Assembly (NCBI GenBank): GCA_963971425.1
Contig: OZ020518.1
Location: 29,580,770 to 29,644,769, forward strand
Direction: 5' to 3'
DNA length: 64,000 nt
From: Bryoerythrophyllum caledonicum
Taxonomy: Eukaryota > Streptophyta > Bryopsida > Pottiales > Pottiaceae
In this document: positions 1 to 64,000 of the stretch, piece after piece
How positions within the stretch are numbered: position 1 is the stretch's first letter
How the letters are laid out: every line of letters starts with the position of its first letter
Notes under the pieces: model-generated
What the model saw: only the letters and a program-made list of their open reading frames with translations
Told to the model about the DNA's origin: nothing
Databases searched by the model: none
Made by a program: the position numbers and the translations under genes

Positions 1-359
1 ATACCCAAACCTGCATAGTGCCGCACAAACCACCAGAGCCCGCACAACACCCCAGAACTTGCAGTGTACACCATTCGTTGAAACCCCAGAACCTACAGAA
101 TATACAGAGAAGCACACCAGGAGTGAGAGTAGCACGCACCAGTACAGAACTACAGAAAACAGAGGAGACGTAGTTATCCTAGAACCCCCAGCTTACACCA
201 CGCAACGCAATGGAGTGGTGAATCACAAACACAAGCACAATCCTGCACATACCTCAGGAGACACAGAAACCCCAGAACCCGGAGCCCACACAACTCCTCA
301 CACTGGAGCAAGACGCCTTCAAAAAACCCCAGCGCAAGCCGGAGCTGTGACCCCCCTCT

Positions 360-803
360 CCCCGCAGGCACCTGCTCGTAGCACCCCCCAGCGACTTGCT
401 CTTAGCTACGACCCTCCTTCCCATAGACCTAACTCCCACTACGACCTCCCCATTCTCCCCAAGGACCCTGTCCCTACACTATTAAAGCCTGCCCATTCGT
501 AGTGCGACCTCCTACTCCCCTCTAGAGACCTATCACAGGCAAGTAGAAACCCTGTCCTCCCAAACAACAGCCCTATACTCTCCCCCTGCGACCTAGTTGA
601 GTCCAGAAGTGACCCCCCACATTCCCCCTACGACCTCCTCTTTTCTAACAGCAACCTCCTCTTTAATATTAGAGACCTTCCCAATTCCATTAATGACCCC
701 CCCCCTTTCAAAAAACGACCTTCATAGCATAGTTCGTGACCCCCTCTTTTTTGACAGCAAACTTTCCAGCTTTACTAGAGATTTCCCCTGTCTTAATAGC
801 GAC
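360..803 (+). repeat. Degenerate CGACCT repeat in leader of element A
   Basis: The words TGCGACCT, TACGACCT and AGCGACCT recur in a pyrimidine-rich background. They match the much cleaner 21-bp tandem repeat at 20600-20710 in the leader of element C. The stretch is open in the frame of the following ORF1 from 597 onward. It marks the end of the leader; bases 1-359 before it are similarly C- and A-rich and hold no gene I can support. Confidence 0.6.
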
Positions 804-2403
804 ATGGGCAGCACCAAAAGACTCCTTAACTTCAAGGAAAAGGGGGACGAGGACACAATGGTGATTGAGAAGATAACATGGCAAATTCAAGAAACCCATA
901 GCACAAGCAAGAAGATGAAGAATGTCATGAGTGAAGAAAGCCCACCGGTAAGCATAAATTTTAAGTTTTGGCTGGGATATCCTACCATGGAGGCTCTCGC
1001 AATTGAAGAAGGACTTCAAGAGCTTTATAGTGGAGAAACCGCTGAAGATATGATAACAACAGGATTGAAGGTGGAAGAGGCGGAGGAGGCAAGCATGGCC
1101 AAGACGGCATTTCCTCACATCCCACAACTACTATATCCAAGCACAAGAAACGGCGTGGAGGGACAACATTTCAACATCACCCAACTCCCCTACGACATCG
1201 CCATCAACACCTCCACAGGTTTGGCTCTTGATTTCCACATTGCAATCCACTTTAAACCCCCCACCTCTCAAATCATGCATGATGAAATTAAGAGAATGGT
1301 CACAAAAAGACTAGTAATAATGGATATAGAACTTGGCAATGATCTCATTGACCCTATTTCAATTCAATGCTTAAGTGTCAAAAATGCGGGAAAGAAGGGT
1401 GTATGGGCGGGGATAGTCAAACTACACTTACTAAAACCCGAAATTGATGGTATCATGATGCTTAAAGGGCTTAGACTCTTCATTCTTAAACTAGATGGTC
1501 ATAACATCATTGGAAAAGTTTGCAAAAGCTATCAAAGCATTGCTAGGAATACTAACCTCTCTATCAAGATAAAGAGTGACAACTTGAAGGGTATTTCGGC
1601 CAATACTCTCTTCAAGGAGGCTCTATTGAATAGTTTTCGAAGGGGGCAAGAATTTGAGATTACCGGAGTCCAGAAGAGTATTGACGACACCCATGCGTTC
1701 ATCATGACTACCACACCACAACAAGCGAAGAAGATTCAACTACATCAAGTCACCCCACATCACGAGGTCATACAAGCTAAACACATCACCGGAGGGAAGG
1801 TATCACAAGAGACTAAGGCAAAAAAGGATGCCTTAACTCTAACCCTCTACCCATCTTCATGAGTGTTTGTGATACAAGCGATGCCATTCTCAAGGTTATT
1901 GGTGATGCTAACACTAGGTCAATTTGGTTCCACAAAGAATGTGGAACTAGGCATAATGGAAGTGCTAATGTACATTGCGCTAACCCAATTGTTTATAAGC
2001 AATTTGTAAACAAAACCTTCACCATAGGAGGATACCTTGTAGAGTTTGCACCACACCGAAGGAGTCTAGAAGGAACGGAACCCCCCTCCGAAGCACAAGT
2101 GAAGACCTTCGGGTTTGATGACGTCAACGCCGCCATGGTTAACACGGTAGAGACCTTCAAGATACAAGAATCCTCACCAACATCTCCAAGCAAGATGTGT
2201 TGGAGATCGTGGAGTCGGTGATGGAAGAAAGCAACAAGAAGATGAGGAAGGAGACACGAGAGTATGCCGATCAAAAACATGAAGAATTGAAGGCTCAAAT
2301 GTTGAGCATCCAACTAGCAATGAGCGCCGCGCTTGCATCAATGCAAGCCATCACGAGAAGAATGGCTACACCCATGATTGAAGACAAGCCGCCAAACTTG
2401 TAG
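804..2403 (+). pseudogene. ORF1 of LINE element A, frameshifted
   Basis: This is the first protein of the element, presumed to be the nucleic-acid-binding ORF1p. The likely start is the ATG at 804 (MGSTKRLL). The frame runs to a stop at 1860-1862, resumes in another frame from about 1859, and shifts again near 2166-2197 before ending at 2403. Conserved stretches shared with the B copy include FWLGYPTMEALAIEEG, VEGQHFNITQ and RSIWFHKE. The end is Lys/Glu-rich and looks like a coiled coil. I recognise no named domain: there is no CCHC knuckle, and an RRM-like fold is possible but not shown. The B copy at 13564-15185 is closely related, so this is a real gene family broken here by two frameshifts. 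Confidence 0.8.
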
Positions 2404-3839
2404 ACTTCAAAGACTACAAGGTAACTATCATTGACTATACACTATACCAAATACATACACTAAAGTCTAGTATAGACTACGGATACTATACTAATACATT
2501 ATATGTAATAGTTTACATTCATACACCCGTATATGGGGCGTATAAATACTGTATTAGACTTCATACTCAATACAAATACATCATTCTATACAAAGGGGAA
2601 TACATATATACATACTTAAATACATATACTAATACAAGTACCAAAATACACACAAATACAAACTCTCAAAACATACATACAAAAACATATACGTACACAA
2701 ATAAAAATACTACCTACAATACACATACACACATAAATATAAACACAACATCCACCACATACGTAAAAAGATGCAAAATCATAAACCAATATCTACACAG
2801 TAAGACTAACACAAACCAAGATACACAAACAAACACCAAACCAAGTAACAAAAGCAACATAAAAACAATAAACCAAAACAAAACAATAAACCAAATAAAA
2901 TCACTTCAACTACCACTACATACATCACAATCACAAACAAAAAAATCACAAATACCATAAACAACAAAACACATACAACCATAAAGAAAAACTCAATAAC
3001 AATAAATAACAAAAACATGAAAACAATCCATCCAAAAAATATATATAAACCAAAAAATCAAAGAAAACAACAAACTAAAACACTACACTACAAAAAGACC
3101 TTAAATAAATACTTCCCTCTCACTAGTATTATACAAAAAATAGACCTCACACACTTTACAAACATACACAATACGGCCTATACCAAATATATCTTACAAC
3201 ACAAATACATTCACAAAGTACCCAATCATTATACCAACTACCAAACATGTATTAAAAGATACTTCCTTTATATAAAATACAAATACTATACCAAATACTA
3301 CTCTAACTATTATACCAAAAACCAAATACCAAACACTAAAATTTATACACACACATACACATACACATGTACACAATAATAAAATACACTCAAATACACC
3401 AAAAAACATACACTCAAATACACCAAAAAACATACACATACGCACACAAACAAATAAGAAAACATATAACAAACAAACATACAAAAAAATACAGAATGAA
3501 TCACATACTCACAAACACTCATACATAAATACAAATATACACACAAAGAAAAAGAAGAGCGCCGGTTCCCAAACTAGAACTAAACAAAAACATAGAACAA
3601 AACATACACAAACTAATACACGCAAACCCACCCTAAACACAAAACAACTAGCAACCATATGTGAAAAAACCACCAGAAGTACAACAAAAGAAAAAACAAC
3701 AACACACCCAGACAAAAACCCCTTCTTACCACAGACCAAACACAACTACAATAAAACAAATAAAACAAAAAAACCACTCCATAAAGATACACGAAAAACA
3801 AAAATTCTAAAACAAAGCACCAAACCAGAATACATAAAA
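2404..3839 (+). other. A/C-rich spacer between ORF1 and 2A in element A
   Basis: About 1.4 kb is composed mainly of A, C and T with ACATAC/CAAATAC-like words. One stretch, 3017-3379, stays open and encodes a Tyr/Lys/Thr-rich peptide (YIKYKYYTKYY) resembling one in the B spacer (SIKYKYYTKYYD). A short piece near 3552-3570 (GAAGAGCGCCGGTTCCC) is the reverse complement of the 3'-terminal hairpin of this same family. I see no independent gene. Confidence 0.6.
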
Positions 3840-3884
3840 ATCCTACTAATTTTAGGAGGAGACATTGAGACTAACCCAGGCCCG
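3840..3884 (+). other. 2A-like ribosome-skipping motif, element A
   Basis: The codons read ILLILGGDIETNPGP, matching the D-(V/I)-E-x-N-P-G-P core of 2A and 2A-like peptides with the usual hydrophobic run before it. In known 2A peptides the ribosome fails to form the Gly-Pro bond, so two proteins come from one frame. Here the downstream product would start with Pro-Met-Pro. The motif survives although the frame breaks about 120 bp further on (AAAF-type run, stop near 4006). Confidence 0.85.
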
Positions 3885-6800
3885 ATGCCTAATATACTAA
3901 AAAGACACCCCTCATCACATAAGAAAAATGCCAAAATATACTTCATACCTAATACCATAAAACTACAACCGGAATATGGACACATTGCAAAATCCTTCGC
4001 ACTTTTTTAAAAAAATACACACATAACACTACACATCCTAACATTGCCCAATACGTCCAACAAAAAAATACGCATCCACCACCCCACATTCTATATGCAC
4101 TAGTAGTCACCATTCACCCACACATAGATGAATGTAACCATCTCCTAAATACACAAAATCTAAACACAATCACATGGACCAATACACTACTACAAAATAT
4201 ACTAAACTTACAAAACCCGCCAGAACAACACATTCACACTCCGCACCCATATATAGAATTCCTGGAAAACAACCAAAATATTATAAACCATGAGAACTCA
4301 ATACATAAAAAACTATACGACTTCTTACATAGCCAAACCACACCTCCTCTAAATGAAACAATAAAACTAAAATTCCCTTATCTCCCTAGCAACCTCATAA
4401 ATGAATCATTCAAGTGTCTGGACCCTATATCAGAATACACCCACCCACCCCCACCTCTTCCTTACATCCCTCCTTAAAATCAAAACATTAGATCAAACCA
4501 AGAAAATACATACATAATCACATGGAATGCCTCCTCACTAAACACTGCCCTCCCTAGCTTACAAACTTTGGTCATACACACAAACACACCACCGGCCCTC
4601 ATAGTCATACAAGAAACAAAATTAACTGCCACAAAATCTACAAAGTACATACAAAATATATTTCAAAACTATAAACTCATCTTTAATAATACACATGCAC
4701 TTACAACATGCATTCAACAACGGAGACCATACACACCGGGCCGCGGTGGCCTCCTTATACTAATACACAAAAACTATGCCTTCCCGGGCAATATCAACAA
4801 AATTCCTACCCCAATGCACATATCACCATATATCCAAATAATCAAAATCACAAATCACCCACTACAACCGTGGCTAATCTTTCACATGTATATGCCATCT
4901 CATCCCGAAGATACTAGATTTATCTTAGACATACAAAACACTATTACATCCCAAATTAACAATAATCCCAATCATACATACCTATTATGCGGAGACTTTA
5001 ATAGAGACATAGCACTAATCGGCCGCCAAAATGGAAATCATAACAATCCCCCCCAAAACATTGATTACCAATGGCGTAGCTTCACAGAAAGCTTAAACTT
5101 TACTTACATCAATACCGATACACAATTCTCTAGACAAGGTGGCTATAATTATAGTGATTGGAGTCTAATAGATGGTTTCTATATAAATACAAACAACAAT
5201 ACACAATGCACCTCTACAACAATCAAAGATATTATTCTCAACTCGGATCACTCACCAATACAATTACACATCCCAAACAACACATTAATTAGTAGAACTC
5301 CTATAACCCTAAATAATGACATTATACGCATACTCAACCCCATTCCAAAAAACAACATAGAAAAATTCAACACAAAATTCTTCGAAGAAAACTCCGTACA
5401 AATAGACTCCCTCATAAACACTCTTGAAAATAATAGTCAATTAGCACAAACACAATGGCAAGAAGCATGCCACATCCTAGACAAACTCATCAATAAAATC
5501 TCTGATACACTAGAACAAACTTGTAAAGCACATCCAATACCTCAAATGACAAATAGAACTTCCCAACAAGGCGGGTACTTACCCCGTAAACTTTCTAAAA
5601 CATGGAAACAACACCTAACCACATACCATACTATACGAAAAACCATTAGAATTGTAAAAGACAACCCTCAATGGCGCAATCACCCCATATGCACTGAACT
5701 ACTAACTCTACAAAACACCCAAATCCCTACCCCGCCACCCCCGGACCTTCCCCATGATACATGGATAAAAGATATCGCACTAATTGCAAAAAATGCCAAC
5801 ATACAAGCCCGGAAAATAACCACAAAATACACCAAAGATAACATTAAAAAGGCCATTTCAAAATATAGACAACTGTACGAAATCAACCCAAAAAAAATTA
5901 ACAATTTTTTTTTAAAAACCTTGAATCCCCGCCAATGGATTGTATCACAGATCAATATAATAATATTCTAACTAGCCCCGAAGACATTGCGAATGAAATA
6001 GTCAACCATCAAACAAAAATCAACAGACCAACAGTACCAACATGTAATTACCAACCACAACATACAAACGAACGTACATGTGCAGTATGCCAATACCCAT
6101 GGCATGACCTGGATGGATATACCCTAGACAAACGAGGCAAACCAGAAATCCCACTACAAAAATACCTTAACGAAGCCACATACGACACATGCCTTCAAAA
6201 TCTTGGCAACAATAAAGCCCCACGCCCAGATCGCATACCAAACTCAATACTCAAAAACATGCCCCCAAGATTTCATAAACTATTATTCCTATTCTTCTCC
6301 CACTGTTATAAACAAAAACAAATACAGACCTCATGGAAATCAAGTGCAACAATTTTATTATACAAAAAAGGCGACCCGTCCATACTATCCAACCATAGGC
6401 CAATTGCACTAGCTAACACAATATATAAACTCTTTACCAGTACACTCACCGCTATACTATCCTCATATGGTGAAAAATTCAAAATCCTGCATGATAGTCA
6501 AGAAGGATTTAGAGCAGAGAGAAGTACCGCTCGACAAATCCAAACTATAATAGCCGCACTAGAAGATGCAAAATTCACTAACCAAGATATATATATATAT
6601 ATATATTATATGTTGACTTCAAAAATACCTTTGGCTCAATAGATCATGCCCGACTACTAACAATAATGATGGACCTTGATTACCCAAAAGAGGCAACTAC
6701 ACTTGTTGGAAACATCTACTCCCAATCATCCACTTACTACATTGGTGAACACTTTGGAAAAACAAAACCTATACCTATTCAAAGAGGAACTATACAAGGG

Positions 6801-9800
6801 GACACTCTAAGCCCATACTTATTCATTATATTTTTAGAACCACTACTCAGATGGCTTGAAAGGGGCAGCAACGGATACACTTTTGGCACATCACAAGTCA
6901 CAATAAACTCCGCCGCATACGCGGATGACCTCGCCGTCATAACCAACAAAATCAAATCTATCCAAATACAACTCAATAAAATTGATAGATATTGTAAATG
7001 GGCCGGTATGGACGTAGGTGTCCCAAAATGTGCCGCTACCGGTTGCCCAAACAAATCCAAATTAAATCCTACCACTTTCAAAGCCCTAATGCAAGCTTCT
7101 AACATCAATTACCGCAATCAACCGATCCCTATACTACACCAAAATGAACCATACATATACTTAGCTTACAATCTTGTTCCATCACTGAAATGGAAAATCC
7201 AAATCCACACTACAACCACTAAACTCATCAAACAATGCAAAGAACTAATAACATGCCCGGCCACCATGAAACAAAAATAAAATTGGTTGATACCGTACTA
7301 CGCCCAGGAGTGGCATACAGTTTCTACGGTGTACCATACTCTATGCCAGCTATCAAAAAACTTGATAAAAAAATAATAGCCATACAAAAAACCATATGTG
7401 GATTACCAAAATGTATGCCAAATGTAATAATCCAACTCCCACATAACCTATTTGGACTTGAAGCTTTCTCCCTCAAGAATGCATACCTCCGATGTATAGG
7501 CAAACAACTGCAAAATGCGTTAAACGATAAAGATAGACTTGAAAAAATATATAATGGATTAACTCACTATGTCCTTGCCCAACATGGCGGCGTTGAAAAC
7601 ATATCCAGAATTAAAAAAGGTGATTGCAAAAGATCACCAATGACACGAACATTCTTCCTATTAAAACATATAGCTAATGCCCACCTTAAAAGTACGCTCC
7701 CAAACTTCCTCACTAATCCCACAATACTAGAAATACTATGGCGCCAAGAAACGCTAAACCACAACACACTCAATGCCCAACTCTCCCAAAAGCTTCTACA
7801 AAAACTCCTCTCAAAAAATATTTTTGAACTAAACCAAATTACTTTACCCAACGGCACACACATCATGAACAATGAGGACTTCAAAACCTACCACTTCACC
7901 CCATCCAAACTATTAAAAAGTGCCCTAAATATCGCTAAACAACTATTTTGCTACCCAATATGCCCCACCACATGTCATACCCCTTGTAACATACACCCAT
8001 ACTCTCATATACTTAAAGACTCATTCATCACCCTCAACAATACCATCAACCCAAGAAATATCCCCACACCAAGCAATCCCGCTAACCCTCCACATACATA
8101 TCATCCCCGCCCCCGCCCCCGCCCCCCAATATACATCCCCAAAAACCCTACCACATATCCCATTAATGACATCATATGCCATAAACATATCCAACACACA
8201 GACACAAATAACATACAAAATACCTACACAAAATATCTATGCCAATGGCAACACAATGATAATACATACAATAAATGGCTCCCCCAAAGAGACCTTTTTC
8301 CACGACACGACACCAATACCTCCACATATAACACCGAAAAATTAAAACAATACTACCAAAAAATTCAAAATAAGACATACTTGGATATCATCCTAGCCCA
8401 CCACCCCCAAGAAAAAATCTCAGACTCAAGATCCGTAACACCACCCATAATTATCCCACTCTTAAACATCTACACAACAGAATGCAACCCCGAAAATGAT
8501 ATCCTCACATCCTCAAACACAATTAAAATAGACAACAATCAAGCACATCTATACGAAAAAAACGGGCGACATTTACACACCATCCCCATTACCCGACTCC
8601 AATGGTTATGGAATCAATATAATACAAAATTACAAACCCCTACGAACATCAAACCAACGACCCAACCCTTTGAGACCGAACTAATATGGCTTTACCAAAG
8701 GTATAAATATCGAATACCAAAAACTGACCCGCTAAAAGATGCGCAATACACAATACCCACTCCCATTTTAGACTCATTACTCTCATCCTTTAACATCGAA
8801 CAATCATACTTTTCTTCCCCGGTCACATGTCCTACCAAACTAAATAAATTCTACTCACCTTACGAAAGAGACAAAATATTCGGATCCCTAGGCAAGGCCT
8901 TTGACTACAAATGGGTCGGTAATGGTATAGCTCACCCCCACAACGAGAAAGACATGGAACATGCTATACATTGGGCTAGACTTGCCGCCAAACACGATCC
9001 AAATAACACAAAAACAATCATCATCACACCGAACAAAAATTGGTACCAAAACAACAACCAACATTCAAACCCATTTTCAGATTCCCATATCATTGCAGTA
9101 TTTGAAGCAGACACAATACCATACGAAGAACCTATTATTCCACCCGAGCTAAAAAACCCCGAATCGAGCCATCTACATTACAAATACTATGCGTCCATCA
9201 TCAAAATCAAACCATTGGCTCCCTAGGACAACTTGCGGAACTTACCGCCATAGCAAACAATCTAGACATTCACCGACTGCACACAAAACTGGCCCCACCA
9301 ACACCCATACAAACCCCTGTAAACAAAAGTAAAAACTGGTCAAAACTAAACTATGTCAACAACACATTAAACTACTCCGTCACACCTCCCCCTCTCCCAA
9401 ACTACCCAACTCATACCACACCAAAATTCAACCCCGCACACAGTTATTACACCAATGGCTCCTTTAAACCACCAGAACAAATTAGCCCGGGCTCTTGGCG
9501 CAGAGAAAAAGTTGGCTTTGGCATATATAACTCTACCAAAGAAATTAAACTAGCCAAAAGACTCCATGGACTACAAAATATCCTCAGAGCGGAACTCATG
9601 GCCATTCACAAAACACTTCAAATCATCACATCAAAATACAAAAATGAACCTGCACATATATTCACCGATTGTATAAATGCACTTTACCTACTAAACACTC
9701 AAATAACACGCCCCACCCTTCACAATAGCCACCCCGACCAAATCATATTAACATCAATGGTCCAAATGTTACAAAACCGTACACAAATTACAACCCTTCA

Positions 9801-10907
9801 CAAAGTGAGAGCCCATGCCAACATTGATGGCAACGAACAAGCAGACAAATTAGCAAAAGAAGGCCGAGAAAAAACACACAAAAATGCCAAAGACCCACAC
9901 GAACATGCCCATGCCACCCCATACTACTTTCAAAAAGAAGATTGGCCCTCCAAAGAAGGTACCCCCGACAAAGGCCCAATTAGATTTTTGGGCAAATATC
10001 TCAAAAAACAAGACCTCTAAACAACCTGGACACAATCTCAGAAAATATTCCTAACATAGAAAAATGGACTAACAATAACGACTTAGACAATGAACTCTCT
10101 ACAAACTTTTGGAAAAACCCCATCATCTCAAACTCGCAAATAACATGCCTCATCAAATTCCGTACTGGACAATATATGGGAAACGCCGGCAAACAACTCT
10201 TCTTTGGAATAGAAAGATTCCCATCCATAACATGCCCCATATGCCCCTCAACGGACCCCGACACATGGCTTCATGTTCTACTCAAATGCCAAAACCACCA
10301 CATCCACTCTCTAATAGTTAAAAGACATAATAAAGCGGTATGGGAAGTCCGAAAACTAATCACCTCCTACAATAAATCGAGATGTTTCATACTAATGAAC
10401 GCCGGCACTTTTAATAACAATCCACAAGAATATACGGTCCCCCCTTGGCTACTCCCATGCTCATGTATGACCCAAAGATGTCATTGCAAGGCTCGGCTCA
10501 AACCGGATATCCTCTGCGTTAAAGGTTTACCATATAATGATCCACCACCAGATAACATCAATCAAGAATACACCATTCAATTCATTGAATTCACATATCG
10601 CAACGATAGATTTTCCCCGGAAACAATCCAAAATGAAATAGATAAATACCAACCCCTTATTGAGGACATCATCGCCCTCGGATGGAATGTCGACGCCCTT
10701 ATTGTAATCACATCCGGCGCTCGTGCCACCACCTTTATCCCATCTATGAAATCTCTAGAAGATACCTTCAAGATACCCATTGAAACAATTAAAACCTCTT
10801 TTAAAAACATTAACACCATAGCTATCCAATACGCCATGTCCATTCTCCGACATAAACGCAAAATCGAAAACAATCAAGCCCTCCCCGATACACACGACCC
10901 CCCTTAA
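3885..10907 (+). pseudogene. ORF2 polyprotein of element A, multiply broken
   Basis: This is the remnant of the endonuclease/reverse transcriptase protein. Pieces in frame are 4568-5971 (APE-type endonuclease, with CGDFNRD and LNSDHSPI), 5935-6642 and 6666-7280 (reverse transcriptase, with YADDLA), 7235-9226 (region after RT), 9598-10020 (RNase H) and 10176-10907 (zinc knuckle and PD-(D/E)XK-like end). Breaks include stops near 4006 and 4475, an indel in a poly-T run near 5905, an expanded TA microsatellite at 6585-6608, single-base losses near 7272 and 9153, and a frameshift stop at 10018-10020. The first RNase H aspartate is Asn (codon 9454-9456), where element C has Asp. It is not functional. 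The intact relative is the C copy at 20767-28602. Confidence 0.9.
6585..6608 (+). repeat. TA microsatellite inside RT motif A region
   Basis: An (AT)n run replaces the mixed sequence that encodes DIYILYVDF in element C. It throws the frame just before the catalytic VDFKN motif, so it inactivates RT in element A. Confidence 0.8.
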
Positions 10908-11102
10908 GTTCTCCCCCCGCCTAGATTTATCATGACTAGTTGGTTTTGAGGTTTTTGACTAATTGCTTGATTTATGGTTGGTTCGTTGGCTAGTTGGTTA
11001 GTTAGTGGCTCGTTGGTTGGTTTGTGGTTCCTTGGCTACTTGTTACATAGTGTTTACCCTCGAGAGAGGGAAGTAGTTCCAGTTTACTAATTCCTTGTCC
11101 TG
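10908..11102 (+). other. 3' UTR of element A up to the B insertion
   Basis: After the ORF2 stop comes a G/T-rich stretch (GGTTGG- and CGTTGG-like words), then a block conserved in all three elements beginning near 11041 (GTTACATAGTGT). It includes a small self-complementary CCCTCGAGAGAGGG segment. The same block occurs at about 28710 and 35760. Conservation outside the coding region suggests a signal for reverse transcriptase recognition of its own RNA. Confidence 0.75.
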
Positions 11103-11113
11103 TGGGCATGGTC
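11103..11113 (+). repeat. Left target-site duplication of element B
   Basis: The 11 bases TGGGCATGGTC are repeated exactly at 35901-35911. The flanking bases differ on both sides, so the duplication is 11 bp. It belongs to the 3' UTR of element A. Confidence 0.92.
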
Positions 11114-12031
11114 GATGCGAAGGCTGTGATGAAGGCTGAGTGAGCTCCGTATTTTCTGGTGAGGGGGAGTGTGGGACTTAGTCCCAAATCAAGCACCATA
11201 GGCCACAAGGACTGCTGGACCTTGTTGGGAGCCCCTATTTTGCATTTGATTTGGTTCCGGAGGTAGGCTTAGGAAGCAGGCTGTGTTGGAAAGGCTCACA
11301 AGCTCCAGATTTGAGGTTTAGTGTGGAGATTGAGGTGCTTTGAATTAGGATTTGTGAAGAGTTTTAGATCTGAAAGCTTGGGGACTCGTGTTGGACACCG
11401 ATCTGTCTTCCAAAGTACCAACATTCCTACTGCCCTGATCTGAGAGAGTTCCCAGATCTGCAAGCCGCCCGCAAGCCCCATACCCTCCGAACCAGCGTCA
11501 CAACATACAACATTGGAGGGAGGACTAGCAAACTCGGGCTCAAGAGCTACTGCACACTATATCAGGCTATTTCTTACCCATACACCTTATTTTCATTGTT
11601 GCTTATCCTAGTATTAGTGTGTCTTGCTTGCTTTTTTCTAGTACACCTTAAACTCACACTACTATCAATAGAATGCTCACTAGTACACACATGTAGCCAC
11701 GAAAGACACAACACTCTCACATACATAGAACTTGCTGATAGCTACAACAACAGTACACAAATAACGAAATACCGTCTTGTTAGAAACAAACCCACTGAGC
11801 AGGAGCCACATAGATACAGTAACACTAACATAGCACACATCGGCACATATACGCTTGATAGGGTACTAACCAGAAAGTTAGATCCGCCACATGAAAATAC
11901 ATTGTGCAGCACCAACACAAGATCCAACAACGTATTGATACAACGTAACAGAGACACCAACTTGCCAGACCTTAAGGACGAGATCAGAGAGCAACTACTG
12001 AAGGCCGTGACAAGATCCAACACCGAACTTC

Positions 12032-12225
12032 TGCGACGCGACACCAACTTACTGAACCCAAAGGCCCAGATCACCAAATCGCCAAGAAGTGACTCCATCT
12101 TGCTGGACTTGAAGGCCCAGATCACCGAACTGCCGATACGAGACCCCAACTCGCTGGACCTGAAAATCCAGATCACCGAACTACTGCGACGCGACCCCAA
12201 ATCGCTGGACAACAAGGCCCAGACT
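12032..12225 (+). repeat. 51-bp tandem repeat in element B leader
   Basis: Nearly four units of 51 bp (17 codons) occur, with the peptide pattern RDxxxLDLKAQITELL repeated. The period is a multiple of three, so the frame is kept. Confidence 0.85.
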
Positions 12226-13494
12226 GAGAGCGTAAGATTCAGCTGCAGGGGCAGCCGACCTCTAGTGCATCAACAAAACACAAATAAGCGAAACAACGAC
12301 CACCACCAACAGACCAGGAGAAAAATTCTAGGTAAGTTTTCTAACTCCTACAGTCATTGTTGCTCACAAATTCAGTATAAAAAACATAAAACACACCATA
12401 ACCACAAGGATAATAGCACTGAATTAATAGTAAAATCCATAGTAGTAGCCTATAAAATCATAAACCAAAAAAGTAGCTGCTACATTTGCATTAAATGTAA
12501 AAACTCCAACAAAACCGTAGTAAAAGAAAATAAAAAACATACACAACTAGTAGAGAAAGCGAGGCAGTACATACATGTGCATCAAAAAAACATTGTTTGG
12601 TTCCAAAGCTACAGCCAGAATCTAGGCGACCCGCGGAGCAAAGCACACACAAGGAACGCAGAATCAAGGCGACAGGAACAAAAGTGCCGAAATCAACCTG
12701 CAAGGATAGAGGAGAAAAGTAACGAACACTGCCGTCAGCCCAAAGTTGAGGATGTGAACAAGACCTACTCAAGACAAGGCTGCGCAAACACAAGAGAAGA
12801 CCAACACAAGGCGGAGCCGCAAGAAAAAACCACACACAAAAAATCTGTCAAGACAAGAAAGGAGTTAGCACGGTGCGAACCCGAGACTGAAGCAGCAAGT
12901 CCAAGCACAAGAACCCGACAGAAGGTGTCCAAGCAACAGCAAGAGCAGGGACGAGTAATAGCAAAACTGAGAGAACCGACAACAGAGATACAGCAGAAGC
13001 GAGAGTCGACACAAAAGATAGAGATCAGGACAATAGACACGAGGAACGAAGCACCCGAGACCCAAGCAAAGGGACAGCACACGCAGAGCAAGGTACATGC
13101 AAGGAACGCAGCGCCCAAGACCCAGAAGAAGAGACAGCACTCGCGGGGCAAGGTACTCGCAAGGAAGGACTTCGTACCTGCGGAACAAGGACCAACATAC
13201 AGAAAGCACCCAGGAGATCAAGACAAAGAGCAACGCGAAGAGGAAGACTCATCTCGCACGCAGGGAAAGGCAGCACATGCGACTTGTAAAAGGAGACACG
13301 AAAAAGCAGGCGATACACAAGACGACGTGCAACGCCGAACCCTAAGAAGGCCAGCCCCCACACACCGCTATTCGTACACTGCGCAGCCACCACAAAGCGC
13401 CAGCCCTCACACTCCGCTAGCCCACACTTCCCGCAGCCCAAAAACAGGCCCCGCCAGCCATCATACTACAACGACTACACCAACTGTCACGAAG

Positions 13495-13558
13495 GTAAGT
13501 CCAAGAACCCTCTCCCTTCAGAATTCGGTACTAACACCCCTTTGCTATTCTTTTACAG
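13495..13558 (+). other. Probable 64-bp spliceosomal intron before ORF1 of element B
   Basis: The donor is AAG|GTAAGTCC. The acceptor is CTATTCTTTTACAG preceded by a pyrimidine-rich tract. A perfect TACTAAC branch-site word lies at 13529-13535, about 23 bases before the AG. The ORF1 ATG follows six bases after the acceptor. All three signals together in 64 bp are hard to explain by chance. Removing 64 bases would take the leader frame out of register with ORF1, so splicing would separate ORF1 from the leader. Confidence 0.6.
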
Positions 13559-13563
13559 CCCAA

Positions 13564-15185
13564 ATGTCAGATAGCGCCAAGGAAGACTGGGCCATGAACA
13601 TGGACATTGAATCACCAAATAGTACCCCCCCTAGAGCCAATACAAGGGCGGCCAGCACAGAAGAATGCGAGGCCAGCAGCAGTAAGAAGAGCAAGGTCTC
13701 CCTTAACCAAGAAGGTAACAAAACACAAGAACCTGATTTCACCAAATTCAAACTTTGGTTGGGCTTCCCAGCCATGGAGGCATTGGCCGTGGAAGAAGGG
13801 GCTGAAGAACTATTCAGTGGAGAATCTGTGATTGACATGATCACACGAGGACTCAAGAAGGAAGAGGCTATGGAGGTGGCCAAAGCAAGGATAGCCTTCC
13901 CCCGTATCCCTCAAATGCTCTACCCTATGACTAGAGTTGGAGTGGAAGGACAACACTACAATATCACGCAAGTGCCATTTGACATCAAAACTAGTGAGTA
14001 TTCTGGACTCTCTCTCAATTTCCATGTTGCCATCTTCTTCGAAACCCCTAAATTCCTCTCATGCATGATGATGTTAGGAAAATGGTAATGGCAAGACTCA
14101 TGAAGATGGACATTGTTTTAGGGATAGACCTCATTGACCCAATCGCAATCCAATGCCTAAGCATAAAAAATGGGAAAACTAAAAGGGTATGGGCGGGGTG
14201 TATCAAATTGCACCTTCTAAAACCAGAAATTGATGGTTTAATGCTACTCAAAGGCCTTAGGCCTTTTATTCTAACAATTGATGGAGAATGTGTAGTGGGG
14301 AAAGTTTGCAAAACTTACCATGGAATTGCCAATGGCTCTAACCTATCCGTGAAAATCAAGAGTGAGTCATTGGTGGGGATATCCGCACAAGTCCTTTTCA
14401 AAGAAGCACTTGGAAATAGCTTCCACCGGAGGCAAGAGTTTGAAATAACGGGAGTACAAAAAGTCACCGAAGACTCACATGCCTTCATCATCGCCACCAC
14501 ACCTCAGCAAGTGAAAAAGATTTTGTTGCACGATATCACCTTGCGTGGAGAGGTTGTGCATGCAAGACAAGTCCTTTCCACCAAAGGACCCAAAGGTATT
14601 ATCGAATCCAAAGCTAGGAAAGATGCATTGACACTCACCTTATCACATCTCCCCATTTGTTTGAATGTTGAAAGCACAACACATGAAATTTATAAAATCA
14701 TGGGTGGAGCTAATGTACGTTCGATTTGGTTTCACCGAGACAATGGCACTAACCACAATGGTAGTGCCAACGTCTTATGCTCTAACGCCATTGTCTATAG
14801 AACTTTTGTGAAGAAAACACATCTCATTGGTGGGAACTACGTTGACTTCTCACCCCACCGAAGGAGCTTGGAAGGGCTCGAGCCTCCAACGGAAGAGCAA
14901 GTGAAGTCATTTGGTTTTGACGACATCAACACCGCGATTGTCAACACTATAGCTACATACAACATGCAAGAGAAGAACGACAACATCACCAAGAGAGATA
15001 TGGTGGAACTCTTGGAAGAAAACAACAAGAAGATGAGGCAAGAGAATATGGACTACACCAACAAACTACATGGTGAATTGAAGGCTCAAATGGAAGAGAT
15101 TCAAGAGTCCATGTTTGCCACACTTGAAGGCATGAGAGCCTTCACGAGCAAAATCAACAAACCAAGACTTGAGCCAAACATGTGA
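13564..15185 (+). pseudogene. ORF1 of LINE element B, one frameshift
   Basis: The start is the ATG at 13564 (MSDSAKEDWAMNMD), chosen because it is the first Met after a long Met-free frame and lies just past a splice acceptor. The frame breaks near 14050-14065, where a few bases are missing relative to element A, and continues in 14061-15185 to a TGA at 15183. The product would be about 540 aa. It has an acidic, Ser-rich N-terminus, a conserved core (FKLWLGFPAMEALAVEEG; VWAGCIKLHLLKPEIDGL) and a C-terminal coiled coil (ELLEENNKKMRQENMDY). The role is presumed to be RNA binding or particle assembly, by position and by the coiled coil; no named domain is recognised. Element C lacks this gene. 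Confidence 0.82.
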
Positions 15186-17393
15186 ACCCAAAAGACCACA
15201 TAGTAATACGTATATATCCTATAGAATACCACAATATACAAATAGATCCTTTATACAATACTAGGAATAAATATATAGAAGTATACAAATATATAAATAC
15301 AGCATATAGAAGCTGTATTGAATACTATACTAAAAACCGTACTAGCTATTGCAATATATACATTGCAAAACACTGTATTTTTTACTCCATTAAATACAAA
15401 TACTATACGAAATATTATGATAAATACACAAGTGATACCATATTCAAACAACAATACAAATACTTGGCGATACAATACAAATTTATTTGGCGAGACTTTA
15501 AATACAAAATACAACATTATATTAGGCCTCACAAATATTTATACCGTATGAAAAGAAACAAAAAAATACACATACACCGTAAACCGCACACTAAACTAGA
15601 ATTGATACTACAGTACACAACATCTAGCACACAATATAATAAAAATAATGATACAAATAATGGTACGTACGCTACTACATACACTAATAGAAATAAAGAT
15701 ACATACGGTGGCACCTATACTGATACGACTACCGGTAAGTATACTGGTATACATACTGACATGAATACTGGTACGTAAATTGGTACGAATACTGATATGT
15801 ACACTTGTACGTATATCAATAAAGACACTTGTACTAATATCGACAAATATACTGATACGTATACTGAAACATACGCGAATACGAATACAAATACTAAAAT
15901 GAATAATGGCAAGAATAGAGATACGAGCACTGACACAAATAGTGACAAAAATAGTGACAAAAAATACAATGAAAATATCAAGAATATGACCGAGATGAAG
16001 AAAATAATAAGTTCGATTGTTAAACAAAATACATCTATAAAGTATATCATGAAAAACAAATATACTCAAAATCAAAAAGCAAGCAACAAACTCGAAAATC
16101 ACAAAATAAAAGAAAGGACAAACACAAAAAGTAAGAAATTTATTAAACCTAGTAAAGAAGTAAAAAACACAAAGAGAAATAAAAAAATTAGAACTTACAT
16201 GAAATACATATGGAAAACAAAGATTAGAAATGATTCAAAACAAATAAATACTAAGAAGAATATTAAAAAACAAAGAAAATCTACAAGAGAAGATATAACT
16301 AAGAAAGGAAAGAGAAAATAAGTACCACAACTACATATAACAAAAAAGGAAAAAATAATAATGAAAACAATAATAGAAATAAGGGTAGAGGGAAATCTAA
16401 ACCCAAAAACCATCAGAAGATAAGGAATATAAAAATGACTGAAAATAGAAAAGTCAAGGAGAGTAAAAAGAGATATTATAAATTAAATAGGAAGAAGATA
16501 GATATTTATAAAATTTCAAAGGTTTCAAATAGACTAAGTAATATTAAAAATATAAAGAATAAATCGGAGAGAATATATATGAAGAAAATAAAGGGTAAGG
16601 CAGAAAACCACTATCATAAGAAAACATATAACAAGAACATAACAACAAACAACAGTACTAAAAATAGAATTAGCCTCTTAAGAAAATAAAAAATAAACGA
16701 TGGAAGAATAAGCAAATTAGTAATGAGAATTAATTATAATAAGAATTCAAATATAAATAAAATAGCTGTAAACAACAATACTAAAAATAGAATATGCTTC
16801 TTAAGGAAATAAAAAATATGCGATGGAAATATAACCGTATTAGTAATGAAAATTAATGATAATAAGAATACAAATATGAATAAATTAGCTATAAACAACA
16901 ATACTAAAAATAGAATACGCTTCTTAAGAAAATCAAAAATAAGGGATGGAAAATTAATTAAATTAGTAATGAGAATTAATGATAACAAGAATACAAATAT
17001 GAATAAAGTAGTTATAAACAGCAGTACTAAAAATAGAATATACTTCTTAAGAAAATCAAAAATAAGGGATGGAAAATTAACCAAATTAGTAATGAGAATT
17101 AATTATAATAAGAATACAAATATGAATAAAATAGTTATAAACAACAGTACTAAAAATAGAATATACTTCTTAAGAAAATCCAAAATAAGGGATGGAAAAT
17201 TAATCAAAATAGTAATAAGAATTAATTATAATGAGAATACAAAGATTAAGAAGACAGCTATAAACAGCAAGACTAAAAATAGAATACGCTTACTAAGAAA
17301 ATCAAAAATAAGGGATGGAAAATTAACCAAACTTGTAATGAGGAAAAAAATTATAGAGTAAAAATAAATAGAGAAGTTAGTAATAATAAAATA
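15186..17393 (+). other. Spacer of element B with basic, Asn/Lys-rich open frames
   Basis: Between ORF1 and ORF2 lie about 2.2 kb of A-rich DNA. Open stretches at 15182-15778 and 15797-16321 are in one frame separated by a single TAA. Further ones at 16435-16689 and 16846-17361 share another frame. They encode Tyr/Lys-rich, then Thr/Asn-repeat (TNTDTYT), then strongly basic peptides (NKKIRTYMKYIWKTK). No domain is recognised. The first frame overlaps the ORF1 end at ATGTGA. Confidence 0.5.
16600..17345 (+). repeat. 123-bp tandem repeat (41 codons), about 6 copies
   Basis: The word AAAATAGAAT recurs at 16661, 16784, 16907, 17030, 17153 and 17276, exactly 123 bp apart, with a degenerate seventh unit near 17404. 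Each unit encodes a basic peptide containing KNRIxFLRKSKIRDGKL. The first two units contain a stop (AAATAA in place of AAATCA); later ones are open. Confidence 0.93.
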
Positions 17394-17591
17394 GTGCAGA
17401 CTAAAAATAGAAATTGGAATATAATTTTTAGGGATAAAAGGAAAATTAATAGTAATATTGAAATTGATATATATAAAGATGGGAAGAGGTTGCGATTGAA
17501 GAGTACAAATTTGTTGAGAGTATGTCAAATAATAAAAATAGAAGGGTTAATTTATGTCTCGCCGGCCGGTTGTGCGCCGAAGGTTCCAAAA

Positions 17592-17664
17592 ATAGAATTA
17601 CGAAAAATAGAAATTCTAAAAATAGAAATTCTAAAAATAGAAATTCTAAAAATAGAAATTCTTA
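17592..17664 (+). repeat. 15-bp tandem repeat (KIEIL)
   Basis: About five copies of AAAAATAGAAATTCT encode KIEIL repeats in the frame of the downstream ORF2 start. The period is again a multiple of three. Confidence 0.9.
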
Positions 17665-18014
17665 TAACAGTAAGACTGTATACGAATCTGATTGAAATAA
17701 ATATCAATATATTTTTTCTGTGTACTGGTACGTATCTGTATAACTATCTGTATAATGGTACGTATACAGATACGTATACTGCTGCATATACTAATACAAA
17801 TACTGATACTTACACAAATACCAATATGAATATTGGTACGTATACTAGTACGTACCAAAACACGAATACTATAAAGGATACTGATTCAAACACCGAGACA
17901 AAAACCGAGGTATATACTAATACGAACATACGAATAAATAATAATACGAAAACAAATAAAAATACATATACACACACAAAGACAACAACACACCATCAAC
18001 ATAACACATACAGA

Positions 18015-18050
18015 GAAGAACGCCGGTCTCCGAAGAAGGCTGGCGTGAAT
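18015..18050 (-). repeat. Antisense copy of the LINE 3'-terminal hairpin
   Basis: GAAGAACGCCGGTCTCCG and the bases after it are the reverse complement of the 3' end seen at 28816-28845 and 35858-35890. It lies inside the ORF2 leader of element B. A shorter version lies at 3552-3570 in element A. Element C lacks it. Confidence 0.8.
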
Positions 18051-18164
18051 CGTATCACATACATATACATACACACATACAAAAATAAATACACACAATC
18101 AATAAAACACCAAAGTCACATACAAAAACAAAAAAACTTTAAACAAAACAAAAAACCCATCTAC

Positions 18165-18215
18165 TACAAACTACTAATATTAATCGGAGGAGACATAGAG
18201 ACTAACCCAAGACCT
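18165..18215 (+). other. Degenerate first 2A module, element B
   Basis: The codons read YYKLLILIGGDIETNPRP. The essential Gly of NPGP is Arg (AGA at 18210-18212), so skipping should not occur. It is followed by the same KRHPTSHKKNAK block as the second module 510 bp downstream, so the whole module was duplicated. Confidence 0.85.
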
Positions 18216-18671
18216 ATGCCGTACGTATTAAAAAGACACCCCACTTCACACAAAAAGAATGCCAAAACATATTTCATACCAAATACTAATACAAACACCA
18301 AAACAAACAATTGTACAAACCACAAAGTATATAATAACACCGCATATGAAAAAAAGGACTTAAAAACCACTTTAAAAACCAACATAAACCCACATACAAA
18401 TAGTCTTAAACATAAGAGTTACATACACACACGGACAAAAACAACCAAGATAAAATACAGCCAATCATACATACATCCATACACCACTAAAACAAAAACA
18501 ACCACAAAAAACACATGGACAAAAAATAAACTAACGACAAAAACAACTACACCTACTATAAAAATAAATAAACCCACAACTCACACACAAAATACAAACA
18601 TCCACCTACCCCCAAACCAACAAGCCATTAACAACACAACAAAGCCTTTGAAATACACCACTAAACATATA

Positions 18672-18725
18672 TACCACAAACTTCTACTACTTCTAGGAGG
18701 AGACATTGAAACCAACCCGGGACCC
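18672..18725 (+). other. Second, canonical 2A module, element B
   Basis: The codons read YHKLLLLLGGDIETNPGP, a full 2A core with a Leu-rich lead-in. The predicted break is between the Gly codon at 18720 and the Pro codon at 18723. Confidence 0.9.
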
Positions 18726-18952
18726 ATGCCCAATATACTAAAAAGACATCCTACATCACATAAGAAAAATGCCAAAATCTACTTTATACCTAATACCATA
18801 AAACTCCAACCAGAATATGAACACATTGCAAAACCCTTCGCACCACTCCTAAAAAACACACACACATTACACCACATACACAACACTTCCCACCCAAACA
18901 TTGCCCAATACATACAACAAAAAAATAAGCATCCACCACCCCACATCTTATA

Positions 18953-18963
18953 TGCACTAATAA
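18953..18963 (+). repeat. Left target-site duplication of element C
   Basis: TGCACTAATAA is repeated exactly at 28855-28865; the bases beyond differ on both sides. It is 11 bp, the same length as the duplication made by element B. Confidence 0.93.
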
Positions 18964-20766
18964 GGAGGAGAGATGTCTGAGAGTAGCTGAGAGCTCCGTA
19001 TTTTCTGGTTAGGTGCAACAAAGAAGTTAGTCTCTGGGAAGAGGTGTGAGTGCAACGAAGGTGGCTGGATCTGTTGCATACCCCGCTCATAGCTAAGATC
19101 AGAGGCAATAGTGGGCTTTGAGAGTGGCGTTGTGTTGGGCAGGGGTAGTAAAGGTCAGATCTAACCCTGGCATTCGAAATTTGAGCGATCTGAAGGTAGA
19201 TTGGAGTGAGGGATGACCTGAAAGCACTGGGACCCTGTGTTGGCACTCGATCTAACTTCTTAGAACTCAAACACGATATACAGGTGTAGATCTAACTTGT
19301 GTTGGTTGTGACGCCCTAAGCCCACTTAGACTTCTTGATTGTTGCCCCGACCCAGAAACCACCACACATACGATCTGAAGTCCACACACAGATTCGGGAT
19401 AGTAGCGGCTCACACTGAAGGAGCCAACCAGCAGCGAGAACGAGATCTCAAGTCCACACAAGTGCAAGAGAGTGCAACCAAGTTACAGAACAGACGAGAG
19501 GAAACCGACGATCAAGGAAGTTCACATGACCTGAAGTGCATCCAAGTTCTGCAGCAAACATCAGCCACAAAGAAGCACACCAACAGCACGAAACCAAGCA
19601 GACAGCACTCCATCCCTGGAGTGCCCAGGTTCGATCTGACCTTACTTCATTTCAATTTATTTTTTGTTTGTTTATTAGTGTTTGATTTGTTTGCACATTA
19701 CAGTATACGAGTGATACAAAGAGATCTACAGAGCACTCACACACTAGTAGCTACCTCCGACATCTTACATATCACCACACTCACATACACTAGATGTAGA
19801 TCACCACAAGCTCACTGTAACAACACGCACATAAAGCTCCACACTAGATCTCTGATAGAAAACCCTATTAAGCTCGTATGTGTAGATCGCACGCGGAAGC
19901 GCTGGAAATTTTTCCCAGATCTAGATCTACCTGCACATCAGCAACAAAGACACACAACATCAACACTGAAGAAAACGACACGTCGACAGCAGTGCACAAG
20001 AACACGACGCAACGGCCAACAAATCCGTAACTCTATCCACATCACAACAAGACCTCACAGCAAGATCGCAACATACAATAACACCTCAACAGGGAGCAAC
20101 CTACAGCAACTTCACACCAAGATTCGATCAAACGTAACGGAGGACCAAGATCCAGCCCGCGGCAACATAACAGGGAGCACACTCTACCCCTCCTCTCACA
20201 GTTCTTCCCCTTCTTGCATTCCTCACTCACCGCTCTCACCTTGCTTAAACCCTCCACCTCTCCTCCATGTTCCCTCCTTCATTCTCACCACAGATTCCAA
20301 GCTCCCCCACCCAAGCCCCCGGCGCATTACTACAGACAGTCACCTGAATCGAATCCAAAGACCACGACCCAACCCTCCACAAACCCTCGCACTCACACAA
20401 CTTCTCCCTGCGAACCTCTCCCTGCAAACCTCTCCCCATAGCGACCCCTGGAACTCCCCTTGCGACCTACAAAACCTTGGTAGCGACCTTGTGAATCTTC
20501 ATAGCGACCCCTGGAAATCCCCCTGCGACCTATCAATTGGTAGCAACAACCCCTGGAAATCCCCCTGCGACCTACCAATTGGTAATAGCGACCTCCCTAA
20601 TCCCCCCTGCGACCTACCTAATTCCCCTAGCGACCTACCTAATTCCCCTTGCGACCTACCTAATCCCCCTTGCGACCTACCTAATCGCCCTTGCGACCTA
20701 CCTAACCCCACTACCAGTACATATACTGGTACGTATTCTGGTGCGTATTCTGGTACGTATTCTGGT
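18964..20766 (+). other. Leader of element C, open but without Met from 19339
   Basis: The frame of ORF2 is stop-free from 19339, yet its first ATG is at 20767, some 476 codons later. This repeats the pattern in the leader of element B. The stretch is Thr/Gln/His/Arg-rich, then Pro-rich. A possible 3' splice site (TTTGCACATTACAG) ends near 19703. No domain is recognised. Confidence 0.55.
20440..20710 (+). repeat. 21-bp tandem repeat (DLPNxPC), element C leader
   Basis: Clean 21-bp units such as TGCGACCTACCTAATCCCCC recur from about 20585 to 20710, preceded by longer, looser versions from 20440. They encode DLPNSPC, DLPNPPC and similar. The same words occur in degenerate form at 360-803 in element A. 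Confidence 0.9.
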
Positions 20767-21060
20767 ATGTATAATCATACGAATACCGATATGAATACTG
20801 ATACATATATTGATACGTATATTGGAGTACATATTGGTACGTATATTGGTACGTATATTGGTACATATACTGATTCATATACTGATATGAATACTGATAT
20901 GAATACCAATACAAATACTTGTACGAATACTAACACGAATACTTACACAAATATTGATACGAATACCAAGACGAATACTTACACGAATACTCATACAAAT
21001 ACCAAGACGAATATTAAGGCACATACTAATACGAACATACGAATGAATACAAATATAAAA
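20711..21060 (+). repeat. Imperfect hexamer repeat encoding Thr/Asn/Tyr
   Basis: ACGAATACT- and ACGTATAT-like hexamers give TNTNTYTNT and TYIGTYIGT peptides in the ORF2 frame. A comparable run is at 15640-15900 and 17740-17950 in element B. Confidence 0.85.
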
Positions 21061-24000
21061 CCAAATACAACTACATATACACACACAAAGACAACCACAC
21101 ACCATCAAAGAAACACATACATATACACACACACACACAAAGACGAATACATACAATCAAAAAAGCACCAAAAAAAATACCAAAGCCACATACAAAAACA
21201 CAAAATTCCAAAACAAAACAATAAACCCACCTACTACAAACTACTAATATTAATTGGAGGGGACATAAACACAAGGCCAAACACAACCAAAAAAAAATAT
21301 AAACAAACACACACACACCTATACACCATTAATAAAACAAAAACAAGTACGCAAACAAACACATGGACACAAAAAAAATTAAAGATAAATACAATTACAT
21401 TCAAAAAAAATATTGAATTTATAAACATCCACCTCTCTCCAAACAAACAAGACCTCCATAACATAACAAAGCCCCAAAGAATTACAAAAAAAGAAAAAAC
21501 ATTAAAAAACAACACTAAACACACATATCACAAACTCCTACTACTTCTAGGAGGGGACATAGAAACTAACCCAGGACCCATGCCTAATATACTAAAAAGA
21601 CACCCTACTTCACATAAGAAAAATGCAAAAATTTACTTCATACCTAATACCATAAAACTACAACCGGAATATAGACACATTGCAAAATCTTTTGCACCTT
21701 TCTTAAAAAACACACATACATTACACCACACACATAACAACACATATCCAAACATTGCCCGATACGTTCAACAAAAAAATGCGCATCCACCACCTCACAT
21801 ACTATATGCTCTAGTAGTCACTACCCATCCACACATAGATGAATGTAACCATCTCTTAAACCCACAAAACCTGAACACAATTACATGGGTCAATACACTT
21901 CTACAAAACTTACTAAACTTACAAAATCCACCGGAACGACACATCTACACTTCACACCCGTATACAAAGTTCCTTGAAGACAACCAAAATATTATAAACC
22001 ATGAGAACTCAATACATAAGGAACTATATGACTTTTTACACAGCGAAACAATATCTCCCTCAAATGAAACAATAAAAATAAAATTCCCCTACCTACCTAA
22101 CAATCTCATCAATGAATCACTAAAATGTTTGGACCCTATACCAGAATACACCCACCCACCCCCACCACTTCCCTACATCTCTCCGCAAAACCAAAATATT
22201 ATATCAAATCAAGAAAATACATACATAATCACATGGAATGCCTCCTCTCTAAACACTGCCCTTCCTAGCCTACAAACTTTGGTCACGCACACAAATACAC
22301 CACCAGCCCTCATAGTTATACAAGAAACAAAATTATCTGCCACAAAATCCACAAAATATATACAAAATATATTTCAAGACTATAAACTCATCTATAACAA
22401 TATACATGCACTTACAAGATGCATTCAACAACGAAGACCATACACACCAGGCCGAGGAGGTCTCCTTACACTAATACACAAAAAATATGCCTTCCCGGGC
22501 AACATCAACAAAATCCCTACCCCAATGCACATATCACCTTACATTCAAATAATCAAAATTACTAATCACCCTCTACAACCATGGTTAATCTTTCACATGT
22601 ATATGCCATCTCATCCCGAAGACACTAGATTTATCATAGACATACAAAACACTATTACTTCCCAAATTCATAATAACCCTAATCACACATACCTATTGTG
22701 TGGGGACTTCAACAGAGACATAGCATTAATTGGTCGCCAAAATGGAAATCATAACACCCCCCCTCAAACCATTGATTACCAATGGCGCCGCTTCACAGAA
22801 AACTTAAACTTCGTCTACATCGATACCGATACACAATTCTCTAGACAAGGTGGCTATAATTACAGCGACTGGAGTCTAATAGATGGATTCTACATAAATA
22901 CAAACAACAATACACAATACACCTCTACAACAAACAAGGATGTTATTCTCAACTCGGACCACTCACCTATACAATTACACATTCCAAATAACACATTAAT
23001 TAATAGAACTCCTACAATCCTAAAAAATGATACTATACGCATACTCAACCCCATTCCAAAAGACAATATAGAAAAATTCAACACCAAATTCTTTGAAAAA
23101 AACTCCATACAAATAGACTCCCTCATAAACACTCTCGAAAATAACAATCAATTATCACAAATACAATGGCAAGAAGCATGCCACACCCTAGACAAACTTA
23201 TCAATGCAATCTCTGACACACTAGAACAAACTTGTAAAGCCCAACCAATACCTCAAATGACAAACAGAACTTCTCAACAAGGAGGTTACTTACCCCGTAA
23301 ACTTTCTAAAACTTGGAAACAACACCTAACCACATACCATACTATACGGAAAACCATTAGAATTGTAAAAAATAACCCTCAATGGCGTAATCACCCCATA
23401 TGCAACGAACTACTAACTATACAATACACCCAAATCCCTACCCCGCCACCTTCGGACCTACCTCACGATACATGGATAAAAAATATAGCACTAATTGCAA
23501 AAAATGCCAACATACAAGCCCGCAAAATTACCTCAAAATATACCAAAGATAACATTAAAAAAGCCATTTCAAAATATAGACAACTATACGAAATTAGCCC
23601 CAAAAAAATTAACAGGAAAGTTTTTAAAAACCTTGAATATCCACCAATGGATTGTATCACAGACCAATACAACAATATTCTAACTAGCCCAGAAGACATT
23701 GCAAATGAAATATTCAACCAACAAACCAAAAGTAATAGACCAACAGTACCAACATGTAATTATCAACCACAACATCCATCTGAATGTACATGTGCAGTAC
23801 GCCAGTACCCATGGCACGACCTCGATGGATTTACCCTTGACAAACGAGGCGAACCAGAAATCTCACTACATAAATACTTTAATATAGCCACATATGACAC
23901 ATGTCTTCACAATCTTGGTAACAACAAAGCCCCAGGCCCAGACCGCATCCCAAACTCAATACTAAAAAACATGCCCCCAAGATTCCATAAACTATTATTA

Positions 24001-27000
24001 CTATTCTTTTCTCATTGTTACAAACAAAAACAAATACCTATGTCATGGAAATCAAGTACAACAATTCTACTATACAAAAAAGGCGATCCATCTATACTAC
24101 CCAACCATAGGCCAATTGCACTAGCTAACACAATATACAAACTCTTCACTAGTACACTCACCTCTATACTATCCTCATACGGTGAAAAATTCAAAATCTT
24201 ACATGATAGTCAAGAAGGATTTAGAGCAGAAAGAAGTACCGCTAGACAAATACAAACTATAATAGCCGCACTAGAAGACGCAAGATTTACAAACCAAGAT
24301 ATATACATACTATACGTCGACTTCAAAAACGCCTTTGGCTCAATGGACCATGCCCGACTATTAGCAATAATGATGGACCTTGGTTACCCAAAAGATGCAA
24401 CTACACTTATTGGTAACATCTATTCTCAATCATCTACTTGTTATACTGGTGAACATTTTGGGAAAACAAAACCTATACCCATTCAAAGAGGAACTATACA
24501 AGGGGATACCCTTAGCCCATACCTATTCATTATATTCTTAGAACCACTACTCAGATGGCTAGAACGAGGCAACAATGGATACACTTTTGGCACATCACAA
24601 GTCACAATAAATTCTGCCGCATACGCAGATGACCTCGCCGCCATAACTAACAAAATCAAATCTATCCAAATACAACTCAACAAAATTGATAGATATTGTA
24701 AATGGACCGGAATGGACGTAGGTGTCCCAAAATGTGCCGCTACCGGATGCCCAAACAAATCCAAAATAAACCCTACCACTTTTAAAGCCCTTATGCAAGC
24801 TTCCAGCATCAATTACCGCAATCAACCAATCCCCATATTACACCAAAATGAACCATACATATACTTAGGTACAAATCTTGTTCCATCACTAAAATGGAAA
24901 ATCCAAATCCACACCACAACGACGAAACTCATCAAACAATGCAATGAACTAACAACATGCCCGGCCACCATGAAACAAAAAATAAAAATGATTGATACCG
25001 TACTACGTCCAGGTGTGGCATACAGTTTCTACGGTGTACCATACTCTATGCCTGCTATCAAAAAACTTGATAAAAAAATAATAGCCATACAAAAAACCAT
25101 ATGTGGACTACCAAAATGCATGTCAAATGCAATAACCCAACTCCCGCATAACCTATTCGGGCTTGAAGCTTTCTCCCTCAAAAACGCATACCTCCGTTGT
25201 ATAGGTGAACAACTACAAAATGCCTTAAATGATAAAGGTAGACTTGGAAAAATATATAATGGACTAACTCATTATGTCCTTGCCCAATACGGTGGCGCAG
25301 AAAACATACCTAGAATTAAAACAAGTGACTGCATAAGATCACCGATAACACGAACATTCTTCTTATTAAAACATATAGCTAAAGCCCACCTTAAAAGTAC
25401 GCTCCCAAACTTCCTCATTAATCCTACAACACTAGAAATACTATGGCGCCAAGAAACACTAAATCATAACACACTCAATGCCCAACTCTCCCAAAAGCTT
25501 CTACAAAAACTCATCTCAAAAAATATTTTTGAACTAAACCAAATTACTATACCAAACGGCACACACATCATGAACAATGAGGATTTCAAAACCTACCACT
25601 TCACCCCATCCAAACTAATAAAAAGTGCCCTAAATGTTGCTAAACAACTATTTTGCCACCCAACATGCCCCACTACATGTCATACTCCTTGCAACATACA
25701 CCCATACTCTCATATACTTAAAGATCCATTCACCACCCTCAACAATAACATCATCCCAAGAAATATTCCCACACCAACCAACCCCCCTAACCCTCCACAT
25801 ACATACCACCCCCGCCCCCCAACATACATCCCCAAAAACCCTACCACATATCCCATTAATAATATCATAAACCATAAACATATCCAACACACAGACACAA
25901 ATAACATAAAAAATACATACACAAAATATTTATGTCAATGGCAACACAATGATAACACATACAATAAATGGCTTCCCCAAAGAGACCTATTTCCACGACA
26001 TGACACCAACACCTCCACACATAACACAGAAAAATTAAAACAATACTACCAAAAAATTCAAAACAAAACATACTCGGATATCATCCTAGCACACCACCCC
26101 CAAGAACAATTCTCAGACTCAAGATCCGTAACACCACCCATAATTATCCCTCTCTTAAACATCCACACAACAGAATGCAACCCCGAAAATGATATCCTTA
26201 CATCCTCAAACACAATCCAAATAAATAACAATCAAGCACATCTATACGAAGAAAATGGCCGACATTTACATACCATCCCCATTACTAGACTCCAATGGCT
26301 ATGGAATCAATACAATATAAATTTACAAACTCCTACAAACATCGAACCAACGACCCAATCCTTTGAAACCGAAATAATCTGGCTATACCAAAGGTATAAA
26401 TACCGAATACCAAAAACTGACCCCCTAAAAAATGCACAATACACAATACCCACTCCCATCTTAGACTCATTAATCACATCCTTTAACATCGAACAAGCAT
26501 ACTTTTCTTCCCCGGTCACATGTTCTACCAAACTAAAAAAATTCTACTCATCTTATGAAAGGGATAAAATATTCGGATCCCTAGGAAAGGCCTTTGACTA
26601 TAAATGGATTGGTAAAGGTATAGCTCACCCCCACAACGAGAAAGATATGGAACAAGCAATACATTGGGCTCGACTTGCCGCCAAACACGATCCAAATAAC
26701 ACAAATACGATCATCATCACACCGAACAACAATTGGTACCAAAACAATAACCAACATTTAAATCCATTTTTAGATTCCCATATCATTGCAGTATTTGAGG
26801 CAGACACAATACCATACGAAGAACCTACTATCCCACCCGAACTAAAAAAACCCCGAATCGAGCCATCAACATTACAAATACTATGCGTCCATCATCAAAA
26901 TCAAACCCTAGGTTCCCTAGAACAACTTGCTGAACTTACCACCATAACAAACAATTTAAACATACACCGAATATACACAAAATTGGCCCCACCAACACCC

Positions 27001-28602
27001 ATACAAACCCCAGTAAACAAAAGTAAAAACTGGTCCAAACTAAACTATGTCAACAACACATTAAACTACTCCGTCACACCTCCCCCTCTCCCTGACTACC
27101 CAACTCATACTACACCAAAATTTAACCCCGCACACAGTTACTACACTGACGGCTCCTTTAAACCACCAGAACAAATTAGCCCGGGTTCTTGGCGCAGAGA
27201 AAAAGCTGGCTATGGCATATTTAATTCTATCAAAGAAATTAAACTAGCCAAAAGACTCCATGGCCTACAAAACGTCCTCAGAGCAGAACTCATGGCCATT
27301 CACAAAACACTACAAATCATCACAACAAAATACAAAAATGAACCTGCACATATATTCACCGATTGTATAAATGTACTCTACCTACTAAACACTCAAATAA
27401 CACACCCTACCCTTCCCAATAGCCACCCCGACCAAACCATATTATCATCAATGGTCCAAATGTTACAAAACCGTACACAAATCACAACTCTTCACAAAGT
27501 GAAAGCCCATGCCAACATTGACGGCAACGAACAAGCAGACAAACTTGCAAAAGAAGGCCGAGAAAAAACACACAAAAATGCCAAAGATCCACACGAACAT
27601 GCCCATGCCACCCCATACTACTTTCAAAAAGAAGATTGGCCTTCCAAAGAAGATACCCCCGACAAAGGCCCAATTAGATTTTTGGGCAAATATCTCAAAA
27701 AACAAGACCTCTACAACAACCTTGACACAATCTCAGAAAATATTCCTTACATAGAAAAATGGACTAATAATAACGACATAGACAATGAACTCTCTACAAA
27801 CTTTTGGAAAAACCCCATCATCTCAGACTCACAAATAACATGCCTCATCAAATTCCGTACTGGTCAATATATGGGAAACGCTCGCAAACAACTCTTCTTT
27901 GGAATAGAAAGGTTCCCATCCATAACATGCCCCATATGCCCCTCAACGGACCCCGACACATGGCTTCATGTTCTACTCAAATGCCAAAACCACCACATAC
28001 ACTCTCTAATTGTTAAAAGGCATAATAAAGCGGTAGGGGAAGTCCGGAAATTAATCACCTCCTACAATAAAGCGAGATGTTTTATACTAATGAACGCCGG
28101 CACTTTTAATAACAATCCACAAGAAAATACAGTCCCCCCTTGGCTACTCCCATGCTCATGTGTGATCCAAAGATGTCATTGCAACGCTAGGCTCAAACCG
28201 GACATCCTATGTGTTAGAGGTTTAGCATACAATGATCCGCCACCCGACCACATTAATCAAGACTACACCATTCAATTCATTGAATTCACATATTGCAACG
28301 ATAGATTTTCTCCGGAAACAATCCAAAACAAAATAGACAAATATCAACCCCTCATTGACGACATCATTGCCTTTGGATGGAAGGTAGACCCCCTTATTGT
28401 TATCACATCTGGCGCTCGTGCCACCACCTTTATCCCATCTATGAAAACTCTAGAAGATACCTTCAAAATACCCATTGAAACAATCAAAACCACCTTTAAA
28501 AAAATTAACACCATCGCTATTCAATATGCCATGTCCATTTTGCTACATAAACGTAAAATTGAAAACAACCAAGCCCTCCCCGATACTCAAGATCCCCCTT
28601 AA
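20767..28602 (+). CDS. Intact ORF2 polyprotein of LINE element C (2A, APE endonuclease, RT, RNase H, PD-(D/E)XK-like)
   Basis: This is the enzyme of target-primed reverse transcription. The first ATG is at 20767, giving 2611 aa; the frame is open further up but without Met. In residues from that ATG: Thr/Asn leader 1-252; 2A-like motif ending NPG|P at 270/271; APE-type endonuclease about 486-740 (Asn491, Glu520, GDFN with Asp647, SDH 730-732); reverse transcriptase about 1090-1385 (YVDFKNAF with Asp1185, YADD 1286-1289); a conserved unnamed domain about 1930-2030; RNase H with Asp2128, Glu2174, Asp2199, Asp2258; zinc knuckle C2388-x2-C-x9-H-x4-C; and KPD (Asp2479)-x26-Glu2506-x-Thr, a PD-(D/E)XK-like pattern as in R2-type endonucleases. 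Two endonuclease types in one protein recall Dualen/RandI elements of green algae. Skipping at 2A would release a 2341-aa enzyme. No stop or frameshift is present. Confidence 0.93.
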   Translation: MYNHTNTDMNTDTYIDTYIGVHIGTYIGTYIGTYTDSYTDMNTDMNTNTNTCTNTNTNTYTNIDTNTKTNTYTNTHTNTKTNIKAHTNTNIRMNTNIKPNTTTYTHTKTTTHHQRNTYIYTHTHKDEYIQSKKHQKKYQSHIQKHKIPKQNNKPTYYKLLILIGGDINTRPNTTKKKYKQTHTHLYTINKTKTSTQTNTWTQKKLKINTITFKKNIEFINIHLSPNKQDLHNITKPQRITKKEKTLKNNTKHTYHKLLLLLGGDIETNPGPMPNILKRHPTSHKKNAKIYFIPNTIKLQPEYRHIAKSFAPFLKNTHTLHHTHNNTYPNIARYVQQKNAHPPPHILYALVVTTHPHIDECNHLLNPQNLNTITWVNTLLQNLLNLQNPPERHIYTSHPYTKFLEDNQNIINHENSIHKELYDFLHSETISPSNETIKIKFPYLPNNLINESLKCLDPIPEYTHPPPPLPYISPQNQNIISNQENTYIITWNASSLNTALPSLQTLVTHTNTPPALIVIQETKLSATKSTKYIQNIFQDYKLIYNNIHALTRCIQQRRPYTPGRGGLLTLIHKKYAFPGNINKIPTPMHISPYIQIIKITNHPLQPWLIFHMYMPSHPEDTRFIIDIQNTITSQIHNNPNHTYLLCGDFNRDIALIGRQNGNHNTPPQTIDYQWRRFTENLNFVYIDTDTQFSRQGGYNYSDWSLIDGFYINTNNNTQYTSTTNKDVILNSDHSPIQLHIPNNTLINRTPTILKNDTIRILNPIPKDNIEKFNTKFFEKNSIQIDSLINTLENNNQLSQIQWQEACHTLDKLINAISDTLEQTCKAQPIPQMTNRTSQQGGYLPRKLSKTWKQHLTTYHTIRKTIRIVKNNPQWRNHPICNELLTIQYTQIPTPPPSDLPHDTWIKNIALIAKNANIQARKITSKYTKDNIKKAISKYRQLYEISPKKINRKVFKNLEYPPMDCITDQYNNILTSPEDIANEIFNQQTKSNRPTVPTCNYQPQHPSECTCAVRQYPWHDLDGFTLDKRGEPEISLHKYFNIATYDTCLHNLGNNKAPGPDRIPNSILKNMPPRFHKLLLLFFSHCYKQKQIPMSWKSSTTILLYKKGDPSILPNHRPIALANTIYKLFTSTLTSILSSYGEKFKILHDSQEGFRAERSTARQIQTIIAALEDARFTNQDIYILYVDFKNAFGSMDHARLLAIMMDLGYPKDATTLIGNIYSQSSTCYTGEHFGKTKPIPIQRGTIQGDTLSPYLFIIFLEPLLRWLERGNNGYTFGTSQVTINSAAYADDLAAITNKIKSIQIQLNKIDRYCKWTGMDVGVPKCAATGCPNKSKINPTTFKALMQASSINYRNQPIPILHQNEPYIYLGTNLVPSLKWKIQIHTTTTKLIKQCNELTTCPATMKQKIKMIDTVLRPGVAYSFYGVPYSMPAIKKLDKKIIAIQKTICGLPKCMSNAITQLPHNLFGLEAFSLKNAYLRCIGEQLQNALNDKGRLGKIYNGLTHYVLAQYGGAENIPRIKTSDCIRSPITRTFFLLKHIAKAHLKSTLPNFLINPTTLEILWRQETLNHNTLNAQLSQKLLQKLISKNIFELNQITIPNGTHIMNNEDFKTYHFTPSKLIKSALNVAKQLFCHPTCPTTCHTPCNIHPYSHILKDPFTTLNNNIIPRNIPTPTNPPNPPHTYHPRPPTYIPKNPTTYPINNIINHKHIQHTDTNNIKNTYTKYLCQWQHNDNTYNKWLPQRDLFPRHDTNTSTHNTEKLKQYYQKIQNKTYSDIILAHHPQEQFSDSRSVTPPIIIPLLNIHTTECNPENDILTSSNTIQINNNQAHLYEENGRHLHTIPITRLQWLWNQYNINLQTPTNIEPTTQSFETEIIWLYQRYKYRIPKTDPLKNAQYTIPTPILDSLITSFNIEQAYFSSPVTCSTKLKKFYSSYERDKIFGSLGKAFDYKWIGKGIAHPHNEKDMEQAIHWARLAAKHDPNNTNTIIITPNNNWYQNNNQHLNPFLDSHIIAVFEADTIPYEEPTIPPELKKPRIEPSTLQILCVHHQNQTLGSLEQLAELTTITNNLNIHRIYTKLAPPTPIQTPVNKSKNWSKLNYVNNTLNYSVTPPPLPDYPTHTTPKFNPAHSYYTDGSFKPPEQISPGSWRREKAGYGIFNSIKEIKLAKRLHGLQNVLRAELMAIHKTLQIITTKYKNEPAHIFTDCINVLYLLNTQITHPTLPNSHPDQTILSSMVQMLQNRTQITTLHKVKAHANIDGNEQADKLAKEGREKTHKNAKDPHEHAHATPYYFQKEDWPSKEDTPDKGPIRFLGKYLKKQDLYNNLDTISENIPYIEKWTNNNDIDNELSTNFWKNPIISDSQITCLIKFRTGQYMGNARKQLFFGIERFPSITCPICPSTDPDTWLHVLLKCQNHHIHSLIVKRHNKAVGEVRKLITSYNKARCFILMNAGTFNNNPQENTVPPWLLPCSCVIQRCHCNARLKPDILCVRGLAYNDPPPDHINQDYTIQFIEFTYCNDRFSPETIQNKIDKYQPLIDDIIAFGWKVDPLIVITSGARATTFIPSMKTLEDTFKIPIETIKTTFKKINTIAIQYAMSILLHKRKIENNQALPDTQDPP
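21235..21279 (+). other. Decayed first 2A module, element C
   Basis: YYKLLILIGGDINTRP keeps the lead-in and GGD but has lost E-x-N-P-G-P. It corresponds to the degenerate module at 18165 in element B, about 300 bp before the good copy. Confidence 0.8.
21526..21579 (+). other. Canonical 2A module, element C
   Basis: YHKLLLLLGGDIETNPGP is encoded in frame inside an intact polyprotein. The predicted break is between the GGA at 21574 and the CCC at 21577. It is identical at protein level to the B copy, although the codons differ, which argues for selection on the peptide. Confidence 0.93.
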
Positions 28603-28854
28603 ATGCTTCTCCGCCGAGACTTATCTTGACTGGTTGGTTTTGTGGTTTTGGCGACTTGCTTTGTTAGTTGTTACATTGGTTGTTTGTGTGCTTGGTTGGT
28701 ATCAGGTCACCTGCTACATAGTGTCTACCCTCGAGAGGGGGAAGTAGTTCCAGTTTACTAATTCCTTGTCCGGTGGGCATGGTCTTAGTAGTGGAACGAA
28801 CAGACACTTTATTCACGCCGGCTCCTTCGGAGACCGACGTTCTTCTTCTTCTTC
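28603..28854 (+). promoter_or_regulatory. 3' UTR of element C with conserved hairpins and TTC tail
   Basis: A G/T-rich stretch is followed by a block shared with A and B: TACCCTCGAGAGGGGGAAGTA (self-complementary centre), then GGGCATGGTC, then a terminal stem-loop around 28816-28840 with a TTC loop, then five TTC units in place of poly(A). Such 3' hairpins are bound by reverse transcriptase in other LINEs; here this is inferred. Confidence 0.75.
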
Positions 28855-28865
28855 TGCACTAATAA
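28855..28865 (+). repeat. Right target-site duplication of element C
   Basis: TGCACTAATAA is an exact match to 18953-18963. Element B resumes at 28866. Confidence 0.93.
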
Positions 28866-31800
28866 TCACTACTCATCCAAGCATAGATGAATGTAACCAA
28901 CTTCTAAATCCACAAAATTTGAACACAATTACATGGACTAATACACTCCTACAAACCTTATTAACCTTACAAAACCCACCAGAACGACACATTTACACTC
29001 CACACCCCTATACTGAATTCCTAGTAGACAACCAAAATATTATAAACCATGAGAATTCAATACATAAAAGACTATACGACTTCTTACACAGTCAAGACAT
29101 ACCACCCTCAAATGATATAATAAAACTAAAATTCCCTTACCTCCCTAACAACCTCATAAATGAATCACTAAATTGCCTAGACCCTATACCAGAATACACC
29201 CACCCACCCCCACCTCTTCCCTACATCCCTCCTCAAAATCAAAACATTAGACCAAACCAAGAAAATACATACATAATCACATGGAATGCCTCCTCACTAA
29301 ACACTGCCCTTCCTAGCTTACAAACTCTAGTCGCAAACACAGACACACCACCGGCTTTTATAGTTATACAAGAAACAAAACTAACCGCCACAAAATCTAC
29401 AAAATATATACAAAATATATTTCAAAACTATAAACTCATCTTTAACAACACACATGTACTTACAAGATGCATGCAACAAAGGAGACCATACACACCGGGC
29501 CGCGGTGGCCTCCTTACATTAATACACAAAAAATATACATTCCCCGGCAACATCAACAAAATCCCTACCCAAATGCACATATCACCATACATTCAAGTAA
29601 TTAAAATCACTAATCACCCACTACAACCGTGGTTAATCTTTCACATGTATATGCCATCCCATCCCGAAGATACTAGATTTCTCTTAGATATACAAAACAC
29701 TATTACAACCCATATTAATAATCATCCCAATCATACATATCTATTATGTGGAGACTTCAATAGAGACATAGCGCTAATTGGCCGCCAAAATGGAAACCAC
29801 CACACCCCCCCTCAAAACATTGATTACCAATGGCGCCGCTTCACAGAAAACTTAAACTTCACTTACATCAATACCGATACTCAATTCTCTAGACAAGGTG
29901 GCTACAATTATAGTGATTGGAGTCTAATAGATGGTTTCTATATAAATACAAACAACAACACACAATACACCGCCACAACAAACAAAGATATTATTCTCAA
30001 TTCGGACCACTCACCCGTACAACTGCACATCCCAAATAACACACTAATTAGTAGAACTCCTACAATCCCAAACAAAGACACTATACGCATACTCAACCCC
30101 ATCCCAAAAACCAACATAGAAAAATTCAACACAAAATTCTTCGAAGAAAACTCTGTACAAATAGACTCCCTCATAAACATTCTTGAAAACAATAGCCAAT
30201 TTACACAAGCTCAATGGCAAGAAGCATGCCACTCTCTAGACAACTCATCAATAAAATCTCTGATACACTAGAACAAACTTGTAGAGCACACCCAATACCC
30301 CAAATGACAAACAGAACCTCTCAACAAGGCGGGTATCTACCCCGCAAACTTTCTAAAACTTGGAAACAACACTTAACCACATACCATACCATACGTAAAA
30401 CCATTAGAATTGTAAAAAACAACCCTCAATGGCGTAACCACCCCATACACAACGAACTACTAACTATACAACACACCCAAATCCCTACCCCGCCGCCTCC
30501 GGACCTTCCCCACGATACATGGATAAAAGATATCGCGATAATTGCAAAAAATGCCAACATACAAGCCCGGAAAATAACCACAAAATACACCAAAGATAAC
30601 ATTAAAAAAGCCATCTCAAAATACAGACAACTATACGAAATCAGCCTCAAAAAAATTAACAAAAAAGTCTTTAAAAACCTTGAATCCCCACCAATGGATT
30701 GTATCAAAGATCAATATAATAATATTCTAACTAGCCCCGAAGACATTGCGAATGAAATATTTAACCAACAAACAAAAACCAATAGACCAACAGTACCAAC
30801 ATGAAATTACCAGCCACAATATACAATAGAATGCACATGTGCAATACGCCAATACCCTTGGCACGACTTGGACGGATATACCCTTGACAAACGGGGCGAA
30901 CCAGAAATTCCACTTCATAAATACCTCAACAGAGCCACATACGACACATGCCTTCAAAATCTTGGAAATAATAAAGCCCCACGCCTAGACCGCATACCAA
31001 ACTCAATACTAAAAAACATGCCTCCAAGATTTCACAAGCTATTATTTCTGTTCTTCTCCCACTACTATAAACAAAAACAGATACCAAACTCATGGAAATT
31101 AAGTACAACAATTCTACTATACAAAAAAGGCGACCCGTCCATACTACCCAACCATAGACCAATTGCACTAGCTAACACAATATACAAACTCTTTACCAGT
31201 ACACTCACCTCCATATTATCCTCATACGGCGAAAAATTCAAAATCCTACATGATAGTCAAGAAGGATTTAGAGCAGAGAGAAGTACCGCACGACAAATAC
31301 AAACTATAATAGCCGCACTAGAAGACGCAAAGTTTACTAACCAAGATATATACATACTATACGTGGATTTCAAAAATGCCTTTGGCTCAATTGACCATGC
31401 CCGACTACTAGCAATAATGATGGACCTTGGCTACCCAAAAGATGCAACTACACTTGTTGGAAACATCTATTCTAAATCATCTACATGTTATACCGGTGAA
31501 CACTTTGGGAAAACAAAACCTATACCCATCCAAAGAGGAACTATACAAGGGGATACCCTCAGCCCATACTTATTCATTATATTTCTAGAACCACTACTCA
31601 GATGGCTAGAAAGAGGAAATTACGGATACACTTTGGCACATCACAGGTCATAATAAACTCTGCCGCATACGCGGATGACCTAGCCACCATAACTAACAAA
31701 ATCAAATCAATCCAAATACAACTAAACAAAATTGATAGATATTGTAAATGGGCCGGTATGGACGTAGGTGTCCCAAAATGTGCCGCTACCGGTTGCCCAA

Positions 31801-34800
31801 ACAAATCCAAATTGAATCCTACCACTTTCAAAGCCCTAATACAAGCCTCGAACATCAATTACCGCAATCAACCGATCCCCATACTACACCAAAATGAACC
31901 ATACATATACTTAGGCACAAACCTTGTTCCCTCACTAAAATGGAAAATCCAAATCCACACCACAACGACAAAACTCATCAAACAATGCAAATAACTAACA
32001 ACATGCCCAGCCACCATAAAACAAAAAATAAAAATGGTTGATACCGTACTACGCCCAGGAGTGGCATACAGTTTCTACGGTGTACCATACTCTATGCCAG
32101 CTATCAAAAAACTTGATAAAAAAATAATAGCCATACAAAAAACCATATGTGGATTACCAAAATGTGTGTCAAACGCAATAACCCAACTACCACATAACCT
32201 ATTTGGACTTGAAGCTTTCTCCCTCAAAAACGCATACCTCCGATGTATAGGCGAACAACTGCAAAATGCTCTAAACGATAAAGGAAGACTTGGGAAAATA
32301 TATAATGGATTAACTCACTATGTCCTTGCCCAATATGGTGGCGCTGAAAACATACCGAGAATTTAAATAAGTGACTGCATAAGATCACCAATAACACGAA
32401 CATTCTTCTTATTAAAACAAATAGCTAAAGCCCACCTTAAAAGTACGCTCCCAAACTTCCTCACTAATCCTACAACACTAGAAATACTATGGAGCCAAGA
32501 AACATTAAATCATAACACACTCAATGCCCAACTCTCCCAAAAGCTTCTACAAAAACTCCTCTCAAAAAATATTTTTGAACTAAACCAAATTACCTTACCT
32601 AACGGTACACACATCATGAACAATGAGGACTTCAAAACCTACCACTTTACCCCATCTAAACTATTAAAGAGCGCCCTAAGTGTTGCTAAACAATTATTTT
32701 GCCACATAACATGCCCCACTCTATGTCATACTCCTTGCAACATACATCCATACTCTCATACACTTAAAGATCCATTCATCACCCTCAACAATAACATCAT
32801 CCCAAGAAATATTCCCACACCAACCAATCCCCCTAACCCTCCACATACATACCACCCCCGCCCCCCAACATACATCCCCAAAAACCCTACCACATACCCC
32901 ATTAATAATATCATAAACCATAAACATATCCAACACACAGACACAAATAACATACAAAATACCTACACAAAATATCTATGCCAATGGCAACACAATGATA
33001 ATACATACAATAAATGGCTCCCCCAAAGAGACCTTTTTCCACGGCATGACACCAATACCTCCACACATAACACCGAAAAATTAAAACAATACTACCAAAA
33101 GATCCAAAACAAAATATACTCAGATATCATCCTTGCCCACCATCCACAAGAACAATCCTCAGACTCAAGGTCCGTAACGCCACCCATAATTATCCCACTC
33201 TTAAACATCTACACAACAGAATGCAACCCCAAAAATGATATCCTTACATCCTCAAACACAATTCAAATAGATAACAATCAAGCACATCTATACGAAGAAA
33301 ACGGCCGACATTTACACATTATACCCATTATCCGGCTCCAATGGTTATGGAACCAATATCATACAAAATTACAATCCCCTACAAACATTGAACCAACAAC
33401 CCAACCCTTTGAGACCGAACTAATATGGCTTTACCAAAGATATAAATATCGAATACCAAAAATTGACCCCCTCAAAAATGCGCAATACACAATACCCACA
33501 CCCATTTTAGACTCACTAATATCATCCTTTAACATCGAACACTCATACTTTTCCTCCCCGATCACATGTCCTACCAAACTAAATAAATTCTACTCACCGT
33601 ACGAAAGAGACAAAATATTTGGATCCCTAGGCAAGGCCTTTGACTACAAATGGATCGGAAATGGAATAGCTCACCCCCACAACGAGAAAGACATAGAACA
33701 AGCCATATATTGGGCTAGACTTGCCGCCAAACACGATCCAAATAACACAAAAACAATCATCGTCACACCGAACAACAATTGGTACCAAAACAACAACCAA
33801 CATTCAAACCCATTCCTAGATTCCCATATCATTGCATTATTCGAAGCAGACACAATACCATACGAAGAACCTAATATCCCACCCGAGCTAAGAAAAACCG
33901 AGAATAGAGCCATCTACATTACAAATACTATGCGTCCATCATCAAAATCAAAACCTGGGCTCCCTAGAACAACTTGCGGAACTTACCTCCATAACAGACA
34001 ATCTAGACATACAACGACCATACACAAAACCGGCCCCACCAACACCCATACAAACCCCCGTAAACAAAAGTAAAAAATGGTCAAAATTAAACTATGACAA
34101 CAACACATTAAACTACTCCGTCATACCTCCCCCTCTCCCAGACTACCCAACTCATACCACACCAAAATTTAACCCCGCATACAGTTATTACACCGACGGC
34201 TCCTTTAAACCACCGGAACAAATTAGCCCGGGCTCTTGGCGAAGAGAAAAAGCTGGCTATGGCATATATAATTCTACCAAAGAAATTAAACTAGCCAAAA
34301 GACTCCATGGACTACAAAATATCCTCAGAGCAGAACTCATGGCCATCCACAAAACACTACAATTCATCACAACAAAATACAAAAATGAACCTGCACATAT
34401 ATTCACCGATTGTATAAATGCACTCTACCTACTAAACACTCAAATAACACACCCAACCCTTCACAACAGTCACCCCGACCAAACCATACTAACATCAATG
34501 GTACAAATGTTACAAAAACGTACACAAATCACAACCCTTCACAAAGTGAGAGCCCATGCCAACATTGATGGCAACGAACAAGCAGACAAACTTGCAAAAG
34601 AAGGCCGAGAAAAAACACACAAAAACGCCAAAGACCCTCACGAACATGCCCATGCCACCCCATACTACTTTCAAAAAGAAGATTGGCCTTCCAAAGAAGA
34701 TACCCCCGACAAAGGCCCAATTAGATTTCTGGGCAAATATCTCAAAAAACAAGACCTCTACAACAACCTGGATACAATCTCAGAAAATATTCCTAACATA

Positions 34801-35649
34801 GAAAAATGGACTAACAATAACGACATAGACAATGAACTCTCTACAAACTTTTGGAAAAATCCCATCATCTCAGACTCACAAATAACATGCCTCATCAAAT
34901 TCCGTACGGGTCAATACATGGGAAACGCTCGCAAACAACTCTTCTTTGGAATAGAAAGATTCCCATCCATAACATGCCCCATATGCCCCTCAACAGACCC
35001 CGACACATGGCTTCATGTTCTACTCAAATGCCAAAACCACCACATACACTCCCTAATTGTTAAAAGACATAACAAAGCGGTATGGGAAGTCCGAAAACTA
35101 ATCACCTCCTACAATAAATCGAGATGTTTCATACTAATGAACGCCGGCACTTTTAATAGCAATCCACAAGAAAACACGGTCCCCCCATGGCTACTTCCAT
35201 GCTCATGTATGACCCAAAGATGTCATTGCAACGCTAGGCTCAAATCGGACATTCTTTGTGTCAAAGGTTTACCATACAACGACCCACCACCCGAGAACAT
35301 CAACCAAGACTACACTATTCAATTCATCGAATTTACATATTGCAACGATAGATTCTCCCCGGAAACAATACAAAACAAAATAGATAAATACCAACCCCTC
35401 ATAGACGACATCATTGCCCTCGGCTGGAATGTGGACCCCCTTATTGTTATCACATCCGGCGCTCGTGCCACCACCTTTATCCCATCTATGAAAACTCTCG
35501 AAGATACCTTCAAGATACCCATTGATACAATTAAAACTACCTTTAAAAATATCAACACCATCGCTATTCAACATGCCATGTCTATTTTACTGCATAAACG
35601 CAAAATCGAAAACAACCAAGTCCTCCCTGATAGACAAGACCCCCCTTAG
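28866..35649 (+). pseudogene. ORF2 of element B, C-terminal part, broken
   Basis: It has the same domain order as element C: endonuclease 29275-30020 (CGDFNRD, LNSDHSPV), RT about 30850-31760 (YVDFKNAF, AAYADDLA), the unnamed domain about 33590-33880, RNase H about 34185-34640 (first Asp present), zinc knuckle about 34975, and the PD-(D/E)XK-like end to 35649. Breaks are a one-base loss near 30241, TGA at 30802, a one-base loss near 31635, TAA at 31992 and 32364, and a frameshift near 33895. It is inactive. Fewer breaks than element A fit a younger age. Confidence 0.92.
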
Positions 35650-35900
35650 GAACTTCGCCACTCTGTCTCTTCCTGATTGGCTGCTTGTTTGGTTTTGCTT
35701 TTTGTTGTTTAGTTAGTTTGGTCGTGGTTGGTCGTTGTTGGTTGGTTTCTGGCTACTCGTTACATAGTGTCTACCCTCGAAAGGGGGAAGTAGTTCCAGA
35801 TCGCTAATTCCTTGTCCGCTGGGCATGGTCTTAGCAACGGAACGAACAGACACTTTATTCACGCCGGTTCCCTTCGGGAACCGGCGTTCTTCTTCTTCTT
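35650..35900 (+). promoter_or_regulatory. 3' UTR of element B
   Basis: It is organised as in element C: a G/T-rich stretch, the conserved block from about 35757 (GTTACATAGTGTCTACCCTC), a terminal hairpin and a TTC tail. The hairpin at 35862-35886 is perfect: an 11-bp stem, CGCCGGTTCCC paired with GGGAACCGGCG, closing a TTC loop. Confidence 0.8.
35862..35886 (+). other. Perfect 3'-terminal stem-loop of element B
   Basis: The stem has 11 base pairs and the loop three bases. Copies at 28816, 35942 and 51450 keep the fold with some mismatches or G-U pairs. Confidence 0.88.
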
Positions 35901-35911
35901 TGGGCATGGTC
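35901..35911 (+). repeat. Right target-site duplication of element B
   Basis: TGGGCATGGTC is an exact match to 11103-11113. Confidence 0.92.
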
Positions 35912-35980
35912 TTAGTAGTGGAACGAACAGACACTTTATTCACGCCGGTCCCCTTCGGAAACTGACGTTCTTCTTCTTCT
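35912..35980 (+). mobile_element. LINE element A, detached 3' tail
   Basis: These 69 bases continue the conserved 3' block exactly where element A was cut at 11113: TTAGTAGTGGAACGAACAG, the terminal hairpin and TTC units. They end element A; unique DNA follows. Confidence 0.88.
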
Positions 35981-36643
35981 ACTACTAGAGAGCTTTAGCT
36001 TGCATTAGGTAGGCCCAAGAGCATTGCCATTACTACTCATGCACTTCATTAATATAGAAAAGGGGAGTATGAGATTTTTGGATTTACCTATTGACCTTGA
36101 TCGAGCGTTGAGCGAAGCTACATGCTTGGAAAGGCTTGGGAGCGGTAGGACAAAACCTGCCCCTATTTTTGTGTTGGAGTAGGCCGTATTTGATTCATAG
36201 GGGGTCACTCGAGAGTAATTTTAGGCGGCATGTCCCAATTTTTTAGAAATATTTCCAAAAAAAGCCTCTAGACTCCTAAAACGGGCAGGGTCAAAAAAAT
36301 GGACCCACCCGAGGCTGAGGTTTGGTGCAACGCTCGACCAGGGTCAATAAGAAGATCCGAGATTTTTGAGAGTCTATTCTTGTGCATAAAAAAATTTCAC
36401 CATGTCTAGCACCTTTTTACATCTTGGCTTTCTACTTCAGGTAGCACTTTCAAAAAAACTCAAATGTGTGTGCAAATCTAAACATGGAGTTCATAATAAA
36501 ATCATAATTAAATTACAACAGTTATGATGATTATTTATTGAGTGGATTTTCAAAATAGTGAAAAATTGGAGGAAATTTGTACCAACCACTAGGCTCAATC
36601 TTGTACTAAGAAAGATAAAACTGTTTGACTCTGCTAACAAATA
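35981..36643. other. Intergenic; holds a short inverted repeat
   Basis: No gene is supported. Arms at 36080-36110 and 36328-36358 are inverted copies of each other (about 25 of 31 bases), containing TATTGACC and GAGCGTTG. The pair may be a small old MITE; I see no terminal duplication. Confidence 0.5.
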
Positions 36644-36651
36644 ATCACATG
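36644..36651 (+). repeat. hAT left target-site duplication (ATCACATG)
   Basis: Eight bases are repeated exactly at 40457-40464, the duplication length typical of hAT elements. Confidence 0.9.
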
Positions 36652-37207
36652 CAGGGATTTTTTTATGCTCTCCAGTGAGTACAGCCAGCGGCGATTAGAA
36701 TATTTTTTTAAAAGGGAGTACTCCGAATTCTGGTTGGTCAAAGGTGTGACATGTGGCTATAGTAGGTTTAGGGTCACGATCATCATGCAAATTTACGATT
36801 TAGGGGATGCTCACTTTACTGGCGATGTCAAAATGGAAGCAATAAAAATTCTGGGGATGTCAAAATGGAAATAATAGAAACTTTGGCCACTTGTTGAAAA
36901 TGGTAGATGCCGAAATGGCGACCACGTTTTGTCAGACCATGCATGGAGACTTTTCAAACCAAAAATCATAGAAGTTAATTGCATTATTCACATAAATCCA
37001 AAAACCAATGAGAATTTTTTTGTACAAACTCATGGTAACAAATTAAGCCCAATAAACAAAGAAAAAAAAACAAGTAGGGGGGGTTGAACCCTGGCTGTTA
37101 GGCCCTGCCCTTTGCAGCTACTCATCCCACCTACCCTCCACATATTAGTAACATGAATTAATATAACTTGGCAATCAAAAAATTGTCGTCATGATGGAAA
37201 GAGAAGG

Positions 37208-39938
37208 TCACAAGTGAGCACCTCGCCTGATCTTCTCTTCCCGCCAGTGTGTTATTGCAACTTGGTATGGAAACGTCGCTTGTGTGTAAAACTGCTGTGC
37301 AAATACTTTCACACATGTGTCGAGGCGACCTCCCAGACGATTCCTCACCCTCGACTTCATGTAAGCCAAGGTGCTGAAGGTTCTCTCATCCTCTACACTC
37401 CCCATGACGGCAGTCACGGCTATCTCAGCCAACTTTATGAACTCGCTTAAGCGATTTAGCATGAGTGCATTTTGGCCAACATTTCGCCACAACTTGGTTA
37501 AGGGATTTAAATCCCTGGGTTCAGCCATGGCTGGCTTTGCATTAGACCTCATTGTCAACTTTGAACAAAGAGGTTTGCAAGGACAACGTCCGGCCATCGA
37601 GAAGCGGATCGACTTGCTTCATCTGAGGCTCCAATTTCGTCCCATAGTTCACCATCCTCACCACACAGTACTGCTGCAGTATGGCCGCCATGTGAAGTGG
37701 AAAAAATTGGTCACAGTTGGCTTGAAGCCAAAACTGTGGAAACACCACAGACAAAGCATTCATCAAATCGCAATTAGAAAATCTGAAGTCAAGGTCGGAC
37801 CTCAGCTGCGAGCTCGCTTCACGACATTGCTCCTGAACCAAACAGATTATCCGGTCAAGGTCCAACCGTAAAACAAGCAGCCTCTTCCTCGAGACAGGGC
37901 AGATGTTGTGGGCACTGTACGTATGTGAATCAATATTGAAGGCCATGAACTCTACACCAGTATTGAGGTCGGTGATCCACTCTTGGCAGATGGCGTGACT
38001 GTGGTTGTCCACCACATCTCGGTACATTTGGAAGTCAAGCCTCTGAAAGGCGGTGTCTGAGTCCTCATACAACCGGTACAGCTCCCCTTGGCAGATTTTT
38101 ACTGCAGCCACATAATCACTGACAAATACATGATTAGATTGGGCAAATCTGATCAAGGAATCCACAGACTCAAGGAGAGGCAGCAAGCAAGGCAAGGCCA
38201 ATAACGTCCCGACATCACAGAGCAACTCATAATTCTGTTTAGCAGACTCCCTCGCTGCTTGTTGACGGGCCGTCATCTTTGGCTCCTTCATTGCTGCGTC
38301 TTCACACATCTTCACTATAAGGGTCTTGTATTCTCCCAAAACGCGTCTCAGTAGAGCTAGAAGCGAGATCCATCGAGTTTTCACGTTTCCAAGAATCAAC
38401 AGACCTTCTCTTTCCACCACATTGGCAAGTTTTTGAAACTCAAGGTGTCTCTTAGAGCTGTGGCAGAAATAAGTATACATCGCTTGACAAAGACTTTCTA
38501 GCTTTGAGACAATGGGCAAATTGGAGAGCGGCTCTACAGCAAGGTTGGTTCTATGAGCAAAACAGTGTACCACGAAAAGAAAAAGAGCCAATGTCTCCTT
38601 CAGCTAAACTCCCACACCTGTCTTGCTACCTTGGAAGACTGCCACTCCATCTGCGCCGAAACATACAAGCTTCTCGGCGATCTCATCTTGAGTCAAACCA
38701 CTGTGAAATTCGAACATTGTGTAGATTGCTTCCTTCACTGCCCTAGCACTGTTTCCATCAACTAGTCGCAGCAAAGCTAGCAGAATACTAAGCCTCTGAA
38801 ATCCCAAGCAAACATAACCATGAATAGACAACCACGATAGCCCATCAACAGAAGTTACCTCGTCAGCCGAGAGGCTGATAAAACGCGTGTCTTTGAAAAC
38901 CTTCTTCGTGTGCAAGGCCATCACATGAGCGATAGAATCAGCCATCTCCCAACCAGTAGTAGTGGACCAATGATTCCGTGGGCATTCTGGTGGTTGCAGC
39001 TGCTCTAACAGCTCTCGGAGCTTCTCGAAATCAGTCATTGGGCGACCGTGACTGAGCAACCAGAAGATACTGCGGAACTGGACAAGCTTCCGTTTCCGCT
39101 TTTGAATTGCTCCGTGCGCCACCATCTCCACCACTGTCTCCTTACCGCCTCCCTGACGCGCGAAGTAGACACGCTCATTCCGAACGTGTTGGTTGTTGGT
39201 TAAGAAAAAGTGCTCTCCTTGCTTCACACGGCCCATGTTGGTGACAGCTTTGCGACGCCCAGCGTGCTTCCACAGCGAATCGATTTTGGGAACGAGCAAC
39301 TTCTCACGCCCTTCAACGTCGCTGCAAACTTTACACCGCACTTGTACAACCTTGCCGCCTGGATTCAGCACGCTTTCCGCCCAAGGCAGCCTTGCGGCCC
39401 AAGAATCTTGCCAGTGACGATTCTGGTGATACAAACGCTGCATTCGTCTGCCGTGGTCAGGAAGCCGAGATCCTTTCCGCACTTCAACGATCTGAACGCC
39501 AGATTCAGCAGAGCACATGGCGCCTTCACAACGACTCTTGGCGCGAGTTGATCTGGATATAGCGTGTCGATCTTGATTAGCGGGAGCAGGAGATGACACA
39601 AGCGGAAGGGTGACTCCCATTACGACACAATCGTTGTCAACACTTGTCTGCCAAGCGGACGGCGGCTGGTTGTTGGTCCCTCTCGGAGACTCCTCGACCT
39701 GCGTGCCACCAACTTCAGTCGCATCTCCTCCACCGAACAAGTCGTTCAAAGGCTCGCCGCCTTCAACTCCAAGGCAATGCGATTCGTCGTCACCCTCTTC
39801 GAATTCACCATGGTCATCTTGGAAGCCGCCATCGTCTTCCTGAAACCCAACATTGCTCTCTTCAAACCCAGCATCGCCCTCCTGAAACCTACCACGATAA
39901 AGGAAATTCATCAGAAATTGTTGTTGTTTGTTCGCCAT
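37208..39938 (-). pseudogene. hAT transposase (ZNF862/BED-finger type), one stop and one frameshift
   Basis: The start is taken at the ATG at 39938 (MANKQQQFLMNF), because the open frame above it is Cys/Ser-rich and unlike a transposase. An acidic N-terminal region with GFEE/GFQED repeats is followed by a BED-like finger (VRCKVCSDVEG...SLWKHAGRRKA), SADEVTSVDGLSWLS, CFGADGVAVFQGSKTGV, HCFAHRTNLAVEPL, NVKTRWISLL, and the C-terminal dimerisation block SVEDERTFSTLAYMKSRVRN. An in-frame TAG at 38604-38606 splits it once. Near 37543-37597 the frame shifts by one before the dimerisation block. With both repaired in thought it would be about 910 aa. It cannot make a full transposase; the short terminal repeats could still be mobilised by a relative. 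Confidence 0.92.
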
Positions 39939-40130
39939 ACAGGCTAACTCTAAACCCAATACTGAAAGCGAAATGCAAGAATTCACAGAATGAGATACGA
40001 AATCGATTTGCAAACATGAACTTATCTCTTGGCAGAAATTGCAACGGAATGTATTACAGGCGATGCACATGGCTCCACAAGAAGCACAACAGGCAGCAAA
40101 AAACATGTGAAGGGCGGAAATTGGCGAATG

Positions 40131-40197
40131 CACTATAATCGTGGAAACAAATTTGGGGGGAGAAGGTGGCACTATAATCGTGGAAACAAATTTGGGG
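40131..40197 (+). repeat. 39-bp direct repeat in hAT 5' region
   Basis: CACTATAATCGTGGAAACAA and the bases after it occur at 40131 and again at 40170. It lies upstream of the transposase start, inside the element, and may be a sub-terminal transposase or promoter site. Confidence 0.75.
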
Positions 40198-40456
40198 CGA
40201 AAACTATACTTGGCAATTCGAAAGGCGGTGATGGACGAGACCTGCCAGGAACCGATGGCGACAACTGGAAGCAGACCCGACGTACACTCAGCGAGGTGAC
40301 GGGAATGTGGGTGGCGCCTGAGGTGACATGTGATGCATTTGGGGTAAGATGGCGGCGAAAGGACCCTCTAGGGGGGCCAAATTCTTACGTGTTAAAATCG
40401 CCTGCCGGAATTTGGAATAAGATGCTGGCGACAATTCGCCCAAAAAAAAATCACTC

Positions 40457-40464
40457 ATCACATG
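40457..40464 (+). repeat. hAT right target-site duplication (ATCACATG)
   Basis: Exact match to 36644-36651. Confidence 0.9.
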
Positions 40465-41029
40465 GTCTTAACCACTTTTTTTTCTTCTTCTCACTTTCGC
40501 ATAGTATGTCAATTTTCCTATTTATTTTTTAATGGAGGTCTGAGAGGGATTGATTATTTTTTATTCTTCTTTGATGTGGAAGGGTTATTTTGCCATGTTC
40601 GGATTGTGCCCTTTTGATGATTAATATATTAATTATTCTTTGTTGATGTTCAAAAATTAATTTGGTTGATGTTGATATTTTACATAGAAAACGACTTCAT
40701 ACAATTGTGTTCTTTTAATAAAATATTAATATAATGTTGATATTTTTTTTGCATAATACAGATATGCAAATCTGTATTTGAAAATATGGAGAGCTTGACA
40801 TTTAAATGATTCGATTTAGTTTAGCTACCAAACTTAATTTTAAAATATACTAATTGATGAAGTAAAATGATATAATTATGAATATTTTGGTTGATTGTTC
40901 AACCCTAAACCCTCAAAGTCTTCACTTAGGCTATGTGAAATCTAAGGTGGCCATTCTCAAGTGCAATCAGAATTCCAAATTTCAATAAATCCAAATCAAG
41001 ATGTTGAAAGTATAATTTTCAATTCCCAT
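40465..41029. other. AT-rich intergenic, nothing recognised
   Basis: About 565 bases of AT-rich DNA between the hAT element and the tandem array. I see no gene or repeat in it. Confidence 0.6.
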
Positions 41030-41317
41030 TAGATTTGTAAAAAAATTATGCTATCCTAAGTGACTTTGATATTGATAATTGTTGTATAAATCCTGACTAA
41101 CTCAGTTATTATTACAACAGGTGCATTACCAAACTTTGTGATTTAGTATAGTGCCTCAGAAGTATGTAAATTTTTTATTTGAAACATTATGGACCATTAT
41201 ATATACTTTTTGCAAATTAATTATGCTTAGTTTTTTTATGACTGATACATGACTAGTTTTCAAAACTTCACATCATATTTTTGATAAATGAATAAGAGAC
41301 TTCTCTTCTTACATGTA

Positions 41318-41626
41318 CAGTGGGGTGACACCCAAATTGGCACCTTGTGCAATTCCAGGGATAGTGCCCACACTGCTGCCAACTTTGACACCCTCCCGAG
41401 CACGGGAAAATTGTTATTTATACATGAAATTTTAGACACAAAATCACTGTTATGTTGAAAACATGTGTACCAAATTTCAAAGCTAGAAGATTGATACAAT
41501 AAAAGATATTCAAGATGTACTAACAAGGGGTAGCTGTAAGAAATGTTTCACAGCTGCCAACTTTGACACCCTCCCAAGGATTGAAGAATTTTTTTTTTCA
41601 CATGTAATTTTTGGAGTAGAAATATC
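41318..41626 (+). repeat. Left terminal inverted repeat of Tc1-like element
   Basis: About 309 bp, near-perfect reverse complement of 42705-43012. It contains two direct motif copies at about 41375-41396 and 41553-41575. Confidence 0.9.
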
Positions 41627-41901
41627 CTTGGGAGTAGGCATACACTAGCAATCTCTGATACTGACACGCAACGGTTATTTTTTGAGAAACGCAAAATACT
41701 ACGCACATCTCTATCACTACATTTTGTAGTGTGACTACCACCACAAGGTTTGTGCTTGTAAGTTCCATTTTCTCTAAAATTTTTCATTAACCTCTTAACT
41801 GTTCTAACGGAAACTTTGATAGTGGCTGCAATTTGAACTTGAGTACTCCCTCCCTCACTCATACCTATAATACGTCCACGAATTTCATCGGAAACTGCCA
41901 T
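41548..41901 (-). pseudogene. Tc1/mariner transposase, DNA-binding half only
   Basis: From the ATG at 41901, the protein begins MAVSDEIRGRIIGMSEGGST and reads through two helix-turn-helix units (QIAATIKVSVRTVKRLMKNF; KCSDRDVRSILRFSKNNRCV). That is the paired DNA-binding domain of Tc1-type transposases. After about residue 87 the match ends and the frame runs into the inverted repeat. No DDE catalytic domain remains. It could act as a repressor if expressed, but that is speculation. Confidence 0.88.
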
Positions 41902-42704
41902 CTAAAACATGTTGAACTTTCTTTTACTAGGCTAACAAAACCTTAAACTCTCATTAACAACATTAACAATTTCTTTTCAGAATCAGTCACTCAATCATAG
42001 CATTTAGTCTATTAGGCATAACCACATGCACATCATTCAGCCTAGTAAGAATAACCACGTACACATCATTCAACATGCATAAGCAAGCATGACTAAATTA
42101 CTCATACAACACATCACTCTATGTCTCACACATAACACATTCTTTCTCTCTGCTCTCACCATTACTCCAACATCCAATGATCACAAATCACATGCAACAT
42201 TCCCATAAGTTTACACAATAGTGCTCAATTGATATTTAGAGGAGGAAACTTCGTCATGCGTGCATGATGCAAGTGGTTTCTTCTTGATGTGACAACTCCA
42301 CACTTCTACATTTGGATGTTACAAATTTTTCTTAGATGCATTTATGATTAGGCATTGTGTCAAATGGATAAGTTCAATGAGGAAGCATGAGGTGTCAAAG
42401 ATATTTCAATATTTTCACCATGTCCTTGAATTGGTTATTGTCATTACACACGTTGGTAGATTTAAAATAACTATTTTTTTGTGTATCTTTTGTCATACAT
42501 GTGATCAACATCATAAAGATCATGTGACAAAAATTTCATATTGAAATAACAGATTCTCAGCCCTAGGGAGGCTGTCAAAGTTGGAAGTTGTGAAACGATT
42601 CTCCCCTTTGTTTCTCACAACTACACCTGTTGGTAAATTTGGAATATCATTTCTTTTGTGGGTCTTTTGGACTTGAATTTTTTCACATGTGTAAAAAACA
42701 TAAA

Positions 42705-43012
42705 GATATTTCTACTCCAAAAATTACATGTGAAAAAAAAATTCTTCAATCCTTGGGAGGGTGTCAAAGTTGGCAGCTGTGAAACAGTTCTTACAGCTAC
42801 CCCTTGTTAGTACATCTTGAATATCTTTTATTATATCAATCTTCTAGCTTTGAAATTTGGTACACATGTTGTCAACATAACAGTGATTTTTTGTCTAAAA
42901 TTTCATGTATAAACAACAATTTTCCCGCGCTCGGGAGGGTGTCAAAGTTGGCAGCAGTGTGGGCACTATCCTTGGAATTGCACAAGGTGCCAATTTGGGT
43001 GTTACCCCACTG
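42705..43012 (-). repeat. Right terminal inverted repeat of Tc1-like element
   Basis: Partner of 41318-41626. Direct motif copies at 42755 and 42933. Confidence 0.9.
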
Positions 43013-43980
43013 TACAAAAGATGTGACACAATTGTGCCCATAGATAATTTGATGTCTAAATTGTGATTAGATAAGTTTTTTAAATAACAGGTGTAGTGCC
43101 GAAGTTAGTATTTTTGTACAATGACTATGAAATATGTAAAATACTGATTTTGAAACATTACCGACAATCTTGTATGTTTTCCACTAATAAATAATGCTTA
43201 ATTTTCTCATGACAACAATATTTCCAAAGTATATTTAAAACTTCACATCACATTTTTCAAAAATGGATATAAGACTTCTCTATTTACATGCACGAGAAGT
43301 GTGAGACAATGGTGTCCATTGATAATTGTTGTATAAGTCTTACTTCAGTTAGTTTTTAGAAGAAAAAAAGTGCACTATCATAGATTGCACTTTTATATAG
43401 TGCATGAAAAACTCTATTTTGAATTATTGCTTACATCCTTGTATAATTTCGTCTAATGAATCATACTTTATTTTTTATGACAATTTTTTTCCGATGTATA
43501 TTTAAAACTTCACATCACAATTTTTTAAAAGGGATAAAATAATTTTCTCCTTACATCTAGTGGAGGTGTAGCACAATGGTGCCCATTGATATTTGTTGTA
43601 TTGTTCGTGAATAAGGTAGTTGTAAAATGCAAAGTGCAATACCAAAGTTTACACTTCTATGAAGTGCGTTTAAACTATGTGGAAACAAAATTGTGACACA
43701 TTACCTACAAACTTATATGATTTATGCTAATAAATTATGGTTTATTCATTGATGACCAATATAAGACTAAATTTGTTTAAAACTCCACATCATATTCTTA
43801 AAACAATGAGTAGAAGACTTCTTTTATACAAGCACAAGAGATGGTGACACAATGGTGCCCATTGATAATTGTTGCATAAATTGTGGTTAAGCTAGTTTTA
43901 AAATAAAAAGTGCACTACCAAAAGTTCACACCTTTATCAATGCATACTATAGAAGATCCTACTTTGATATAAATAATTAT

Positions 43981-45399
43981 ATCCCAAAAAATACTTTTTG
44001 GGCCTTTCAGCCTCTTCGTTTGAGATTGACAAATTTGAAACAACTTTGAAAAATTATAGACTGTGTTCTTTCAAAGGTTACATACTTTGTTTTTGTACAA
44101 TTTTATTTTGGAATGAACTTGCATCACATCAATGGTGTAGGAACTCAACCTACTCCACAACACAACTAAGGCATGTAGACATTGCATACTTCCCATACAT
44201 GCCCCAATTATAAATAGATGTAATGGGATGTGGCATCAAAGGTGTCACCATACTTTTGTTTTCTTTGCGTAGCTTAGTTATAGCTAATCTATATGTGTAG
44301 TGGACGTGTGGCCTATGCACCACATTCATCCAACGGATGGATCTCATGCATTAGGATTTTGTGCATGTGCCTACAATAACACGCATGCCCTTGCCTTAGC
44401 ATTTTTGTCAATTCAAGCTTTGTGAGTAAGTTTAGAGAGATATAGTGATTGTCTTTGCTCGTAAGTGATGTTATTTCATTAGTAAATACGTCATACTTCC
44501 TAATCTACACTTGCACTCCTTGATTCTACCCTTGTGGATTTTGAGACACTTGACTTTAGTGTGATTTACTCAATTCTCAGTGAGGGTGTGACCGATGTGA
44601 TTTACTTAAGGGTGAGCTACGCATAGTTGTGTTTGTTTGTGTTTTTTGGCTTATTTGATGTTGGTTGTAACTCTCAATCTATTGTTTTAGGGATCTTCCA
44701 TTACACAACATGTAGCAAATATTTGCAAGTATTTCCATGTGTAATGTTGCTCCTTAAATGATTTATAATTTAGCTACTTACCACATACAAATCATAGAAT
44801 CCAAGCTAGTTAGCTCAACGGCCATTTTTTATGACTAATATAAACTTAATGCGTATTTGACTACATTTCTCAAAAATGAATATATGTTTCCTTTTGTTTA
44901 TTTGCCCAATGCACTACACTAAACACTGAATATAATGTAGAGGGATTATTGATGTAGACCACTCACACTAATTTCCATAAAAGCATGTGCATGCCAAGTT
45001 CTGATTGGGTAATTGTTCTCAAGCAAGTGTGTGTCAGTCAACAATTGCATGTAAATTTTCAATTAGTGTAGGAAATTTCAAATAGTCTAGTCTACACTAT
45101 ATTCACGGAACGGTGTAGTTTCTTTGCACCACAAACACAACAATATTGTTCCAAAAATCCATTTGAGTAATATCGTGCTGGATGGATGGAGATTGTTGCT
45201 CAATCAACAATATGAGGGAGAGTCACCAATGTTGTTATGGATGCTCTAAATATAGGTGTTGTAGCTTTGGACATCAAGATTGTTATAAAGTTTTTGCATA
45301 AAATGCACCTTAATGTTGCTCAATTTAAAATTCCTCCAATCCACATGAAGTCGGCAGTGTTGCCCAACAATTGTTATTGGAGGAAATTCTTTTACGTGT
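43981..45399. other. Intergenic stretch inside the array, no clear gene
   Basis: The tandem units fade here. A TATA-like TTATAAATAG lies near 44210. The segment of about 570 bp from 44135 (TGTAGGAACTC) to 44708 (TTACACA) has the feel of a solo LTR, but no target duplication was found. No coding region is supported. Confidence 0.4.
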
Positions 45400-45562
45400 A
45401 TAGGAGAAGATAGCACAATGGTGCCGAAGGCTACTTGATGTGTAGATAGTGATTAAGTTAATTTTACAAATAGAAAGCGCACCACCATACAAAGTGGTCG
45501 CTTTTGAACACTACCTGCGGAATCTGTTATATTTTTTCTAGACCCTAGTAGTTTGGATAGAA

Positions 45563-45670
45563 TGGGTATACCTGGATATTATAAGGGTATCACCTAGATA
45601 TTATACAAGTATCACTTAGGTATTACACATGTATCTCCTTCATATTACATGGGTATCATGTAGACAAATA
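45563..45670 (+). repeat. 22-bp minisatellite, about 5 units
   Basis: Units such as GGGTATCACCTAGATATTAT repeat imperfectly. They are non-coding. Confidence 0.7.
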
Positions 45671-46142
45671 TCTTTATTTTTCAAAATTATTGGATATTCT
45701 CCATTTTGAATTAATTTTGTACAAAATTGATAACTCCGTCGGATACTATATGTTGCAGTTTTATATAGTGTTTATAATTATGTGGAAACCTAATTTTAAA
45801 ACATTTACAACTATTTTATAAAATTTCCTTTAATAAATGATGTTTTATTTTTTATGACCAATATAAGATTTCAGTTTTTTAAACTTTCACATCACATTTT
45901 TCAAGTATGGATAAAAGACTTCTTTGCTTATATGCACGGAAGGTGTGACACAATGGTGCCCATTGATGTTTGTTGTAACTATTGTGATTATTAAGTTCAT
46001 TTCTAAAATAGAAAGTTTACAATCAAAGTTTGTACTTTTATAATGTCCCTGAGAACTATGTCAAAAACTAATCTTGTAACTGTTTGATTTCCGCTAATAA
46101 ATTGAACTTAATTTTTTTTAGATTGTCTTATGAGCCATGCTT

Positions 46143-46433
46143 TCACGCATTATAGTTTGATGGGTTCTTCACCACTTTGTCATAGGAACCATCCTCCTTG
46201 ACGTTGATGAGCCATCCACTCTCCTGCGCGTTCTTGCGTACCACCACTTGGTCCAATTGAGCCAAGAAGTCATGATCTAAGAGCGGCAAAAATACATACG
46301 CTGTCACCAACCCCCCTACAAACAAATTCTTTTCATCTTCTACAGACAACTTTGGATTGAACATAACCTCAGGCCGCGGGGCAATGTTTTGCCCAAAACG
46401 TTGCGTATCTTCAAACCTCACTTGAGGAACCAT
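46143..46433 (-). CDS. Unidentified 96-codon ORF segment inside the array
   Basis: A GC-richer segment starts at an ATG (46433, MVPQVRFEDTQRFGQN) and ends in a stop after PSNYNA. It sits exactly between two halves of one tandem unit, so it came in as an insertion of roughly 310 bp. I do not recognise the protein. It has no membrane segment or repeat and has a balanced, globular-looking composition (LDHDFLAQLDQVVVRKNAQE). It may be a captured exon or gene fragment. Whether it is expressed cannot be judged from sequence. Confidence 0.45.
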   Translation of the reverse strand: MVPQVRFEDTQRFGQNIAPRPEVMFNPKLSVEDEKNLFVGGLVTAYVFLPLLDHDFLAQLDQVVVRKNAQESGWLINVKEDGSYDKVVKNPSNYNA

Positions 46434-46884
46434 CGTATAAGACCTAAGTTTTTTTTCATTTCACATCACATTTTTTTTAAATGAGTAAGAGTCCTCTTGC
46501 ATATACAAGAGGTGTTGACACAATGGTGCCCATTAATAAATATCATGATTTTGTAACTTCTTTAAATAGAGATGCACCATTATAAATTGCCTTTTACATA
46601 GTGCCGCATAGCTATGTAATAAATCAAATTTTAAAACATTGCACTCTATCTCATATGATTATTGCTAATAATCTCTTTTTAAACAACCATACAAGACTTA
46701 AGTATTTTTGAGACTTCCCATCACATTTTTCAAGAATAGGTAAGAGTCTCTTCTTGCATGCATGAGAGATGGTGACATAATGGTGCTCATTGATGTTTGT
46801 TGTATAAATTGTGATTGAGTTAGTTTTTGTATTCAAATATACACTACCTAAGTTTGCGCTTTTAGAATGTGCCTCATAGTTCAC

Positions 46885-46955
46885 TTAGTAGTAGAATGAA
46901 TAGACACATTATTCATGTTGACCTCCTTCAAACACCCAAGTTTTTCTTTCTTCTT
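46885..46955 (+). mobile_element. LINE 3'-end fragment (70 bp)
   Basis: CTTAGTAGTAGAATGAATAG, then ATTCATG, a decayed hairpin and TTC-rich bases match the last 70 bp of the LINE family (compare 35912-35980). The fragment begins at the same point of the element as the one at 51418. Confidence 0.75.
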
Positions 46956-47260
46956 ACTCCCCTGGAATTGTGTGGAAACTCAGTTTTGTATATTTCCTAC
47001 TATCTCATATGATTTCTGCTAATATATTATATTTTTTCCTATTTGATGACCACTATAGTATTTAAGCTTATTAAAAACTTCACATCACACTATTAAAAAA
47101 TGGGTAAGATAACTTTCTTGTTACATACACCAGAGGCGATGACACAATGTTGTCTATTGATAATTGTTGTATAATTTGTGATTGAGTTAGTTTTTTAGAA
47201 TAGAAAAGCACTACCAAAGTTTACACTTCTATTTAGTGCCTAAGAAATATGTGGAAATTG

Positions 47261-48935
47261 AATTTTGAGTATTTGATACATAGGTTTCCAAAAATTTCAT
47301 AAAAAATATAAATGAACTTCAATTTCAATATAAACCTTGGTTTTGACCATTTAGATTCCTCTCCAACTAAATATTTTATGTTGATTTAATGTGCAAATTT
47401 ACAACATTGGATTCTTTGTTTTTTGCAAAATTTCTCTAAAAGTGCTATATACCTATTTAATAGCTTTAGAAGTTTGTATAAAGGACATTAGCATCATCTT
47501 CAATATAATGGTCATGAGCTTAGATCTTTGTAGGTCATCATTTTGAAACCAAAAAAAGTCAAACTGTACTCCATGTTTTTGTATTGAAAACAAGTTTGTT
47601 GTGCGTTTCCAAGTTTCATTGCACTTGAAATATCTGAGAACTTTCAATTTATGTTGTCAAATTTTACCATCTATCTAGTATCTATGGTGAAATTTGATTT
47701 CTAAAGTCTAAAATAACATTTTATTGTTGAATGTAGAACATGACTTTTTATGCTCTTTGTGCAAAATGAGTAGTTTGAGAGTATTTGTAGTGAGAAATAA
47801 TCAGATATTTAGAGGAAACAAGAAGTACTCCACCAAAGCACAATATTTCATTGAATATAAGGTAACCTAGCCTATAAGATTTAAAAAAAAATACCAATCA
47901 TATATTTATTAGCTACCAATGCATAACAATTGTGGAAAATGACTTAAAGAGAGGTGGTTACAGGGTGAACTTTGGTGGTTGTGAGGTGAGAGAGCGGTGT
48001 TGATGGAAAAAGGTGAAATAGATTGGTGTTGAACTGAAAATAGGCTTGTCAGTATAATTTTTTTTCTGTGGCATTTAAAAGTTGTCAACATACACATCAC
48101 TCGATGATTGTTAGTTTTGGCATGTTGTCATTTAGTATTAGAAAATTTGAGCAGATATCTTTGATGTTGATTTTGAGTGTGATTTTTAATGATTCTACTT
48201 GAAGGTTGAAAATTACAGAAAATTCGTAGAAATTTTATTTATAAACCAAATATGTGATGAAACTTTCCCTCTAAGACAAGTCAAAGTTTCTCACCTTGTT
48301 AGACAAGATTGGTGTCCAAGGAACCAACATCGTGTACAACATAGTCATATGAAATCTTTATCTTTTGTAATGTATTAGTTTGACATAAATCATGGCCAAA
48401 GTCATCTAATCTTCTTAATGTTAGGAAAACAAAACCTCTATCTTTACTTTGAATTTCATGAGCTTCCAATCTGTATGGTCCAATGTTACCAATTTTTTTG
48501 GATGATATCTATGTATGCCAATAAAGATCTTACAGTTGAAGCTGGAAGTATGAGTTTTTTTTTTCCCACTCTATGTTCTAGAATAGGCTATTTTGAAACA
48601 TTCATGGTAAGGAATACTCATTGATTTTTAAAGGCTAGGTTCATATGGATAATGGTAGTGATGACCAATGAAGGACAACAATTCACAAGGAGTCATAGTA
48701 TGTTAGACTTTGTAAAAATAAAATGCAATGGAATAATTTATTGTTGCCTCAAATGCTTCAATCTTTCAATCCATGGGGTGGAAGTTTCAAACCATTCAAT
48801 GAATATCTTTAATGACTTGTTAACTAGACTGCTCATGATTTCTAGAAACATACATAAAAATTCACAAACAATTAAATTTTCATCAGAAAGCCGTGATTTA
48901 AATAGCATCAATTCAGAGATGTTTTGCCAACCAAT
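47261..48935. other. AT-rich intergenic, nothing recognised
   Basis: About 1.7 kb lies between the tandem array and the 3' end of the unknown gene. Only short chance open frames are present. Confidence 0.6.
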
Positions 48936-50921
48936 TCATGTTAGCAAATGACAACTTTGGCAAAAGTTGCGGTCCACACTTCTACTTTTAATGTGGGAAA
49001 TCTCAAGTTTATCGAGAATGTTTGCCAAATATATTTGTTTTCTTATGTCTAACTTCTTCACACGATCGCTCAAGAGCGTCCCGTGAGTCTTTGTTATTCT
49101 CTCTACGGTGTCAGGAAATGTGGAGGTTTCATTATTTTCTCTATCATTACCTGCAGTAGGTGATTTCCATGCCACATCTTCCATGGAATCTACTTTCTCA
49201 AGACCTTGACAACTCTCGGGAGTGGACGAGGTTGTTGTAGATTCACATTCATGTGTTTGACTCGATCCATCGTCCTCATCGGAAGTTCCATTGCTGACAT
49301 CAGATTGAACCGGATCAAAAGTGGGTTGCTCCGGATTATTGACATCACGAAGATACCGAAGATTAAGTTTCAAGGTGCTCCTTCCATTATCCATAACGCT
49401 ATTGCCTAATGATTCATTATAATGGCCATGAGCAAAAAATGGGGTTGCGATGTGACTTTTTTTCTCCTTGTGGTTGAAGCTACTTTTTACAAGCTTGGCA
49501 ATAGGAGACAATGCCTTTACTAATGGCGGTAGATGTGGCATATCATTCAAAACTTCATTTTCAAGCAACACCAAAGCCCTCTCATCTTGATAAAATACAC
49601 ATTCTTTGGAACCTCCGTCTTCAATTTTCTCCAAGATACATGGTTTATCATTGTTATCTTTGGTATGTCCATCATGATCCTGTTTGGAACGGATATCATG
49701 TTCATTGTCCGTTGTCGTCGGGAAGAGAGCCCTTGCACTTTGACTTACACTCTGGACTTTGTGATAGAATACATCATATATGATGCCATCACATGAATTA
49801 GGTTCAATTGCCGCACAATCGGAAACATCATTTATTTCTTTTGCCGTTTTGAAAAACTCATAATCAGGTGTCAGATATTCTCGCAATGTGTTATTCTTAT
49901 CCAAGAGGGCGTAATATTGGTTTCTTTGTTCTTTGTCATCAAAAACTTGTGGAGAGGTTAGGTGGCAAATGTCCCCCCGGTTTTTAATTTGGCGCTGGTG
50001 TCTTGAGCTGTTTTGGTTGAAAATTAGAGAGGCTCTATCAATTTGGTATTCGGCTGGGGTTGATGGATTGGATGCATTTTTCGAGCAACAAAATCCGTAG
50101 CCATCGATATGAAAATATGCTTTGTACCGATTTCGAATAAGATTCAGCTGAGAGTTCTTCTGAGAACTCGTGTGGAAATTTATCTTTGGAGTGATGTCAT
50201 GAAGTACGGCACCTTCGAATTTTGTATCGGATTTTTGATGTACAAGAGCAAAGTCAGAGCCATTGCTTCCTTTAATTTTGATTTCTGAACTCTGCAAATT
50301 TATACTTATAATCTTTACTACCATAAAACTTTGTGGAGCATTTCAAACTAATTTTGAATTTATTTACAGGCTAGGTGTTAGGTTACATCAAATGTCTCAT
50401 CAAACTAGGTCAAGACAAACATAATTAGAAACAACCTTGTGCCAATTTTTTCGTCTTCCCAATGTATTTTCCGGTGCTTTGGGATTCCTAAAATAAAATT
50501 CAAATTTTTTGTTAGCATATTATAAACCCTAAAATTACATATTTTCTAGTAGGCAACAAGACTATATTTGGTGAAATTTGTTGAATGAGAGCTTTAATTG
50601 AAAAAAACCTTGCTAGTTGTGCCTTCTTGGTTTGAAGTGCTTCTTGTTGTAAGTCTCTAATTTTCAACCTTTCCTTGTTTGCTCCACTGCATTAAAAGAA
50701 AATCAATTCTATCCCCATTAATAAATTACTTCCGTTGTTTTTATCAATCATCTCAAAAAATGAAATGAAATAGTTTTCGTTGTGTGAAACCTCTATAACA
50801 AGTCAAGAGAGAAGAGTTACCTAATGAATACTTGAAAATTGCGTTCACGATGCTCATGCTCCAATTTGGTGATACGCGAGTAAATATTCAAGTTGGCATT
50901 TTTACTTGGTTTTTGCTTCAT
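48936..50921 (-). CDS. Unknown 4-exon gene, 528 aa, coiled-coil N-terminus
   Basis: Exons, in reading order, are 50921-50821, 50686-50609, 50487-50436 and 50291-48936. All introns are GT-AG and every junction keeps the frame (33 codons plus 2 bases, then 1+25 codons+2, then 1+17 codons, then a phase-0 exon). The start is MKQKPSKNANLNIYSRITKL. Residues about 14-65 are charged and helical (KLEHEHRERNFQVF; KERLKIRDLQQEALQTKK), likely a coiled coil. The large last exon is Ser/Asp/Asn-rich and probably largely disordered, with a Cys-containing patch (YGFCCSKN) and an acidic stretch (SDEDDGSS). I recognise no domain or family. The intact frame over four exons argues for a real gene. No signal peptide or membrane segment is seen. 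Confidence 0.75.
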
Positions 50922-52400
50922 TTCCCCTCTTATTTCTTACAACATCTCCACTTCGATATAAACATGCCTAACATTTCCATTATTCTTGTGCCACTTATAT
51001 TAAAAAGAGACCACCTTGAATGTGTCTCTACTTGCAATCAACCCATAACACGTTCCAATTAATCTTGTGGATACCTACTGTGTTTCAATGATTTAACATT
51101 AACAATTATATTTGAAATTGCACAAAACATTTCTTCAAATAAATACAGAAGAATAGGAGACTCTCTTCTTTTTATCATTTCTTTTCAAAATAGCTAAATG
51201 TCACCACATGATTTCTATTGACGATATACAAATCCAAGGGCCATGTCCTACATAAATACTTTATGTGAAAGATGGCGTTTGTTGAAAAACAATTTGCTCC
51301 CAATAAGAGACTTGAAACGTATTGGTGATGATAATTAAATGCAGTGAGCTCTTCCGAGAGGTGTGTCATTGAACAAATGTTGACTACTTTGTGGTAATGT
51401 TGTTTGTGGACACATAATTAGTGATGGAATAAACAAACACTCTATTCACACCGGACTTCTTTGGAGACCGGCGATGCTCTTCTTTTGGTAGTAATGCTCT
51501 TTCAATGTGTTCTTTGCATTTTACATAGAAAAGCTACAACAACCCTAATTCTTGTCTTGTTGTTGTTGATGTTCTTCTTCTCTAAGTGTTTGCATGCAAG
51601 ATATGAAGCTGGAATGTGTGGTCCATGACATAGTGTAGACCTTAAAAGACTACATCTTTTACATTAAGTGCACAATGTCACCCAATCCTGTCCCATTTTC
51701 ATCCCATTTAATCAACTTAGAGTAAAATTGAAGTAAAAAGAGTTTTGAAGTCAAGCCCTTGAAGTCCCTGATTTTTAGAAGGAGTGGGTGAGATGACGTA
51801 GCTCATCATTTGATGAGGAAAACCATTTTCAAGCACTGTCCTACCATATATTACTTGGAGAATTCAATAAATTATGTACAATTTAATATTTTACTTTTTT
51901 AATCCAATTTTCATTCCTAAAATTAGTGAATTTTGGAATGGCAAGTTATAACATTTGGAATTTCAAATATGTACACTTGTATCCAACAAAAATCTCCACT
52001 CTATCTAATATGTAGTCATTGTCACGTTTTTGTACCCCCATGCACTAACCTCAACATGTTACACCCTTCTTTTTCATCCAAAAATTTGCATACAAATAGC
52101 TAACATTGTAAGGGTCATAATGGTATAGGATTTGATCCCTAGTTTCAATATATGCTTAGTCAAATTGGTCTGATCTTGCTAGGCAAGAGGAGATTTTTTT
52201 TCCCTCACCTCAAATGCTATAATCTTCATATCCCATGTGGTGAATTGCAACCAAAAAAATATGGCATGTTAAAAATTTAGAATTTTGTTTTGAGAGATGA
52301 TTTTCAACTGTAAGATCTTACAATTAAAAGTCCAAAATTTTGCTTAGAAATGCAAATTCTTGTCCCTATTTAACAGTGGCAAATTTGGATTATTTTTGGA
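50922..52400. other. Intergenic, upstream of the unknown gene
   Basis: AT-rich DNA holding the LINE fragment at 51418-51486. No coding region is supported. Confidence 0.6.
51418..51486 (+). mobile_element. LINE 3'-end fragment (69 bp)
   Basis: TTAGTGATGGAATAAACAAA, CTCTATTCACACCGG, a partly paired hairpin and TCTTCTTTT match the LINE 3' end. It starts at the same element position as the fragment at 46885. Confidence 0.85.
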
Positions 52401-53020
52401 GAGAATGTCAAGGAACTCTAGGGGTTAATCCCTAAATTTACAAGAGTCCCTCTAGGGGACTCTAAAAGGTTTGGGCAAGTTCCTCTAGTGTCAATTTATG
52501 ACATTTTTCTTTGAAATTTTTATTGAAGATGGACATTACCAAAAGCTTTGTGTGAGTCCAATTTTTTCCTCAATCCAACATTTAATGAAAAAGTTATAGG
52601 ATTTTGAAGTCCAAATGGGGAGAGCGGCACGTCGGGCAACTTCAAAAACTTTTGCTAGGACACTCTATTGAATGTGAGATTTTCAGTACTAGAAAATAAT
52701 ATTATTTCCTTTCATATTGTCAAAAAAAATCTCTTGTCTTTAGTGGAAAAAAAGCATATAAATCCAAGTCAAATAGTTTCACGCATTGTCACATTGTCGG
52801 GCAAGGTACCAAAAAACTTCTTCTTTTCCACATTAAACATAGAGATATTCTTATTTTTCAATTTTTATTTTTTCCATAGCATTATGTGGTGTGAACCTTC
52901 GCATCGACCGTTCTAATTCTCATTCTAAAACATATTAAGTTCACAAAAAAATATAACATGAATTGGCATTATTTTGAACCTCCACTACATGCACAATCTT
53001 TTTGAATATGCTACACCCCA
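52401..53020 (+). repeat. ~600-bp dispersed repeat, forward copy
   Basis: It matches 62440-63058 in reverse orientation, including AAGGTACCAAAAAACTTCTT, TCTATTGAATGTGAGATTTT and TTTGAATATGCTACA. No coding frame, ends or duplications identify a class. A short further piece (TTTAGGGGTTAATCC) lies near 53355. Confidence 0.82.
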
Positions 53021-54551
53021 CCTTCACCTATAAAAGTCGGTGTACAAGGAACTAGTATCATCTTAATGGAAATGAATTTAGACCTTGTGTAGTGCAAATA
53101 CTTGACACCAAGTGAAGTCAAAGTCTATTGATCCACTAAACCCAAGGAAGAAAATGAACCTTTGTTCTACTTCAAACACTAAAATCTTACAACTTGTGCG
53201 GTCAAAGTTTATGAATTTTTTTGAGTATGTCATTTAGTAAGTCTTTATTGAGATCATATGGTTAAAATTAGAAATAAAAGTTTTATGATTCTTCCTTACT
53301 CATTGCACTATAACTAGAAGCTTTGAAGTGTTTTTGGTGCAAAATTGTCAAAGAAATTTAGGGGTTAATCCATAAACAATTTAATGCTTGATGCAACATG
53401 TTTGTGATAATTGGATGGGCTCTAGTGTTGCATTCTCCTTTTAGTCTATGCATTAGTACTATCTCCATTGAAAGACTAAATTCATAGGGGTTTTACACAA
53501 GGACCAAGGGTCAAGAGGCCGAGTGCTACTCTAACTTTTATGTTTAGTGTAGGTACACTATGTGAATTATAAATGCTATAAGTTTTTACTCTCGATGAAT
53601 ATTTCTACCAACCATGTTGATAATAATCACCCTCTTTGCGTAGTATAGATAGTTGGACTCTCAGTTAAAACCTTCATCAAAAGTAAAAAATTATAGCAAT
53701 TTCAAATCATAAAGTACCACTACACTACGCATAAAATTTGGTGTACTAGCAATTTCAAGAATGGTCTAAAGCCTCAAATTCGACCTTGGTTGGTCTCTCG
53801 GCTCTCGCATTAGGGACCAAGGTCGAGAAGCAGACAACATCCAAAATGCTTACATGGCAACACATTTTGAGAGTTTTGGCACAAAGAGTTCGGCCTCTCA
53901 AGGAAAGATTGGGTCAAATGAGAACATAAACTCAAACTCTTGCCAAAATCCCAAACATTTTTCGTGTTTAAAACAATATCTTCTTTAACCTAAGATCGTT
54001 TACCCCAAACATTTCTTGAATACTATAATCTTTCAATCCATGGTCTTCTCGTAGTACAATCCAAATTGGAATGAGATCATTATATCTGAATGTGTTTGGT
54101 CTTGACAATAGTTTTAAAGTTTCTTTTCCATAAACATAGATGTAGTTCTCTAGAGGTTAAAAGACCCCCATTTTTTGAAGTGACTAATGATTAGAGCAAG
54201 TTAGTAAAGCAATCTTCATAACAGAACAAGAACTGACGACAGCACAAATTCGCTACATTACTCAGTAAAATCCACATGCACACGACCTCAGCCTCAAGCT
54301 ATATAGTCAAAAGTGAGACCTCTCGCAAAAGTGAGATAGTACTATATTCCGCCAAGCTCCACGAGATCAATCCTTCCCAATTGACTCCATTGCTACTGCC
54401 TTATTTTAAGAGGTAAAACTATCTGAGCTAAAACTCTCACAGCGCCGCAAAATAAATACTACAGGCAAACGGAAACGGGCTACAGTGTGCCAAAACAGAA
54501 ACTTCCCAACAGCATGAAAGAAAGCACAAGGCCTGAAACAGGAAATTAAGT
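53021..54551. other. Intergenic, downstream of alanine aminotransferase
   Basis: AT-rich, with the probable 3' UTR of the aminotransferase toward 54551. No gene is seen. Confidence 0.6.
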
Positions 54552-59728
<5,177 letters not shown>

Positions 59729-60680
59729 TTCTGTCCTTCCTACTCCCGTTCTAAATCTTTCGACTCGCACCTCACCGTCGCGCCAATGAACCTCTCGCTC
59801 CTTCACTCTCCCTCTCTCCACCACCACAAGACAAATGCACAACTGATCTCTTCCCCCCGCCGGAGAACAAGAAACAAGAGCTCAAGAACAAGAAAGAAAG
59901 CCAACGAACGTCCCTATCTCAAACCCTACCGCGTCACTTCACTCTCCTCTCCTCGCCTCTGGCAATTACAAAACCAATGCCGCCTCTCCTCTCAATACTC
60001 TTGTCTCGACACCTCGCAACTCACCCCTCCCCTGCCTCCTCGTCGTGAAAACAATTTTGCTCCTCGTCTGCACTCCGACTTCCGATCGAGCTCGCTCTTG
60101 TTACGAAAATGCTGACTCGACCTGTAATCAACCAAATCAAACTCAGCTCCGAGAAACTAAGACGAGCGCTTACATACATGACAACTGGAGCATGCTGCCA
60201 AAGGCCAATAATACACTGTACTGTACCGTCCTTCCTGACGACAACAATCAGACGCGGCGTCGTTGCTGACTTCCGATCAGAACAAACTCCGCAACTCTAA
60301 GCTCCGGCGAAGCGACACGAAGTAAAATATCGACATTACTTTCACTCCGAGCCAGAATTTCACAACATTCATGTCACCGTTCACCAGAAACTCGCTTACC
60401 TTGCAATTCACCTCGCCATCCCGGTTTTCGGAAGCTCTCCACGCCACACAAGAGTTAGCGGCGATGACGGCGGCTCAGTGCTAAACATGTGATGAGCATC
60501 CGCAGCATCGATTTGCTTGGGCTCCAAGTTCTTGCCTTACGATGCGTCACTTCATGCCAGCGACCAGTCAAAAGCCAAATGTACCAGTCGCCTAGAACGT
60601 GTTCTTCAGAATCTACCACGGTCGTAGATTCTTCTGTGTCGTCCAGTCGCTAGTCTGAATTGGCGGGGTGCGCATGTCGC
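59729..60680. other. 5' flank of alanine aminotransferase
   Basis: GC-richer, with pyrimidine-rich stretches (CTCACTCTCC, CTCTCCTCTCC as read on the plus strand). It probably contains the 5' UTR and promoter. No TATA box can be assigned with confidence, and no second gene is seen. Confidence 0.5.
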
Positions 60681-60920
60681 CAGTGTCTGATTTAGATTCC
60701 CTGTGTCTGATTTAGGTTTCACGTGTCCGATCTAGGTCCCCTCTATCTGATTTAGGGTCCATGTGTCCGATCTAGGTCCCCTGTGACTGATTTAGGTTCC
60801 ATGTGTCCGATGTAGGTTCCCTGTGTCTGGTTTAGGTTTCATGTGTCCGATGTAGGTTCCCTGTGTCTGATTTAGGTTTCCTGCGACTGAATTAGGTTCC
60901 CTGTGTCTGATTTGGGTTCT
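60681..60920 (+). repeat. 20-bp minisatellite, 12 units
   Basis: Twelve units of exactly 20 bp, consensus (C/A)TGTGTC(T/C)GATTTAGGTTCC. Several units alternate between a CTGTGTCTGATTTAGG form and an ATGTGTCCGAT(C/G)TAGG form, suggesting duplication of 40-bp pairs. It lies about 1 kb upstream of the aminotransferase start. Confidence 0.95.
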
Positions 60921-61120
60921 TTATGGTTTTTCCCTAAAGGACCAAGTGTCCGTTTGGGGACAAAATTTATCACTTTGGCTGTAATTATCTTTCAATCCAT
61001 TTGGACAAAGTTCACAAATTTTTCACTATATCATCTAATACAAGTTGAGAAGACAATTCTCAAAACCTTGATCTTGGTAGTTTTGAATCAATGGAGTAGA
61101 GATTCCTCTGAACTTTCAAC

Positions 61121-61240
61121 CCTTTAAGGGTGGGTTGGCTATGGCTGATGGAAAATCTACGAATTTGGTAGATGATTTTATGTAGAATATATTACGTTCA
61201 TAGATTTGACCATTGCCATAGCCAGCCCAATTTTAAATGG
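61121..61240. mobile_element. Small hairpin element (MITE-like)
   Basis: Arms TTTAAGGGTGGGTTGGCTAT (61123-61142) and GCCATAGCCAGCCCAATTTT (61215-61234) are inverted copies around a 70-bp AT-rich centre. No firm target duplication was found. Confidence 0.6.
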
Positions 61241-62439
61241 TTAAGGGTTAATTGTATTGTACAATGTTCTTGTTGGTTCTAGGTTTCAACGTCCTTAATG
61301 TTGGGTTTAGAGTTATGTTGGTTATTTGTTTCGGATGTGGCTTGTCTCTTGTCCAGTTGGTACGGTGGAAGGCACTTTGTGGATGGTTCTTGTGAAGGAA
61401 ACTCGAAGGTGATGTGCCATGGTGCATCAGAAGTGTGGGGGCTTGTGTCCAGGCCATGTTGTGGATAAGGTCAAGTGTTGGTTTACGCATGTTTCCGAAA
61501 GTTAGGCTCATGTGGAATGATTTGATAAGAGTTGAAATCTTCTCAACTATGTGTTGGTGACGGCTTTGCATTCAACTTGTGAGGTGGAGGACATTTCACT
61601 GTTGTTGTGGGTCATGTTTGCATCCTGGCATGATGAGGTGAAGATATGGTAGAAAACTTTTGAATGGAAAAATGACTTCAAGTGCTTCACCCTTTACCGC
61701 CCAGGTATGTTCTGGAAAAACCAGGACTTCTGCTCATTTTTTCTTTGAACCGGATTTGATGGAAATATAATGCCTAATATTTATATCTCACCTTACAAAA
61801 TTGAACTTAACCCATGACCTAAACTTTGGGGAAATTTTGCACAACATCCAACAATTGATGGAATAGAATATAGTGTTTAAAGTTACCGTATATTGGTAGT
61901 GAAAACTGTGGTTTTTGGAGGGTGTACTACTTTAACCATCAATGGATTCTTGCAAGAGTTTTTTTACTTTGAATAAGAGTGGTTCACATGTGCACTAGGT
62001 TCATAGCTTTGCATTGACATATCATATGTGAAGAAAATATTTATACACAATTATTGGTGATTTTTATGCTTTTTCCTACTTGATTGTATACAAAAATGTT
62101 CCAACCTTACACGAATCAAACCAGAAGTTTTGTATGTGAGGAGAGAGATCAACAATCACAAAACAATGAAGAATGTCTTAAAGACGAAGTTCAATCAAAA
62201 TTTTAGACCAAAATCAATGTGAAAATACAACATAGTGTGTGGCATGGTATTCACTGTATTCATAGTATTTTGTGTTATATTCCTAGCTTTTCCAAAAGTT
62301 CTATAAATCCAAATCATGATCTGATTGTTGGAGAGTGTTCATGTAATGTGTGCGCAAATCAGAACCTGGAATATCGAAGCCTAATTCCTCATGGATTTCA
62401 TGCAAATTGAGTTTTAGCACCTCTGGAGTCCCATTTCGG
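61241..62439. other. Intergenic, nothing recognised
   Basis: Only short open frames without recognisable protein sequence. Confidence 0.6.
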
Positions 62440-63058
62440 GCTTCTTGGGCATTGTAGCATATTCAAATCAAATGTGCAAGGGCTAAAGGTTCAGAAATTG
62501 CCAATTCACGTTATATTTTTTTGTGAACTACATATGTTTTAGAATGATAATCCGAATGGTCAATATGAAGGTTTAGACCACATCTTGTAGTAGAAAATAT
62601 AAAATGTAAGAAATATGTAGATCTCATAGTTTAATGTGGAAAAGAAGAAGTTTTTTTGGTACCTTGCCCGACAAAGTGTGACAATGTGTGAAAATGTTTG
62701 ACTTAGATTATTATGCTATTTTCCACTTAAGACAAGAGATTTTTCTTGACATTATGAAAGGAAACAATATTATTTTCTAGTTTTGAAAATCTCACATACA
62801 ATAGAGTGTCTTTGCAAAAGTTTTTGGAGGTGCCTGACTTGCCCGCTCTCCCCGTTTGAAATTCAAAACCCTATAACTTTTGCATAGAATGTTGGATTAA
62901 GGAAAAAATTGGACTTACACAAAGCTTTTAGCAATGTCCATCTATAGTAGGAATTTCAAAAAGGAATGTTACAAATTGACACCATAGGTATCTGCCCAAA
63001 CCCTTCAAGAGTTCCGCGAGGAGACTCTTGGGCCTTTAGGAGTTAACCCTTTGAAGTC
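62440..63058 (-). repeat. ~600-bp dispersed repeat, reverse copy
   Basis: Reverse complement of 52401-53020 at roughly 75-80% by eye. The two copies enclose the alanine aminotransferase gene. Confidence 0.82.
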
Positions 63059-63086
63059 AATGAGCTTTTTTAGCCTGCAAGAACCT

Positions 63087-63568
63087 ACTACACCAATAAT
63101 GACATTTAGTGTTTGCAACACTAATCATGAACTGTAACACTAAATATCATTTTCATCGATAGTGTTACAACACTAAATACCAACCTCAACACTAATCGTC
63201 AATTACCAAGCTCTTGAAGTTTTACAAGTTGAAGTTTAGTGTTACAAGTGCTGCGGCGCCAATGCAGATTTCCGACACATCTCCTTCCAAAACTAAAATC
63301 TCCACAATTAAAATCCAGTATTTGTTGTGCTTGTTTGGCAGATGGTGGCCATGGTTTTTAGGGTTCAAGTGTTGGCGACTAGGTTTAGGGTTTTGGTGGT
63401 TCACATTGGTTTCAGAATTTTGGTGGTTTAGGTTGGTTTCGAAATTTCTGTAGCGGCACTGTTCTTTGCAACACCAATCTTCACTTTCTTTACATCTAGC
63501 ATGGCATGGTAGAAAGGAGTCATAACATTAATCTTCATGTAACACTAAATGTCGTCATTAGTGTAGTG
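63087..63568. mobile_element. CACTA-like MITE, about 480 bp
   Basis: The left end ACTACACCAATAATGACATT and the right end read inward, ACTACACTAATGACGACATT, match well and continue TTAGTGTT on both sides. The base outside the right end makes it CACTAC, as in CACTA elements. AACACTAA motifs recur inside the left arm. A 3-bp target duplication could not be confirmed. There is no transposase; open frames inside are low-complexity. Confidence 0.7.
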
Positions 63569-64000
63569 TTCTAGATAATTCCAAAGAACATTTACGCCCA
63601 GTGTACATTTCATTGTGACCCCACTTTATGGAAATCATTGTAGCTTGTTGATGCTTGCATCAATCTTCATGGCGCCGGTTTCAATAGATGCCCATCGTCC
63701 TCCACCTCTTTCTCATAATTTAAGTCTTTCTTGGAGGTGGCATGTAATAGTTGCTATCAAGATTTTTGTGCCAAAATGACAGAAAAAGGGTCCATTGTCC
63801 TTTATCCGCAAGCACCGGACCTAAGCCCGTTCATGAAATGAGATGGATGAACCTTTAACCATTGGTGTCGTCGCAATGATCTAAAGATATGTAGAAAATA
63901 TATAAATAGAACAAGGGTTGTGCTAGCAAATGAGAGGGGGTAGCTTGGAATGACAGAATGGTGCTTAACCCCGAAAGGATTGGGCCTTGTGCTTTATCAA
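63569..64000. other. Intergenic to window end, nothing recognised
   Basis: No gene or repeat is supported in the last 430 bases. Confidence 0.5.

Follow-up and report, generated by a model that had tools for sequence, protein, structure and literature searches.

Dualen/RandI LINEs of green algae, reportedly described by Kojima and Fujiwara in 2005, resemble the element analysed here in combining an APE-type and a restriction-like endonuclease (RLE) in one protein, and in having an RNase H, a 3′ repeat tail other than poly(A), and relatives in the green lineage. Such 3′ repeats are given for RandI families of green algae in the available part of PMC3747384. The in-frame 2A peptide and the PCIF1-like domain of the present element set it apart, neither being mentioned in the accessible portions of PMC4640811 and PMC8226300, where Dualen/RandI LINEs are mentioned. 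It also differs from the algal elements in having a young subfamily without ORF1.

R2 LINEs are not known to have an APE, an RNase H or a PCIF1-like domain, unlike the element described here. They are alike in that their RT is the closest in the PDB and is combined with a CCHC motif, an RHN motif and a PD-(D/E)XK endonuclease (8gh6, 9nl2, 9nl3, 9dou). A canonical 2A in a LINE protein is found in L1Tc of Trypanosoma cruzi and in the elements of Odon et al. 2013, as excerpted in PMC4981915 and PMC12846837; these are APE-type LINEs, to judge by the title of Odon et al., whereas the element described here has two endonucleases. Methyltransferase-family domains under purifying selection are known from retrotransposons of Symbiodinium and Klebsormidium (PMC5890265, available part), but those are cytosine DNMTs in other elements, whereas here a PCIF1-type domain occurs across a whole clade.

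The window, i.e., the whole stretch of 64,000 nucleotides of Bryoerythrophyllum caledonicum DNA that was analysed (C6:29580770-29644769 of a host assembly of 437 Mb in 894 contigs), contains a copy, C, that is very probably a near-full-length, recently mobile LINE of the Dualen/RandI group, with a polyprotein of the order 2A, APE, RT, PCIF1-like, RNase H and CCHC/RLE and a cycle as proposed below. A first-pass annotation of the sequence had interpreted the locus as a dual-endonuclease LINE polyprotein with an in-frame 2A, and this overall interpretation was supported; the true ends of the element and the PCIF1-like domain at residues 1791-2054 of its protein go beyond it.

Nested copies and the frame of copy C

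Comparison of the window with itself revealed related stretches at 3783-11113, 17750-18960, 20853-28853 and 28849-35900; these are three nested elements on the plus strand, with C inserted in BD and BD in A. The whole of copy C (18964-28855, 9,892 bp between its ends) is flanked by the target site duplication (TSD) GCACTAATAA at 18954-18963 and 28856-28865; this 10-mer alone would be expected 0.24 times in the window, and the evidence lies in its position at both junctions. When the flanks of C were joined, the restored BD site matched copy A across the junction (86.3% over 146 bp). The sister element BD consists of a 5′ part (11114-18963), which carries ORF1 and two 2A sites, intact at 18702 and degenerate at 18192, and a 3′ part (28866-35900) in which the pol frame is broken. 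Its TSD, TGGGCATGGTC at 11103-11113 and 35901-35911, places it inside A, and the joined flanks of the A site matched a sister copy across the junction (93.8% over 145 bp). The oldest element, A, with a 2A at 3861 and a broken pol frame, occupies 1-11113 and its 3′ end resumes at 35912-35983; where it starts at the 5′ side could not be located within the window. All three elements terminate at the 3′ side in (TTC)n.

ORF1 is present in A (597-1862) and BD (approximately 13754-15092) and absent from C. It has 57 homologues in public data and a possible C-terminal coiled coil; an alignment of 16 sequences gave no trustworthy match in Pfam or the PDB, and rows for apolipoproteins were discounted since they look like coiled-coil matches. 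Between ORF1 and the 2A frame, BD also contains a tandem array (16612-17342) of 5.9 copies of a 123-bp unit.

The pol ORF (ORF2) of copy C, counted from its first ATG, spans 20767-28602 on the plus strand and encodes 2,611 residues (protein P0001). The single intact frame previously annotated there was confirmed, being open throughout until it terminates in TAA; from base composition, the probability of 2,611 codons without a stop is about 4e-65. Upstream, the frame extends open and ATG-free to 19339, and the 1.8 kb leader (18964-20766, plus strand) holds 6 ATGs where about 21 would be expected by base composition, as though selection had favoured scanning through to the start of pol.

Domain order, the two endonucleases and relatives

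The order in P0001 is 2A, APE, RT, PCIF1-like, RNase H and CCHC/RLE; by best hit, every one of the 56 proteins that carry all five domains has these five in the same order, with 0/56 violations. The APE-type endonuclease (residues 486-743; 22222-22995, plus strand) was recognized by Pfam PF03372 at E 9.9e-6 and contains the motifs WN, QET, GDFN and SDH; its family profile matched 76 of 106 proteins, namely P0001 and 105 homologues. The reverse transcriptase with YADD (residues 1061-1471; 23947-25179, plus strand) matched PF00078 at E 4.1e-26, and its PDB matches at E ≤ 1 were R2 proteins only (best E 1.3e-29). The RNase H (residues 2126-2264; 27142-27558, plus strand), which on P0001 alone reached PDB RNase H1 at E 0.13 only, is assigned from a family profile together with all five D-E-D-H-D residues. 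These parts, as well as the zinc knuckle, now located as a CCHC motif in the C-terminus, had been named in the first-pass annotation and were borne out, the RNase H without a Pfam row.

The C-terminal region (residues 2388-2600; 27928-28566, plus strand) combines the CCHC zinc motif, RHN and a predicted R2-type PD-(D/E)XK RLE. The KPD-x26-E-x-T residues proposed earlier are exactly as claimed (KPD 2477-2479, E2506 and T2508), and the assignment as an R2-type RLE is backed by a family profile, these catalytic residues and motifs, and the predicted fold. In a profile comparison of the kind that had been suggested as a check, R2 rows did appear, but the sequence profile is weak by itself, with these rows at E 0.067-0.43 below an unrelated chain at 0.0046. 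Pfam on P0001 alone listed neither RNase H nor RLE, and NCBIfam on P0001 listed nothing. A candidate chromodomain at residues 1699-1742 was rejected (Pfam E 0.089, below the cut-off; the profile matched no other of the 106 proteins). Some homologues carry extra domains by precomputed Pfam accession, i.e., PF02099, PF02338, PF02902, PF00145 and PF00628, which we take to be Josephin, OTU, Ulp1-type protease, DNA methylase and PHD, respectively.

An APE N-terminal to the RT, an R2-type RLE at the C-terminus and an RNase H, as found in P0001, characterize the Dualen/RandI group. In an RT tree of 98 rows, along the lines of the check suggested by the first-pass annotation, the copy C element fell, without a close partner inside, into a clade of 89 rows with support 100/95, in which Haematococcus proteins among the named homologues were also placed. 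The element was filed in the Dualen/RandI group with the reservation that this tree contained no named Dualen, L1 or I reference sequences. No relatives were confirmed in viral_contigs. I-group elements and plant L1 are APE elements. The element might be imagined as a plant L1 or I-type LINE that recently captured an R2-like endonuclease and stands outside the Dualen group; an RNase H is on record for I-group elements and for plant L1 as well (PMC4640811, available part), and L1 and I references are absent from the tree. Such an origin is highly improbable in view of the clade support, the restriction of the PDB RT matches to R2, and the domain content of the 75 clade members that extend 900 aa or more beyond the RT, 70 of which have the RLE and all 75 the PCIF1-like domain. 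Membership of the Dualen/RandI group is thus the preferred assignment, and in Dualen-type LINEs the PCIF1-related domain would be a standing part of the replicase, an unexpected second life for an RNA-cap enzyme family.

The 2A motif and the PCIF1-like domain

The 2A-like peptide GDIETNPGP claimed in the first-pass annotation was located with its core, DIETNPGP, at P0001 residues 264-271 (21556-21579, plus strand), after YHKLLLLLGG. It fits the 2A/StopGo core (D/G/C/N)(V/I)ExNPGP as defined in the available part of PMC12846837, and LLLLLGG before the D agrees with the supportive context described there, which includes an L-rich upstream motif class, with one motif tested active, and G at p11 with D at p12; the same part of the source states that StopGo functions in plants. 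Among P0001 and its 105 homologues (264,677 residues), the core was seen six times against 0.002 expected by composition, always upstream of the APE. The five homologues with the core, one of which (P0069) is from Haematococcus lacustris, all have APE, RT, PCIF1-like, RNase H and RLE as well and occupy three places in the RT tree, apart from the copy C element. Since these five share it, the combination of a 2A with dual endonucleases is wider than the earlier annotation knew, and 2A use would now extend to dual-endonuclease elements.

In the host genome, the pattern coding for GDIETNPGP occurred at 712 + 690 = 1,402 sites (reversed control, 0), and the downstream anchor KKNAKIYF occurred 883 times. 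Conservation was followed in the first 60 anchor places listed, all on C1, of which 58 were in register; the core was intact in 43/58, in 20 DNA versions. In these copies, which were chosen by the anchor and not by the 2A itself, and among which the anchor favours less damaged ones, pN/pS was 0.232 before the core, 0.084 in the core and 0.068 in the eight residues after it. These ratios indicate that the core is selected as coding sequence, though no more strongly than the following residues, since 0.084 compares with 0.068. A second, degenerate 2A-like site lies upstream of the intact one in BD (18192, GGDIETNPRP) and C (21262, GGDINTRPN), and apparently arose when the 2A segment was duplicated.

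This degenerate site would suit the view that the 2A-like peptide is a relic, or ordinary coding sequence, and causes no skipping, the polyprotein being made as one piece, as would the absence of the exact core from 15/58 sampled copies and of a detectable 2A from most homologues (it is present in 6/44 proteins with >300 aa upstream of the APE, P0001 counted). We nevertheless regard a relic as unlikely: the octapeptide is identical in A, BD and C, with 3-5 synonymous and 0 non-synonymous codon differences per pair, the motif turns up on distinct branches of the RT tree and at the many genomic sites counted above, and its L-rich GG context resembles the class containing the active motif. A skipping 2A is retained in the proposed cycle.

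The domain that follows the RT (residues 1791-2054; 26137-26928, plus strand) matched Pfam PCIF1_WW (PF12237) at E 1.1e-11, above its cut-off. With PCIF1/CAPAM, the m6Am writer (PDB 6irv-6is0), it shares the methyltransferase fold and the motifs FASPLN and FGS. The alignment of the fold spans zebrafish residues 422-671 only, which limits any comparison of the helical (cap-groove) domain. It differs in lying inside a LINE polyprotein, in having HPHN in place of NPPF and in the lack of a WW match: PF12237, despite its name, is the PCIF1 core, and no WW family was among the four Pfam matches of P0001 at E ≤ 1. The dN/dS of the domain, 0.11-0.22, points to strong purifying selection.

The kept fold and this selection would also be expected of a domain that is still a methyltransferase, on RNA (e.g., the cap-proximal A of the element) or on DNA, with a shifted catalytic motif, for which NPEY, the commonest motif at the catalytic place in relatives (16/80 readable rows), might be a candidate. 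This is doubtful, however, as NPPF occupied that place in 0/80 readable rows (the sole NPPF among the 106 proteins, in P0084 at 1532, lies ahead of the PCIF1-like domain), HPHN stands there in copy C, P-H is kept at the middle positions in eight host-genome copies fetched by family search, and changes of N553 and F556 were used to inactivate PCIF1 (PMC10544176, available part). Tentatively, and with a probability that we put only in the lower range, the LINE clade may have ancestrally captured a cap-recognising PCIF1 that is now a non-methylating module by which the replicase keeps hold of the element's mRNA at the capped 5′ end. Recognition of the cap would then govern the choice of template or copying over the full length, and in several branches the 2A would detach an N-terminal leader peptide from this replicase. 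With the domain in the replicase, recognition of the cap by a LINE becomes open to direct testing. Among the literature matches listed, no title concerned PCIF1 in a LINE or a 2A in Dualen; prior mention is possible in Kojima and Fujiwara 2005, Odon 2013, Iyer 2016 and Boulias 2019.

Copies in the host genome, the proposed cycle and other features of the window

A search of the host genome with PF12237 yielded 2,614 candidates at first look; the 150 that were scored all passed the cut-off, and 14 control genomes yielded none. Of these 150 rows, 33, copy C included, had one and the same score and a frame open over exactly 3,087 aa. Thirty of the 32 other copies with this frame were fetched, and TSDs of 9-13 bp were found in 26/30 (15 of them 12 bp; counted without a shuffled control); at the other four junctions, two had 7-bp matches only, which may be chance, one had none and one was unreadable. 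The 5′ starts varied by up to several tens of bases. Nearly all TSDs (25/26) start with T, and 14 with TG, the first base being ambiguous since the tail can end in T. The copies thus move by target-primed insertion, and the subfamily with the 3,087-aa frame is recent; because its 26 TSDs differ in sequence, the element is not tied to one target, unlike R2. This young multicopy subfamily offers a test bed for the division of labour between two endonucleases.

In the proposed cycle, a capped transcript would be translated from the ATG-poor leader, and the ribosome would skip the Gly-Pro bond at the 2A, as the motif and its conservation suggest, so that an N-terminal peptide of low complexity, about 270 residues long, is freed from the replicase. 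The replicase would then nick the first strand and, in target-primed fashion, prime reverse transcription from the (UUC)n tail, as the tails and TSDs show indirectly. The other strand would be cut with a stagger of about 12 bp, which would lead to the observed TSD of 9-13 bp, and either endonuclease could make either cut. The PCIF1-like domain may be retained for an NPPF-independent purpose, most likely the binding of the element's own capped RNA or of another partner, a step proposed with low confidence.

Elsewhere in the window, two stretches (46884-46955 and 51418-51484) match the final 70 bases of the LINE at 78-79% identity, while its remainder is absent; they may be old truncated copies or SINEs sharing the LINE 3′ end. 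Exons of a host gene for a plant-type alanine aminotransferase lie at 54919-57502 on the minus strand, two of them tested and the others recognized by eye; the two tested preferred 3tcm, which we take to be the barley enzyme, over 3ihj, presumably the human one (92.0 vs 65.7 and 118.5 vs 67.1 bits). An exon-like ORF at 46143-46460 on the minus strand matched DUF1995 (PF09353, E 0.00029, below the cut-off). Both genes are consistent with a host of the green lineage, and a streptophyte is plausible. Long ORFs at 37208-40367 on the minus strand resemble, by reading, a broken transposase-type gene, with no Pfam match, and a paired-box/HTH transposase-like N-terminus (PF13384, PF00292) lies at 41548-41901 on the same strand.
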